A DNA stretch of 64,000 nucleotides, from the NCBI GenBank assembly GCA_020186115.1, contig WSYJ01000146.1, positions 248,001 through 312,000 of the forward strand, read 5' to 3'. The notes below the pieces were generated by a model. That model saw only the letters and a list, made by a program, of their open reading frames with translations. It did no database searches and had not been told where the DNA came from. This stretch comes from Histomonas meleagridis (lineage: Eukaryota; Parabasalia; Tritrichomonadida; Dientamoebidae). How positions within the stretch are numbered: the stretch's first letter is position 1; every line of letters begins with the position of its first letter. Positions 1 through 64,000 of this stretch are shown in pieces. Position numbers and translations under genes: made by a program.

Positions 1-3000
1 TATGCTGAACTTAGCCTAGAAGAATGCAGGCTCTTTCTTAACACAATCAAAGGATTAATGATGGAACTTATTGATAAAAATTCATGTTTTGATGTTTTTG
101 TCAAGTGCTTTAATAACCTCTATCATCTCTTCAAGATATTATGCTCACATCCTAAGGCACCACCCAAAAATCCGTCCAGGAAAATACAGTTAGATTTTTA
201 TATTCCAGAGGATTTCTTTTCACATCTTGAATCTTCCTTAGAGTTTCTTTACAACATGATATCCAAATTTGAAGATGCTTCAATAGGCAAAGTTGACACA
301 CAAATTGTACAAAATTTGATATCCATCATATCTAATTATACACCACCTGACATCCAACGATATGAAGGGAAAATTTTATGTCTTTTAACCAAACACAAGG
401 AAATACTTGATGCCTTTAACGCCAAAATTGATTCCATGTTATCATCCAAAATGCACAAAGATGTCAAACATAAGCTAATTATCATCTTTGACACTGTCAA
501 ATACATCCGCTATTCATTTAACACCAATCAAGAAGCTATAATGGCCTCACTTAGTGAACGAATTTCCAAAGATATCCTCAAACAAAAAAGTTTCTCATTA
601 CAAGAAGCGCTTTTATTCTTTACCGCGCGTACGATGTGTCATATGCAGATCCGTAAAGATTATCCATATGATAAAAAGACATTAGAGAACTTAACCAAAT
701 TATGTTCCGACTTAAATAAGAAACTTAACTCAAAGAACTTTAAGAAAGGACCAATGAAAGCAGCGATACGTATTGTATCGATATTACCTGAGAAACAATT
801 TCAATCACAATGGAGTAAAATCTCGGGAATATTAAGTAAACATCAACAAGGCCAAGATGCAAAAAGCATGATCAAATACTTACGAATCATTGGCGAATTA
901 TTTGTACCAAATCATTTTACACAAGAAGAATATATTCGTTTTTCATTTGAAACATTATTTGAGAAAAGTAAAGTACCAATTATTCGTTCCAATTATAAAG
1001 ATCATATTTCATTACTAAGTAATTTTTATTCGAACATAGCAAAAAATAATATGGAATCAGTATCTGATTTATTAAAGAACATTGCAAATTCAATATCACA
1101 ATTAAGAGAATATCCTGAAACTATAGTCTTTATGTTAGAAACTATTTCAAAGATTAGAGATTTATCTAATAATACTATAACATCATTAATTCCAGTATTA
1201 GAACCACATTTACAATCAATATTAAGTAGTTCTTCACCTATACCAGTAATCATTGGGGCATTACCATTATTAGAATTGTTCTGGAAAATAGCGCCAAGAA
1301 CTCATTTAACTATTCCTTCTATTATTCAACAACTTGCAGGGCATGGAGATCAAGAAGTAGTTAGTTCTACATGTGTATCATTTGTTAAGATGATGCAAAC
1401 AATGTCCAAACAAGATTTCCCTATCAATTTTGCGTTTTCTATTCCATATAATTTAATGGTACGAATGCATAATCAAACGCCAATTACAGTTATGTTAAAT
1501 TTGACTGATTTATTAGCTGATTTCTTAATATCATTAGTCCAAATGATGCAACAATTAGATCAATCAATATATATGGAAGATTGGAGAGGGTTAGTTAAGA
1601 CTATGGATTCAACATTATTTCCATTTTTATTTACTACCAATTATACATTAAAAGCTAACATTAGAAAAATCATAATGATCATTGCACCATTTTTAACATT
1701 TCCTTCATTATGTGGAGTAATTAGTGATACAAATTTATCAAATAATATAATATATCAGAAGTTATTAAAAGGTATAATCGATACGCCATTAATATTTATC
1801 GATGTCTTTATTCAAGCAACTGATTTTTGGATGAAAATGGACTTAAATAATGATCCAATATTTTCTAAGACATTATTAAAAGGTTTAAATTGTATTGCTA
1901 GAGCACAACGTAATAATACACCTATAACATGTTTACCAAATTATTGTAAATCAATGATTGAATATTTATTAAAATGTCCACAAAATGATGTCTTAGATAT
2001 ACTTTATCCTTTACATACATCTGTTTGGAAGACATTTTTTGATGAATTAGATAAATTATATAATAAAATGAATGGAGAACCAATTTTAGGTTTCCGTTAT
2101 ATTCAAACAGCATTTATGACTAATGCTAATTTATCACATGTTAAAGAAGGATTAGATGGATATTTCACTGCGTTATTAAAGTTTTATGAACAAAAGCATG
2201 CACGATTTGAGAAAGATTATCCATTAGAAATCATCACATTAAATATTTGTGATTCATTTTTAAGATCAAATCCAGAACGAATTGATCAATTTGTAACGAA
2301 AGTATCAAATTCTACAAAATTATTAACTAATTTAATGAATCGAGTTAATCCAAAAGAAATATTTGTAGTTAATACAAATCATTTATTTGTTTTTATAGAT
2401 TTTATTTGTGCGATTATATCACATATTAAATTAGATCCTGAAATGATTGAGAAAGTAGTTACATATTTATTAAAGATATCATTTAAAGCTAATGATAACC
2501 CACAAATTCAATATGTAATTACTGATACAATTCGATGTTTATATTTAGTTAATTCTGAATATCGTAAGAATATTATTATTGCAGCATTATCAAGTCCTAA
2601 TGCACAATTATCAGAGATTGGGTTATCAATATTATATAATTTAGAATCGAATGAAAACTCGAATCGTAATGAATTAGTTAGTATCTTAATATTAGCATTA
2701 GCATTATTATCATCACCTAAAAATAAAGGACATGGTATAGGTATTGATTTAGCTAATTTAACATTATATTTATTAAGTAATAAACAATTTAAGTTTATTA
2801 ATCCATTAATAAAATATGATCCAGAAACAGAATCGAAAATCTTTCAAATCATTAATCAATATTTAACAGATGATGAAGTCAAAGAAATCATTGAAATATT
2901 ATCACAAGTTATTATTTATATACCTAAACGAAGATCAATTCCACCATTTTTCTTACGTTCAATTGAATATTTAAAGAATGAAATTAAATTAGAAGACTTT

Positions 3001-4674
3001 GAATCATTACTTAATTTAACTACAACTAATTCTAATAGTAATGATTTCACATTGTTAAATAAGATATTACCTTTATGGGATAGTTTATTTAATAATTATC
3101 AAGAAGAAATTCCTAATTTATTAGATAAGTTATTTAATTTAGGTGATAATTCATTATATGTTTGTGCTCATATAGTACCACGTGCATTTAAGATTAATCC
3201 CGAAATAACATTAAAATTCATTGAATCGAAATTACCATTTTTAGATGAAACAGATCGAGTATCATTTGATAAGAAGATGCAACAAATATTATCAAAGATT
3301 AAATTACCAGTTATATCATTATCAATGATATTAGCATTAAATGAAGATCCTACAATCTTATCACGATGTTTTAATAACAAATTACCACAATTATTATTAT
3401 TTGCATTACATATATATTCAAATGATTCATTTCGTTATGATGAATTTCCAATATTATTAATATCTTTATTACATTCAATGGATCCTAATAATGAATTATT
3501 AGAATTTAAGAATTGTTATAAACAATTATCATCAACACAATGTCAAATAGCTTATAGTATTATACAAAAATATGATCAAATATCAGCGAATTCATTTGCA
3601 AAGATTTTAGTTCCTTTACATCGATCATCACAAACATTAAATTTAGATTTTACTTATGCAATTAGTCCATGTTTAAATAAAGAATCAATACAAATATTAA
3701 CAAACTTATTAGTGGAATATGCAATTGATGATAATGTTAATATTGTCTTAAAGTTTTTACCTATGGTTGTTAATATATTACCAGAAATATCAACTCCGGA
3801 ATTACTTTCTAAGTTTGTAATGTTTTTACTTTCATTTTTATATGAGAATGGTGATGTTCGATTAATATTATCAATATCGAAACATTTACCGATATTAATG
3901 GAACGTATGAAAGACACTTCTAAATTTGATGAATTTATTATTAAATTTATGGAATTAATTAATTCGAATGGAGGCGTTGAAATTATATTATCAGTAGTTT
4001 TAGAGTTTTTAATTGTTACTGAAGATATTAATTCTGATATATATAAGTCATCATTTGAATATTTATGGACTATTTCTCAATTTATGAATGGCGATTGTAA
4101 ACAAATCATCGAATTAGTTGCAATTATAGTTAACTCATTTTTAGATTTATCAGGTTATAAATCATCAAATTTAACAATTAATATCACCGGTTGGAATCAA
4201 GGATGTCCAAACATTAAAACATTAATTAATTTCATACAAAATATTACATCCAAAAATAATAACGTGAAAATATTAATTTCACATTTCTTAACTCAATTTG
4301 CTGTTGTTAACGTAATACATAATACGAAATTTAAGTTAAATATGGCAATTCTGTTGTCAAATATCATCGATAATATTAACTTAATTGCTGATTTGCCGTT
4401 GACTGGAGTGTTCTTATTGGGTAACACAATAAACTCTGATGAACAAATATCAAATATCTTCATTAAAATGTTGGCGGAGTTAATTAGAAACGTGCCAAAC
4501 ATCGAAAATCAGGCGTATAACTTCTTGGCAACATTCAGGAAATTGTTTGTGCTCATCGATAATAGTTCCGGACATGAAATGAGAATATTGCCGCCCGACT
4601 TTTACACTGTACAAAGAGCTCTGAAACAGCCAATGCAATTGAAGTCTTTTCAACAATACTTTTGCAACCCATAA
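1..4674 (+). CDS. Giant HEAT/ARM-like helical repeat protein, 5'-truncated by the window edge
   Basis: The first ATG in the window is at 58, but the same frame is open back to base 1, where it reads YAELSLEECRLFLNTIKGLM, so the gene almost certainly starts left of the window and this is its C-terminal part (about 1,557 codons visible). The protein is almost entirely alternating hydrophobic helices with no membrane segment, signal peptide or catalytic motif, which suggests an alpha-solenoid scaffold of the HEAT/ARM type. Codon choice shifts strongly to TTA/ATT-rich codons from about 1 kb onward. I do not recognise a specific family; trichomonads have many such large unannotated solenoid proteins. 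It converges with the next gene (minus strand), about 370 bp away. Function unknown. Confidence 0.85.
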   Translation, partial: YAELSLEECRLFLNTIKGLMMELIDKNSCFDVFVKCFNNLYHLFKILCSHPKAPPKNPSRKIQLDFYIPEDFFSHLESSLEFLYNMISKFEDASIGKVDTQIVQNLISIISNYTPPDIQRYEGKILCLLTKHKEILDAFNAKIDSMLSSKMHKDVKHKLIIIFDTVKYIRYSFNTNQEAIMASLSERISKDILKQKSFSLQEALLFFTARTMCHMQIRKDYPYDKKTLENLTKLCSDLNKKLNSKNFKKGPMKAAIRIVSILPEKQFQSQWSKISGILSKHQQGQDAKSMIKYLRIIGELFVPNHFTQEEYIRFSFETLFEKSKVPIIRSNYKDHISLLSNFYSNIAKNNMESVSDLLKNIANSISQLREYPETIVFMLETISKIRDLSNNTITSLIPVLEPHLQSILSSSSPIPVIIGALPLLELFWKIAPRTHLTIPSIIQQLAGHGDQEVVSSTCVSFVKMMQTMSKQDFPINFAFSIPYNLMVRMHNQTPITVMLNLTDLLADFLISLVQMMQQLDQSIYMEDWRGLVKTMDSTLFPFLFTTNYTLKANIRKIIMIIAPFLTFPSLCGVISDTNLSNNIIYQKLLKGIIDTPLIFIDVFIQATDFWMKMDLNNDPIFSKTLLKGLNCIARAQRNNTPITCLPNYCKSMIEYLLKCPQNDVLDILYPLHTSVWKTFFDELDKLYNKMNGEPILGFRYIQTAFMTNANLSHVKEGLDGYFTALLKFYEQKHARFEKDYPLEIITLNICDSFLRSNPERIDQFVTKVSNSTKLLTNLMNRVNPKEIFVVNTNHLFVFIDFICAIISHIKLDPEMIEKVVTYLLKISFKANDNPQIQYVITDTIRCLYLVNSEYRKNIIIAALSSPNAQLSEIGLSILYNLESNENSNRNELVSILILALALLSSPKNKGHGIGIDLANLTLYLLSNKQFKFINPLIKYDPETESKIFQIINQYLTDDEVKEIIEILSQVIIYIPKRRSIPPFFLRSIEYLKNEIKLEDFESLLNLTTTNSNSNDFTLLNKILPLWDSLFNNYQEEIPNLLDKLFNLGDNSLYVCAHIVPRAFKINPEITLKFIESKLPFLDETDRVSFDKKMQQILSKIKLPVISLSMILALNEDPTILSRCFNNKLPQLLLFALHIYSNDSFRYDEFPILLISLLHSMDPNNELLEFKNCYKQLSSTQCQIAYSIIQKYDQISANSFAKILVPLHRSSQTLNLDFTYAISPCLNKESIQILTNLLVEYAIDDNVNIVLKFLPMVVNILPEISTPELLSKFVMFLLSFLYENGDVRLILSISKHLPILMERMKDTSKFDEFIIKFMELINSNGGVEIILSVVLEFLIVTEDINSDIYKSSFEYLWTISQFMNGDCKQIIELVAIIVNSFLDLSGYKSSNLTINITGWNQGCPNIKTLINFIQNITSKNNNVKILISHFLTQFAVVNVIHNTKFKLNMAILLSNIIDNINLIADLPLTGVFLLGNTINSDEQISNIFIKMLAELIRNVPNIENQAYNFLATFRKLFVLIDNSSGHEMRILPPDFYTVQRALKQPMQLKSFQQYFCNP

Positions 4675-5042
4675 ATTCACTAAAAATATCGATTGAAAAT
4701 TGAAGTGTTTTGATCGTTTTAAACAGAAAAATGTATCGTTTGCGAATTATGAGAGAGATTAAACATTATAAAGTTATAATTTGAGTTGTGAGCTACGAAC
4801 GATTTTGGGGAATTTTTGAAACTGGTTTAATATTTAAGGATGCGTTAAGATATAAAATAGAAGTCCTTGCAGAGAAAAAAAGTATAATTGTAGTTTATAT
4901 TGAATAAAAAAGTTTAATTGAAACACTAACGATTTGTTATTATTCATTTTTTGATATTTCATCATTCTGCATATGTATTACAACAGCAATAATTTGCATG
5001 CACTTGTTACCATCAACAGAAACAAATATAAATAATTCATTT
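4675..5042. other. Convergent intergenic region
   Basis: About 370 bp between the 3' ends of two convergent genes. It holds AT-rich sequence and several AACG-type words (for example near 4709 and 4798), but no ORF, RNA gene or repeat that I can support. Confidence 0.5.
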
Positions 5043-6650
5043 TTATGAAAATAGAGAACGAATGTTTTGTAACTTCTCTTCCATTTCGGAGCTAATATTT
5101 TGAAAGCGGATTCTTGGACCATTAATAATTGTCATTATTTGTTGTTTAATATTTGTTTGCTCATCATTAAGAAGTGGCATTCCCCAAGAAACATAAGTGT
5201 TACTTGCAGATGATATGAAAAATGATATCAAGAAATTATGCAAATGAAGGTTCCCATTAAAAAGCAAATTCACGTAAGCATCTTCCATCAACTTACTTAA
5301 ATCTTCAAAGTTAAACCCATTAAATTTATGTGTCACACGATACAAAGCAAACATTTCCTGGAATTCCATAAATGTCATTCCTTGAACAAATGTTGGATCA
5401 GACATATACTCTCTAAGTACTATTGACAGCGCTTTATGACCTTCTTTAACTGAATATTTGTTTAAAAATTTTCCAATGATTTTTGTTTCATTTCCATTAC
5501 AATCCTTTATCATCTTATTAGGAATATACTGAATCATTTTTTTGTGTGTCTTAATAATGTGATCTCTGAGCCCAAATTCAACATCAAATTCGAGTTGTGT
5601 TGGTATTGTACATCCTCCTAATGGAATGGCAATTATCATCATTACAAATGTTACAATAAATACAGGCATATAAATGGAGTACCTAAGTATTTCAAGAATG
5701 TCTTTTTCAACATAAATCCCAGAAATTTCAACAGCGATAATAGAAATAAGAGAAATAATATACATTCCAATTTCCCAGTTATTAAATAAATATGTCTTAA
5801 GTTTAGCGGAACATCTAGACTTATATCGGAAGCATCTCGGATCCTTGGAAATATTCATGTTCACGTTCGAATTGTAAGTTTTATCTTGAGAGAATATATA
5901 TGTACCTAAGATCCCTTCATTCCATGCTCGTATTTGCATTGTTCCTAAGGTTGTTGCTAAAGGTGTAGTTGCTTCTATATTCGTATTATATTTCCTTAAA
6001 ACTTTTTCGGTAAATAAAATTGCTCTATTTCGGTATATTAATATCGATTCTCCTAATTGTTGGACTTTTCCCCATGGGTCTCCATTTTCTTTAGCTTTTA
6101 CAATGTTTTCAACAACTTTATCGAGATGAGATTCTTCAATTTCAGTACCGAATCTAACAACAGACGTTGATATCCAATTACCACTCATTTCTTTACTATC
6201 TTGATCAAAATTATTATTGTTGTTTATATTTATATAGTTTTGTGGTGTTCTTATGTGATTTAATTCATTTCCTTCTTTTGAATTCGTGTTGCAAGGATTT
6301 GGTATAGCTGAAATAGATGAAATTCCAATTTCTCTTAAAGGATCTTTTAAAGAGGTAACAATTAAATCTGCAATAAGCTTTTCTTTATCATTTTCCTGTG
6401 CATTTAAATATAATGCATAATGAACTTGAACTGGGAGCTTACGGAAATTTGTTTTTTTAATGTGTTCATATACTATTTCTAGAAGATTTGAAATTGACAT
6501 TTCTGTTTGGTCATTATTTTGCACGTATGAAATTGTCAGTTGCTTAATATCTTCGATAGTAATATGATAGACATTTGTTGATGGGATGTTCCCAGGTTCG
6601 TCTAATTCTTGATAAGGATTTTCAGGAGAATTATTACCCAATTCATCCAT
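5043..6650 (-). CDS. Hypothetical two-TM membrane protein
   Basis: The longest open frame begins at a TTG (6683), but the first in-frame ATG is at 6650, preceded by a stop just upstream of the TTG, so I choose 6650 (535 aa). The N-terminal half is hydrophilic, with an Asn-rich stretch around residue 145. Two hydrophobic segments about 20-25 residues long lie near residues 292-314 and 322-345, separated by a short charged loop. About 190 residues follow, including a predicted helical region with many aromatic residues and a hydrophobic patch near the C-terminus (FLISFFISSAS) that could be a third, weaker membrane or amphipathic segment. No conserved motif was recognised. Likely an integral membrane protein with both termini on the same side; function unknown. 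Confidence 0.8.
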   Translation of the reverse strand: MDELGNNSPENPYQELDEPGNIPSTNVYHITIEDIKQLTISYVQNNDQTEMSISNLLEIVYEHIKKTNFRKLPVQVHYALYLNAQENDKEKLIADLIVTSLKDPLREIGISSISAIPNPCNTNSKEGNELNHIRTPQNYININNNNNFDQDSKEMSGNWISTSVVRFGTEIEESHLDKVVENIVKAKENGDPWGKVQQLGESILIYRNRAILFTEKVLRKYNTNIEATTPLATTLGTMQIRAWNEGILGTYIFSQDKTYNSNVNMNISKDPRCFRYKSRCSAKLKTYLFNNWEIGMYIISLISIIAVEISGIYVEKDILEILRYSIYMPVFIVTFVMMIIAIPLGGCTIPTQLEFDVEFGLRDHIIKTHKKMIQYIPNKMIKDCNGNETKIIGKFLNKYSVKEGHKALSIVLREYMSDPTFVQGMTFMEFQEMFALYRVTHKFNGFNFEDLSKLMEDAYVNLLFNGNLHLHNFLISFFISSASNTYVSWGMPLLNDEQTNIKQQIMTIINGPRIRFQNISSEMEEKLQNIRSLFS

Positions 6651-6683
6651 TTCATATAATCCTGGATAGTATTGATTTTCCAA

Positions 6684-7004
6684 TTTCTATGTGACAAACC
6701 ACCAAAAATCACTGATTTTAACGAAATTTTCTTATACAATCATGTAAAGTGAAGTGGTTTCTATCAAAAAATATTTCATTCTATTTTTGATTAAAATTGC
6801 GACATAAGCCTTTTGAAAAAGTTCAATCTGACATTCAACCGAATAGTCATTTAAATTTGACAAAAGTTGAAAACGATGAAAAAATGCCACAAAACAACAG
6901 TAATAAACGGTTTCAATATGTTTGTTTTAATTTTTCTTCATGAAGTCTGTTCATTATATATTCCACTTAAAGTTTATTCATTGAGTAAAAAATAAATATT
7001 GCCA
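6684..7004. other. Intergenic region
   Basis: About 320 bp between the start of the two-TM gene and the 3' end of ankyrin locus A. I see only AT-rich sequence, with no ORF or repeat. Confidence 0.5.
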
Positions 7005-7656
7005 TCATCTTTTTTTATGGTTTAGAAGTAAATTAACTATTTCTGTGTCACCATAATTAGATGCTATCACAAGTGCAGTTTCAAATCATTTGTGTAATTT
7101 CCAATGATTATTTTGATATATTCAACAATTAATGAAATGAATATTATATTAAATAAAGGAATTTCTTTAACATTAATATCTATTCCTTCTTGTGAAAGTA
7201 GTAACTTAACTATATCTGTATGGCCTTTATAAGATGCGTAAATAAGTGCTGTCCAAAGTAATTCAAATAATTCCCAAAAATTATTTTTAAACCCATTATA
7301 ATTGATATAGGCACTAAACAAAGTATATAAATATCTTTAGCATTAATTTCTATTCCTTTTTGTTGAAGAAGTAATTTAACTATTTCTGTGTGACCATTTG
7401 AGGTTGAAAACATAAGTGCTGTCCAAAATATTTTTAAATAATTTCCAAATATTATTTTGAAATAAAAAACTATTAAAATAAATATTTAATAAAACAAATA
7501 AACATCTTTAACATTAATATCAATTCCTTCTTGTTCAAGAAGTATTTTAACTATTTCTGTATGACCCTTTTCAGATGCTTTCATCAGTGCTGTATTAAAT
7601 AATTTAAATAATTTCCAAATCTGATTTTGTTATCCAATAAGATCATTAATAAATTT
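7005..7656 (-). repeat. Ankyrin module array A (3' part of gene A)
   Basis: There are four ankyrin modules read on the minus strand (TALMKASEKGHTEIVKILL, TALMFSTSNGHTEIVKLLL, TALIYASYKGHTDIVKLLL, TALVIASNYGDTEIVNLLL). They are separated by AT-rich spacers of 81, 81, 80 and 83 nt, counting the one after the DUF3447 exon. Each full module is 30 codons and uninterrupted. The last ends LNHKKR and then TGA at 7005-7007. Spacer lengths put successive modules in different frames, so the array is not readable as one ORF from genomic DNA. Spacers share a 3' core (TTTGGAAATTATTTAAATT, with substitutions). Probably exons of gene A separated by short introns of unknown type. Confidence 0.75.
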
Positions 7657-8844
7657 TTAATAAAATAGAAAAATATTTTGTTCATTAATATCTATTCCTT
7701 CATACTCAAGAATAATTTTTAAAAGTTCAATATTATCCGAACTTGAAGAAAATATTAAAATATCTTTAGGAATTTGATTATGTTGAAGAAAATACGCAAC
7801 AAGATATAAGTTTCCGGTTTTTGCTGCTTTACCAATATCGATTTTGTCATTTTTGGCGAAATCTTTTTCCAAATATGATAGAGTTTCATAATTCCCATAG
7901 TAAATACAAAAGTTTATCAATTTATCGATAATTAATTTATTTTCATAAAGATATTTTAAGATATTATTTTGATGAAATTTAATTGCTGTTTCATATGCAT
8001 CTTCAAATGATGAATGATTTTGTTCACATAGATGAAGAATTTCTTCATTTCCACATGCAACTGCATATTTACCTGTGTTTTCTACATTTGCACCATTCAT
8101 AAGTAAATATTTAAAACATTTAACAGATGAAAAAAATGCTGCAAAATCAATTAATGAAACATTTTCTTTATTAACAAATGAACATCTTTCATAAAGTGAT
8201 GGTTCAATTTTTTGATTAAAATCAAAATTTGTTTGTGATGATATTTCTTGAAGTTTTTCGATTTCATCATTTCGAATTATTTTTGCAATTTCACTTGGAT
8301 TATGTCCTTCTTCAATTAATTGCTTATGAAGTTCAAAATCATTCTTTGAAAGTTCTTCATAGTTTTCTATAAAATTTGTTTCTGCTATTAAATTCGCATT
8401 TATTTTATTTTCTTTGTCTGTTTTGTAATGTGCAAAATATTTTGTTTTAATATTTTTTACGATATTTATATTTGCCCAATTTCTTTTGATTATATTCTCC
8501 AGAAGATAATAAGCTTCTTGTTCTCTTATACCAGAGATATGCTTTATAAAAACATCAATGATTTTTGGAATCTTTTTATTTATATTAACTTCTTTTGCTT
8601 GAATTAATTCTAAATAATTTAATGTAACATCACATGAGTTCTTTTGGGAATAAAATGCATAATAAACCAGATTAATAATGATAATATTAAATGAATATGG
8701 AAAATTTGTATCAAATAATTTAACTGTTTGATTAACACTTGAATCAATATTTTCTTGAGTTAAACAAAATATAATACGTTCGAGTTTTAGGGGAATTTCC
8801 ATATTTACAGATTGAATGTCAATTTTTTTGATTTCTTTTATCAT
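7657..8844 (-). CDS. DUF3447/ankyrin protein A, uninterrupted 5' exon
   Basis: The open frame encodes 395 aa starting at ATG 8844. Residues ~1-190 match the N-terminal region shared with loci B and C (helical, HISGIREQEAYYLL, FAHYKTDKEN). Residues ~190-330 carry the trichomonad DUF3447 block (ELHKQLIEEGHNPSEIAKIIRNDEIEKLQ, YERCSFVNKENVSLIDFAAFF, GKYAVACGNEEILHLCEQNHSSF). It ends with divergent ankyrin repeats (KTGNLYLVAYFLQHN, LLKIILEYEGIDIN). The frame stops inside the first spacer of a downstream ankyrin array (7005-7656) whose four modules are all open and end in a natural stop at 7005-7007. I therefore infer that the real gene is 7005-8844 with internal removed segments. Ankyrin repeats generally mediate protein binding; the role of DUF3447 is unknown. 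Confidence 0.8.
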   Translation of the reverse strand: MIKEIKKIDIQSVNMEIPLKLERIIFCLTQENIDSSVNQTVKLFDTNFPYSFNIIIINLVYYAFYSQKNSCDVTLNYLELIQAKEVNINKKIPKIIDVFIKHISGIREQEAYYLLENIIKRNWANINIVKNIKTKYFAHYKTDKENKINANLIAETNFIENYEELSKNDFELHKQLIEEGHNPSEIAKIIRNDEIEKLQEISSQTNFDFNQKIEPSLYERCSFVNKENVSLIDFAAFFSSVKCFKYLLMNGANVENTGKYAVACGNEEILHLCEQNHSSFEDAYETAIKFHQNNILKYLYENKLIIDKLINFCIYYGNYETLSYLEKDFAKNDKIDIGKAAKTGNLYLVAYFLQHNQIPKDILIFSSSSDNIELLKIILEYEGIDINEQNIFLFY

Positions 8845-9221
8845 AAGCGATGTAATGCTTGCTTAAATGCGCTTTGAGTTGAGTTATCAGTTTTTTCCAA
8901 TGGAAAAGTCCGTTTAAATACAATTTTCTGAAATCTTGTCAAAAAATGCTTTTAATGTTTTGTATTCATTTTCCCCAAAATAAATAAAAAGTTAGATTCC
9001 ATATCGAATACAAATTTGTTGGATTTTTTAAAAAAATATAGAATTGGAGTTGAAAGATTTTATTAAGAGATGCAGATGAAAAAAATTTGAATTTTTGCCT
9101 TCATAAATATTTATTTTAAAACAATTGCCAATGCACAACCTATTTAAAACATTTAAAGGACACTGTGAAGAAAAATAAATATATGATTTCAAAGATCAAT
9201 ACATATAAAATTTTTTATAAA
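8845..9221. other. Intergenic region upstream of gene A
   Basis: AT-rich; I see no ORF, RNA gene or convincing promoter motif. Confidence 0.4.
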
Positions 9222-9821
9222 TCACTTAAGAATATACCAAATAAAAACGCCTATTGTAATAACAAGAAAAATCACAACAAAAATCAAAAAGATTTTTCTT
9301 TGCTTATCTCTGCATTGCATCTCATGAAGTATAGAACCGCTTTTGTCTAAACTTGTGTTAAGATCTGAAATGTGTGTTGATATGTTACCTATTGAACCTC
9401 TTTGCCGGGAAAGTTCGTCTAAAAGTTTCATTCCCATATCTTTTGCTTCATTAGCTCCATCAACTAAATAATCAACTTTTTCCTCATCACCTATTCCATG
9501 CATTTCGGGGTTGCCTAAAAGCTCCTTTCTTGAAGCTTCAGAAGCCTCATTTGTGAATTTTGAAAATAATGTATCAACATCCTTTTTCACCGAACTTGTA
9601 TACTCTTGAACTCTGTTACGTGTTGTAGCTGGCCATGTAACTGCCATTAAGACCCACTCTTTTATATCTGATTGAATTTGAACATAAGTATTGCGAGCTT
9701 GTGCATATGAAGCAGATTTGTTATTATTATCTACATCATTATGGACAGCAATTTCTTCCTTAAGTTTATCTACAAGACCATTTATATGTTCTTGGTACTG
9801 ATTAAAATCATATTCGGTCAT
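9222..9821 (-). CDS. Vti1-like Qb-SNARE
   Basis: 199 aa. The C-terminal third has the heptad SNARE motif with the segment KLLDELSRQRGSIGNISTHI followed by DLNTSLDKSGSILHEMQ, strongly resembling Vti1 proteins (LLEELSRQRE ... LGKSSRILRTM). It is followed by a basic patch (RDKQRK) and a single C-terminal anchor (FLIFVVIFLVITIGVFIWYI, residues ~178-197). The N-terminal half is helical, as in the Vti1 three-helix domain. Vti1 is a tail-anchored SNARE acting in Golgi, endosomal and vacuolar fusion. The promoter side carries CGACCGTTTAAACG at 9847-9860 and AAAAGTGGC just downstream of it (toward the gene). The family call is good; the exact trafficking step is inference. Confidence 0.82.
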   Translation of the reverse strand: MTEYDFNQYQEHINGLVDKLKEEIAVHNDVDNNNKSASYAQARNTYVQIQSDIKEWVLMAVTWPATTRNRVQEYTSSVKKDVDTLFSKFTNEASEASRKELLGNPEMHGIGDEEKVDYLVDGANEAKDMGMKLLDELSRQRGSIGNISTHISDLNTSLDKSGSILHEMQCRDKQRKIFLIFVVIFLVITIGVFIWYILK

Positions 9822-9846
9822 TTAAAATTTTTAGGTCGCCACTTTT

Positions 9847-9860
9847 CGACCGTTTAAACG
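9847..9860. promoter_or_regulatory. AACGGTCG-type (MYB-like) promoter element
   Basis: CGACCGTTTAAACG lies about 25-40 bp upstream of the SNARE ATG, with AAAAGTGGC between it and the gene. AACGG/AACNG is the core recognised by MYB proteins, which are abundant in trichomonads and bind promoter elements there. The same word recurs upstream of other genes here (24782, 24794). Seen directly; the regulatory role is inferred. Confidence 0.4.
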
Positions 9861-9940
9861 ACCCTGCTCTGGGGCACCCTCAAAAAAAGAAACATGTAAA
9901 AGCCATCTCAATCAGATCTGATTATAACATGTATTCATAA

Positions 9941-10225
9941 TCAAACGCATTATCACAAAGTAACACATCCTCTGAATTAAATACATTTTCTAATTCAAAT
10001 ACATTTACACCAAGTAATCCAATCACACAATGCAATACTTGTAGTCAAAGTATTACATATTCTCAATCAAACACATTTTCTAATTCAAATATATTTACAG
10101 AATCAAATACTTATTGCTTTTTATTAATGACAAATTCTTCATTAACTGTTATTATTGTTTGTGTTATATATATAATACATTTTGGACACCAAAAACATTT
10201 ATTACCCCTTGTTTTAAATCCTTAA
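9941..10225 (+). pseudogene. C-terminal fragment of a BspA-like surface protein
   Basis: An ORF without a start, beginning just after a stop, reads SNALSQSNTSSELNTFSNSN and continues through further S/N/T-rich repeats (SQSNTFSNSNIFTESNTY), a Cys-containing segment (ITQCNTCSQSITY) and a hydrophobic stretch (SLTVIIVCVIYIIHF), ending LVLNP then TAA. This is the same architecture as the stalk, TM and tail of the intact BspA-like protein at 43.4-45.2 kb (SNTF/TFSKSNTFTES repeats before its TM). No leucine-rich repeats or start codon precede it, so I read it as a truncated relic, possibly left by gene conversion or a deletion. Confidence 0.65.
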
Positions 10226-10363
10226 AAACAATTTTAAAATTTTGTTTAACAATACAAATATTTGATATGAAAGATTTCTTCGAAACGGTTTTGCGACGAT
10301 AAAGAATTCTGAGCATTTGAATTCATCACTCAAAAAATCTATCGTTATCGATGCTTACAAATT

Positions 10364-11329
10364 TTAAATTATTCTTTTCTGCATTGGCCGTGGTCTCAAA
10401 GGCCTATAATAATGAGGCTTTGCTGCTGCTTGATTTACGTGTGTATGGTCTGGTATCTGCACGTTTTTTCCTTTCTCTTTTTCTTGTTGCACAATTATAT
10501 CTCGTTGTTTCTGGTAGAACTTTCTTCTTCTTTCAACTTCTTTAAAGTCAAAACTACTATCACTGCTGCTACTGCTTTCATATTCGCTTTCTTCATCACT
10601 TAATGTGAAAAGTTCAATTTTCTTTTTATTGGGTTGTGGCGTTTCGTCATGTTTGTAGCCCATTGTAGAAGCCAATGGCGTTTGAAACTGTTGGCGAAAT
10701 TTTGGATAAATAAGACTTTTTGATAATGGTGATGTTGATGTTTTGGAAAAATCGTTTTTCTTTTGTTGACGTTTGTTTAATTTTTCTTCAAATAAGTCGA
10801 GGTCAAGAAGAGCCCGCATTTGTCTGCATCCTTTCTCGATTAATGAATCAATTTCTTCTGTTTCTTGTTTGGCAACTATCTCAGCAACACGTGAAGCAAC
10901 AATTTCTGCATCTGTAATAGTGGAATCTTCTGTGATTTTAAGAAGAATTTCTGAAATGCTTGTTTCAATTCTGATATTATTTTCAAGCATTTGTTGATGA
11001 AACAATGCAAAATCTGTGGCTTGGAGAAGAGTGTTAGAGATAACTGATGCTTGAATATTTCCAGTTTCGAGAAGTGAGTTCATAACATTTTCAAATGTTT
11101 CAGGTGAAATTCCAATTTCACCACACAACTGAACATCAATCATATTTTCAACCATGTTAATAAATTTTAAGTAACATGAATGTTCCTCATTTGTATATTG
11201 TTTTGTTTGGTTTTTAAAAATTGCGCAATTTGAACGAATGAATTCTAAAATGGGTTTCCACCATTTATCTGATGCAAAAAAATGGCAGACCTGAAGAAGA
11301 ATCTTCTGGTCGCTTTGATACCAATTCAT
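10364..11329 (-). CDS. CFAP36/BART-domain-like protein
   Basis: An upstream in-frame ATG (11395) would overlap the divergent deacylase gene and add a hydrophobic leader. The ATG at 11329 starts MNWYQSDQKILLQVCHFFAS, which fits the family start better (321 aa). Residues 1-~120 resemble the BART fold of CFAP36/ARL2BP: WWKPILEFIRSNCAIF, acidic residues, a CYLKFINMVENMI helix, a GISPETFENVM helix, and LLQATDFALFHQQMLENN. The rest is charged and coiled, with an acidic Ser run (SDEESEYESSSSSDSS) and a basic tail. BART domains bind ARL2/ARL3-type small GTPases, and CFAP36 is a ciliary protein in animals, which would suit a flagellated trichomonad. The gene is divergent from the deacylase across about 50 bp. 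Confidence 0.6.
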   Translation of the reverse strand: MNWYQSDQKILLQVCHFFASDKWWKPILEFIRSNCAIFKNQTKQYTNEEHSCYLKFINMVENMIDVQLCGEIGISPETFENVMNSLLETGNIQASVISNTLLQATDFALFHQQMLENNIRIETSISEILLKITEDSTITDAEIVASRVAEIVAKQETEEIDSLIEKGCRQMRALLDLDLFEEKLNKRQQKKNDFSKTSTSPLSKSLIYPKFRQQFQTPLASTMGYKHDETPQPNKKKIELFTLSDEESEYESSSSSDSSFDFKEVERRRKFYQKQRDIIVQQEKEKGKNVQIPDHTHVNQAAAKPHYYRPLRPRPMQKRII

Positions 11330-11381
11330 TAGAGTTGGCTTAAAGTCAATTATTTTCAATGAAAATAAAAATGCCAACCAA

Positions 11382-11843
11382 ATGAAGATTATCATCCAGA
11401 GGCTAGCTCAATCCACAGTTTATCAAAATAATACCGAACTTTTCAAGACAGGTAGGGGATTGTTAGTTTATGTTGGTTTTCATAAAAATGATAAAGCAGA
11501 TGATGTTAATTGGATCTCAAGAAAAATACTGAGCATTTATGTATGGCCAACAGAAGACGGAAAGCCTTGGAAGCAATCTGTTGTTGATTTAAATGGAGAT
11601 ATTTTATTAGTAATTGAACCAAGAATTTATGCAAGCGTTGATTCTACAAACGAGCCAATTCTAGATAACATATTAGAAGCCAACAAAGCTAACGAACTTT
11701 TTGGACTATTAGTTGAAAACCTTAAAAAATCATATCAACCAGAACGAATTTTCAACGTAACAACTCATGAAAAATGTAAAATTGATTTTCTTAACCAAGG
11801 GCCTGTAACTTTTTCGTTGGATTCATTCCATCGCCGTGATTAA
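11382..11843 (+). CDS. D-aminoacyl-tRNA deacylase (DTD) family, atypical active site
   Basis: 153 aa, the usual DTD length. It starts MKIIIQRLAQSTV (family MRAVVQRV..A.V), then GRGLLVYVGFHKND, KILSIYVWPTEDGKPW and VVDLNGDILLVIEP. The C-terminal motif NQGPVTFSLDS (residues 138-148) matches the DTD NxGPVT element. The canonical SQFTL motif expected at residues 78-82 is replaced by IEPRI, so the catalytic region is altered. DTD removes D-amino acids and glycine wrongly attached to tRNA; whether this copy keeps that activity is uncertain. It shares a ~50 bp divergent promoter with the CFAP36-like gene. Confidence 0.8.
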   Translation: MKIIIQRLAQSTVYQNNTELFKTGRGLLVYVGFHKNDKADDVNWISRKILSIYVWPTEDGKPWKQSVVDLNGDILLVIEPRIYASVDSTNEPILDNILEANKANELFGLLVENLKKSYQPERIFNVTTHEKCKIDFLNQGPVTFSLDSFHRRD

Positions 11844-11903
11844 ATAAAGATACAAATGAATGTTTATTTTTAGGGCAACCCGTTAGTGTACGTTTAAAAA
11901 CAA

Positions 11904-13271
11904 ATGCAAAGAGAAAAAGCACCTTCAAGATTTTTATTTTCTACAGATTTCTGTCTAAATGGTATGAAAGGCAATCACCAAACAAGGCCTAATATTACAC
12001 TTCCTAAATTTTATATGTATGATCAAATTGATGATCAAAATGATTTTTTTCTTGGAGAAAGACTTAATAAAGGCGAAAAAGTAAAACCGCTTTTTTACTC
12101 AGGTCCATCAACGGCAAGATCTAAGATAAAAGATAAATCATATACGACAGATAAAGCAACCAAAACAAGAATATCCACAGTAAACAAAATTCCAGTTCAA
12201 GTAAAGCACCTCCCAGGCACAGTTCTTACAAAGCGAGAAACATCAAAATCAACATTTAATGATAATTCTGTTCTTCGTGGTTATCTTTCTAAAGGTAGAT
12301 CCACTTTCGATGCCATCCGTCCACTTTACACTAATGATGGTTTCTTTCCATATAATCCAATTTTTTCTAATCAGAAAAGGGTAATTATTAGAACGTCACA
12401 TATATCATTTCGGATCAAATATTTTGAATTTCCTATCCAAACTATTCAAAAGATGACTCTCTATATGTGTATTGTTCGAGGAAATAAACCCGTTAGTAAT
12501 GTTATTGAAGTACCACTTAAACTTACAAAACAAGACGCATGGAAACCTCATACATTTGATGAATATGATTGGATAATATCTTTTGAATCGGAAGCATATT
12601 TATATATTGAAGTTGTCGCAACGATTCGTGTTCCATCACATTTTAAACCTTTTTCAACTAAAGATACTTTAGTTGCTGAGAATCAACTTCAATTTATTGA
12701 GTTTAATAAAGGTTCTTTTGAGCCATTAGCAGAAGGGAAAATGAGAATTTTTTTAAATCGAAATGAAGAAATTTCATTTGAGGATGAACAATTCCCATCA
12801 TTATCATTTTATATTTCACACCATAACTTAAAATATCCGGCACTTCCAGAAAATTTCGTTGCACCTCATTGTGCGGTCCCAATTTTCGAATGCTTAAGAA
12901 TTATAATGATGAGGATCTTCGACCCTTTTCTCGGAAAATTTAAAAGATGGGAACAATCTTATCTAAGTTTTATTCTTTTTCATGAAATCTCTAAAAATGA
13001 AACTGCATTAGAGTTCCTTGCTTCTTTATGGGATGACCAAAACGAAGAAACTTTAAAATCACTTATTAAGATGATTTATCCATCAATTAATATCTCTACA
13101 AAAACTGGCCCTTATTGTTTGTTACCAACTGCAGATACAATGGAAATGGCAACTTCAAGAATATCATCATCATTAGCAAATCATAAGCTCCCACCAGATG
13201 AAAACTATAAGCCTTTTCATACAAATGAGCTTAGAGGTCCTGTTTTATTATCTTCATCATTTTGGGATTGA
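11904..13271 (+). CDS. Hypothetical protein, beta-rich middle
   Basis: 455 aa from ATG 11904, 60 bp after the deacylase and 72 bp before the gamma-tubulin-complex gene. The N-terminus is basic and disordered. Residues ~160-310 look like beta strands (RVIIRTSHISFRIKYFEF, LTLYMCIVRGNKP, YDWIISFESEAYLYIEVVATIR) and could be a C2-like or immunoglobulin-like sandwich. The C-terminal ~150 residues are helical (CLRIIMMRIFDPFLGKF, SYLSFILFHEISK). There is no signal peptide or TM segment. I do not recognise the family; the C2-like reading is only an impression. Confidence 0.8.
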   Translation: MQREKAPSRFLFSTDFCLNGMKGNHQTRPNITLPKFYMYDQIDDQNDFFLGERLNKGEKVKPLFYSGPSTARSKIKDKSYTTDKATKTRISTVNKIPVQVKHLPGTVLTKRETSKSTFNDNSVLRGYLSKGRSTFDAIRPLYTNDGFFPYNPIFSNQKRVIIRTSHISFRIKYFEFPIQTIQKMTLYMCIVRGNKPVSNVIEVPLKLTKQDAWKPHTFDEYDWIISFESEAYLYIEVVATIRVPSHFKPFSTKDTLVAENQLQFIEFNKGSFEPLAEGKMRIFLNRNEEISFEDEQFPSLSFYISHHNLKYPALPENFVAPHCAVPIFECLRIIMMRIFDPFLGKFKRWEQSYLSFILFHEISKNETALEFLASLWDDQNEETLKSLIKMIYPSINISTKTGPYCLLPTADTMEMATSRISSSLANHKLPPDENYKPFHTNELRGPVLLSSSFWD

Positions 13272-13343
13272 AATTTGATTTTTTTTTTTGTTATTAAAGA
13301 AATGTGATATGAACTTTTTTGTTTTTTCTAAACGTACAACATT

Positions 13344-15227
13344 ATGGATGAATTGTTAAAGAAATCTAATTTAATTTATAAATTAGCTTCTAAACTAACA
13401 ATAAATGATCCAAACTCACTTCGTAAAGCAGTACAAATTTTCCAAACTAAACTTTTTTCAGATCAATATTCAGATACTTCAGTTTATAAATTTCGATGGA
13501 CAAATTATCTTCAAAGCAAAAACAAATTCTCAGAAATACAGATCATGAACCGAGACATCCAATTTCTTTCTAAATCATTAAAATTTCCAAATTTATTATT
13601 TCATTTAATTGACAAAATCAGACCTCATCAAGCCAATCTTCTGCGCTCACCAATACCCAAAGTCCCTAAATTATTTCCAATTGTGAGATCTTCAATTCCA
13701 ATTGATTTTATTTCTGTTCTTCAAGGAATAGATGGAACTCATTTTCGATGGAGTGAAGCCCAAAAGCGATATGTATTTTATGGATCTGTATCTCCCAATC
13801 AAATTTCCATTATTAAACAAGTCAGTAATATTGGATGTATGATCCGAATAATTCGTTCATATATTAGTGACCAAAATGGAATATGTCATCAATATTCATC
13901 CACTGTTTTAGAATCGTTACTTCAAACCCATCAAAACTTTATAACCAATATTCAACAAAAGATTGATTCAATTTCAGGCGAACAATTTCTTTCACTTCTT
14001 TCATCACAGCATATTAACACAATCAAATCCGCCTCAATTATATGTAACACGGTATCCAAGAAAAATGGTGGAGTTTTATACAATACATTAGATCGAATAT
14101 CAAAACATGGCGATCCGAATATTTCATATGTTTCCACACTTATGAAGGACAAATGCTTTGAGTTTATTGAAATCCTTATTAAAGAATGGATGACACGTGG
14201 CGAAGTCAATGATCCATATTCCGAATTCTTTGTTAAATGTGATACATCTGTTAATCTTTGTTCGCGCTGGTGGCGCGATCGATTTTCGATTATTACATCT
14301 GAAGTTCCAACAAATATTGATGCCAACCAAACGCAATTAATCTTTAGAGCAGGGAAATCATTAAACTTTTTACGTGAATGGGATACACCCATAGATATTC
14401 ATTATGATATAGGACTTTCATTTGATGATTTTATTTTGAAAGTTTCGGAGGAATCAAATCGACAAATATTAAATGTCTTTTTACGGAACAATTTATTAGT
14501 TAATACGTTTAAAGATATTCATGATTTTGTGTTATTACAACGCGGCGATTTTGCAAATTCATTTATGGAAATTAATATTAATAATATAACACAACATCTT
14601 TCGGGTATAATCCAACGATTTTCTAATCATCTTGTCGAGGAAATAGATATCGAATTGAGTGATAATAATTGGCAATTAGTTTATAGAACTCAACCACCGA
14701 TTTCAACTATATTTGGACAAACAGAACTTTCGGAATATAAATTAATATCTGGAATATTATTAAGGTTAAAGAAAGTAGAACATATGATTGTAAATACCGA
14801 AAAAAGTAATAGAACTTATTCGTTAGTGTTCTTTGAGATGTTACAATTCATTAGGTTCATACAAGAGTACTTTCATTTACAAGTGATAAAAAAAAGTTAT
14901 GAAAAAACTTTAAATGTATTTATGAACCCGAAAAATTTGGACGAAATCTTAAGTGTACATACAAAACATTTAAATATAATATCGAGAGGTTGTTGGATAA
15001 CTCAATCTGGTAAAGAATGTAGACAAACATTGTTTAGAATTTTGGATGGAATAGAAAGAACTATAAATTCGCCATTCGAACTAAAGGAAAACGTGGAGGA
15101 ATTTCATATGTTATTGATAATGCTAAGAGATAAAATTTTGGAACATAAAACAACAGGTAAGGAATTAAGTGTACCTTTGGTTAGAATGTTTCAAAGAGTT
15201 TTTGATACAGCAGAAAATTATGTATAA
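13344..15227 (+). CDS. Gamma-tubulin complex component (Spc97/Spc98 family)
   Basis: 627 aa. Diagnostic GCP motifs occur in order: PIDFISVLQGIDG near residue 125, the DPYSEFFVK block near 289, AGKSLNFLREW near 338, and a FVLLQRGDFANSFME block near 396 (family: LL..GDF...FM). A helical C-terminal grip2-like region with LKKVEHM and QFIRFIQEYFHLQV follows. The family nucleates microtubules by holding gamma-tubulin in ring complexes. The protein is short compared with most GCP2/GCP3 proteins (about 700-900 aa), with a reduced N-terminus, so which GCP it is cannot be decided. Start ATG 13344 follows AAACGTACAACATT. Confidence 0.85.
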   Translation: MDELLKKSNLIYKLASKLTINDPNSLRKAVQIFQTKLFSDQYSDTSVYKFRWTNYLQSKNKFSEIQIMNRDIQFLSKSLKFPNLLFHLIDKIRPHQANLLRSPIPKVPKLFPIVRSSIPIDFISVLQGIDGTHFRWSEAQKRYVFYGSVSPNQISIIKQVSNIGCMIRIIRSYISDQNGICHQYSSTVLESLLQTHQNFITNIQQKIDSISGEQFLSLLSSQHINTIKSASIICNTVSKKNGGVLYNTLDRISKHGDPNISYVSTLMKDKCFEFIEILIKEWMTRGEVNDPYSEFFVKCDTSVNLCSRWWRDRFSIITSEVPTNIDANQTQLIFRAGKSLNFLREWDTPIDIHYDIGLSFDDFILKVSEESNRQILNVFLRNNLLVNTFKDIHDFVLLQRGDFANSFMEININNITQHLSGIIQRFSNHLVEEIDIELSDNNWQLVYRTQPPISTIFGQTELSEYKLISGILLRLKKVEHMIVNTEKSNRTYSLVFFEMLQFIRFIQEYFHLQVIKKSYEKTLNVFMNPKNLDEILSVHTKHLNIISRGCWITQSGKECRQTLFRILDGIERTINSPFELKENVEEFHMLLIMLRDKILEHKTTGKELSVPLVRMFQRVFDTAENYV

Positions 15228-15629
15228 AAATTGTTATCGAATAATTTTTTTTAATTTTTATTCTTCAATAAAATTTAAACCAATTCTTTGATTTATTAAA
15301 AAGTTCAAACTGACCGTTAATGTTTCTTCTTGTTCTTGGGAATTCTTGTGTATGTTTTTTTTTCCTCGAGATGCGCACAATATTTGAAAAAAAATTATTT
15401 AAAATCCAAAGCGTTTCCGATCAATTAAAATAAGGTTAACTTAGTTAGGAATCGAATCCTTTGAAATGAATGAAGGAAAATTTACATCCCCTATCTCAAT
15501 ATATAAATTACAAACACTAAACACTCATCTACAATGAAGTCTTCTTTTTATATATCTTTTTCTACAAATAACAGGTTTCCACGTTTAAGTTCAAATGATT
15601 ATTTAATGATTTTGCAATAGAATTTATAT
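15228..15629. other. Intergenic region
   Basis: About 400 bp between the gamma-tubulin-complex gene and the 3' end of ankyrin locus B (convergent). It contains a small hairpin (AGGAATCGAATCCT near 15447) but no ORF or RNA gene that I can support. Confidence 0.4.
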
Positions 15630-16861
15630 TCAAAGATAAAAAGAGAGTAATTTAACTATTTCTGTGTGGCCACGACGAGATGCCAAAATAAGTGCTGTCC
15701 AAAATAATTTAAATAATTTCCAAATATTATTTTGAAATATCAGATTATTAAAATAAATTTTAATTCAAACAAATAAATATTTTTAGCATTAATATCAATT
15801 CCTTCTTGTTCAAGAAGTAATTTAACTATTTCTGTATGACCAAATTGAGATGCTTTCATAAGTGCTGTATCAAATAATTTAAATAATTTCCAAATATTAT
15901 TTTGAAATATAAAATTATTAAAATAAATACGATATTTAGCATTAATATCAATTCCTTCTTGTTCAAGAAGTAATTTAACTATTTCTGTATGACCATTTTC
16001 AGATGCCCAAATAAGTGCTGTTCTAAATTATTTAAATAATTTCCAAATATTATTTTGAAATATAAAATTATTAAAATAAATACGATATAAAACAAATTTA
16101 TATTTTTAGCATTAATATCAATTCCTTCTTGTTCAAGAAGTAATTTAACTATTTCTGTGTGGCCAAAACCAGATGCTTCAATAAGTGCTGTTTGAAATAA
16201 TTTAAATAATTTTCAAATATTGTATTGAAATTTCAAATTATTAAAATAAATATTAAATAAAACAAATAAATATTATCTTTAGCATTAATATCAATTCCTT
16301 CTTGTTCAAGAAGTAATTTAACTATTCCAGTATGACCATATAGAGATGCTAAAATAAGTGCTGTCCAAAATAATTTAAATAATTTCCAAATATTATTTTG
16401 AAATATTAAATAATAATAATAAATTTTAAATAAAACAAATAAATGTTTTTAGCATTAATATCAATTCCTTCTTGTTCAAGAAGTAATTTAACTATTTCCG
16501 TATGACCATTTTTAGATGCCCAAATAAGTGCTGTTCTAAATTATTTAAATAATTTCCAAATATTATTTTGAAATATCAAATTATTAAAATAAATATTATC
16601 TTTAGCATTAATATCAATTCCTTCTTGTTCAAGAAGTAATTTAACTATTTCCGTATGACCATTTTTAGATGCTGTTATAAGTGCTGTCCAAAATAATTTA
16701 AATAATTTCCAAATATTATTTTGAAATATCAAATTATTAAAATAAATATTATCTTTAGCATTAATATCAATTCCTTCTTGTTCAAGAAGTAATTTAACTA
16801 TTTCCGTATGACCATTTTTAGATGCTGTTATAAGTGCTGTTTGAAATAATTTAAATAATTT
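15630..16861 (-). repeat. Ankyrin module array B (3' part of gene B)
   Basis: Eight modules read on the minus strand, all open, for example TALITASKNGHTEIVKLLL, TALIWASKNGHTEIV, TALILASLYGHTGIV, TALIEASGFGHTEIV, TALMKASQFGHTEIV; the last reads TALILASRRGHTEIVKLLSFYL then TGA. Seven full modules are 30 codons ending EQEGIDINAK(D/N/Y). Spacers of 80 nt (three), 83 nt (one) and 63 nt (four) separate them. The 63-nt spacers equal an added AAT/AAA-type codon plus a 60-nt form that looks like the 80-nt spacer after a 20-nt deletion between ATTTATTT direct repeats; these happen to keep the frame open. High module identity implies recent duplication. Confidence 0.8.
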
Positions 16862-18115
16862 TCAAATATTATTTTGAAATATCAAATTATTAAAATAAAT
16901 ATTATCTTTAGCATTAATATCAATTCCTTCTTGTTCGAGAATATATTTAACCAGTTCAACATTACCTGATTCCACACCAAAAATTAAAATATTTTTTGGA
17001 ATTTTTGTATTTTTGAGAAAATGTTTAAAAAGATATAAGTTTCCAATCTTTGCTGTTTCATTAATGATATTATCATTAATTATCATTCCTTTTTCTTCTA
17101 AAAATGAAAGAACTTCATAATTTCCACTGTTAATACAATAAACTATCAAATCATTATCTGATTTTTCTTCTAATTTATTTTCATAAAGATATTTAAAGAT
17201 ATCATTATGATGAAATTTAATTGCTGTTTCATACGCATCTTTAAATGATGAATGATTCTGTTCACATAAATGAATGATTTCTTCATTTCCACCTGCAACT
17301 GCATATTTACCTGTGTTTTCTACATTTGCACCATTCATAAGTAAATGTTTAAAACATTTAATTGATCCAAAAAATGCTGCAAAATCAATTAATGAGACAT
17401 TTTTTTTATTAACAAAGGAACATCTTTCATAAAGTGATTCTTTAATTTTTTGATTAAAATCAAAATTTGTTTGTGATGATATTTCTTGAAGTTTTTCTAT
17501 TTCATCATTTCGAATTATTTTTTCAATTTCATTAGGATTATGTCCTTCTTTAATATATTGTTTATGAAGTTCCCAATCATTTTGTGAAAGTTTTATATAA
17601 TTATCATTATAATATTTATAAAAATTATCAAAATTTTTTTTTTGTTTTTCGTTTTCATTTTTTCCTCTGTAATGTGCAAAATATTTTGATTTAATGTTTT
17701 TAATAATATCTTTATGTATTAAATTGTATTCAATCATTTTATCAATTAGATAATATGCTTCTTGTGAATTGATTTCAGAAATATATTTATAGAAAAATTC
17801 AATGATTTTTGGAATGTTTTTATATATTTCTTCTTCTTTTTGAATTGATTGTAAATAATTAACATAAATAGGACTTTCTTTATGTTGTGAATAAAATGCA
17901 AAGTAAACTAAATTACATATAATAAAATTAAATGAATATGTAAAAGTTATATCAAATAATTTCATTGTTTGTTGAGTTGAAAAAACAAGATTCTCTTCTG
18001 TTAAATTAAATATTAATTGCTTAAGAGAAATAAGTTCTCCTAGACCAATGGTTTGACTTCCAAAATTAATGGTATCTCTTTTTAAATTATTTGTAGTACA
18101 ATAAAAATCATTCAT
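16862..18115 (-). CDS. DUF3447/ankyrin protein B, uninterrupted 5' exon
   Basis: 417 aa from ATG 18115. It is collinear with protein A and locus C: N-terminal helical region (LISLKQLIFNLTEENLVFS, INSQEAYYLIDKM, KYFAHYRGKNENEKQ), then DUF3447 (ELHKQYIKEGHNPNEIEKII, YERCSFVNKKNVSLIDFAAFF, GKYAVAGGNEEIIHLCEQNHSSF), then degenerate repeats and VELVKYILEQEGIDINAKD. The frame stops at 16862-16864 inside the next spacer. Downstream, eight ankyrin modules (15630-16842) continue, and the last carries a natural TGA at 15630-15632. The complete gene is therefore probably 15630-18115. Confidence 0.82.
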   Translation of the reverse strand: MNDFYCTTNNLKRDTINFGSQTIGLGELISLKQLIFNLTEENLVFSTQQTMKLFDITFTYSFNFIICNLVYFAFYSQHKESPIYVNYLQSIQKEEEIYKNIPKIIEFFYKYISEINSQEAYYLIDKMIEYNLIHKDIIKNIKSKYFAHYRGKNENEKQKKNFDNFYKYYNDNYIKLSQNDWELHKQYIKEGHNPNEIEKIIRNDEIEKLQEISSQTNFDFNQKIKESLYERCSFVNKKNVSLIDFAAFFGSIKCFKHLLMNGANVENTGKYAVAGGNEEIIHLCEQNHSSFKDAYETAIKFHHNDIFKYLYENKLEEKSDNDLIVYCINSGNYEVLSFLEEKGMIINDNIINETAKIGNLYLFKHFLKNTKIPKNILIFGVESGNVELVKYILEQEGIDINAKDNIYFNNLIFQNNI

Positions 18116-18487
18116 TTCTGACCAAATGACACTTTTTCATTTACAATTTTTTTAATTTAAATATCAAGAAATATGTTAAAAATGAGACATAATAACATAA
18201 ATTTTCACGTTTTATCATTATATTCGTTAGCTTTCTTGATTTGGTGTTGTTTAGAGTTCCTTTAAATATGTTTAATTTCTGTTTCCATTAATTTTTTGAT
18301 TTCCGTTTTTTCAGTTCAAGAATAATTAAATACGACTAACAATAAGAGATAACATAAGAACATGTTAACACTTCATTAAGTGCAAATTAAAAAAATTTTT
18401 GCTTTTTACTCAGAGGGATTTTTACTTTTGATTTTTGAACAATTTTTGGCGGTTTTTCCACACTGGACCTTTTGACACTTTTCATTC
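18116..18487. other. Divergent intergenic region
   Basis: Shared upstream region of ankyrin gene B (minus) and the RRM gene (plus). AT-rich, with GGCGGTTTTTCCACAC about 40 bp before the RRM ATG. No ORF was seen. Confidence 0.4.
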
Positions 18488-19057
18488 ATGAGCAAAGAAA
18501 ACAGCGAACACGAAGATACTTCAAACGAAATAACGCTTTATGTTTCTGGCCTTCCGAATGAATCAACACAAGATGAGTTGGATAAATTTTTTGGTGATAA
18601 GGCCCCACTAGTTTGCGTATGTCTTCGAAAAGATAGAAGGACAGGTCATTTCACAGGAACGTGCTTCGTCACATATAAAAACCGTGAGGATGGCCTAAAA
18701 ATCATAAGTGAACTGAATGAATCTGAATATAAAGGAAAAAAATTGATTGTTGAACAATCTCGTAGACCATATATTCATAATTACAGCAAGGTTGTTGAAG
18801 AGCAACGACGTAATTATGATAGATATAGGGAAAGAGACGATCCAAGGTATCGAGATTATCCTTATCGAAGTGAAAGATATAGATACGAAAGAGAACGCTA
18901 CGACCCAAGATATGATAGGTATAGATATGACGATTACGAAAGGCGTAGGATGTATTATGACGATCCTCCATACTATTCTCGTTCAAGATATGATGATCCA
19001 TACATTGAACGAAGAAGGTATCCTAGAAGACCTCCATCGGATGAAAGTGATCATTGA
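18488..19057 (+). CDS. RRM RNA-binding protein with R/Y/D-rich tail
   Basis: 189 aa. A single RRM covers residues ~14-88, with RNP2 LYVSGLP and RNP1 HFTGTCFVTY, helix 2 EDGLKIISELN, and a final strand GKKLIVEQSRRP. The remaining 100 residues are an R-, Y- and D-rich low-complexity tail (RYRYERERYDPRYDRYRY), similar in layout to SR-related or TRA2-like splicing factors but with few RS dipeptides. Probably a nuclear RNA-binding protein in mRNA processing. This is interesting given the suspected unusual introns next door, although any link is speculation. Confidence 0.85.
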   Translation: MSKENSEHEDTSNEITLYVSGLPNESTQDELDKFFGDKAPLVCVCLRKDRRTGHFTGTCFVTYKNREDGLKIISELNESEYKGKKLIVEQSRRPYIHNYSKVVEEQRRNYDRYRERDDPRYRDYPYRSERYRYERERYDPRYDRYRYDDYERRRMYYDDPPYYSRSRYDDPYIERRRYPRRPPSDESDH

Positions 19058-19836
19058 TACCTGGCGGTAAACCAAATTCTGATAAGAATTCTTCAGCAAA
19101 AATTTTTGTTTTTTTCCACTTAGCTTTTGAAAATATGTTGATTGTTTTGAATATTAGTATGAAATTTTGATGTTTAGTATGAAAGTTTGTTGTTTAATAC
19201 GATATTTTGACTTTGTTATGAAATCGAATTCAAATGGATAGAAGAAACCTTGCTTGATGCATGCGTAGGCTACGGTGACTTTGCCTTGAGTCAAAAACTC
19301 TTTTTTTCTGCACATAACCACTGGTTAATATCTGATTTCTAACTCTTGTTAATCTCTCTTTGCTATTACTGATTTGATTATACTTACTTGAAACAGAGAC
19401 AATTTCATTTAGGCTGTTCGAAATGCTGCTGGCACTGCTGGGCTTGTTTGCTTTGGTCCTCCAATAAATTGATACTCGATTTGCGGTTTATGTCAAAAAA
19501 TAAAAGTTGACCTCAAGCGGGGCACCCTAATAATCCGTAATAGATAAAAACATAAAAAAATTGTTGGTTTTTGCTAATTGTAAAAATTATCCTCACTTAT
19601 TTTGAGTGAATATGTATATAAAAATTAATTGGGATGTTTTAATTATTTATATTTTTTCTGCATAATCACCCATTTTTAAATAATTTTTATATAAAAAATA
19701 TAGTTTTGAGTTTTTATAAACGAAGATGTTTATAACGGAAGTGATTTTCATGTCTTTCCTCAAAACAACAACAACAAAAAAAAAAAATGAAGAAAGAAGA
19801 AGATAAAAATAGTAAATTTACAATTAAAAATATTAT
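19058..19836. other. Long convergent intergenic region
   Basis: About 780 bp. It contains two locally GC-richer patches (19255-19300 and 19415-19465), the word GGGGCACCCT at 19519-19528 that also occurs at 9871-9880, and a short hairpin followed by T7 (GAGTcaaaaACTCTTTTTTT, ~19288-19308). The patch near 19415 reads AVRNAAGTAGLVCFGPPIN in one frame, without a start, and could be a relic. I cannot assign an RNA gene. Confidence 0.35.
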
Positions 19837-22800
19837 TTATTCATTAACATCATTTTGATTTGTATTCTCAAACAATGTTTTCGGGCACTGCAAAATCATT
19901 GGGTTTTGGCAAAACTTTGATGATTTTCTAATTTTACGTATTTCTTTACCATTCATCAAAAATGGTCTTTTTACGTCTTTCATTTTGTAGTCAATAATAT
20001 GTGAAATGGACAAAATCTGTGCAATGACAAACACAGGCAACGCTTCTTTGGAGATTAATGTTTCCTTAATTTGATTTATGGAATTATCAAAATTCTTATG
20101 TATCAAAACTTTGACTAAGAATAGCCCATTCGAATGAGGCTGGATGATAATGTTCAGTAAACTTTTTTGATAAAATGTCAAAATAAATTCATTTTCATTA
20201 AATCCTTCATTCCATACAATTTGTGCTTTGCCTTCCATAATTTCGTTCTTAAAGATGATTTCATGACTGTAATCGCTATAAATGATATCATTACTTTCAT
20301 TTGTGATATATCCTAATCCGCATTTAAAATCTTCAAAATGTGGATATACTCCTCGTTTTGATATAAGAGATACTATTATTTTGTGTTTAAATTCTGTTAT
20401 TTCATCAATTGTTAAATCATTTTCCCAAGAAGGAAATAGTCTTTCAGTACTAATATTTTCAAAGAAACTCATTGATCTTAAAAATGAAACAGATGAATGT
20501 CCTACATAAGAAGGAGGTAATTTTTGAGCAGAAGGAATTTCAAATTTGTTATTTGACTGTGACACTTTTGGATAAAGTTCATTATTTGGTTTGTATAACT
20601 TATCGTCAACTCCGAAACTTTTTAACTGGTTATCATATAAATCATTGAAATAATTTGTCAGTTTTGATTCAAAAGTTTTTTGTTTTTCATATTCGATTGG
20701 ATTTGGTAATTTTTCATCAATATTTGCATTTTCCGAAAGCTTTCTTTGAATTGGATTTTCTGCAATATTCTTAAAATTCCAAATATATTTACCTGTTGGC
20801 TTTTCTATGTATAATTGTTTTTCTGACACTTTATAAATATAATCGTAGGTCCCCCCGAAAACCGCACTTGCCTTTGAATTCAAATTCAATGGATTTGAAT
20901 TCGGTATAATGAACTTCAAAAAGTTTGCCGAAAAGTACATCAAAATGTATAAAATTTGTTGAGAAGTTTCTTTTGTAAAAACGCAATTTTCTTGTTCAAG
21001 GTTCCAATTTAATGTACTATTTTCGAATTTATTGAAGAATTCTGATACGTCTATTATTGATGCCGAATAAATGATTAAATCCGCAATGATTTTAATCAAT
21101 GAAATTATATATTCTTCATTATTATTATTGATATCAGCAGTACAAACTTCTAAAGTATTTAGAAAAGCATTTAATAACTTCTTAATTGAACCATTTTGAG
21201 TATTTTCCAAATCGGAAAGTATTAAAATGATTGGATAAAATATGTATAAATCGATGATATTTCTTTTATCTAATAATGCAATAATGTTTTGTATTAATCC
21301 ATTGATTAAAAGTTCTCGATGAAAAATTGATTCTTCGATTAATATTGTTATTAATATTTGGAATTGGAAATCGTATTCGATTTTATCGATAGATTTCATC
21401 AAATTTTGTTTTATTATTTTTTTTGATATATTTTCACCAAAATTATTATCATTTGATATTTCATTTATAGAGTTTAATGCGATGATAATTGAAGCGTTTT
21501 CTTTTTCACTTAATTGTGTAATTTCATTTCCGATTTTTGTTGAGTTATTAGTGAAATTATTTGATATTGTATATAATAATAATTGTGAGCCATGAAATCC
21601 TAAAATTATTGATTTACTAGCAAATGCTAAAGCGCAAAGTCGAATATTTTCTGTTTTATTACTTGTTATCCAATAATTTAATGTTAAATACCAATCAGTT
21701 AATATTTCATCATTTAATAAAGGGATTGAAGTTACTTTACATATAATATTACCAAGTAAATTTAATGAATGTAATATAATTTTCGTGTTATTCGTTGTCT
21801 TAATTAAACATTCACGTAACCAATTCATGAATTCCTTTAATAGGAATGAATAATCATATTGAAAAGTAAATGGAAATACTTCTGTTAGTTTTTGTAATGT
21901 ATAAATAAATGATGAATTAACTAAATATATTTTAAATTGTAAGTCATCATTATCATTAATATCAAAACAATTAAACGCTTTAAACATCGAATTAATGTTA
22001 TTTAATGCTTTTGTATAATCCCAATTCTTAATCTCTAAATTCGGTAATCGAATTTGTTTTATTGCGGAATTAACAAAGTTTTCTTTAGGAGTTAATTGTT
22101 CTTCATTTTCTTTATAAAACATTTTAACATCGCCATTAATCCAACTCGAAAATTCATTTTCCCATATGCCATGATTTAATATCCAGTTTTTATATGAAAA
22201 CGTTGCAGTGTTTGAATCAGATAATTTGTTTAAATCAAACTTTAATAAAATAGGTGATAAGATAATGGAATAATATGATGATAAATATCCATATAATGAT
22301 AATGTTAATAACCTTTGTTGTGAACCTGAATCAACTAAAATTTTCCATAAGTCTAAACTTTGGATTTCATTGTTAATAAATAATGAAAATAATAAAGTAT
22401 AAATATGGAATATACAATGTATCAAATTTTTGGACTTGTTGGATAAAATGTATTTAAATGTTGTTATTAATGTACATAATTCTTTTCGTAGTGGTTCAGT
22501 AAACTTTAGATATAAATCTTTGAAGTACTTATTAAATAAATTAGATAATAATGTAATTTGTTCTTCGTTTTGGATACTAAATATATAATCAAATAAATGA
22601 AGAATTATTGTCATGAGTTTTAATAATAAATGATATTGTTTATCAAATAATAAAGTGATTAAATATTTGTCTTGGATATATCGTTCTGTAATGTTTATTA
22701 TAATATTATACATGCTTTCTTTCTCATTTAAATATTTGTTACAAGTCTCTTCTAATATATATATTAAAAATATTGGAGTATGCTCACAATTGAATACTTG

Positions 22801-23568
22801 ATGAATAAGTTGATCGTCTTTTTGTAAAATATTCAAAATGAAATTCAATATCATAGAATTCACTTTTTGTGGACACTGACCTAAAAGACAAGATTTGACA
22901 TTGGGCAAATTCAATTGTTTTGAAATGTTCGAATAGAAAACACTTAAAACGAGTTTTTGGATGATTTTCCACCAGATAACAAATGATGAGGAAACTTTAA
23001 TGTCAAGAGCATGTTGGAGGATTGTTTCTATAGTTTTATAACACCAACTACTAGATGTGGTTGTTGTATCATTGGATAAAATAATTCGAAATTTGTCATC
23101 AAAAGCTGGTGTCACAAACCCTGAAGACCCAACTTCTGATTTAAGAAGAGAATAATCAATGAGACAGTAATAAAATTCATCTGAATATGACTCATAATTT
23201 TCTCCTAAAGAATCAACTAACGTAAAAAATAAGTAAAGAGTTTTTAGTCGGACTTCTGGGTTGTTGCGCGGATGAAGAAGTGATTTAAAACAAATTGTAA
23301 TATCATTTTTAATATCAAGTGAATAATCTTCAAATTTAGAATTAGATAAAATTATAATTGCCTGATCTAAAACCGAAGTTAACGTTTTGAGTGGTGATGA
23401 TTGGAAAAGTTTTGATTTGATTGGCTTTCGATACAATTCAAGAAAATCTGCAAATTGATGAAAGAATTCTTTGAGATTTGAATTAACATAATTTTGAATT
23501 GAACTTTGATTTGATGTTAGTTGTGTACATAGAAGATAAAATGGATGAGAATTCGGGGTGTTTGCCAT
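19837..23568 (-). CDS. RalGAP/tuberin-like protein with C-terminal Rap-GAP-type domain
   Basis: 1,243 aa. Residues 1-~900 are alpha-solenoid-like helices (for example WLRECLIKTTNNTKIILHSL), as in the RalGAP and tuberin subunits. The C-terminal ~200 residues have the Rap-GAP fold signature: FLRSMSFFENIS, a GLGYI strand, YSHEIIFKNEI, then AQIVWNEGFNENEFILTF and LLNIIIQPHSNGLFLVKVLI. The family normally has an HIGND-type catalytic asparagine loop before the (I/V)VWNE segment; here that place reads MEGKAQ, so the Asn thumb is not visible. That pattern is like the non-catalytic RalGAP beta subunit. It probably works as a partner of a catalytic subunit acting on Ral/Rheb-type GTPases. AAAAAGTGGCAA lies about 20 bp upstream of the ATG. 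Confidence 0.72.
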   Translation of the reverse strand: MANTPNSHPFYLLCTQLTSNQSSIQNYVNSNLKEFFHQFADFLELYRKPIKSKLFQSSPLKTLTSVLDQAIIILSNSKFEDYSLDIKNDITICFKSLLHPRNNPEVRLKTLYLFFTLVDSLGENYESYSDEFYYCLIDYSLLKSEVGSSGFVTPAFDDKFRIILSNDTTTTSSSWCYKTIETILQHALDIKVSSSFVIWWKIIQKLVLSVFYSNISKQLNLPNVKSCLLGQCPQKVNSMILNFILNILQKDDQLIHQVFNCEHTPIFLIYILEETCNKYLNEKESMYNIIINITERYIQDKYLITLLFDKQYHLLLKLMTIILHLFDYIFSIQNEEQITLLSNLFNKYFKDLYLKFTEPLRKELCTLITTFKYILSNKSKNLIHCIFHIYTLLFSLFINNEIQSLDLWKILVDSGSQQRLLTLSLYGYLSSYYSIILSPILLKFDLNKLSDSNTATFSYKNWILNHGIWENEFSSWINGDVKMFYKENEEQLTPKENFVNSAIKQIRLPNLEIKNWDYTKALNNINSMFKAFNCFDINDNDDLQFKIYLVNSSFIYTLQKLTEVFPFTFQYDYSFLLKEFMNWLRECLIKTTNNTKIILHSLNLLGNIICKVTSIPLLNDEILTDWYLTLNYWITSNKTENIRLCALAFASKSIILGFHGSQLLLYTISNNFTNNSTKIGNEITQLSEKENASIIIALNSINEISNDNNFGENISKKIIKQNLMKSIDKIEYDFQFQILITILIEESIFHRELLINGLIQNIIALLDKRNIIDLYIFYPIILILSDLENTQNGSIKKLLNAFLNTLEVCTADINNNNEEYIISLIKIIADLIIYSASIIDVSEFFNKFENSTLNWNLEQENCVFTKETSQQILYILMYFSANFLKFIIPNSNPLNLNSKASAVFGGTYDYIYKVSEKQLYIEKPTGKYIWNFKNIAENPIQRKLSENANIDEKLPNPIEYEKQKTFESKLTNYFNDLYDNQLKSFGVDDKLYKPNNELYPKVSQSNNKFEIPSAQKLPPSYVGHSSVSFLRSMSFFENISTERLFPSWENDLTIDEITEFKHKIIVSLISKRGVYPHFEDFKCGLGYITNESNDIIYSDYSHEIIFKNEIMEGKAQIVWNEGFNENEFILTFYQKSLLNIIIQPHSNGLFLVKVLIHKNFDNSINQIKETLISKEALPVFVIAQILSISHIIDYKMKDVKRPFLMNGKEIRKIRKSSKFCQNPMILQCPKTLFENTNQNDVNE

Positions 23569-23953
23569 GGTGAAAAATTGCCACTTTTTGGCTTGCTATA
23601 GAATATTTCTCCGAAGAAGAAACAAAAATTCTTGAAGCCCGAGAAAGTTTTTGCATGTACCAAGCATTTTGCAAGCTATGCAGAAACACAAGTTAGTCGC
23701 GATGCAAGTAAAGTTAATATATCACATCGAAAATTCCTTTTATATTTTTTTACTATCATTTCAAAAAGTATGTGAATGTAGGATCCTTTATGGCTAAAAC
23801 TGAATGGTTCAAATTGAGTGTTTAGTCGAAGACAAAAGGTTTGTGAAGGTTGCGAAGATCCACAGTACTTGCTATACGTAGTTTTATGTCTTAACATTGA
23901 ACTTAATATAGAAGACATTGATTCATCATCCAGACGAATATTACGTAATATTA

Positions 23954-24177
23954 CAATGAAATTCAAGTTAGGACTATCTTAGAAGATAAAATTTATCGCT
24001 TTAATTGAACTTGGAGCTTGGCCATTAGGAACAGGACAAACACGAATTCCATATAGGCAATCACGCGAATGCATAGTTACTGTTAAAGATGAATTAGGTG
24101 AACAACTTGGTTTATTGTGTGAAACATGCGCAAAATGTGAACCTGATGACGAAGAAGCTATGAAATTTTTGGAATAA
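23954..24177 (+). pseudogene. Small broken ORF with CxxC motif
   Basis: ATG 23954 reads MKFKLGLS then TAG, and the same frame continues for 64 codons: KIKFIALIELGAWPLGTGQT, then a segment with RECIVTVKDELGEQLGLL and CETCAKCEPDDEEAMKFLE, ending TAA. Composition and the CETCAKC cluster look like real coding sequence, but the in-frame stop after 8 codons suggests a relic. A very short intron spanning the TAG is an alternative. Family not recognised. Confidence 0.35.
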
Positions 24178-24831
24178 TATTGTCATTAATGTTGTGGGTG
24201 ATTGATTAATAAAAGGCACTGCGACAATTAATCTACAAGGAAACCAAAAGGAACTTATTAAAGGCGTTATAAACTTGAATAAAAAATTTATAATTGATGT
24301 AATCTATCAAAACCTTTAATATTCCAAAATGTGCTGATGAATCATGATTCTCGTGCTATAATTTATAAGTTTTCGCCTGGAATGCTCGGCGTAAAAGCTT
24401 TCGATAAAATAATATTCGGTGTGTTTGAAATTTGTACTTTGATATGTTTGCACTCAATTTATATTTAATTTCTCCGAAAATAAATGCATTTATCCAAAAT
24501 GAATTTCGTTTTTTAAATCCATTTCTTTTTAGCTTTATCATTAATGTTTCATTTTTTTCATGTGTTGTATGTATAGATGTCTAAAATCAGTTAAAATGCT
24601 AAAGATGATATTTCTATTTTAGTTATTAAAATGAAGATTTTCATATTGTTAATATACTTAAACTTTTTGAGTCCACATTAAAGAATTATATAAAGGAGGT
24701 GTAGCATCATGTTTTCTTTTTCTTTTTTATTCCATCATTTTGTGCAAACTACACAACTTTTTGTATGCATAAATTTGGCCAAACGGTCTATTTAACGGTT
24801 GACGTTACAGAGATTTCGTTTTCATCACTAA
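24178..24831. promoter_or_regulatory. Upstream region of adaptor gene with paired AACGGT sites
   Basis: About 650 bp without a supported gene. Close to the adaptor ATG there are two direct MYB-like words, AACGGTC at 24782-24788 and AACGGTT at 24794-24800, followed by GACGTTACAG and TTCATCACTAAATG at the start. The rest is AT-rich and featureless to my eye. Confidence 0.4.
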
Positions 24832-27800
24832 ATGTCATGGGCGAATTCGCCTAATAATGGAAATCAATTTCAAAACTACACAAATTCAGGAAATGCACGA
24901 AATCTATTTGGTCAACCTAATCCACAAAATTTTGTAAATTATCAGCCAACAATTCCTCAAGCTCCTCAACAAAATTACACATTTCATTTTGACATGGATT
25001 CTAGCAATACTCAAGAACAACAATTTCAACAAGAAAAAAAAATTGATATGCCAGAAAAAGATATATTTGAACTTTATGATCCATTTAATCCAAGTCCAAG
25101 GAAAACACCACAAATTACGAAGTATGTACAACCTGTGCAAGTGACACCTACCAAACCTAAAAATGATTTTCATCCGCAAAAACAAGATATTAAAAAAATA
25201 CGAGATGTTTTCGGATCTATTGATCACTCAAACACTAGTATGCAAAGCACTGATTTTAGTTCAGGACATCAATTTAATAATTCTAATCAATCATATAATT
25301 CCGCACCAAATTTCCCTATACTTGACTTAACTACAAGTGGAACTACATCGCAGGATAGCTTCAACTTACCATTTTCATCAGATAATTCACCAAATCAATC
25401 ATTTGACGGAAATAATTTTTCATCTCCAATTACGCCATTTTATAATCCAATAGCAGATTCGCCACTAAAAAGTTCGGCAAATCAGAATAACAATGACTTT
25501 GTTTTCATTGGGAATACCCAAAGCACAAGAACAAATGAAAATGATTTCAATTTCACAAACACTCAAAATAATTCTTTTAATAGTGCGCAAAATAATGCAA
25601 ACGATTATAATTCGTTTGGAAAAGAAAATAATAAAACAAATGCAAATGACTATAATACATTTGGTAATGATAATGCGACGAAGAAGGAAAATGAATATAA
25701 TCCATTTGGTAATGCTCAAAATAAAGAAAATGGTCATAATCAGTTTGACAATGAGAAGAATAAAACAAATGAAAATAATTATAACCCATTTACTAATAAC
25801 CAAAATAATACAAAGAAAGAAGACGAATATAATCCATTTGGTAATGCACAAAACAAAGAAAGTAATTATAATCCGTTTGCTATTCCACAAAGCAACACGG
25901 CAAAGAAAGAAGACGAATATAATCCGTTTGGTAATAACCAAAATAATGCAAACAAAGAAAACGAATATAATCCGTTTGGTAATGCACAAAACAAAGAAAG
26001 TAATTATAATCCATTTGATAATGAAAGCAATAAAACAAAAGAAAGTAATTATAATCCGTTTGCTAATACACAAAATAAGATGACAAAGAAGGAAAACGAC
26101 TTTAATCCATTTGGCGCACAAACGCCCGCAAAATCGGCAAATCAAAAGGAAGAGCGCAAGCCAAAGAATAAGTCAATTAATTCCATTGACGAAATTCGGA
26201 GTTTGTTTGGATCTCTTCACGATGAAACCGCAGATAATGCATCACAACAAAATGTTATTGAAGATAATACACAGCAAAACAATAACAACAATAACCAAAT
26301 CTTTAATCCTTTTGGAAATAACAATGATTTTATAAATTTGGGAAATAATAATAATGATAGTTCAATTGGTACACATGTTAAAAATGAAATCGAAGAACTT
26401 CATAAAAGAAAACCAATGATGGAAACGATAAATGCGTCTGATGGAATAACAGCTTACGAAAACACAAATAATCCATTTGATTTAATGGAATATCGAAATG
26501 AAACTCATAATGAAAATGAAAATCAATTCTTTGTTATGTTTGGAAATGAAAATAATAATAATCAAACATTTAATAATGAAGAAAAGAAAAATGATGATAA
26601 AAATAATCAAATTTTTGATATGTTTAATACAGAAAACAATTCATCAAATACAAATACAAACAGTTTCACTTTATTCGGTGACGAAAAAGTTGAAAGTAAA
26701 CAAAATGAACAAATTTTTGATTCGTTTTCGAATGGATTAAACAAAGCAAATGAAAATAATATAAAAGAAAACAATAAACAAAGTTTTGATCCATTTAACA
26801 CACAAAACACATCAACGCCAACAAAGATAAACAGTTCTGATTTATTCGGCAATACAAAAGATGCCAACAAAGAAGTTTTCGATCCATTCAGCAAAGAAAA
26901 CAAAACAACAAATTCAAGTCAAACAAAGACAAAAAGTTTTGGCTTATTCGATGATGATAAATCAGAAGATGATTCACATAATGAAAAAGAAAGTTTTGAT
27001 CCATTTGGCACTCATAACAATACAATAAATTCGACTCCGACAAAGACAAATAGTTCTGATTTATTCGGTGATACAAAAGATGCCAACAAAGAAGTTTTCG
27101 ATCCATTCAGCAAAGAAAACAATGCAACGAATTCAACGCCAACGAAGACAAAAAGTTTTGGATTATTTAATGACGACAATTCAGATGATGAAGAACATAA
27201 CACAAAGAAAAGTTCTGATCCATTTAGCACACAAAACACATCAACAAAGATAAACAGTTCTGATTTATTCGTTGGTACAAAAGATGCCAACAAAGAAGTT
27301 TTTGATCCATTTAGCAAAGAAAACAAAACAACAAATTCAACACCAACAAAGACAAAAAGTTTTGGCTTATTCGATGATGACAAACACGAAAGTCGCGCAA
27401 TCAAGCCAAAGCGTTCCGGCTTATTTGCTGATGACAGCTCAGATGATGACTCAAATGATGCAAAAGGAAGCAACAATAAAGTTTTTGATGCATTTGGCAC
27501 AACGAAGTCGCCACCAGCAAAGACAAAGAGTTCTGATGATGACAAATCGCAGAATTTGAGTAGCACCGAAACCACAGCACAGCATCAACCAAAACGTTCT
27601 GGATTATTCGATGATGAAGAACATAACAAACAAAGTTTCGATCCGTTTGGCACACAAAACACTTCAACAAAGATAAATAGTTCTGATTTATTCGGCAACA
27701 CAAAAGATGCCAACAAAGAAGTTTTCGATCCATTCAGCAAAGAAAACAAAACAACAAATTCAAGTCAAACAAAGACAAAAAGTTTTGGATTATTTAACGA

Positions 27801-28647
27801 TGACAAATCAGAAGATGACTCGCATAATGAAAAAGAAAGTTTTGATCCATTTGGCACTCATAACAATACAACAAATTCGACTCCGACAAAGACAAATAGT
27901 TCTGATTTATTCGGTGATACAAAAGATGCCAACAAAGAAGTTTTCGATCCATTCAGCAAAGAAAACAAAACAACAAATTCAAGTCAAACAAAGACAAAAA
28001 GTTTTGGATTATTTAATGATGACAAATCAGAAGATGACTTGCATAATGAAAAAGAAAGTTTCGACCCATTCAACACACAAAACAATTCAACAAATTCAAG
28101 TCAAAAAACTTTTGGATTATTCAACGATAATACTTCCCAAGTCACAACAGAAGAAAATAAACAAATTTCTAACACCGATGCCACAGCGCAATCACAAAAT
28201 GCATTCGCCTTATTCGATGACGAAGACAAATCCTCTAACGCAATCAAGCAAAGCTTTGATACATTCAACAAGTCCAAAGGTTTGTTCGACGATTCGCAAT
28301 TTGCAGGCGACGAATCGTTTGATCCGTTTCACACATCGCAAAACAAAACATTTGGTTTATTCGGGGACGATAAATCGGAATCATTTGCTCCTTTTCACAA
28401 CAAAAGTAACAAAAGTTCGCATCTGTTCGATGACGACGCTTCGCCTGCACCGCCCGCAACAGGTTTGTCGGCGGCGCTGAAGTGCTACATACGGAATCAC
28501 GTCGACGGCTTCGACGAGGAGGGGCTTGACGCAGAGATAAAGCCGTACGTCGAAACACCAAAGTTCTCTGATACAGTTGCAGCGAAAGAACTCGCGGAAT
28601 TTGTTCGTAACAAATTTGGGAACGAAACTTCTTTTTTGGATGTGTAA
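24832..28647 (+). CDS. NPF/DPF-repeat endocytic-adaptor-like protein
   Basis: 1,271 aa, almost wholly disordered and N/S/T/K/D-rich. The N-terminal third has about eleven NPF tripeptides in a repeat such as EYNPFGNAQNKESN (NPF is the ligand of EH domains). The C-terminal two thirds have about a dozen DPF tripeptides in VFDPFSKENKTTNS and SFDPFGT units, alternating with SSDLFG and KSFGLFDDD (DPF/DxF are ligands of AP-2-type adaptor ears). A short folded-looking tail follows (ALKCYIRNHVDGFDEEGL, VAAKELAEFVRNKFGNETSF). This is the layout of epsin/Eps15-like clathrin accessory proteins but with no ENTH or EH domain, so it would be a pure linear-motif scaffold. The DPF region contains near-identical DNA repeats (26.8-28.1 kb). 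The last ~200 bp are clearly GC-richer. Confidence 0.75.
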   Translation: MSWANSPNNGNQFQNYTNSGNARNLFGQPNPQNFVNYQPTIPQAPQQNYTFHFDMDSSNTQEQQFQQEKKIDMPEKDIFELYDPFNPSPRKTPQITKYVQPVQVTPTKPKNDFHPQKQDIKKIRDVFGSIDHSNTSMQSTDFSSGHQFNNSNQSYNSAPNFPILDLTTSGTTSQDSFNLPFSSDNSPNQSFDGNNFSSPITPFYNPIADSPLKSSANQNNNDFVFIGNTQSTRTNENDFNFTNTQNNSFNSAQNNANDYNSFGKENNKTNANDYNTFGNDNATKKENEYNPFGNAQNKENGHNQFDNEKNKTNENNYNPFTNNQNNTKKEDEYNPFGNAQNKESNYNPFAIPQSNTAKKEDEYNPFGNNQNNANKENEYNPFGNAQNKESNYNPFDNESNKTKESNYNPFANTQNKMTKKENDFNPFGAQTPAKSANQKEERKPKNKSINSIDEIRSLFGSLHDETADNASQQNVIEDNTQQNNNNNNQIFNPFGNNNDFINLGNNNNDSSIGTHVKNEIEELHKRKPMMETINASDGITAYENTNNPFDLMEYRNETHNENENQFFVMFGNENNNNQTFNNEEKKNDDKNNQIFDMFNTENNSSNTNTNSFTLFGDEKVESKQNEQIFDSFSNGLNKANENNIKENNKQSFDPFNTQNTSTPTKINSSDLFGNTKDANKEVFDPFSKENKTTNSSQTKTKSFGLFDDDKSEDDSHNEKESFDPFGTHNNTINSTPTKTNSSDLFGDTKDANKEVFDPFSKENNATNSTPTKTKSFGLFNDDNSDDEEHNTKKSSDPFSTQNTSTKINSSDLFVGTKDANKEVFDPFSKENKTTNSTPTKTKSFGLFDDDKHESRAIKPKRSGLFADDSSDDDSNDAKGSNNKVFDAFGTTKSPPAKTKSSDDDKSQNLSSTETTAQHQPKRSGLFDDEEHNKQSFDPFGTQNTSTKINSSDLFGNTKDANKEVFDPFSKENKTTNSSQTKTKSFGLFNDDKSEDDSHNEKESFDPFGTHNNTTNSTPTKTNSSDLFGDTKDANKEVFDPFSKENKTTNSSQTKTKSFGLFNDDKSEDDLHNEKESFDPFNTQNNSTNSSQKTFGLFNDNTSQVTTEENKQISNTDATAQSQNAFALFDDEDKSSNAIKQSFDTFNKSKGLFDDSQFAGDESFDPFHTSQNKTFGLFGDDKSESFAPFHNKSNKSSHLFDDDASPAPPATGLSAALKCYIRNHVDGFDEEGLDAEIKPYVETPKFSDTVAAKELAEFVRNKFGNETSFLDV
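26790..28110 (+). repeat. Tandem coding repeats in the adaptor gene
   Basis: Blocks of roughly 60-80 codons encoding SDLFG-TKDANKEVFDPFSKENK-TTNS-TKTKSFGLF-DDDKSEDD recur about five times with few changes. Repeat numbers could differ between strains by unequal recombination. Confidence 0.7.
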
Positions 28648-29236
28648 AATAGTAAATAATTATCGAAAAATGCATTTGTTCTATTTCTTTATTTACTTTT
28701 GCCAAGGCAAAGAAATGCGATTTGGCCTTCTGCAGTGAATCCATTACTTTAATCTGTGTGACATCATAACTATATTAATGTTATAAATATTTTTATTTTA
28801 AAATAATAATAGAAAATTTTTTTAAACATATTAAAATATTAAGTATGAAATGTATTTAGTAAGGTTTATTTTTAATCAAGAAGGAAATAATTACAATGAT
28901 AAAGATATATCTTATTTCAATGATTTAAAATTGTTGATCAGTCCCAAGCAAAACAAAAATTTAATATGATATTATATTATTTAATTTTGCTTAACGAAGT
29001 CTTATAAGATGATCGTTTCATTAAGCCTTCCTTAATAAAAACTTAATAAAATGTTCTTTGACATAAATTTTAGTATGATTTGGTAATTTTATTATTTTCT
29101 CCATTGAGTTAAATATTAAGTCTTTTATGTATAGTTTATCTTTTTCATTCTAATATGTTCAATTTCTAATTTCAAAAATAAAATAATAATAAAAACACTA
29201 AATCAAAGCCAGATTATTTACTAATTTCTAGTAAAA
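28648..29236. other. Convergent intergenic region
   Basis: About 590 bp between the adaptor and thymosin genes, very AT-rich. A stretch near 28879 reads NQEGNNYNDKDIS and vaguely resembles an ankyrin module end, but it is too short to call. Confidence 0.35.
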
Positions 29237-30028
29237 TTATTGGCTTTGTTGGAGTTTCCTTTGTTCTGCAATCTCTTGAGCAGTCGGAAGTCTTGGCTTT
29301 TTCGTTTCCACCTTTTTCAGCTCTACTTTCTCTTCCTTAATTAGTTCATGGAAAGTTCGATTCTTACTATCTCTTGGAAGGTCTTCAGGCAATCTTTGAG
29401 TTCCTTCCTTTTCAGCTATTTCTTTTTGTTCAGCGATTATCTCAGCTGAAGGTAAAGTTGGTTTCTTTTGATCAACTTTCTTTAGTTCGACCTTCTCTTC
29501 TTTTATTAGTTCATGGAAAGTTCGGTTCATTTTGTCACGTGGTAAATCCTCTGGTAATCTTTGGATGCCTTCTTTTTCAGCTATTTCCTTTTGTTCTGCG
29601 AGTACTTTTGCTGAAGGAAGAATTGGCTTCTTTTGATCAACTTTCTTGAGTTCGACTTTTTCTTCTTTTATTAGTTCATGGAAAGTTCGGTTCATTTTAT
29701 CATGTGGTAAATCCTCTGGTAACCTTTGGATGCCTTCTTTTTCAGCTAACTCTTTTTGTTCAGCTATTTCTGCGGCAGTCGGAATTCGAGGTATCTTTTG
29801 ATTAACTTTCTTTAGTTCGACTTTCTCTTCTTTTATTAGTTCATGAAATGTTCGGTTCATTTTATCATGTGGTAAATCCTCTGGTAATCTTTGAATGCCT
29901 TCTTTTTCAGCTATTTCTTTTTGTTCAGCTATTTCAGATGCAGTTGGAAACCGAGGTTTCTTTGTGTCTGTTTTCTTGAGATGAACACCGTTTTCAATTA
30001 AGATCAAAGTCTCCTTTTTGCAAGTCAT
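29237..30028 (-). CDS. Five-module beta-thymosin/WH2-type actin-binding protein
   Basis: 263 aa made of five ~51-residue units. Each has a helix and linker as in beta-thymosin: LIKEEKVELKKVDQKKP followed by (F/L/I)P(T/S)A..IAEQKEIAEKEG. The LKKT-like core (LKKTDTKKP in the first unit, LKKV in the others) and the C-terminal EIAEQKE helix correspond to the thymosin-beta LKKTET and TIEQEKQ elements. Between modules lies a constant spacer IQRLPEDLPHDKMNRTFHE. Multi-repeat thymosins (ciboulot, tetrathymosin) bind several actin monomers and regulate filament assembly. The first module starts directly after MTCKKETLILIENGVH. Highly similar DNA repeats indicate duplication. Residues around the LKK core fit actin binding, but activity is inferred. 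Confidence 0.78.
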   Translation of the reverse strand: MTCKKETLILIENGVHLKKTDTKKPRFPTASEIAEQKEIAEKEGIQRLPEDLPHDKMNRTFHELIKEEKVELKKVNQKIPRIPTAAEIAEQKELAEKEGIQRLPEDLPHDKMNRTFHELIKEEKVELKKVDQKKPILPSAKVLAEQKEIAEKEGIQRLPEDLPRDKMNRTFHELIKEEKVELKKVDQKKPTLPSAEIIAEQKEIAEKEGTQRLPEDLPRDSKNRTFHELIKEEKVELKKVETKKPRLPTAQEIAEQRKLQQSQ

Positions 30029-30901
30029 GAGAGTGATGTGAAGATGAATAGTGGTAACTGAAAATTTGATATAAATTTCGAGAGATTCATAAATTTCTTA
30101 TGAAAGATTCCTTTGAAATTTGAATCCTTTAATAAAATTAGTCAGAAAACATCGCATTGAATCTTAGTATAAAGTGAAAAAAGTTTTTATTTGGATCTCA
30201 AAAGTGCTTAGAAAGAAAACAATAAAAAGATAAAAAATTGGTAATCATCCAAAGAAATATACGTTATCATTATATAATTTCAATTTTAAGTGTTTAGCTT
30301 TTCATTTCAGAAACAATTCTTCAAATATGTGATATAATTAGGTCAATATTTGTGTATTTCCTGTACTAAATAACTTCCCTGTTGTGATAACATGTATCAA
30401 ATGATTGTTATTTTTGAAGCATATAACCTAAACCATGAAGCACGCAGCTTATAAAAATTTAATAAATAAAGAACATATAACATATATATAAAATTAATTT
30501 TAAATATTATGTATCATAATAATATATCAATTTTTTTTAAATGATCATTTTCATTCCTTTATTATATTAATATTAATAATAAAGGAAAAAATGTAAATTA
30601 TTAATTTTCAATAACAAAAATGGAATTAATTATCGAGACATTGATAAAATAAATAAATTAAAACAATATACCATTACATTATGGTGTATATCAAGATTGG
30701 CCGTTAATTTTTTTTTTTAAATCAAGAATTAATACACATATTATATAGTTAGCTTAATACATGAGAAAGAAGCAAAATCTAACGTGAAATTTTGGTTTGT
30801 AAAATGCAAAATTTCAATTAAAACACCATCTTACGATTTTCGACCGTTTATTTCCTTTAAAGGAAAAGTGACAGTATTAATGGCGTTTTAATTAACCGGA
30901 A
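30029..30901. other. Long AT-rich intergenic region
   Basis: About 870 bp with no ORF. CGACCGTTTA at 30841-30850 followed by TTTCCTTTAAAGG resembles promoter material for the Rab relic that follows. Confidence 0.4.
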
Positions 30902-31259
30902 ATGATTAAAGTTGTTTTAATCAGCAATGGTGCCGTTGGGAAATCAGTACTTGCAAATCGCTACAGGTAATTATGAAATTTTGGAACAATGTCCAGGGGC
31001 AGATCAATTCGTAAAATCAATTAATATCAACGGAAAAGAAATTCATATGGATATTTATACTATTGCAGGTAATGAAAGCTATCAGTGCTTGTATCCATAT
31101 TATTTTCGCGGTGCTCATGCAATTATTATTGTTTTTGCTGTTGGAAATTACATGCCAGACATTGCTGAGTATTTTGAGACAAGTTCAGTGACAGGTCAAG
31201 GGATTGAAGAAATGTTTAATTTTATATATGTTCTTTCAAGAAATCAACTTAAAAAATGA
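30902..31259 (+). pseudogene. Rab-type GTPase pseudogene
   Basis: ATG 30902 gives MIKVVLISNGAVGKSVLANR with a P-loop (GxxxxGKS) and then hits TAA at 30968. Shifting frame by one base from there continues GNYEILEQCPGADQFVKSIN, then a switch-II-like YTIAGNESYQCLYPYYFRGAHAIIIVF, and then jumps to YFETSSVTGQGIEEMFNFI, the C-terminal SAK-type motif region. The stretch that should carry the NKxD guanine-specificity motif is deleted (about 45 residues). One frameshift plus an internal deletion means this is a dead copy. A putative promoter element is retained upstream. Confidence 0.72.
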
Positions 31260-32374
31260 TAAAAGTGAAGAAGAAAAGTAAATATTTAATAATAATTTTT
31301 TTATAATTTAAGCAAATTTGTTTTTTTCTAAAAAGAAATATGATCAAAGAAGAGAAAAAATACTTTAAACTTAAATCTATTTTTGACTTTTTCCTTGTCA
31401 GAAACTTGAAATCTTTGCGGGTGATAAAAAATTTGCATATCAAATGATAGACAGCAAAACAGATCAAACAACGTGAAGCGCATTCCTTCCTTTCCTTCAT
31501 TTAAAATATGATATATTTTTATGCAAAGCATAAATTTTTTTCTAATTTATATTAACAATTTTCACTTCACCTCGTTTTCATTTAGCAATTTCTCTGTTTA
31601 AGTTCTTATATCAAAAAATAAAGAACTTCGATAAATACATATAATTTTAATATTGTCAAAAAAAAAATTATTTTTGTACAGAGAAAATTCAATTTATGAT
31701 TTTCAATTTTTTGAACTTATCTGAAGATATATCATAAATATCGTAATAAAAAATATACCGTTATAATGATATATTGTGAATATTAGTATATATATTATAT
31801 TAATAATTCTTCAAATACGCATTTTGACTGCAGCTCTAAGTAGTGTTAACCTTTATTTTTTAAAATTGAAATTAAAATTGGGTTAGACCGAACTATACCT
31901 CCGAATTTAGTACGTTATTTACGATAGAGCACGATAGACATTATATGGTAAAAATGATCGTTCGAACGAAAATTTCAAAGGAGATATTTTTGGCAGACGT
32001 TGTAAAATACTGTATTCAATACAACCGTTTACATCAATTTTACAACCACGTAAAATTATCAAAAAGTCACGACTCACATTTTGGCAACTTTACATATATG
32101 TAAAGTATTCATATATTTTACACAAACATCCACTTTTTACGATAGATATACGATATGATTTTTCGAGCCATGGCTTTTTTGAAGAATCTGTATTTGTTTT
32201 CGATATTCAGTATCATTGTTATTATGAAGTTAACTCATCAATAGTATTTTTTAACGAAGCAATTCGTACCGAATCACGAACTTCATTAATTAAAAGGATA
32301 GACAGATCAAACGATTATTTCGTATACAAAAAGTAAATAATCACAAAATATTTGAATGTAAAATCACATTTAAT
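31260..32374. other. AT-rich region left of the Mutator-like element
   Basis: About 1.1 kb without a credible gene. It includes several short inverted words (TTTTAC/GTAAAA, 32,000-32,130) and ends in the target duplication of the transposon. It might be remains of another element, but I cannot show this. Confidence 0.35.
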
Positions 32375-34789
32375 GGGGAATCGTGTTTAGACGTCGTAAC
32401 GGTCGTTCGTTCTGAAAAAATGAATACTTTATTCATATAAATTTTTAAAAAAATTTCTATTACTGTCATTTTACACCTGAAAAAATGAAATGAGAAAATT
32501 AAATTGGAAAAAAAACCATTATGGGACAATCGAAATTCTAAGAATAAATTTAGATAAGAATATTGTCACAAAAAAAATGTAATTGTGATTCTTTTTTTAA
32601 TATTTATATTCAAAATAATACAATTATATCAATAAAATTTGTTAATCCTTATCATAATTATTCAATGGATGAATTATTTATAGGAAGTAAAGTTGTACTT
32701 TTAACCTTATTACAAAGAAACGAAATGAAAGCTGCTGCATCAAAAGGAATGCCATCAGAAATCATACGACAGAATTTTGGACAGGATTTACTTCCAGATC
32801 AATTATACAATGTTATTAGAGAAGAAAAGAAATCAATATATCAAGATGAAATTAATAAATTATTTAATTATGTGCAAACATTAAAAAATGAATATAATGT
32901 TGTGTGGAAAAAAGATAGTACAAATAAATTTTATAGTATACTTGTTGTAAATGCAAGAATTATAATGTGCGCTTTTTCGAGTGATATTGTGATGATTGAT
33001 GATACTGAGTGTACGAATCACATCCAATATCCTCGTTTGAATTTTATCGTTCTTGATGACAATAATCATGTTCAAAATCTTGCGATTTCGATTATGATAG
33101 CAAAAAAAGAAAAATCATTTAAAGATATATTAAAATCTATAAAAAAATATGTTCATAAGAGTATTCATTACAGATCGTTTTTATAAGCACAACTAAATGC
33201 AATTCATAAAGTATATCCAAGTTCAAATATTGTTTTTTGCAAAGTACACATTTCACGCAACATTAAATCACATATGGGCAGAAACTCAGAAATTTTATAT
33301 CTATTTTGGAGCTTTATCAAAGAAGAAATTACAGAAAATTTATATATTCAAGAATTAACAAAAAAAATACAAGAAACAAATTCAATTCATTTAAAAAATT
33401 TATTAAATGACATTAATTTTTATTCACCATCAATATTAAAAACTTTGCGCTTAAGAGGTCATGACACAACAAATCAAATTGAGGGATTATTTAAAAATTT
33501 TAAGAAATGAACAGACCATAAGCAACAGACTCTCGAAAAAATATTAAGTCTTCCTATATCCCAAGGTAGATTATTAATGAAAAAGCATATAAATTTAAAG
33601 TACAATCAATTAGATGTATCATTATATTATGGTAAAAAGCTCGGACAATATGCTATTATTATTGAATTTAATGAAAGATATCAATTATGTTTGACTGAAA
33701 GTGCAAAGCTATTGAATCAAGATCAAAATATTGTTAGAGAAACATTAAAATTTCTTTTTGAAGATAATTGTAATTGTAATAATGAAGATTTACCATGTAT
33801 ACATGAAATTTATGAAAGATTAAAAAACCAAAAAAAGGGAGATACTATTTCGAAAGAAGAAGATATTCCTGCTAAATATTTTTATCATGACTTAAAAATT
33901 GAAAATCCAAATGAAATTGAAATAGTAATAGTAGAAACAGATGAGAAAGAAGACTGGGGTTACAACTCAACAATGGATAAATTACAACCATATGTTGATC
34001 TTGCACAACGTAATGAACCAGTTTGTGAACTGTCTCGTAATTTTTTTCATGAAGCAGAAAATCTTAAAAAAACCATCGACCCTAATGCCAATGGTATAAT
34101 TGTAACTGCAGGAGCTCAACCCACTGTCCCATCTGCTACAGTAGACAAGTATTTACCGAAGAAAAAGCGCAGTGCGCACTGCAGTTTTTGCCATAGATTA
34201 GGGCATTATGCAAGTACATGCCCATCTAAAAAAAAAAAAAAGATAATTAGTAAGTGCCAATAATTTCAATTGTTATATAATTTTTTTTGATAGAAATAAT
34301 TAAGATTAGTAGATATAATTTGCTTTAACAGATATAATTTGGTTTTATAATTAGGTGTACTAAAAGAACAAATTAAGATTAGATAAAATGTATTAATTGA
34401 AAAAATGAGGATCAAATGACTAAATAAAATGTACCAAATGAGAAAATGATGATCAAATGACTAAATAAAATGTACTGAAATAGATTGAGGTTAAAGAACT
34501 AAATTGATATGAAAATTGGTGTATTTGTAAGCTTGTGTGTTTGTTGTGGCCATCATGGTTTGAGAACATTTTAACGGTTCATATCAAAAACTTTGCTTTT
34601 TGACGAGCAGGCGACCGTTTAACGATATCGTTTTTTAATGTGTTCAAAAAGTTCCATCGTAGATTCAGTTTTAATAAACGGTCGATAATATGCCCAAAAG
34701 AAATACGCGGGGTTTTTCTTTAGGAAATAATTTGGCGCGGAAAATAACCGTTCCCTGAGAACGTTACGACTTCTAAACACGATTCTCCC
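32375..34789 (+). mobile_element. Mutator-like (MULE) DNA transposon, non-autonomous by decay
   Basis: The ends are inverted repeats. The left core at 32379-32401 and the right core at 34762-34784 are reverse complements at 22 of 23 positions (left begins AATCGTGTTTAGACGTCG; right differs by one base), with GGGG versus GGGAG outside. They are flanked by ACATTTAAT (32366-32374) and ACATTTAAC (34790-34798), a 9-bp target duplication with one mismatch; 9 bp is the usual MULE duplication length. The 2.4-kb element carries one transposase-like reading frame with two in-frame stops. A 25-bp perfect direct repeat (34410-34434, 34451-34475) lies between the gene and the right end. Confidence 0.85.
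32563..34263 (+). pseudogene. MULE transposase with two in-frame stops
   Basis: A single reading frame of about 566 codons is broken only by TAA at 33184-33186 and TGA at 33508-33510; no frameshift is needed. It begins at a non-ATG codon (TTG), so its true start is unclear. The region with VMIDDTECTNHIQYPRLNFIV and DDNNHVQNLAISIMIAKKEKS matches the MULE catalytic core (DDT..TN, then L..VA..L...E). LNAIHKVYPSSNIVFCKVHI matches the downstream CxxH-type segment. The C-terminus has a zinc knuckle (CSFCHRLGHYASTCPSKKKK; CxxCx4Hx4C-like), common in MULE transposases. Two stops in an otherwise intact frame suggest recent inactivation. Confidence 0.8.
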
Positions 34790-35033
34790 ACATTTAACAA
34801 CATATTTAGATAAAATGATGTGAAGATGATTTATTGGTAAATTAATTATATATATATTTTAAATGATGTCATTGCGTTGAAAATAAGAGAAGATGATAAA
34901 ATAATTTGATTGTATCAAATTATTAAATTAATTGTTTCGAATTCCTATTTTTATGCTTCAATATTAAAATCCGTTTATTTTTAATTGAACGCGTTTTGAT
35001 CGTACTTTGAATTGTTTTTTTTTTCTTTTTTTC

Positions 35034-35486
35034 ATGCAAAACTCACTTAGGCTTCATGAAATTAGGCAATCACTTGATGAAATAAATTTTACAATGAAAA
35101 GCGTTGATGTTGATTCTATTTTACCAAATCCAGAACAAAGTATAGATATGATCAAAGATTTTTCTAATCTTTCATCTCTTTGTCTTAATTTTGAAGATAT
35201 GCTTTTGAGCAAGCAGCCACAAAGATATTATGATTGGGTAGATCTTTGTTCAGGACTTGATCAAATACAAAAGGAACGAGAAGAAGTTGCAAGTCATTCA
35301 CTTCTTCAGTCAGCTCAATCCGACATAGAAGAAAAGTTCAATTACTATAATATATTTTTCAAAGAAATTATGAATCAGAGAAATAATGATGTTGCTTCAA
35401 CCGAGAAATACATTGAAAACCTTGACCAAAAACTACGCCTACTCGAAAAAGCAATTGAAGAACGTATGAATTCAACATGTTTGTAA
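35034..35486 (+). CDS. Small coiled-coil hypothetical protein
   Basis: An upstream TTG extends the frame, but the first ATG is 35034 (150 aa: MQNSLRLHEIRQSLDEINFT). The protein is helical throughout, with heptad-like leucines and charged residues (YIENLDQKLRLLEKAIEERM at the C-terminus), suggesting a coiled coil. It has no signal peptide or TM segment. AACGCGTTTTGATCGT lies about 45 bp upstream. It could be a small kinetochore, basal-body or complex subunit; function not recognised. Confidence 0.65.
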   Translation: MQNSLRLHEIRQSLDEINFTMKSVDVDSILPNPEQSIDMIKDFSNLSSLCLNFEDMLLSKQPQRYYDWVDLCSGLDQIQKEREEVASHSLLQSAQSDIEEKFNYYNIFFKEIMNQRNNDVASTEKYIENLDQKLRLLEKAIEERMNSTCL

Positions 35487-35806
35487 AAAATCAATATAAA
35501 TCTTTTTTTCAAAATATTTAAATTTAAAGCTTAATTATGTATTCACCTAACATACTTTTAAACACAATTCTTCAACATACAATACATATCGCTTACTTAT
35601 ATATAACTCTGTGTGGTGATAATTTATCATTGGAGAGTGTTACTATGTTAACTTGTAAAGAATATATTATATAACAATGAGTTTATATTTTTTTATTTCA
35701 ATATTGACCAATTATCTTTCATTGATTATAATTTTCATACTTTTTTCATTTGATTTTAAAATGAATTTAAATGATTTACAGACCTCAAAAAGTGAAAATT
35801 ACCAGG

Positions 35807-36370
35807 ATGCAGAGCACAAAGTACGACCATGCTATAGAGCTTTGTGGGATTCTCAAGCGAATTCCGCGAACAGGTTGGGTTAAAAATCATGTTAATGATC
35901 CTGAATCCGTCGCCGATCATTCTATGAGAACTGCTTTTCTTGCGATGACATTATGTCCGCCTGAAGTTAATCGTGAAAAAGCCGTACAAATGGCTCTTAT
36001 TCATGACCTTGCTGAGTCAATTGTTAGTGATATCACACCCTTTGATGGTGTAACAGAATCTGATAAATTTAATCGCGAAAATTCAGCATTTACAAATATC
36101 ACAGAAAGTTTAGAGGATGATTACATGCAAAAGCTTTGGCTAGAAATGGAAGAAGGCAAAACTATTGAAGCTAAGTTTGTTAAGCAACTTGATAAACTTG
36201 AAATGCTCATCCAAGCGGAAGAGTATGAAAAACTTCAGCCTGGATTAGATCTGTCACAATTTTTCAAAGGATATCCGGGATTTGAAGGATTCGAAACTTT
36301 CTTTACATTTCAATCAATTAAAGATGTCTACCAAGCAATTCTTGAAAGGCGAAAAAAAAATACACAATAA
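35807..36370 (+). CDS. HDDC2/YfbR-like HD-domain 5'-nucleotidase
   Basis: Two in-frame ATGs are possible (35771, 35807). The second, MQSTKYDHAIELCGILKRIP, matches the family N-terminus best (187 aa). Motifs in order: LKRIPRTGWV, ESVADHSMR (first metal His-Asp), ALIHDLAESIVSDITPFDG (HD motif), and AKFVKQLDKLEMLIQAEEYE. All are the conserved blocks of HDDC2-type phosphohydrolases, which remove phosphate from deoxyribonucleoside 5'-monophosphates using a divalent metal. Length is normal for the family. Cytosolic nucleotide salvage or clearance fits a parasite that depends on salvage, but that role is inference. Confidence 0.9.
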   Translation: MQSTKYDHAIELCGILKRIPRTGWVKNHVNDPESVADHSMRTAFLAMTLCPPEVNREKAVQMALIHDLAESIVSDITPFDGVTESDKFNRENSAFTNITESLEDDYMQKLWLEMEEGKTIEAKFVKQLDKLEMLIQAEEYEKLQPGLDLSQFFKGYPGFEGFETFFTFQSIKDVYQAILERRKKNTQ

Positions 36371-36384
36371 AGGATTTTTTTTAA

Positions 36385-36789
36385 TAATTTTTTCCTTTAA
36401 AGACTAGTGGCATTGAATCAGGTGCATTTGCATATTGTACAAGTTTGAAAAGTGTAACCATTTCATCATCCTCCACATTATTATTTCCTACAACCATCTA
36501 CGTGAATGTATTTTTGGATTGCACTTCATTAGAAAATATAACTTTACAGAAAGATTCATATGGATATTTTTATGATACTGCATTTGCAACTTGTATAAGT
36601 TTGAAATCCATTATACTTTCAAACAACTTAAAAGCCCTCCTTAAAAATGTATTTTTGCAATGTACAACATTAGAAACAGTTAGGATTGGACCTAACATTA
36701 ACAACAAGTTGAACCTACATCCATTCAATATGTACCTATCTTATTTATTCATTTGTAACTTGTTCACCCAGTTAATACACCATATTTAG
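36385..36789 (+). pseudogene. BspA-like leucine-rich-repeat fragment
   Basis: The open frame without a start reads TSGIESGAFAYCTSLKSVTI, then FLDCTSLENITLQKD, TAFATCISLKSIILSNNLKA and VFLQCTTLETVRIGP. These are classic BspA-type (LRR_5) repeats of the form AFxxCxSLxxI. The frame then drifts into non-LRR sequence and stops. With no start, signal peptide or TM segment, this is a fragment lying 15 bp after the HDDC2-like gene. Confidence 0.7.
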
Positions 36790-38116
36790 TTACCTGATAC
36801 TTATTTAATACAACTTTTAATCATTTATTCTTTTAGCACATATTTCTTTTTCTTTTGATGCTCACATATCTATTTAATACCCCCATTTAGTCATTTAATC
36901 CATCTTCCTCATTCATTTGTATCTCATTTAATATTTCTTTAGATTTTATTTATTCATTTAATACATCTTGTTTATCCAACTGCAAGTTAATGTGCCTCAA
37001 TTAATTGTTATTTGTACCTCGTTTAGTTGTTTGTATCTTATGTGATTATTGTTTAGATATTTTTTAGTTGTTCGAGTCTTATTCACCATTATTTAGAACC
37101 CATTTATTCAAGTTAATAAACATTGGAATACTCATTTCAAATTTTTTATTTTTTGAGTCTTCTTGTTGGTGTTCTGCTGAATCATTCTCATTTCACAAAG
37201 CTATCGTTCTGAATAACCTTGATTATAGCAGAAAAATATCTTATTAAAAACATAGTTTTACTTAGATTTTGCATATAAATAAGAAAAACTTAAATAAACA
37301 CCCCATTCCTTTCATTAATATTTTGTTTGAAATATATCAAAAAATGTGTGTCGATGTTGATTTTTCTGAACAAAAAGACAAAACATATGCAAATAGCCGA
37401 TCATTTTGAGCTTAAATTTCAAGTAAACTATTGAATAAAAGTGAAAATATATTAATATAAAAAATTATTTTTACAAATAAAATATATAAATTCATAAAGA
37501 AGCCTTTGCAATGTTGGTTATTCTAAATAGAAATTTCTTTTGTATATATGAATTAGTTGATTTGAAAAAAGTTTTGCATGGGTTAATTCGGTATTCAAAT
37601 GATGAAATTCATAGTTAAAATTATACTTTTCTTCTATATAAGAATAAATTAACGCATATGCATTAAACAAAAATTAATTAACAGGTTTCAAAGTTTATAA
37701 ATTTTATATTCATAGAATTTGTAATATCAAGAAATACTGAGATTTATCAGAGGTCCAAGTTAAGAATATTAAATTATAATTTAAATTCCCATCTTCGAAT
37801 TTGATTTTATGTGAGAGTTCTCAAACTGAGGAAATAAACATATTCTGGTCAATTTTTTGATTTTTATTAGATCCTTATCAACACATGAATAAAAATCTGC
37901 TTTCAAATTGGGAAAAAAATATCCGGATCAAAATCAAAATTTCGAAATCGAGTTTTTCCAAATATATATTTTTGATGACCAATCTTTATTATTTTTGATG
38001 TAAATTATATTTTATATATGGTAATTCATAAAATTAAAAGCATAATTTTTTTTCATTCAATTTTTTGTATTTTTTTCTCACTTTTTTTTAAAATCTTAGT
38101 AAAAAATTATATGAAA
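36790..38116. other. AT-rich region left of the second DNA transposon
   Basis: About 1.3 kb without a gene. Between 36.8 and 37.1 kb, imperfect copies of a short word (CATTTAAT/TTTAGTCATTTAAT-like) recur about every 35-60 bp. They are the reverse complement of words in the MULE subterminal repeat (34.4 kb). ATCAGAGGT at 37746-37754 is inverted at 41531-41539 and may mark outer ends of the next element. Confidence 0.35.
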
Positions 38117-41100
38117 TGGCGGTGGTCTTTTTTTTCTAGCTATAATATTAATACATAATGAATATTAAATTATATATATATATATTTCGATAATTTTAAT
38201 TATTTATTAGAATATCTATGGTTTGAATATCAAAAAGTGCTCGAAAATCGGTTTTTTCGAATTTTTTTCTTATGTGATGATTTTAAATATAAAATTTTTT
38301 TAATTAGAGATGTTTTATTTTGTTTCACGAACGCATTGCTTGAATGAAATTAAATTTCAATTTTCCGAATTAATAATTTAGAAATGATGTCAAAAGTAAA
38401 TAAATCATAATAAATTTTAAATGTGTAAAATAATCTATGATCAATTTGCTTTCTTTCCACATATATGGTTTTTTATAATATACATTTTTGATGAAAAAAA
38501 ATAATTTTTTAATTTTTTTGATAAAGAAATGGGTGCTTTTTTCTCATTTTTTTAATAATAAAAAAAAATCGTGCAATAGTTTTTTAATGGGACCCGACTA
38601 ACTATGAAGTTTAGGATTTATTCATTTATAATCAGACCTATCTAAGGATTTGGACTGCTGAATTTTTTTTATGTGCAATTCTTTTTGGTATGTTTCCCAA
38701 AAAAATAAATTGAATACTTTACAAAAAGCTTCTTGAATTAAAATTTTACTGATTTGAATGCATCTAGTTGTTTTTCATTCAATGCCATTGAAATTATATG
38801 GAAATTTTTCGTTCACATCATTTTTATTTTTTATCATGGAAAAATCAAGACAAGCCTTGCAATTAGCGAGAGAAAGACAAAAGCGGATCAAGGCAGAAAG
38901 ACAAGCACGTATTTATAGAAGACTTTATGAAGCGAAAAGTGTCAAATGTGTTTCGAACATAGAGAGAAATGAAGATATTAATTCAGAAAATGAAGAATAT
39001 GATGAAATTATTAATTCAATATTGAGAAATTTTGGAGTTCACCCAAATGCAAGAAGATATGATGAAAAAATTTATCAATTAGCATTTAATATTAATTCGA
39101 TTTCGCCACAAGCTTTACGTTATATTAGATTTTTTAATCCATTATCTCCTTATACATTAATACATAATCATTTAGCAAATTCAATCAATGAACGTTTTAA
39201 GTCTTTGATTGATATTAATCAAATAGATGGAATCATAAATGATTATAAAGACAATCAAATTAATATTTTTCGTTCAGCTCCAATGGATTGTATTTTAAGT
39301 ATTGACGCAATAGCATTTTCGCCCGATGTGACTATAACAAAAGATAATGAAATTATTGGTTTAAAAAAAGAAGTTTTACAAAATATTAAAAATCCTTATC
39401 AATTTTTCTGCGAAAATGCACAACAATGGATAAATTCTTAAATGATAAATTGGAATAAAATAATAATAAATTATGCCTTTGTTTATTACATTCAACCTAT
39501 AAATCCAGATTATTCGTGCTCAATAATTCATTTTTCTCCTTCACCCCAGGGGAAAGCAACAAATATTCAATGTGAAACACTCGAAACATTACGTAATAAA
39601 TTAAAAAATCATAAAATATATGTTCTTGGATTTGCCTTTGATGGTGATAATTGCTATGATTCTTATCATAATTCGTTCTTTGGTCAATATGAATGTGTTG
39701 CTGAACATTACACAACTTCAATTGTTGAAATTGCAAAAAAAGTTTTCTTCCGATATATTAGTGATCCCTTCATATACTCAAACGTGCAAGATATCGTTTA
39801 CTTAAAGACGTATTATTAACTATTGGATTTAATCAAAATTCACCAATCATTGACATTTCCAAAATACGGGAAGATTTAAATTTATTACCGATTTTAATTA
39901 ATAACTCTAAAATCACAAAAATGCACGATATTCTTCCCATTTCTCTATTTTCTATTAACAATACTATAATGCTATATGAGAAACATAATTTTTCAGCATT
40001 ATTATATTTCTTACCATGGTCTATATTCATAGAAGCAATGTCTAATGACAATATAAATTTAAGCAAAAGAATTTCGCTATTTGAAATCATTTGTTTTTTA
40101 ATGTTTATATATTATAATAAATTTATAAAGAAAACAAAATTAGACACAGGAATTAAACAAAGAAAAATGAAAAATATTGTTGCTTTAACACTTTTTGATG
40201 AGAATTTATGTGTTCATTGTCGTAATACAATTCATTCATTTGTTACATTACTTTTAAAAGATATGAATGCCAAAAAAAGCTTAAATAGATTTACGTCAAA
40301 TCCTCTTGAACATCAATTTGGATGTTTAAAAATAAAAATGGGTATGTTCAAAACCCTAAGATCAGCATTCAAAAGAATATCAACTGATCAAATAATAGCT
40401 AGCATAACAGACCAAGAATTACAACCTTCAAAGGTTTTTAAAAGAACATCATCATTTGGAATTACAATTTCGAACAATAAATATGATAAATCATTATTTC
40501 CATATGATGGAAGGACAATAGCTTATTCACTATTAATTGAAGCAGGATTCATAGTAGAAAAACCTATTGTTAATGTAGAAAATTTTGATATCATTATGGG
40601 TAATCATTCTAAAATCGTGGAAGAATTTTTTCAAATATTATTTGATACATTTTATTTTAGTACAAAAAGAATAATGAATTCTTTGAGTATTAATGCAGTT
40701 ACCTTGTCTGTTCAGACAGGTTTAAATGATAGAAATCTTACACAATCCAAAGTATCAATGGATAAGATATGCTTTATCGAAGATTCTCGAAGGTTAAAGA
40801 TAAGAAGGAAATATCCTTCAATTAATGAAGAAATAATAATTGATTTAAAGAAATTATTTGGAAATAAGTTATTATGTCGTACTCTGAAGGATATCATCGT
40901 AAATTGTTCTGAATACTATCAAATTCCATTCTTCAAATATGATACAAAAACAAAGCAAAATATGCTCGAATGGATCCAGAAATATTATGATAACATTAAA
41001 GAAACAATAGCAGTGATATCAGTTAACTTAAGATATTCAAATAATTAAGTAGACACCCAAAAATTCGAATAAAAAAATAAAAAAATAAATAAAGAAAAAA

Positions 41101-41243
41101 TCACTTCACATTATTTTTTTCACTTCATCAAAATTTTAATCATTCATAAAAATTAATGCAAAAAATATTTAAATTTAACAATCACATTCTTTTAAATAAC
41201 AAATCATATATTTTTATTCATAAATAAATAAAGACCACCGCCA
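38117..41243 (+). mobile_element. Second DNA transposon with 14-bp terminal inverted repeats
   Basis: TGGCGGTGGTCTTT at 38117-38130 and its exact reverse complement AAAGACCACCGCCA at 41230-41243 are GC-rich words in very AT-rich surroundings. They bracket a decayed transposase frame (38836-41048). A weak similarity continues outward (TATATGAAA versus TATATTAAG), so the true ends may lie slightly or considerably further out. No convincing target duplication was found. The family is uncertain; the transposase layout is reminiscent of P/THAP9-like enzymes. Confidence 0.65.
38836..41048 (+). pseudogene. P-element/THAP-like transposase, broken
   Basis: The first ATG giving a sensible N-terminus is 38836 (MEKSRQALQLARERQKRIKA, basic coiled start). 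The frame has a TAA at 39439-39441 and then a one-base frameshift near 39782, after which SKRARYRLLKDVLLTIGFNQ continues to 41048. Recognisable elements are ILSIDAIAFSPDVTIT (first acidic strand), VLGFAFDGDNCYD, SDPFIYSKRARYR (like the D-P-x-H-x-x-K-R segment in P-type enzymes) and NPLEHQFGCLKIKMG near the C-terminus (like N..E..F in that superfamily). The assignment is from pattern similarity and is tentative. Confidence 0.6.
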
Positions 41244-41653
41244 CTTAATATAAAAAGTTGCACTCGATTTATTATCGACTAAGTTGATTTTTTCATATAT
41301 TTTCACTTTTTCTCAAAATTTTTAATGAAAATGATAAAGGATAATAGTTCAGAAAATAAACACATCTAATATGCAACATTACTATATAGGAAATAATCCA
41401 AAATTCCAGAAAAAGTATGGTCGAAATCAGATCGAATTTCGAAACGAGGGTATTTTTGTAATCTCCTCCCAATGTTATCCTTAACATAAAATTATCGTTG
41501 AAAAAATATTGCAGGATTTTGAGTTTTAGTACCTCTGATTTATCCAAACGTTTGGATCATTATAAAATTGAACTGTTTGATCGTTGCTTCGTCATATGAC
41601 AACGATTAGTATTCAATTAATTTTGTATCGGGCAGTTTGTCAATTTGACATTG
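41244..41653. promoter_or_regulatory. Upstream region of secreted Cys-rich gene
   Basis: About 410 bp. It has GATCGTTGC and CAACGATTAG, inverted TAACGA-like words that trichomonad MYB proteins are known to bind, at ~41580-41612, some 40-75 bp before the ATG. No ORF. Confidence 0.35.
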
Positions 41654-42067
41654 ATGCTTTCTTTTTTGCTGTGTTTTGTTGCCTCAAGCAAAAAATGCTT
41701 CAATTTTTGCGAAAAATTTAATAGCACATCATTAGAACATGCTTGCAAGGTAGGCTGTCTTGTACAAAGTAAGAAGCAAGTGAAATTTATAACAAAACCA
41801 AAACAAACCATCAAACCTGAGAAAAATTGGGACTATGTTGTTGTTAGAGGTGATTGCAAAGATTCTTGCCGCAGAAATTACGGCAACACTCATAAATACT
41901 ATAATTGCGATTACGGTTGCTGCTCATATCCAGCTCGCTATGGAAGTTTATCAGGCTGCAAATCCATGTGTCGTGCGCACACAACTGACCTTGGTGAACC
42001 TGAAGAACAATATGAAGCATGTGAGAGAGGATGCAAGTACATGGATGGTAGTTCTTGGACTTACTAA
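41654..42067 (+). CDS. Small secreted cysteine-rich protein
   Basis: The first ATG is 41654 (137 aa). It starts MLSFLLCFVASSKKCFNFCE, a short signal peptide followed by a mature chain with about sixteen cysteines: CFNFC, then two more near residues 30-35, then DCKDSC, NCDYGCC, GCKSMC and YEACERGC. Two similar halves (C-x3-C ... C-x3-C) suggest paired disulfide hairpins. The C-terminus is KYMDGSSWTY. Likely a disulfide-rich extracellular protein; I do not recognise the family. No neighbour suggests a function. Confidence 0.75.
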   Translation: MLSFLLCFVASSKKCFNFCEKFNSTSLEHACKVGCLVQSKKQVKFITKPKQTIKPEKNWDYVVVRGDCKDSCRRNYGNTHKYYNCDYGCCSYPARYGSLSGCKSMCRAHTTDLGEPEEQYEACERGCKYMDGSSWTY

Positions 42068-43350
42068 AAGTCATTTGACAATAAGTAGATTTTTCGAAAA
42101 GCACCAAAGAAATGTATTTTTTTCTTCATTCATTAAAGTTAAAATTAGACGATTTTTCAAAAATTGTCTTGTGATTTTTTTAATGACATATTTTTTTATA
42201 CATAAATTGTGCGTTGGCAGAATTGTTGTTGATTGATTTGAAATCAATTTTCCTTGTAAAAGAATTATTTAAATTTTAAATACAAATGACTTTTTACCTT
42301 GGCAGAAAAAAAATGCCCACCATGGTGCACAGTTTTATACATTTTTCTATTAAATTTTAATTTTTTATGAGAAATTCCATTTTTTTTATATGTATTTAAA
42401 ATGAATTTTCATATTTAAATAAATCTCAGTGCGAACCGGATGTTTTTAAGAATTTTTTTCCAATTTTTTCATACAAGGAATCTATTTTCATTGAAATAAG
42501 ATGACAACAGTTGCGAAAAAATGTTTGTTTGTTAACCATTATGGCGGTTAAATGCTGATCGTTTTTATAAAACGAATGAACAAACCGAAAACGTAAGGGT
42601 AATTTTACCATATAACCTCCACGATACAAAGTTAAAAACGTTTGCACAAATTCAAATATCTCACTATCAATCGAATATGATGCATCAAAAATATTCTGAA
42701 AAATGATTATTTATGATATTTCTATATATATCGAAAAATATTATTATAAAGCCCTAATTCGAGAAAGAAATTTGAGTGATTATTACAATTTTTTATCAAT
42801 AATAACACATCAATATTATCTTTGTATTATTTACATTAACATGTATTTTTATTTAGGATATCATTATCAAAATATATAATTAAAAAACTACACAAAAATC
42901 AAATATACATAAACATGAATGAAAAATAGATGTTTATAAACATCGTTTTTTTTTTAAGAATATTCTTTAGGATTTACGTTTGCTTCAATAAGATGAATTG
43001 AAAATACTTATTAAATACAAATATAATTTAATTATGTTATAATTTTTCTTCGATTAAAACTCAATGACTTAATATATGATTATGAAAACAAAAAAATCAA
43101 TAATATAACAAGATCAACGAACGAATGCAAATCATTAGCAACATTTATATATCCAAATACATTTTCACTTTAAGCCAAAGTTATTTAAGATATTTATATT
43201 CCATCACATATACATTTGTATTTCATATACTATTTAAATTCATAAAATTAAAATTATTAAAAAATATGAAACAAAAAATAAAGAATACGATGTAAAAAAA
43301 AAATGATTTTCATCCAGACTATACGATATTTTATTATATATTTTTCAAAA
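42068..43350. other. Long AT-rich intergenic region
   Basis: About 1.3 kb with no supported gene. ATGGCGGTTAAATGCTGATCG near 42540 contains MYB-like words, but no gene start is close by. Confidence 0.35.
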
Positions 43351-45231
43351 TTACATTTGCTCAATGAATTTATCTTCTTTAAAATCATCAGCAAAAGGAT
43401 CTTCTTCAATATTTGAAATAGATATTCCTGTTGTGAATGTGTTTGTTTGGTTATCATTTTTTTGTTCTGAAGTTTCATTTTCGTCAATTTCTTCTTTTTT
43501 ATTTTTAATTCGAATCAATAATATAATAAGTAATGAAATTATAACAATAATAACAATCACACAAACGATTATTATGATAATTATTGTTTTATTATCATTT
43601 GAATGAATTTCATTTCTATTAACAAATGTGAAGAAATTCGAATAATAATTATAATATGTCGAATAAACAATAACTGTGTAATCGTAATAAATATATTCTG
43701 TTTCGATATGAATATACATTGAATCACTTGAAATTAATAAAATTGTTTTCGTTTGTGTTTCACAATAAGTAAATGAATGTGTAATTGACAATGTAATTGT
43801 TAATAAATATGAAAAAGATTGCGTTAAATCATTTTGAAGTAATGATTCAGTAAATGTATTTGATTTAGAAAATGTGTAACTTCGACTGAATGTACTTAAT
43901 TGTGAATATGTACATGATTCAAAATATGTGTTTGGAATAGAATACGTATTACTTACACCAAATGTATTCGACTGTCTAAATGAATGTGTTGGAAGTGGTT
44001 CACATGTTCCTTCTGTGTTTTCTTTGGCAACATCTAAATTTCCAAATTTACTTCCTACATATGTTGGATATGTGATAACACTTGTAAAAACATTATAAAA
44101 TGCACCTTCACCAATTTCTGGTTCTTTGTCTCCATAATAATAAATGCATTGAAGATTATAACAATTCCCAAATGCTGAACCTCCAATATTTTTTATTCCA
44201 TAGCCAAGTATTAATAATGTTAAATTAGAACATAATGAAAATGCTGAATTTCCAATTGTTGTAACTGAATTTGGAATTGTAATGTTTTTGATTGATGAAC
44301 ACAATGAAAATGCTCCACCACCAATTTCTGTAACATTTTCTCCAATTATAATCGTTTCTAAATTAGAACATGACGAAAATACTGAACTTCCAATATTTGA
44401 TACTGAGTTACCAAAATCAACTGAAACGACTGAAGGCCATTCTGAAAATGAATTACTTGGAATTGAATAAATATTTTCACTGATAATTATAAATTTCGTT
44501 ATGTTTTTATATTGAGAAATTTCATAAAATTCATTTGAATTTTTGATTGTAAGTGTTAAATTATCTTCATTATATATTTGATAAGAGTTTATGAAAAATA
44601 TTCCAAAAATTAAAATATTTTTCTGTTTTTTCCTTTCGTTTGCTTTCAATTCATCGTTGAACAAAAACAACTTCTGCAAAACTGATTTTTTCTGATATAA
44701 ATTGATATAAACTTCCAATATCATTGAAAAAAATGCGGTTAAACGAACAAAAGCATTGAATTTATTTGGTCGGTCTTTGTCGTTTTGCATCAACAAAAAA
44801 CAAAGAAATTTATACTGGATTAAAGGTATATTCCCATAACATCTATTCATTATTTGTCTTGGTATATTGTTTTCAACAAAGATTCTGGTTAAAAAGGATT
44901 TATTTTGTGTAAATGAATAATATGTTTCTGGGAATTTTATTTTGTCATTAAAATCATGAAGTACTATTGATGGAAACTTACTGTCAGTCATGAAATTTAA
45001 GAATAAACTAGTTTTAACGATAGAAGAATTATTGTTAAATATATCAGAATTTTCGATATTAACTTCAAAGATTGAATCTCCTGCTTTGTGTGTATGAGTG
45101 AGACCTTCTTTGCTTAGGTTCTTTTTCATATTTGATATTTTTGTGGTAGCAAAAAATGGAAATCCTGGTATTGTATCGGCTCTATATTGCTTTGCTACGT
45201 TCGAAATGAACAGTAAATGAAGGATTATCAT
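43351..45231 (-). CDS. BspA-like leucine-rich-repeat surface protein with TM and tail
   Basis: 626 aa. Residues ~245-395 carry BspA-type repeats (VFSSCSNLETIIIGENVTEI, AFSLCSSIKNITIPNSVTTI, AFSLCSNLTLLILGYGIKNI, AFGNCYNLQCIYYYG). Residues ~415-500 are an S/T-rich stalk of SNTF/TFSKS units. A strong TM segment lies at ~543-572, followed by an acidic cytoplasmic tail ending EEDPFADDFKEDKFIEQM. In trichomonads such BspA proteins are surface proteins implicated in adherence. The N-terminal ~200 residues are not LRR, and a typical signal-like start (ILIFGIFFINSYQ) lies internally near residue 200. The true start may be there, or an upstream segment has fused. The tail DPFADDF resembles AP-2-type endocytic motifs. 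Confidence 0.75.
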   Translation of the reverse strand: MIILHLLFISNVAKQYRADTIPGFPFFATTKISNMKKNLSKEGLTHTHKAGDSIFEVNIENSDIFNNNSSIVKTSLFLNFMTDSKFPSIVLHDFNDKIKFPETYYSFTQNKSFLTRIFVENNIPRQIMNRCYGNIPLIQYKFLCFLLMQNDKDRPNKFNAFVRLTAFFSMILEVYINLYQKKSVLQKLFLFNDELKANERKKQKNILIFGIFFINSYQIYNEDNLTLTIKNSNEFYEISQYKNITKFIIISENIYSIPSNSFSEWPSVVSVDFGNSVSNIGSSVFSSCSNLETIIIGENVTEIGGGAFSLCSSIKNITIPNSVTTIGNSAFSLCSNLTLLILGYGIKNIGGSAFGNCYNLQCIYYYGDKEPEIGEGAFYNVFTSVITYPTYVGSKFGNLDVAKENTEGTCEPLPTHSFRQSNTFGVSNTYSIPNTYFESCTYSQLSTFSRSYTFSKSNTFTESLLQNDLTQSFSYLLTITLSITHSFTYCETQTKTILLISSDSMYIHIETEYIYYDYTVIVYSTYYNYYSNFFTFVNRNEIHSNDNKTIIIIIIVCVIVIIVIISLLIILLIRIKNKKEEIDENETSEQKNDNQTNTFTTGISISNIEEDPFADDFKEDKFIEQM

Positions 45232-45599
45232 GGTTCAGCTTGTAATATACTTACAGACCTTTACTAAATACACATCGGCCAATACAAAAGTTAAAAATCA
45301 CACGGTTAATCAATAAAAAATTTGTTGTTTTCTTGAAGTTTTTCAATTCAACACAGAATTTTTGTTTCAATATTTAAAGGCACCCATAAAAGATGCTGCT
45401 TTAAATGGTTATAAAGACACTTTTATATAACATAATGAACGCAACGTGATAGAGCTGAATTTGGCGATTAAAATGGTGTGTTTTTGATGTTATTAATCAT
45501 TTTTTATCGTTATCAAATTAATGATTTTCAATAGACATGATTTAAACATCTCATTATATACATATGATTATATTGTATGAAACAATTATTAGTTTAAAT
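45232..45599. other. Intergenic region
   Basis: AT-rich upstream region of the BspA gene; nothing else seen. Confidence 0.35.
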
Positions 45600-46200
45600 C
45601 CTTTGGTTCTGTTTCACTATAATAATAAATGCTTTTGAGATTATTTACTCCCTGAAATTGCAAATTCAAATTTATTTAACTCCTTCTTCAATATTAAATA
45701 GAGCATGTGTAAAATGCTTATGATCCAATTGTTTTAATTGTTCCTGGAATTGTAATATTTGGCAACGAAGTATATAATGCAGATGCTGTTTCTCCAATTG
45801 TTTCAACGCCTTCTTCAATATTATCTGTAATCAAATCGGAACATAAATAAAATGCTCTTGATTCATTTGTTTTAATTTTATTTGAAATTGTAATATTTCG
45901 TATTGGAGATCCTTCAAATGATAATGAACGAATGGCTGTGACAGTGTTTGGAAATGATTTTGTTTCTTCCCCATTTGGTTACTAATGAAGTTCTGTGATG
46001 TTTTTGTTATAAAGAATTCCATCATTATCATAATTAGAATATTTTGAATTATTTAATGATACATTATCATCCTGAAAATACAGTGTTAGAAATTGATGTA
46101 ATTGAAATATTTGGGAATGAAATCCATTGTTGCTAAACATAATCACAAATTTCTTCAACTCCTTCTTCAATAGTGATTGATGTCATATTATAACACTCTC
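45600..46200 (-). pseudogene. BspA-like LRR pseudogene
   Basis: The minus-strand frames read, in pieces, FPNISITSISNTVFSG, PNTVTAIRSLSFEGSPIRNI, then TISNKIKTNESRAFYLCSDL, and EEGVETIGETASALYTSLPN with ITIPGTIKTIGS. These are BspA-type repeats, but frame changes and stops interrupt them. The fragment lies upstream of, and in the same orientation as, the intact BspA gene, so it is probably a decayed tandem copy. Confidence 0.7.
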
Positions 46201-46379
46201 TAAATGATTTGCTGCTGATTGTTTTTCAGTAAAAGGAATTAAGAAAAGAAACACATCGAACTTATAACTTTCAAGAAATCCATTAAAGTGAGAAGTACTT
46301 CTCTGAAAATTATAGCGAAGAACTGTTAATGAAATTAAATTTATTTTATTTATTCCTTTTCTTTCAAGAATCAAACAAT

Positions 46380-47210
46380 ATTCAGGTGCAGCGCTGCTGC
46401 TTCGTATTCACATTTTTGAATTACATGTTGAATTGTTTCAAGTCGAATTTTTAATATCTTTTCTTCTAATTCTGAATCTGTTGATAAATTTCTTCTTTAA
46501 CATGTAATTCCACTTGATGATTTAATTCATTTAGTTATATTAATGTGACTTATGCTGATAATTGTTACTTCTTCTTCATTCGAAAATTTTCGTATATTTC
46601 ATTTCATTTGATCATATTCTTCAGTATTCGATTTAATTAATGTTTCAGCTTCAACAAGTAATTGTTTAGTAACGCCAATTCAGAATAAAATTTATATTTG
46701 TTTTCTTTCTTCGGATGTTTAATTGCATCTTTCGAGTGATTTATTAATGAAATGTTTCGAAAGTTTTCCTTTTGTTTAGCAATATTAATATCGTCGAAAT
46801 ATTCTTTTTCATGAAATTACTTTCGTTATCATTTAAATGTTGATGGTTTCGATATCACATTTTGGATATGTCGAAGTGATCCAATGTTTTTAAGTTCTTC
46901 TTCATTAATTTGCGGTAATGGTAATATATGTTCAGCATTGTTTAACAAATAATTTCATTTTCGTTAATTCTGTCTTAAGTTGCGTAATTGTAACTTCTTT
47001 CCGTTGTTTCTTCTCTTGAATATTGTTCTTAATGCGTCGAATCAGTTGAAGTTTCGCTATTTTGTCGTCGTATTGAGTATCAAATTTTGAATTCTTTGCT
47101 TTACGCGTGCTAATAACATCAAGACCTCAGCAATTTAGAGGAATGCTCCAATAACTGCATTCGACTCCGAGGCCCGATCAATTTCAACATTATCACGTAA
47201 TACATGGGAA
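46380..47210 (-). pseudogene. Degraded coiled-coil protein gene
   Basis: Several minus-strand frames contain coding-like pieces: SHVLRDNVEIDRASESNAVI, KIAKLQLIRRIKNNIQEKK, VTITQLKTELTKMKLFVKQ, HILPLPQINEEELKNIGSLR, VTKQLLVEAETLIKSNTEEY and TIQHVIQKCEYEAAALHLNI. They are separated by single-base shifts and stops. Together they describe a lysine/glutamate-rich coiled-coil protein that can no longer be translated. The family was not recognised. Confidence 0.6.
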
Positions 47211-48097
47211 TTGAGTAAGATAAAGAACGTTAATATGCGTTTATTATGTCTTTGAAGATGTGGTGTGTTCTAAAATCAGCAAATAAAGAAAGATTTTACG
47301 GCTTTGTGTTAATCGATATAAAGTACACAAATGACGTCATGCTTTTCATATCAAATGTCTTCACCAAAAAGTGTTCCTATCGTTCAGAAGAAATAAATGC
47401 ATTTTAACGTCTGAGATGCCAATTTATTAACGGATTTATATACATTTCTTACAAAAGATTTAATTTTTTGTTTTCCTCCATAAAGATAATATGGGGCTTA
47501 GCATTAACACTACACAAACAAACAAACATGAGCAGACTTCTGCAAAAGAATATATTACTTATTCAATAAGTCTAAAAAAAAATTATTTATAATTGAAATG
47601 AAAACAATATTAAATCACAAGCTCAATCTGCTGTGAATTCATATGACATTAATTATTTTAATTAACATTAATTATTTTACTAATTTTTAATTTCAAAATA
47701 ATGTTTGGAAATCATTTTTAATATTTCAAACAGCACTTATGCTAACATGTGAAAAAGGTAACAAAGAAATTACTTGATGAAAAAGACAAAAAATAATAAT
47801 CAATATTGAAAGAATAGACAATAAAATATTAAAGACATCATTTTCTTTTATAATGCGAAAATTATGTAAACTTCTCAAAATATTTTGAGTGTACTCAAAA
47901 GCTTCTGTCCAATCGAAGGATGTCTTCTGTTATTTTCTAAAATGAAGAAATGATATCACGTGATTGGACCTCAAATACAAATGTTGAGTTACCATGCAGA
48001 TTTACTAACATTTAGATGCAATTGGAAATATTTCCTGCTTAAAATGCTGTTAACCCATAAAATTTTACGTTAAGTCACTTCACCGAAAGTTTTTAAA
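47211..48097. other. Intergenic region with an isolated ankyrin-module relic
   Basis: At 47690-47780 on the plus strand, the 3' core of the ankyrin spacer (TTTCAAAATAATGTTTGG and following bases) is directly joined to ACAGCACTTATG, reading TALMLTCEKGNKEIT and then a stop. This is a lone decayed module far from the four arrays. Otherwise AT-rich without ORFs; the last 100 bp are upstream of the SCYL2-like gene. Confidence 0.55.
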
Positions 48098-50665
48098 ATG
48101 GGCGCAGGGCTTTCAACAAAATATGAAAACATTGAACACCAATTTGATATAGGAATTTGGAAGGTTCATAAAGCACACACAAAGGAGCATCATGAGCCAG
48201 TTTCTCTATGGATAATAGATTATGCATTAATGAAACAAAAAGAAAGAAATAAAAAACATAGGCGAGCATATTTACAACATTGCGTAAATAGCTTACAAAT
48301 AATGACTAAAATCCAACATAAAAATATTCTTGAAATTAAAGAAATAAGTAATGTTTCCAAAAAATTAGGTTTTGCTTCCGAACGCATTGATAAGCCTTTA
48401 TCAGCAATTAAGGGATATTCTCGTGATGAAGCTATTTATATTAGTCAACAACTTGCAATTACCCTTAATGAACTTCAAACCAATTTTCATTATTCTTTTT
48501 TGGGAATTACTCCTTCATCAGTTTTTCTTACCAAGCACTTCACTCTTAAGCTTGGACTTTTTCTCCATGCTGTCCCTATAACAAATAATACATCCACAAT
48601 CAAAGATCCGTTTTGTCCGTGGAGCTCCAACTCTATTTATCATGTTCCAGCCAATTATTGTGCTCCTGAGATAATAGAAGGTAAGCCAATTACACCTCAA
48701 GCCGATTCATATATGTATGCACTTACTTGTATTTATATTTTTACTGGTAAATCCCCATCAAACATAACCTCCTCAAGTGATTTAGATACAAATATTGCAC
48801 TTTCAGCATGTCAAAATCTCCCATCTGAATTTTCAGATTTAATGAAAAATTGTCTTTCTACAACGCCTTCAACACGACCTTCATTCGAAGGCATTGTAAG
48901 TAATCCAGCTTTTTCATCTTTGATATGTGAAGTATTTCGATATGTTGAAAACATTGCAACTAAAGATATGCGAGATTTATACAATTTTTTCACTGGCCTT
49001 AAAGGCATTATTAAAATATTTTCATTTCGAATGCTTCATTCCAAGTTTTTACCGATTTTTATTTTTTATTTAAAGAAAGATGTCCGTTTTTCGTACATCT
49101 TAATGCCCATGTTATTTTCCATGCAAAGTAAATTTAATGATGAAGAATTATTAAATGAACTTATTGCACCATTAGAACCAGTTTTAGGTATTTCCGATCC
49201 GCCGAAAATCCCCGAAATATTATTACAATACATTGGTGTCTTAATACGTCGAATCCCTAAAAGTAAACATCCGAAATTAGTTTATCCGATTATTAATGGA
49301 GCACTTAAATGTAAAGAAAATTCTGTTGTTAATCATTGTTTAGATATTATTCCTTATATGATTAATATTATGGATGGAACTAATATCAGACAAATTCTTT
49401 GTGACGGATTAATTAATATGTTAAACACAACTCAAAATCCAGAATTTGTGAATAAAATCATAAAATTGTTCATTATGATATCTAAAAAAATCGGAGCTGA
49501 ATATATTGGGACTTCGATAATTAATCATATCCAAAAGGTTTGGAATAAAAATCATTGGAATAGTATCACAGAAGCGATTGTAGATTTGTTATATAGTTTG
49601 GAAGTGTCGGAAAATATTCTTTTACAAAAGAATATTCCTTTAGCGTTAAGTATCTTAAATGAGAAAATTCCAAATAATGTAAGAAATAGAATATTCGTTT
49701 ACATTATGAAAGCTATGAAAAAAATACAAAATGAATATCATATATCAAACGATGATATAAATGAGGCAGAAAGATATCAAATGCCTGATTATAGCTTGCC
49801 AACGCAGCCTATTCCGGAGCCTAATGATGATTCGGAATACTCGTCTTCAGAATACGAAAGTGAAAGCGAAGAAAACGACGAAAACGAAACACAAAGTCAA
49901 CAAAGTTCAGATCTCTTGGGATCATTTGACCAACAAAGTCAACCACAAAACGCAAGACAAAGTTCAGTTAATAACCAAACAGATTTACTCGGTTCGTTCA
50001 GTCAACAAAATTCATTTAATAACCAAAGTAGAAATTCAAGTAAACAAAGTTCAGTTAATAGTCAGACAGACTTATTTGCATCTTCTAATAAGCAAAATCA
50101 ATCGCAAAGCTCAAGACAAAGCTCAGTCAACAATCAAACAGATATATTTAACTCAGTCGGTCAAAGAACTCCACAAAGCTCAAGACAAAGCTCAGTCAAC
50201 AATCAAACAAATACATTCGGTTCATTTAGCACGCAGAATCAAACACAAAATTCACTTAGTAATCAAGGTTCGAGACAAAGCTCCGTCAACAACCAAACAG
50301 ATTTATTTAACTCAGTCGGCCAAAGAACTCCACAAAGCTCAAGACAAAGCTCCGTCAACAACCAAAAAGATATATTTAACTCATTCAGTTCGCAGAATCA
50401 TTCACAAAGTTCATTTAGTAATCAAAGCTCAAGGCAAAGTTCAGTCAATAATCAAACAGATTTGTTCAGCTCACAGCAGCATCGGTACCAGCAAACTGAC
50501 CCATTTACGTTATCTCAGCAGGAGAGTAATCAACAGGACTCGTTCAGCATATTCGCATCACAGCAAAAGCCTTTATCAACTGTGAATACATCGAGCCAAA
50601 GAAGCCAACCAAGTCAATCAAAGAATATAAAAATTAGCAACTTCGATGGCTTTGAGTTTGAGTAA
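48098..50665 (+). CDS. SCYL2-like pseudokinase with repetitive tail
   Basis: 855 aa. The start MGAGLST fits an N-myristoylation signal (Gly2, Ser6). Residues ~15-280 are a divergent kinase fold: no glycine loop or canonical lysine is evident, the HRD loop reads FLGITPSSVFL and DFG is absent (LKLGLFL), but YCAPEII and the C-lobe (PQADSYMYALTCIYIFTGKS, RPSFEGI) remain. Residues ~290-570 are HEAT-like helices. This kinase-plus-HEAT order matches SCY1-like proteins, especially SCYL2/CVAK104, a clathrin-associated trafficking factor. Residues ~590-855 are acidic, then Q/S/N-rich repeats (SSRQSSVNNQTDLFNSVGQ) with DLLGSF, DLF and DPF motifs that could bind clathrin or adaptors. Activity as a kinase is unlikely. 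Confidence 0.78.
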   Translation: MGAGLSTKYENIEHQFDIGIWKVHKAHTKEHHEPVSLWIIDYALMKQKERNKKHRRAYLQHCVNSLQIMTKIQHKNILEIKEISNVSKKLGFASERIDKPLSAIKGYSRDEAIYISQQLAITLNELQTNFHYSFLGITPSSVFLTKHFTLKLGLFLHAVPITNNTSTIKDPFCPWSSNSIYHVPANYCAPEIIEGKPITPQADSYMYALTCIYIFTGKSPSNITSSSDLDTNIALSACQNLPSEFSDLMKNCLSTTPSTRPSFEGIVSNPAFSSLICEVFRYVENIATKDMRDLYNFFTGLKGIIKIFSFRMLHSKFLPIFIFYLKKDVRFSYILMPMLFSMQSKFNDEELLNELIAPLEPVLGISDPPKIPEILLQYIGVLIRRIPKSKHPKLVYPIINGALKCKENSVVNHCLDIIPYMINIMDGTNIRQILCDGLINMLNTTQNPEFVNKIIKLFIMISKKIGAEYIGTSIINHIQKVWNKNHWNSITEAIVDLLYSLEVSENILLQKNIPLALSILNEKIPNNVRNRIFVYIMKAMKKIQNEYHISNDDINEAERYQMPDYSLPTQPIPEPNDDSEYSSSEYESESEENDENETQSQQSSDLLGSFDQQSQPQNARQSSVNNQTDLLGSFSQQNSFNNQSRNSSKQSSVNSQTDLFASSNKQNQSQSSRQSSVNNQTDIFNSVGQRTPQSSRQSSVNNQTNTFGSFSTQNQTQNSLSNQGSRQSSVNNQTDLFNSVGQRTPQSSRQSSVNNQKDIFNSFSSQNHSQSSFSNQSSRQSSVNNQTDLFSSQQHRYQQTDPFTLSQQESNQQDSFSIFASQQKPLSTVNTSSQRSQPSQSKNIKISNFDGFEFE
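49940..50470 (+). repeat. Coding tandem repeats in the SCYL2-like tail
   Basis: About eight copies of a unit encoding SSRQSSVNNQTD(L/I)F, spaced 20-27 residues apart, with nearly identical DNA in several copies (for example around 50110-50210 and 50330-50380). Confidence 0.7.
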
Positions 50666-50866
50666 AATGTTTTAATTATGTTCAAATTTCGTAATTTGCA
50701 AAACACTTTTCGATCGGATTTAATAGAATTATGTTCAAAAAGTGGAATCGATACTTTGGAACGCATTTTTGTTAGGGATCGGTTCTTATTTGTTTGGGTA
50801 ATTTATGATTGAAAACTTTACGAGCACAGAATTGACAAAAACGTCAAATGCCACTGAAATTGCACA

Positions 50867-52084
50867 ATGTTCTTTCTCTCCTTCGTGTGCGCTTCCTACT
50901 CTGCAAACTATGCAGTCCTTATCGCTGGCTCAAAGGGATATGAAAATTATCGTCATCAATCAGATATCTTTCAAGCTTATCAACTTCTCCGTGAACGTGG
51001 ATTTAATGATGAAAATATCATTTTAATGGCTTATGATGATATAGCAGAAAACGAAAAGAACATGTTCAAAGGAACCATATTTAACCTTGGTCTTTTCGAC
51101 AATGTTTACCCAGGTACCGATAAAATCGATTATAAAGGTTCTAGTGTTACAGCAACAAACTTTATAAATGTTATAACAGGAACTGTTACTTCATCCACAA
51201 AAGTAGTTCTCAAATCAGGACCTGAAGATAATGTTTATATTTTCTATAATGATCATGGAGCCAAAGGTTTACTTGCCATGCCTACTGGTGGTTCACTTTA
51301 CGCCAACAAACTTCGAACTGCCATTTTAAAGATGCAAGAAAAGAAGATGTTCAAGAAATTATTCTTCACAATTGAAGCCTGTTACTCTGGCTCTGTTGGA
51401 GAAATGCTCAATGATATCCCCAATGTTGCTGTTCTTACAGCAGCCAATGGTGAAGAATCATCATATGCCACTGGCTTTGATATATTAATCCAAACATTCC
51501 GTACCAATCAATTTTCACAACAATTCTTCAAGGCCGCCAAGAAGTCACCCACTGCCACGATTGAAGAAATTTGGGAAAAAGTTTCTAAGAAAGTCAGCAA
51601 AAGTCATGTCATGAAATATGGACCAGAAGATTACATCAAAACATCCAAGCTTTCCGAGTTCTGGCTTACACCTAATGAAGATTCTAATGATGAAGAACTT
51701 CAACTTCAATATGAACCGACATCAATCATATCACAATTCAATACAACATTATCATATGCAAAGAGAAGGATCGCAGAGGCAGCTACAAAAGAAGAAAGAT
51801 TGGACGCTGAGTTCGATTACATCGGAGAAAAGTTACACCGCAAGTTAACGGACTTCGTCTTCGATAACATCACAAAGCAGTTCACTTCCTTACGTGAGGT
51901 GCCCGTTAAGGAAATTGACTGGGACTGCTACGAGAAAGCTGTGGAAACATTCCGTCAAAAATGCGGTGATGTCGGTGAATATGAATTACAAAGACTTTCT
52001 TTGTTCTCAGACATGTGCGCAAGTGATAAAATTGACGGCATCAAACAGAAAATTGAAAAAATTTGCCCATCAAAGAGATGGTAA
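50867..52084 (+). CDS. Legumain-like asparaginyl endopeptidase (family C13)
   Basis: 405 aa. The signal peptide is MFFLSFVCASYSA; the mature domain opens NYAVLIAGSKGYENYRHQSD. The catalytic dyad is visible: His130 in YNDHGAKG and Cys172 in EACYSGS. Other C13 blocks are IILMAYDD, YKGSSVTATNF and TAANGEESSYA. A helical C-terminal prodomain-like region with late cysteines (WDCYEKA, QKCGDV, DMCAS, KICPSKRW) is typical of legumains rather than GPI8, which usually has a C-terminal TM absent here. It cleaves after Asn in lysosomes or at the surface; trichomonad legumains have been linked to adherence. Start ATG 50867 follows GAAATTGCACA. Confidence 0.9.
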   Translation: MFFLSFVCASYSANYAVLIAGSKGYENYRHQSDIFQAYQLLRERGFNDENIILMAYDDIAENEKNMFKGTIFNLGLFDNVYPGTDKIDYKGSSVTATNFINVITGTVTSSTKVVLKSGPEDNVYIFYNDHGAKGLLAMPTGGSLYANKLRTAILKMQEKKMFKKLFFTIEACYSGSVGEMLNDIPNVAVLTAANGEESSYATGFDILIQTFRTNQFSQQFFKAAKKSPTATIEEIWEKVSKKVSKSHVMKYGPEDYIKTSKLSEFWLTPNEDSNDEELQLQYEPTSIISQFNTTLSYAKRRIAEAATKEERLDAEFDYIGEKLHRKLTDFVFDNITKQFTSLREVPVKEIDWDCYEKAVETFRQKCGDVGEYELQRLSLFSDMCASDKIDGIKQKIEKICPSKRW

Positions 52085-52382
52085 TCAATTTCTCCGCATA
52101 AATAGTGAAACAATAAAAAGGAGAACTTTAACATTATTATAATTTTTGTATAATTGTGTGAAATAAAATGAAACAAAATTTGTAAATTATTTGATTAATA
52201 GAAACTATTTGCGTGATGAAAGGGAATTAAGATATAACGCCATCTTCATATAAATGATTTGATCAAAGTACTATTTCGGAGTTTCCAAATGTTTGATATG
52301 TGAATGCAAGAATTATTTCATCACAATAAAATTTTATCAAATAGAAAAAAATTATTAGAAGTTACTACAGATTAAACAAAAT
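52085..52382. other. Convergent intergenic region
   Basis: About 300 bp between the convergent legumain and USP genes; nothing seen. Confidence 0.4.
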
Positions 52383-54584
52383 TTATTTATCATGATCAAG
52401 TTGATAAAACAAAATATATGCATTGCTTGAACGAACATTTTCAGAGCTAATTTTTGAAACCCTATCATCATTACACTTGAACCATTTATTACTTTTACTA
52501 TCCTTTATATTTGCTGTGTAATGCCCTCCTTCAAGTCCTCCTACATGATTAATAACACCCATAAGCGAAAAGTGACGCATATGATCATGTTCATCGTTAA
52601 CCGCCATTGGCAATTCAATTTCGTTTGGAAAGTCTATCGAAATGTCAATTTTTCTATTTGAGTACTTTGTGTATAGAAAACGTTTAAAATGAATTATTAG
52701 AATTTCGCCGAATTTTGAAATTTCAAATTTTTTCGAAGCAGCGACATATTTCTTACAGTTAGGACAAAACCATAAGTTATCGGAAGATAACACCTCATTT
52801 TGTTTGAATAAATCAATGCATTCATTGATTGACACTTTTTTCATTGTTTTACTTTTTGTCGCTTTCTTATTTATAATGCTTATTACGTTATGTACATAAC
52901 TCCAATTGAAACATTTTTTCATCGAATACGAATTCAGTATTACGTCGATGGTTCTTTCGGATACCTTAAAAATATCCATATTACGCCTTAGACGTGGAGG
53001 ATTACGTATGTAAACATTCGGTTCGTCATTTACTTCTTCGTTTTCGACTTTTTTATAAAGCGTTTTAACTTTATTATCATTAAATGTTTTGTCGTCTGTT
53101 AAAAAGAATGGTTTAAATCGTTCTTCACATGAAGAAATTATTGTCTCGAAGTTGGAATCTTCGTTTGGTATTCCAACCAAATAAAACGAATCGACATCAT
53201 ACGTCTTTCCATTACACGTCGTAAGTAATCGAACTGGTGCAAATATGTTCGACGTGGAATCACGTGGAATCTCAAAAACTATTAGCTTGTTTTCAGACAT
53301 AGTTTTAATAAGTTTTGTTCGCCACATTAAATTTGTGGATGTCTCAAGTTGTTCTGCAATAACAATGTTGACTTCACGACCAAAATATTGCGAAAGAGCA
53401 TCAATAATATCGCCTATTGTATAGGATGATATGACTGATAATGTCATCATAATGCGCGGCGATGTGATGTCATATGGAACAAAGAGAAATGGTGGAGTGG
53501 TAACCATAGGAATGGGAACTGGTAAGGTTAACGATGTGAATGGTTCTTGTGTAATAGATTCATGATTACATTCGGGACAAAAAATATGTGATTGATTTGA
53601 TCCTTGAAAAGTATCTGATATGATGCTAGTCCCATCGTCGTTTGACTTTAGTTCTTGATGAAGGAGATCAAGAAGAATAGTGATGAATTCATGTGCATCT
53701 TGTTGATTCCTATTTGCAAATTGTGGAGAATAATCACCAAAAACACATTTAAAAAGACGTGGAGCTATGTTATTGAAGGAGGGGTCATGGAGATAGCGAA
53801 TAATCTCAGAGAAAGCAGAAGAAATTCGCCCTTTTGTTGGCGAGAGAACGTTAACTCTGTTTGTGAAGTCATTTGACAGAAAAAATCTTTCGATTGATGG
53901 GATACGACAAAGACATTGAAGTGATGCGCTCATATAACATGTGTTACCCATATTGAAGATACCACATATAGTTCCTACTTCAGTTTGAGTTTCATCTTTT
54001 GAGATTATCTTGACTTCAGAGTTTGTTTCTTTGGATAATATTAAGGAACATTGATCATTTAAGTAGTAGTACCCAAACGATTTATCCTCGTATATTCGTT
54101 CTTGTTTGACGGAATGATAATAATCATAAAGATGATAGATATTTGGATCACAATTAAAGAAAGAACATACAGCGTCCTTGAATTCTTTGGTTGGTTTGAA
54201 TAACTCGTATGTAAATGTATGCTTTTTATCCTCAAAAGTTACTTCATATTCTGGTGGTTGAACAATTGGAATGTTACGATTACGAACAGGATCGAATTCT
54301 ACATTGCAATGAATTTCTGGTCCACCGCCATAGTATAAGACAAAATCTTCCCAAACTTTTTTTGGGATTATTTCATATTCAGAATCTTCTTTAATTTTAC
54401 CATTTTCCATAATTTTTGAGTTGTCAATGGGAGTCTCAGTTTCTGGTTCATTAATAAAGCCAAATGTGTTTCTCCATTTTTGAATCCAATTTTTATCTAT
54501 AATGTAAGCACCGTCACCAACTGATATCTCCTCTGTTTGCATAAGATTTTGTATTTCTTCATATTGTTTTATCTTTTCTTCCAT
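52383..54584 (-). CDS. Ubiquitin-specific protease, USP4/11/15-like
   Basis: 733 aa. An N-terminal DUSP-like domain starts SVGDGAYIIDKNWIQKWRNT. The catalytic domain has the Cys box with Cys216 in GIFNMGNTCYMSASLQCL, the QDAHEF block (NRNQQDAHEFITILLDLL), and the His box with His688 in GGLEGGHYTANIKD, followed by WFKCNDDRVSKI and NAYILFYQ. Two CxxC pairs (FCPECNHES, WFCPNCKKY) would bind zinc. Between them lies a long insert, as in the USP4/11/15 group. It removes ubiquitin from substrates. Both catalytic boxes appear intact, so it is probably active. The substrate is unknown. Confidence 0.88.
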   Translation of the reverse strand: MEEKIKQYEEIQNLMQTEEISVGDGAYIIDKNWIQKWRNTFGFINEPETETPIDNSKIMENGKIKEDSEYEIIPKKVWEDFVLYYGGGPEIHCNVEFDPVRNRNIPIVQPPEYEVTFEDKKHTFTYELFKPTKEFKDAVCSFFNCDPNIYHLYDYYHSVKQERIYEDKSFGYYYLNDQCSLILSKETNSEVKIISKDETQTEVGTICGIFNMGNTCYMSASLQCLCRIPSIERFFLSNDFTNRVNVLSPTKGRISSAFSEIIRYLHDPSFNNIAPRLFKCVFGDYSPQFANRNQQDAHEFITILLDLLHQELKSNDDGTSIISDTFQGSNQSHIFCPECNHESITQEPFTSLTLPVPIPMVTTPPFLFVPYDITSPRIMMTLSVISSYTIGDIIDALSQYFGREVNIVIAEQLETSTNLMWRTKLIKTMSENKLIVFEIPRDSTSNIFAPVRLLTTCNGKTYDVDSFYLVGIPNEDSNFETIISSCEERFKPFFLTDDKTFNDNKVKTLYKKVENEEVNDEPNVYIRNPPRLRRNMDIFKVSERTIDVILNSYSMKKCFNWSYVHNVISIINKKATKSKTMKKVSINECIDLFKQNEVLSSDNLWFCPNCKKYVAASKKFEISKFGEILIIHFKRFLYTKYSNRKIDISIDFPNEIELPMAVNDEHDHMRHFSLMGVINHVGGLEGGHYTANIKDSKSNKWFKCNDDRVSKISSENVRSSNAYILFYQLDHDK

Positions 54585-54886
54585 ACACTGGAGAGGAGAA
54601 AATGTTCAACAGAAAGAGAAACAATCGTTTTCTTCTCAAAATTCGGATAAAACGGTTATTTATAGGCAAGTAAAAAATTTCATCATCTTGAAGAATAAAG
54701 TCAATCATTCACATGCTTTATCCTTTCTATTCACTGACTCGGATACAATAAGAAAATGCAGATATTGAAAATTTAAAATAGTTTCAAATGCATTGATTGA
54801 TTAGTTAAATTTTATTTCTTTCCCCTTATATTAAAAATACTAAAGTTAAGTTTTCTTAAAATAAACCATTAATAATAATATCATTT

Positions 54887-56032
54887 TTATTCCTTTTGCT
54901 TAAAGTAAGAAAAGATTTCGATACATTCATCTCTCTTATAAAGATTTTCGATATCGAAAGTTTCCCAAGCAGAGCACGGAACATTCTTTGAAAGCAAACA
55001 AATGAATGAATTAAATTCGCGACTCCATTTTTCACGATTCTTGACAGCAAAGTCAGCAAATTGACAAATAGCTTTTTTGTCATTTTGTGATAAATCTGTA
55101 ACAGCTGACCACAACGCAAAGAATTTACATGGAGGTGTATCCCATGGACCGAAGTCTTCTTTCAACAACGATTTCGTTAGGATCGGTGCGAAACCGTTTA
55201 GTGACGCTAAGCCTTCACTTTTGCGAATAACCGTCGTGAGTAAAGCAAACAAAGGCTTCGTAACGTCCTCAACATCACCGCAGTTGTCGAAGATCTTTCC
55301 CATTATTTTGGTATCAATCCTACTAGATCCACCAACTGTTGACAGGTCATGTAAAAATAGTAAGGATAGTGCAATGAAATATTGCTCGGTTGGAGACTCA
55401 CATTGTCCTGACTTACTACTCATAACTTTCCAAAGCTTTGGAATAACACCATTTGTTTCAAGAGATTCAAGAGTAAGACTAATCGTGGATGATTCATTAA
55501 GAAGAGTACCTACTTGTTGAATTTGTTGATAAAGAAGTGTAGTGGTAAATTCGGCTTTAGAAAGCATCTGTGAGAGAGATGAAACTTTTTCGTTGACAAT
55601 GTCTGAAGCAGAAACAATTTTGCTGAGGTTGGTTTGTGGTGCTCGAAAGTGTGAAATTAAAGTGCCAATTGTTGAGAGAGTAACAACAATATATGCAACA
55701 ATTTTAAAGATGTTTCCTTTTGATGAGCGTTTTTTGTTGATATCTATTTCATCAAGTTTATTATGATATGAAAAACTTTTGCGAACAAGTGTTCGTAGTG
55801 TTTCATTTTTATTGGCAACCTTAGCGAAAGCCCTGTATTTTTTGTGTCCATACTGTTGGTAATTTACCGGAAATTTTGGATAAATTTGTTCATTTACAAA
55901 AACCTTTTCAGTATAATGAAATCTGTTTCTTGGAGGAGTATCATCATCTGTTTTTTCTTTTTCAATTTCTTCTTCTTCCTCTTCTTCTTCTTCGATATTT
56001 TTCTCAGCTGGTTCTGTTTTGCTTTGCTCCAT
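54887..56032 (-). CDS. Hypothetical single-TM protein
   Basis: The frame is open upstream to a TTG at 56134, but the first in-frame ATG is 56032 (381 aa); an ATG at 56138 lies in another frame. The N-terminal part is acidic (a run of Glu) followed by a basic segment. One TM segment (IVAYIVVTLSTIGTLISHF) lies near residues 112-130. The C-terminal ~240 residues are soluble helices resembling ARM/HEAT-type repeats (YFIALSLLFLHDLST, PLFALLTTVIRKSE, KFFALWSAVTDLS). No family recognised. The uncertain start (possible short upstream exon or sequencing error) should be noted. Confidence 0.7.
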   Translation of the reverse strand: MEQSKTEPAEKNIEEEEEEEEEIEKEKTDDDTPPRNRFHYTEKVFVNEQIYPKFPVNYQQYGHKKYRAFAKVANKNETLRTLVRKSFSYHNKLDEIDINKKRSSKGNIFKIVAYIVVTLSTIGTLISHFRAPQTNLSKIVSASDIVNEKVSSLSQMLSKAEFTTTLLYQQIQQVGTLLNESSTISLTLESLETNGVIPKLWKVMSSKSGQCESPTEQYFIALSLLFLHDLSTVGGSSRIDTKIMGKIFDNCGDVEDVTKPLFALLTTVIRKSEGLASLNGFAPILTKSLLKEDFGPWDTPPCKFFALWSAVTDLSQNDKKAICQFADFAVKNREKWSREFNSFICLLSKNVPCSAWETFDIENLYKRDECIEIFSYFKQKE

Positions 56033-56403
56033 AAGTTGTTGGATCAAAAGTGGAAATAAACGTTCTCCTCCATAAAGAAACAAATTTTCATCTTTTATCT
56101 GTAGTAATTCATTGGAAGTACTGTAGGTAAACAAACATGATTTTATTCCATAGTTTCAACGATTGATGATAAAGTATATACAATTTTTCAGTCAAACAAA
56201 AATTGTATTTCTTCGTAAATGAAAATATTTGTTTACACAGAAGAGAGCTGTATTTGTGCATAGCAAAATTACCTTTTCATTTCTTACAATAGAAAATGAA
56301 ATAATGAAAAAAATTATACTAATGAAATTGTTTCTACTGAGGATAATCTTTTATAAAAAAAATGCAGATCCAACGTTAGGTGTTTAGTTATAGAAATATT
56401 AAG

Positions 56404-57036
56404 TTAATATATATTGCATGCTTCCTTTTTGGTTCCATTTTTATGTTTCTTCTCTTCCGTATCTTGCGCTTGTGCTTCTCTTTCTTTCTCTTCTCTTTCT
56501 TTCTCTTCTATTTCTTTGGCTTCTCTTTCCTTGCGCTCTTTTATAACTTTGATCGCTTCAAGAAACGTTTCTTCAACATTTAAACCAGTTTTGCCTGAGA
56601 GGTTGAATAGAGGAAGGTCGTACTTTGCTTTGAACTTTAAGACAGCATCTTCTGAAACAACTTTGTCCTGATCGCAATTGTTCCCAATCAAGAAAATGTC
56701 TGCATTATAAACATTGTTTTCCTTGATTGAATCCATCCAATCACCTAACATTTGAAAGGTATCAACTCTCGTATAGTCAAATGTTAAAAAGACTCCGTCT
56801 GCACCTCTCAAGAAAGACTTTGTAATAGTGCGATATTGTTCTTGACCAATAGTGTCCCATACTTGTACCTTGATTTTCTTTCCATCAATGTTCAAACATT
56901 TCACTTTGAAATCTAAACCAATAGTAGATTGGATTTTTTCATCAACCGGTTCTCCAAAATATTGTCCCATTATTTCACCTTTTCCGGCAGATGAATCACC
57001 AACAAATAAAATTTTAATAATTAGTTCTTCTTCCAT
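56404..57036 (-). CDS. Atypical Rab GTPase
   Basis: 210 aa. The Rab fold is clear: ILFVGDSSAGKGEIMGQYF, STIGLDFKVK, VQVWDTIGQEQYRTIT, LRGADGVFLTFDYT and NLSGKTGLNVEETF. Three nucleotide-binding motifs deviate. The P-loop is GDSSAGKG with Gly20 where Ser/Thr should bind magnesium; switch II is WDTIGQE instead of WDTAGQE; and the guanine motif is NNCD (residues 119-122) instead of NKxD. The C-terminus has a Lys/Glu-rich helix and ends ACNIY, a possible CaaX-type prenylation site. Trichomonads have very many Rabs; this one may bind nucleotide weakly or act as a switch-locked form. MYB-like AAACGG lies ~60 bp upstream. Confidence 0.82.
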   Translation of the reverse strand: MEEELIIKILFVGDSSAGKGEIMGQYFGEPVDEKIQSTIGLDFKVKCLNIDGKKIKVQVWDTIGQEQYRTITKSFLRGADGVFLTFDYTRVDTFQMLGDWMDSIKENNVYNADIFLIGNNCDQDKVVSEDAVLKFKAKYDLPLFNLSGKTGLNVEETFLEAIKVIKERKEREAKEIEEKEREEKEREAQAQDTEEKKHKNGTKKEACNIY

Positions 57037-57481
57037 TCGAATTCAATGCCGATAATATAAACATTTCAATGTAGAACCGAAAAACTTCACTCAAAATTAA
57101 ACGGCTATTTTTGTGACATAATACCACGGAAGGTACAATTAATAAAATTTTATCCAGTCAAGAAACAAAAATTATTAAACATTTTTAATTGGGAGCAGAA
57201 ATAAACCAAACAAAAAAGCATGCATTGGTGATTGATGAAGCATTGATAGTCCAAATTACACAACCATACCATAAGTTGTGTAAGCTTCTATGAAAATCGT
57301 ATAGTTTATGGACGAAAACTGAAATCCAATTTTTCAATGATGATTCAATAGAATTCTATCGTTTCGCTAGCGTTTATTAATGAACGTTTTCATTCAAACC
57401 ATTTCTGCCCATTTAACCTCCAATTTTCAATAAATTTATTGTGTAAACCAATTAAATTTTTTCAAAATTCGGCATAAATTA
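57037..57481. other. Divergent intergenic region
   Basis: About 445 bp shared by the Rab gene (minus) and ankyrin locus C (plus). It contains AAACGGCTA near 57098 and TTCGCTAGCG near 57363. No ORF. Confidence 0.4.
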
Positions 57482-58538
57482 ATGGGAAACAAGCAAAGCA
57501 TAATCAAACCAGTACCATTACATTATTCAAAAAGTAAATATGTGTACTCATTTCAGACACTTGAAAAAATTATTTTTGAATTAAATAAAGATAATATCGT
57601 TGAATCTGTTCAAGTAATTATGAATCTTGTCGATGATTTCCCATTCAATATTAATATAACTATTAGTAGATTAATATTCTTCTTTTCTTTCACAAATGAA
57701 GGATTTTGATCTTTATCTCGACTTCATGAAAAAAGTTGAATTTAAAGAAAAAGAATTAAACAAAAGTGATTTTGATTTAATCGATACATTTTCTTATTTC
57801 CTTCTTAACATAGAATCGCAAGAATCTTATTTTCTTCTTGAAAAATTGATTGAGTTGGGGTTTGTCTCATTAGATATAGTTAAAAAAAAGGAAACTTTTT
57901 ATTTTGCGCATCATCTTTCCAAAGAATTATTAAATAATCTATTTGAAAATAGCATCACTCCTTTCCATAAATATTTCACAGAGAACATTGCAGAACTTCA
58001 ACAAAACAATTGGGAATTGCATAAACATTTAATTCGAGAAGGAGTTAATCCAAATGAAATTGCTAAAGCAATTCGGAATGACGATATTAAACAATTGCAA
58101 ATGTTATCAACGAGACAAGATTTTAATGTTAATTTAATGATTGAGCCATCACTTTATGAAAGATGTTCATTCATTAATGAAAAAAATGTGACACTAATTG
58201 ATTATGCAGCATTTTTTGGATCAGTAAAATGTTTTAAATTTTTACTTATGAATAATGCAAATGTAATAAACACAGGCAAATACGCAGTTGCAGGTGGAAA
58301 TGAAGAAATTATTCATTTGTGTGAACAAAATCATTCATCATTTGAAGGTTCATATGAAGCAGCAATTGAATTTTATCGAAATGATATTTTTCATTATATT
58401 TATGAAAATAAAATCATTAATTATTCTATTCAGAGAATTATTGAAATCTTTTTCTTCCCAACAAATATATCTATTAATATCGAATTATTTACTTTCTTCC
58501 TTGAGCAGGAAATTAATGTTAACAAAAATATTTTTTAA
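57482..58538 (+). pseudogene. DUF3447/ankyrin protein C, frameshifted 5' part
   Basis: ATG 57482 starts MGNKQSIIKPVPLHYSKSKY (also a possible myristoylation start). The frame runs collinear with proteins A and B to IFFFSFTNEGF and then stops at 57709. The continuation is in another frame from about 57696 (KDFDLYLDFMKKVEFKEKEL, NIESQESYFLLEKLIELG, then DUF3447: ELHKHLIREGVNPNEIAKAI, YERCSFINEKNVTLIDYAAFF, GKYAVAGGNEEIIHLCEQNHSSF). One net frameshift is needed. Downstream array C also contains a stop-bearing module and a foreign insertion, so this locus is most likely a pseudogene; a short intron at ~57690 is an alternative. Confidence 0.7.
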
Positions 58539-59905
58539 TAATTTTTGTATTTCGTTTTTATAATTTAATATTTAAAAATTATATTTGGATTAATTTCTTT
58601 GAGTCATTTGATAAAGAATATATACTGTGGGCATCCAGAAGTGGGTTTATTGAGATTGTGTACTTACTTCTTGAGTTAAAAACAATTGATGTTAATGTTA
58701 AAGATATTAATATATTTTGTTTGGTGTTTATTTCAAGAAAATGAAGTTTTAAAAATTCATTTGGAAATAGTTAAAATTATTTTGGACACCACTCATTTAT
58801 GCATCTCATGGAGGATTTGTTGAACTAGTTAAATTACTTCTTAAACAAAAAGTTATAGATATTGATGTTAAAGATATTTTATTGGTTAATTGAATTTTTT
58901 ATTTATTGATTTGATATCTCTTCATTAAATTTGGGAAATGTTAAATTTATTTTATACAGCACTTATGAGAGCATCTGCATCTGGCCATACCGACATACTC
59001 AAAATCCTAATTCAATACGAAGAAATTGATCTTAATGAAGAAAATGTATATGAATTTTATTTAATGTATGTTTTAGTAATTTAATGCTTAATAATATAAT
59101 TAGGAAACTGATTAATTTATTTGAAACAATATTTATGCTTGCAGTTAGAAATGGTAATATTGCTATAGTTAAATATCTTTGTGAACAATATGAAATTGAT
59201 CTTAGAGTTATAAACATTTATTTGTTTAATTTAAAGTTATCATATCCAAATTGATGTTTTTTATAGTTATTCGAAAATTCTTCGATATATTTAACACATT
59301 ACTTATTTCTGCAGCTATATATGGTCATACAGAAACTGCAAAATATCTTATTGAACAAGAAGTTATTGATATAAATGCACAAAATGTTCGAATCAAAAAT
59401 TTAAAGTCGAATTCAAAAAAATGATGTATTAAAATAATAATTGAAACGCATTTAAATTATTTGAAACAGCTCTTATTTGTGCATCTAAAAATGGTCATTT
59501 AGAAATAGTTAAATTACTTCTTGAACAAGAAGGAATTGATATAAATGCTAAAGATATCGGTTCATGTCATTTAAAATAATTTTTGTTAATTTGAAATTTC
59601 AAAATAATATTTGGAAATTATTCAAATTATATTATACAGCACTAATTAGATCAACATATAATAGGCATATTAATATAACAAAATAACTTCTTAATCAGGA
59701 AGGTTGTAATATCAATGCTAAAAATATTCAATTACTTATTAGGTGATATAATAATTTTATTTAAAGTTTCGATTTAAAATTTGGTAATTAATATAATTAT
59801 TTGAAACAGCATTCTTTTGTGCAGTAAAATCGAACAATTTAAACATGGTAAAATTACTTCTTGAACAAGAGAGATGTGATATAAATACGAAAAATAATCA
59901 TTTCA
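58530..59905 (+). repeat. Ankyrin module array C, 170-bp period
   Basis: Ankyrin modules of exactly 90 nt alternate with spacers of exactly 80 nt from 58706 to 59805 (spacers start at 58706, 58876, 59046, 59216, 59386, 59556 and 59726), so the period is 170 bp for six consecutive steps. Module peptides include TPLIYASHGGFVELVKLLL, TALMRASASGHTDILKILI, TLLISAAIYGHTETAKYLI and TALICASKNGHLEIVKLLL. Sequence similarity between spacers is low, yet length is constant. One module (59636-59725) has an in-frame TAA. The array is cut at about 59.9 kb by a foreign fragment and resumes at 61.45 kb. Confidence 0.8.
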
Positions 59906-59909
59906 TTAT

Positions 59910-60076
59910 AGTACAGTTATTAACCCTGGGAACTATAAATTAATAATTACCGCAAATCATAGTATAGAAGATACATTCATTGGCATAGATCAAGTGGACA
60001 AGGATGCCATTAAAAGAAGATTTAAGGAAATAGAAGTCAAAAGCCGAGAGGACGTTAATCTACTGAGAGTTTGGTA
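59910..60076 (+). pseudogene. C-terminal remnant, possibly helicase-like
   Basis: Frame without a start: HYSTVINPGNYKLIITANHS then a segment with EDTFIGIDQVDKDAIKRRFK, ending NLLRVW and TAA. The order (I/L)IITAN ... D..(A/I)KRRF resembles the end of superfamily-3/AAA-type replication helicases (motif C Asn and arginine finger). This is only pattern likeness, based on about 50 residues. Confidence 0.35.
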
Positions 60077-60122
60077 AATAAACAATTCAATTTTACCTAA
60101 ATTTTATTATTTAGGTACCAAA

Positions 60123-60404
60123 AATTGAATACTCATCGCCTAGGCAATGACGTAAAGTATTCAATTCCGAACTTTTTGTATCGATATCTGGTCGATAGGC
60201 AATGCCCATTCTCTTTAGGTAATATGATCTCCTTGGAGCCTACTATCGTTCTCCAATACGATAAAACTAAAGAGAATCAGGGCATTTTTATTTTTATCGT
60301 CCTCAGATAACGGTCGAAATTGAATTGAAAAATTTGGCCTAACCCCCACCCCTATTGCACTTTATCTACTTCTCTGGTCTCCGCCCTTATATAAAAAAGG
60401 GCTC
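60123..60404. repeat. Cluster of inverted repeats (hairpins)
   Basis: AATTGAATACT (60123-60133) pairs with AGTATTCAATT (60156-60166). TGCCCATTCTCTTTAG (60203-60218) pairs, with two extra bases, with CTAAAGAGAATCAGGGCA (60267-60284). GCCCTT (60383-60388) pairs with AAGGGC (60397-60402). Between the arms of the second is a nested ATCGT/ACGAT. Such density of dyads is not seen elsewhere in the window and could be an element terminus or replication origin. Confidence 0.6.
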
Positions 60405-60653
60405 CGCGAGGTCGGGCTACGGCCAGCTCGTGATAAATGCACTCATTCGCCATTAGGGCTTCTTTTGGGGGAGGGGGTACCTTGGTTTAAAGAAAAAGAA
60501 AAAAAGAAAAAAGTTCTCAATTGCCCATAGAGTGAACAAACTTTGTTATTATCACTTATGTGCTGAGTCGAAAAGAAAAAACAAAATTAACCAGAAAAAC
60601 CAATAGAAAAAAGAAATTATCTTAAAATCAATTGAATGGTTTACATTTTACAA

Positions 60654-61286
60654 TTAAAAATTAAATGAATAATTAGAATTAGGAACAATTAAAACACTGG
60701 GTGCAGATACTTCAAAATTGGTTTCACGAATATAAAATACTAAAGAATTATTAGATGTAAAAAAACCAACTGTACGATTATTAACTGATGGAAAAGTAGT
60801 ACCAAAATCATATAAATAATAATAATAAGTACCTGAACTAGAAATAGATGATTGATGTAAATAATTGACATATATCTCAGTATATTCAGAATTGGGTTGA
60901 TTAGGTTCAATTTGAATAATAACATAATAATGTGTTGGATCTATTGTCTGATTTAAATTAGTGATATAAGTAAATTGTGATAATGGAATAAAACCAGAAA
61001 CATCTGAAATAGATATTAAAGATATTGGTATAATAACATTAATAGTAGATCCAATTTCATAAGCAATTCTTTTAGTACTAGAACCACCAGGATAATTAAC
61101 AATGGTATCTTGAATAGTATAATCAGGAATCCTACCATTGTTCTTAAGAACTTCATAAGCACGATCTAAATCATATTTAGTAAGAGGTGGATTAATAGGA
61201 GGTACCAACTTACGTTGTATAACACGTCCCTTATTACGTGAATAATAAGATTCACTAATAGGTCCAATACGATGTGGATCAAACAT
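60654..61286 (-). CDS. Hypothetical protein of the inserted element, possibly structural
   Basis: 210 aa: MFDPHRIGPISESYYSRNKG, basic N-terminus, then beta-strand-rich sequence (INVIIPISLISISDVSGFIP, THYYVIIQIEPNQ, SGTYYYYLYDFGTTF, SLVFYIRETNFEVSAPSVLIV). No TM or catalytic motif. The strand-rich composition would suit a jelly-roll or virion-like protein, but I cannot place the family. Immediately upstream on the same strand is the end of another frame (ARNLNSGDSIALVLRVAIPG then TVVNQKFLGVQLNYAITY and TAA), also strand-like. Confidence 0.6.
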   Translation of the reverse strand: MFDPHRIGPISESYYSRNKGRVIQRKLVPPINPPLTKYDLDRAYEVLKNNGRIPDYTIQDTIVNYPGGSSTKRIAYEIGSTINVIIPISLISISDVSGFIPLSQFTYITNLNQTIDPTHYYVIIQIEPNQPNSEYTEIYVNYLHQSSISSSGTYYYYLYDFGTTFPSVNNRTVGFFTSNNSLVFYIRETNFEVSAPSVLIVPNSNYSFNF

Positions 61287-61317
61287 AAAAATAACAGTGG
61301 GAAAATTTTTTATTAAT

Positions 61318-61444
61318 AAGTAATTGCATAATTTAATTGAACACCTAAAAACTTTTGATTAACAACAGTACCTGGTATAGCAACTCGAAGAACTAATGCA
61401 ATACTATCACCAGAATTCAAATTACGTGCTAATCTTGTACTAAA
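61318..61444 (-). pseudogene. C-terminal remnant of a second element protein
   Basis: The open frame without a start ends at TAA near 61318 and reads TRLARNLNSGDSIALVLRVA followed by a QKFLGVQLNYAITY end. Its 5' part is replaced by ankyrin-spacer sequence, so the gene was cut at the insertion or deletion breakpoint. Family unknown. Confidence 0.5.
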
Positions 61445-61724
61445 GTGTTATGTGGAAATTATTTAAATTGTTTTTTACACCACTTATATTGGCATCTTGT
61501 GTTGGATACATTGATATGGTTAAGTTACTCATAGAACAGAAAGGAATTGACATCGACGCAGAAAATATTAATTTATTAATATCAATATTTTTATTAAAAG
61601 TTTGGAATATCAAAACATTATTTGGAAATTGCAAATAATATTTTTAACAGCATTTGATTGGGCATATAAAAAAAATTACACTGAAATAGTCAAACTACTC
61701 AATGAGAAAGGTGCAAAAAATTAG
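61445..61724 (+). repeat. Resumed ankyrin array C with natural terminal stop
   Basis: It starts inside a spacer 3' core (TGGAAATTATTTAAATTG), then one full module (TPLILASCVGYIDMVKLLIE...GIDIDAEN), an 80-nt spacer (61567-61646), and a terminal module TAFDWAYKKNYTEIVKLLNE ending KGAKN and TAG at 61722-61724. This is the expected end of gene C, now separated from its 5' part by the foreign fragment. Confidence 0.7.
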
Positions 61725-61917
61725 TAATAAGTTAGCAATCTCAAAATCATATGATTTAAATTAAAATTTTCAAAACAAAGACGGAGATCTCAACTTTTTG
61801 AATGCATTTAACGCTCATCTCAAAAAAGTTATATCGGTTTACTTTGAGAGATTTACATATTTTCAAAAATAACATTTATTCTTTTAATAAAATAATGTCT
61901 TTATTCAATAAATTTTC

Positions 61918-64000
61918 TTAATTATAATTTTTTTTATGAAATAACTTAACAATTTTTTGATTACCTTTTGAAGATGCTAAATCAAGTGCTGTTTCAAATA
62001 ATTTCATTAATTTCCAAATATTATTTTGAAATATTATATCATTTAATTGAATTTTAAAGAAATTTAATAAATAGTTTTAGCTTTAATATCAATATCTTTT
62101 TGTTCAAGAAGTAATTTAACTATTTCAGCATGACCATTTCTCGATGCTTTCATGAGTGCTGTACAAAATATTTTAAGTAAATTCCAAATATTATCTTAAA
62201 ATATCAAATTATTATAATAAATATCAAATAAAACAACAAAAATTCATCTTTAGCATTAATATCAATTCCTTTTTGTTCAAGAAGTAATTTAACAATTTCT
62301 GTGTGACCATTTTTAGCTGCAAACACAACTGCTGTTTCAAGAATTTTCAATAAATCCCAAATACACATTTAACACATCCAATTTTATAAATAAATTCTAA
62401 ACAAAATATAAAAACAATATCTTGAGCATTAACATCAATTCCTTCTTTTCCTAAAAGTATTTTGGTTATTTCAGTGTATCCACTTGAAGATGCCTTTATA
62501 AGTGCTGTCTGAAACAATATGAATATTTTCCAAACATTATTAAGAAATCCATTTTAATTAATTTAAACCTTGAACAAAACAATCAAAAATTTTTGGCATT
62601 AATATTAATTCCTTCTTTTTCGAGAAGTATTTTAACTATTTCTTTATGACCATTTTTTGAGGCCCAAATTAATGGTGTTTCAAATTATATAATAAAACTT
62701 TAAATTTTGGATTAAAAACCAAAGTAATTATAAATAATATCGATTATAGTAAATAAAAATTATCTATAACATTTAAAGCAATTCTTTTATTATCCAAAAG
62801 TAATTTAACAAATTCTAAATTACCATCTCTAGATGCAAAAATAAGTGCTGTTCTAAATACTTTAAATAATTTCCAAATATTATTTTGAAATATAAAATTA
62901 TTGAAAATAAATATTAAATAAAACAAATAAATATCTTTATAATTAATATCAATTCCTTTTTGTTCAAGAAGTAATTTAACTATTTCTATATGACCATTTG
63001 AAGATGCTAATATAAGTGCTATATTAAATATTTTAAATAATTTCCAAATAGTATTTTGAAACATTAAATTATTAAAATAAATTTTAAATAAAACAAATAA
63101 ATTTTATAATTAATATCAATTCCTTTTTGTTCAAGAAGTAATTTAACTATTTCTATATGACCATTTGAAGATGCAAAAATAAGTGCTGTTCTAAATAATT
63201 TAAATAATTTCCAAATATTATTTTGAAACATTAAATTATTAAAATAAATTTTAAATAAAACAAATAAATATCTTTAGCATTAATATCAATTCCTTTTTGT
63301 TCAAGAAGTAATTTAACTATTTTTGCATAACCTTTTCCAGATGCAATCATAAGTGCTGTTTCAAACAATTTAAATAATTTTTAAATAATATCATGGATTA
63401 TTCCAAAATTATTAAAATAAATATTAAATAAAACAAATAAATATCTTTAGCATTAATATCAATTCCTTTTTGTTCAAGAAGTAATTTAACTATTTTTGCA
63501 TAACCTTTTCCAGATGCAATCATAAGTGCTGTTTCAAACAATTTAAATAATTTTTAAATAATATCATGGATTATTCCAAAATTATTAAAATAAATATTAA
63601 ATAAAACAAATAAATATCTTTATAATTAATATCAATTCCTTTTTGTTCAAGAAGTAATTTAACTATTTCTATATGACCATTTGAAGATGCAAAAATAAGT
63701 GCTGTTCTAAATAATTTAAATAATTTCCAAATATTATTTTCAAATATAAAATTATTAAAATAAATTTTATCTTTAGCATTAATATCAATTCCTTTTTGTT
63801 CAAGAAGTAATTTAACTATTTTTGCATAACCTTTTCCAGATGCAATCATAAGTGCTGTATTAAATATTTTAAATAATTTTCAAATATTATTTTGAAATCC
63901 AAAATTATTAAAATAAATTTTAAATAAAATAAATGAATACCTTTAGCATTAATATCAATTCCTTTTTGTTCAAGAAGTAATTTAACTATTTTTGCATAAC
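61918..64000 (-). repeat. Ankyrin module array D, gene runs off the right edge
   Basis: About thirteen minus-strand modules, every one open, for example TALMIASGKGYAKIVKLLLE, TALIFASSNGHIEIVKLLLE, TALIFASRDGNLEFVKLLL, TPLIWASKNGHKEIVKILL, TALIKASSSGYTEITKILL and TAVVFAAKNGHTEIVKLLL, ending TALDLASSKGNQKIVKLFHK, KNYN and TAA at 61918-61920. Spacers are 80 nt (five), 83 nt, 81 nt and 63 nt. One module lacks the usual Asp codon (YK instead of YKD) and others have one extra codon at that place, so indels there are whole codons. The DUF3447 part would lie beyond base 64000. Two neighbouring units (63.25-63.6 kb) share an identical rearranged spacer, showing recent duplication. Confidence 0.8.

What the first reader, a model, noticed from the sequence alone, without database searches (positions are those of the whole stretch)
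7005..8844. One candidate intron per ankyrin repeat without recognisable splice signals
In loci A (4 modules), B (8) and D (~13) every ankyrin module I read is free of stops, the last module of each ends in its own natural stop, and spacers carry the stops and frame changes. If spacers are removed the genes become intact. Known trichomonad introns begin GTATGT and end ACTAACACACAG; none of that is here, and there is no consistent GT-AG or AT-AC. Spacer starts are almost always RT (A/G then T), coding for I/V if read, and whole-codon indels occur just before them (AAT or GAA added, GAT lost). The last nine bases (L-F-x) also look codon-constrained. This could be a new class of short intron in a lineage regarded as intron-poor.
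Basis: partly seen in the sequence, partly recalled or inferred. Interest (0 to 1): 0.9.

Follow-up and report, generated by a model that had tools for sequence, protein, structure and literature searches.

The report
Tiny 17-base inserts between ankyrin codons
In a poultry parasite, thousands of 17-base inserts sit between single codons of ankyrin-repeat genes, up to four in a row per repeat, and the codons between them are kept as if the inserts were removed before the protein is made, which would be a new form of very short intron in a lineage thought to have almost none.

Summary
The window is from Histomonas meleagridis. Each ankyrin 'spacer' is a run of 17-nt AT-rich elements, each followed by one codon: 80 nt is 4x17+12, 63 nt is 3x17+12. 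The four codons left are the ankyrin loop, D-[x-x-G-x]-T-A-L. In 203 distinct spacers these 812 triplets hold no stop (45.6 expected) and the third is Gly in 180; shifted by one base, Gly falls to 0 or 4 of 161. Of 1049 parsed elements 1033 are 17 nt. The same elements sit singly in other, GC-richer ankyrin genes that also have element-free loops. A protein from another species appears to have them; one Tritrichomonas foetus homologue has the loop without them. One element variant occurs 2,234 times in the genome, its control 6 times. Best reading: ultra-short introns without GT-AG, removed so that single-codon 'exons' join. Removal is inferred from coding constraint; no RNA was available.

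The parts
7657..8862 (-). Locus A, N-terminal open frame (401 codons stop to stop), DUF3447/ankyrin, ending inside the first spacer
   Evidence: Pfam Ank_4, DUF3447, Ank_2, Ank; 111 of 121 match rows in the genome stop-free
7597..7674 (-). Locus A spacer 1: elements 7674-7658, 7654-7637 (18 nt), 7633-7617, 7613-7597, between codons K, W, G, N
   Evidence: parse
7504..7593 (-). Locus A ankyrin module 1 (30 codons)
7426..7503 (-). Locus A spacer 2: elements 7503-7487, 7483-7467, 7463-7447, 7443-7426 (18 nt), codons N, F, G, W
7333..7422 (-). Locus A ankyrin module 2
7256..7332 (-). Locus A spacer 3: elements 7332-7316, 7312-7296, 7292-7276, 7272-7256, codons S, W, G, W
7163..7252 (-). Locus A ankyrin module 3
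7083..7162 (-). Locus A spacer 4: elements 7162-7146, 7142-7126, 7119-7103, 7099-7083, codons N, L, N, G, E
7005..7079 (-). Locus A last module with its own stop (7007-7005)
16862..18136 (-). Locus B, N-terminal open frame (424 codons), DUF3447/ankyrin
15630..16903 (-). Locus B array: 8 modules, 28 elements of 17 nt in spacers of 63, 63, 63, 80, 83, 80, 63, 80 nt, stop at 15632-15630
57675..58538 (+). Locus C, N-terminal open frame (287 codons); Ank over its cut-off, DUF3447 below its cut-off
58616..59895 (+). Locus C array: 8 diverged modules at an exact 170-nt period, seven 80-nt spacers, six of them under 75% identical to consensus; one module (59636) has a stop
61477..61736 (+). Locus C, last two modules with one 80-nt spacer (elements 61567-61583, 61587-61603, 61607-61623, 61627-61643), separated from the rest by 1.58 kb of other sequence
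61918..64000 (-). Locus D array: 12 whole modules plus one cut by the window edge, spacers of 63-83 nt, stop at 61920-61918; one 18-nt element (62912-62895)

Best explanation
The loop of each ankyrin repeat in this gene family is encoded as single codons separated by 17-nt non-coding elements: D-(17)-x-(17)-x-(17)-G-(17)-x-T-A-L. The elements are dropped exactly at codon borders before or during translation, so that repeats of about 34 residues form a continuous ankyrin solenoid behind an ordinary N-terminal domain. Shown: the 17+3 grammar, its register, coding constraint on the codons between elements and on the modules, and the presence of the same elements in other ankyrin genes of the genome. 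Supported but not seen as DNA: presence in another species. Inferred: that the step is RNA splicing of ultra-short introns (RT start, no AG end) rather than another way of skipping, and that the genes are expressed.
For: Register: in 161 distinct 80-nt spacers the triplets at offset 17+20j hold 0 stops of 644, GC 0.29 (0.28 one base earlier, 0.03-0.20 elsewhere) and Gly at the third slot in 143; in 42 distinct 63-nt spacers 0 stops of 126 and Gly in 37. Shifts by -2, -1, +1, +2 give 9, 308, 6 and 10 stops of 644 and Gly in 0, 0, 4, 0 of 161. Both classes: 812 slots, 0 stops, 45.6 expected from column composition, 0 of 1000 permutations reach this; bases inside slots 1, 2 and 4 covary, bases across their borders hardly do. 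One spacer per array (32 arrays): Gly 0.89, no stop in 128 triplets. The 26 most diverged 80-nt spacers (under 75% to consensus, 11 arrays): Gly in 21, 0 stops of 104. Length: 1033 of 1049 parsed elements are 17 nt; the two main spacer lengths, 63 and 80, both leave 12 nt. The six most variable of 34 residue positions are c5, c8, s4, s2, s1, c9; five of them are positions randomised in designed ankyrins (recalled), and three lie inside the spacer. Precise presence/absence: L016 reads [17]K[17]D[17]G-E-TAL without the fourth element (sequence, divided by eye); L050 has D-D-G-[17]-W-S-P-L-H and element-free N-N-E-G-W-T-P-L-H; L052 has D-S-[17]-A-[17]-G-[17]-Y-T-A-I-H; of 12 elements measured in L004, L050, L052 and L055, 10 are 17 nt and 2 are 19 nt. 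L009, same N-terminal family, has three element-free 12-nt links. T. foetus P0029 has contiguous N-M-F-G-W-T-P, N-N-H-G-K-T-A and N-E-G-W-T loops. P0014, at most 57% identical to the 93 places scored here, can be divided as N-K-[17]-Y-[17]-G-[17]-K-T-A-L. Modules: 21 stops against 186 expected; codon position 2 least variable, mean entropy 0.54 against 0.83 and 0.81.
Against: No RNA or peptide evidence: removal is inferred from constraint only. No known splice signal fits, and I know of no precedent for single-codon exons between 17-nt introns. Absence of stops alone does not single out the register: offset 0 also has 0 stops of 644, and offsets 1, 13 and 14 almost none, because those triplets are ATT/TTT-like; Gly, GC content and covariation single it out. 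Some copies are decayed (16 of 280 distinct cores hold stops, last modules with natural stops included; L045 and L046). Of 15 database relatives fetched, 10 are frames that end at or just inside the first spacer; nothing spliced was seen. A general scan for skipped stretches in about 300 kb gave no peak at 17 nt (3 of 217 skips) and a second gave 3 candidates at 17 nt against 4-12 at other lengths, so outside ankyrin loops I have no sign of the elements. In an anchor test 52 of 265 main-family and 9 of 47 other distances did not fit 17e+3k, and that grid covers about three in ten distances by chance. The parser favours 17 nt; 16 of 1049 elements came out as 15, 16, 18, 19 or 20 nt, and it divided two window spacers (59386-59465 and the 77-nt one in locus D) otherwise than the simple rule.
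Confidence: 0.7

Rival explanations
1. Only the N-terminal frame is translated; the spaced modules behind it are an untranslated or dying tail that was coding before the elements came in.
For: The N-terminal frames are mostly intact and end in a spacer; 10 of 15 database relatives fetched end there; some modules carry stops, and locus C is interrupted.
Against: Arrays at many places share homologous elements, so these predate the spread (inference), yet codon slots and modules diverged without stops (0 of 812; 21 against 186) and with variation at the residues that vary in binding ankyrins. The 26 most diverged 80-nt spacers keep Gly in 21 and no stop in 104 slots. L044 has a coding C-terminus behind its elements, matched in L048, there in another frame.
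Confidence: 0.12
2. The elements stay in the mRNA and the ribosome skips them (programmed bypassing, many hops per protein).
For: Fixed length, fixed codon border, AT-rich content, no splice signal.
Against: In known bypassing the tRNA re-pairs at a matching landing codon (recalled); here the codon before the element varies (D, K/N, Y/D, G) while the last three bases of the element are TTT in 549 of 692. Tens of hops in one protein would be needed.
Confidence: 0.1
3. One intron of 68-71 or 51-54 nt per repeat.
For: Leaves the same 9-12 nt and restores frame.
Against: Slots 1-3 would be intronic, but show Gly at slot 3 in 180 of 203, no stops, and within-codon covariation in slots 1 and 2. Spacers with one to eight units, and single elements in other genes, fit the 17-nt unit.
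Confidence: 0.03
4. The spacer is translated as a longer, 51-residue repeat, and frame-shifted copies are pseudogenes.
For: The 63-nt class is in frame and often open (33 of 42).
Against: Only 41 of 262 spacers and 1 of 37 arrays can be read through; the main 80-nt class shifts frame every time.
Confidence: 0.03
5. The arrays are silent donor cassettes that feed an expressed gene by gene conversion.
For: Many dispersed arrays with shared modules.
Against: In the main class every codon of the loop is flanked by elements, so a donated stretch would carry them into the expressed gene; the problem of removal would remain (inference).
Confidence: 0.02

Closest known systems
Mikrocytid spliceosomal introns (Mikrocytos mackini)
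   Same: All 16 or 17 nt (217 and 7 of 224), uniform in length, conserved in sequence (PMC10245619, abstract and passages)
   Different: 224 introns in 179 genes, compared with transcript data there; here thousands of elements in one kind of protein loop, up to four or more in a row with one codon between, and no RNA evidence
Stentor coeruleus tiny introns
   Same: Rigid length (8173 of 8806 are 15 nt, the rest 16) (PMC9505925, passages)
   Different: Mostly GU-AG, annotated genome-wide; the elements here mostly start AT, AA or GT and mostly end TTT
Trichomonad type A and type B introns
   Same: Type B are 23-25 nt in T. vaginalis and mostly poly-T between the motifs; the 5' motif used was GYAYGY or GTWYWD (PMC12316389, passages); many elements here start RTATGT or RTTTAT
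   Different: All 63 T. vaginalis introns of that paper are GT/AG with a branch site fused to the 3' motif; the elements lack both. That paper reports no gene with more than one intron in T. vaginalis and three with two in T. stableri
Euglenid nonconventional introns
   Same: Non-canonical borders, unknown removal mechanism (PMC6221363, PMC4770533, PMC11170887; abstract openings in the search listing only)
Programmed translational bypassing (phage T4 gene 60, Magnusiomyces mitochondria; recalled, search listing only)
   Same: Non-coding gaps between codons at fixed places
   Different: No matching take-off and landing codons, and far more gaps per gene
Ankyrin repeat / DUF3447 proteins of trichomonads
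   Same: Same domain family and loop consensus; T. foetus P0029
   Different: The loop is contiguous in P0029 and split by elements here

Membership tests
Ankyrin repeat | Repeat of 33-34 residues with D-x-x-G-x-T-(A/P)-L turn | tested here: met
   With slot codons counted, 30+4 residues; Gly 180 of 203, T 220 of 260 cores; Pfam ankyrin hits on the three N-terminal frames tested
U2-type spliceosomal intron (GT-AG) | GT at the 5' end and AG at the 3' end | tested here: not met
   In 692 elements of the 80-nt class: start AT 428, AA 165, GT 56; end TTT 549, TAT 44, TTC 19
Trichomonad canonical intron | GTATGT-type start and ACTAACACACAG-type end | tested here: not met
   GTAYGT-N10-40-ACTAACACACAG 0 in the genome, that spacing only; ACTAACACACAG 3 in the genome against 2 for the control, none of the three in an ankyrin array by eye
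Ultra-short (15-17 nt) introns | Rigid length of 15-17 nt | tested here: met
   1033 of 1049 elements 17 nt; 10 of 12 in other ankyrin genes
Any intron | Absent from the mature transcript | not testable with these tools
   No RNA data held; indirect support from coding constraint
Any intron | Flanking sequence reads on as one protein | tested here: met
   Slot and module constraint; element-free homologous loops
Translational bypass element | Take-off and landing codons match | tested here: not met
   Codon before the element varies by slot, element ends TTT in 549 of 692
Decayed pseudogene tail | Stops accumulate in modules at the neutral rate | tested here: not met
   21 observed, 186 +/- 12 expected

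The most novel reading that the evidence does not exclude
A new class of intron-like element: exactly 17 nt, without GT-AG, present in the order of ten thousand copies in one intron-poor protist and its relatives, confined to one loop of ankyrin repeats, and removed so precisely that runs of single-codon exons are joined. It would need either a spliceosome that accepts 3-nt exons and AT...TT borders, or an unknown RNA or translation mechanism.
Probability: 0.6. Interest if true: 0.97.

Novelty: categorically new. Interest (0 to 1): 0.92.

Why it matters
The published annotation of this genome counts 573 introns in the virulent strain, at most one per gene (PMC8529796, passages). If these elements are removed, one gene can hold tens of introns, the genome thousands, and the real products of one of its large gene families are much longer than the open frames suggest. 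It would also show removal of 17-nt stretches with single-codon exons between them and no GT-AG rule, which tests what the spliceosome, or something else, can do. The codons caught between elements include some of the most variable residues of the repeat, so the system sits where binding specificity is probably set.

Tried and rejected
A single long intron, a translated 51-residue repeat, a programmed frameshift per spacer (101 of 129 80-nt spacers feasible, 28 not), bypassing, pseudogene tail and donor cassettes are treated as rivals or rejected. The first impression that spacers were a 20-bp minisatellite (lengths 20, 40... 160) was kept only as a description: the 20-bp unit is 17+3. Searches that led nowhere: canonical trichomonad intron motifs; ankyrin or transcript evidence in papers on Histomonas or Dientamoeba (for Histomonas I saw one table line on a KANK1-like protein, PMC10063853, one passage); a general scan for skipped stretches (one search failed by a script error; two searches gave no 17-nt peak). 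A reference set of element-free loops by strict pattern was too small to use beyond Gly 11 of 13. Reports of 17-nt or ankyrin-loop introns in parabasalids were not seen in the listings of searches of the held open-access library; subscription papers and preprints were not searched.

Rows dropped before counts: antisense hits of locus L020 minus (from then on); module hits under 12 bits (8 bits's element count, and for the upstream module in one count); duplicate identical spacers and cores; cores not of 90 nt; links of L004 and L009; loci L041-L043. Loci were chosen by similarity to the window's repeat, its N-terminal frame or the ankyrin profile, so they are not a random sample; L044-L049 were taken at places of the exact 17-mer.

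Full report
Source. The window is G000:C82:248001-312000 of a 43.28-Mb assembly in 121 contigs. Contig C120 is 3,384,422 bases, the size of the largest contig of the published virulent Histomonas meleagridis strain (43 Mb, 28% GC; PMC8529796, passages), and database proteins on a contig of that length are labelled H. meleagridis, named 'cask-interacting protein (caskin)'. I take the source to be that organism.

What the arrays look like. A core of 30 codons (T-A-L-x-x-A-S-x-x-G-H-T-E-I-V-K-L-L-L-E-Q-E-G-I-D-I-N-A-K-D) repeats in loci A, B, C and D and in the other loci; 35 strand-specific arrays in 32 sequences were parsed. Spacer lengths are sharply quantised: 80 nt (176 of the links), 63 (50), 83 (13), 66 (5), 77 (4), 81 (4), and in other members 20, 40, 60, 100, 120, 140, 160. 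In locus C eight diverged modules keep an exact 170-nt period although six of the seven spacers between them are only 62-71% identical to consensus. Length kept while sequence drifts was the first clue.

The grammar. Loci L035, L036 and L038 show the spacer as tandem units of 20 nt in which 17 nt are conserved and 3 nt vary (by eye). Applied to the 80-nt class this reads [ATTTATTTGTTTTATTT]AAA[ATTTATTTTAATAATTT]GAT[ATTTCAAAATAATATTT]GGA[AATTATTTAAATTATTT]xxx, then ACA GCA CTT. The four triplets spell K-D-G-x in front of T-A-L, that is, the canonical ankyrin turn with its glycine. The 63-nt class is the same with the first element missing and its codon kept. Both classes therefore retain 12 nt, and most other lengths follow as 17m+3c. 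The 81-nt spacers of the window hold one 18-nt element each (three spacers).

Tests of the grammar. In 161 distinct 80-nt spacers the model register gives 0 stops of 644 triplets and Gly at slot 3 in 143, by four synonymous codons (GGA 134, GGG 4, GGT 4, GGC 1); in 42 distinct 63-nt spacers 0 of 126 and 37. Freedom from stops alone is not special: offset 0 has none either and offsets 1, 13 and 14 hardly any, since those triplets are ATT- or TTT-like. What is special is the glycine, the GC content and the codon structure: a shift of one base gives 308 or 6 stops and Gly in 0 or 4 of 161. In both classes together 812 slots have no stop where column composition predicts 45.6, and none of 1000 column shuffles does as well. 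Bases within slots 1, 2 and 4 covary (TGG, for instance, appears as a whole codon) while the borders of these slots show almost no covariation; slot 3, nearly always GGA, is uninformative and has a weak signal (0.08 bits) at its 3' border. This puts the element borders at codon borders. One spacer per array from 32 arrays gives Gly 0.89 and no stop in 128 triplets. The 26 most diverged 80-nt spacers give Gly in 21 and no stop in 104. In a parse that allows 15-20 nt, 1033 of 1049 elements are 17 nt; the parser's score favours 17, so this is not a blind estimate, but the unparsed spacer lengths say the same. It divided two window spacers otherwise than the simple rule.

Constraint on the modules. 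In 280 distinct cores 21 stops are seen (in 16 cores, natural stops of last modules included) where 186 +/- 12 are expected when each core's substitutions are placed at random. Codon position 2 is the least variable (0.54 bits against 0.83 and 0.81). Ranking the 34 residue positions by variability puts c5, c8, s4, s2, s1, c9 on top, with c28 close behind c9 (2.28 against 2.31 bits), and the glycine slot among the conserved ones. Five of the six are randomised positions of designed ankyrins (recalled). Three of them are the lone codons between elements. I read this as selection on the joined protein. It is not proof of expression.

Not only one repeat family. L004, L050, L052 and L055 hold other, GC-richer ankyrin genes. 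They contain element-free loops next to loops with one to three elements at the same place: D-D-G-[17]-W-S-P-L-H and N-N-E-G-W-T-P-L-H in L050; D-S-[17]-A-[17]-G-[17]-Y-T-A-I-H and D-I-A-[17]-G-[17]-R-T-P-L-H in L052; N-K-S-G-[17]-W-T-S-L-H in L055. Of 12 such elements measured between named flanks, 10 are 17 nt and 2 are 19 nt. In an anchor-to-anchor count over 14 loci, 24 of 47 distances are the element-free 21 nt, and 38, 55 and 66 nt (21+17, 21+34, 15+51) follow with 3, 2 and 2; 9 of 47 do not fit the grid, which itself covers about three in ten distances; in the main family 213 of 265 fit. L009 shares the N-terminal family and has three element-free 12-nt links. L051 and L054 showed none (by eye).

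Not in other genes, as far as sampled. Kinase matches: 7 of 133 rows hold stops (132 of 635 candidates scored); LRR_5: 1 of the about 150 rows listed of 202; Ank_2: 29 of the about 150 listed of 220. Two frame scans over the fetched DNA gave no 17-nt excess; they are weak tests.

Numbers. RTATGTTTTAATAATTT occurs 2,234 times, its reversed control 6 times; six places with few hits were fetched and all lay in this gene family, some decayed (by eye). G-[element 4]-x-TAL in its exact consensus form occurs 1,092 times, control 0; since 66 of 222 fetched 80- and 63-nt links have that exact form, a rough inference is several thousand loops and about ten thousand elements. N-terminal frames: 111 of 121 match rows stop-free, most at 56-72% identity, with 116 of 2285 candidates scored.

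Other species. P0014 comes from a database contig; the places scored here are 57% identical at most (106 rows, 93 of 9529 candidates scored), and its open frame runs through a 63-nt-type spacer that divides as N-K-[17]-Y-[17]-G-[17]-K-T-A-L (my division of the protein, DNA not seen). Of 15 relatives fetched, 10 end at or just behind the N-A-K-D-like end of the last unspaced repeat. T. foetus P0029 has the loop uninterrupted. So the elements are probably shared with an unnamed relative and absent from at least one T. foetus gene.

Mechanism. A canonical trichomonad intron is present in L042 and the 3' end of one in L043 (by eye), so a spliceosome exists. The elements mostly start RT, have A at position 14 in 0.79 of distinct elements, and mostly end TTT. 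Rigid 15-17-nt introns are known in Stentor and mikrocytids and 23-nt ones in T. vaginalis, so the length is not out of reach, but in Stentor and Trichomonas they have GT-AG (passages read), and I saw no single-codon exons described. I judge RNA removal most likely (0.7), an untranslated tail and translation-level skipping next.

Noticed in passing
G000:C78:376002-376739: A kinase match lies in an open frame reported as 22,955 codons long, an extraordinarily large gene if real.
   Followed up: no
L035, L036, L038, L039: In one sub-family the 17+3 unit is expanded like a minisatellite, from one unit to eight or more per loop, so loop length would vary by one residue per unit.
   Followed up: partly
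L044 and L048: A shared C-terminal tail (...IKSSFSIRN-NEAYIANN) lies behind the last elements, in L048 in another frame, suggesting a conserved C-terminus of the family.
   Followed up: partly
window 59896-61476: About 1.6 kb of other sequence, overlapped by a minus-strand frame at 60654-61358, separates the last two modules of locus C from the rest; possibly a mobile insertion.
   Followed up: no
window 29237-30097 (-): Several 55-residue repeats (RLPEDLPxDKxNRTFHELIKEEKVELKKV) that look like actin-binding thymosin-beta/actobindin repeats (by eye).
   Followed up: no
window 50858-52084 (+): Legumain-type cysteine peptidase (Pfam C13 with prodomain).
   Followed up: no
window 24832-28647 and 48074-50665 (+): Two genes with long N/Q/S-rich repeats carrying DPF/NPF and DLF motifs, like endocytic adaptor clients (by eye).
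   Followed up: no
kinase matches C108:92803, C48:408626, C84:1579808, C112:732639: Kinase matches about 50-65 nt longer than the common 750-760 nt, with in-frame stops; perhaps canonical introns, useful for deriving this species' splice consensus.
   Followed up: no
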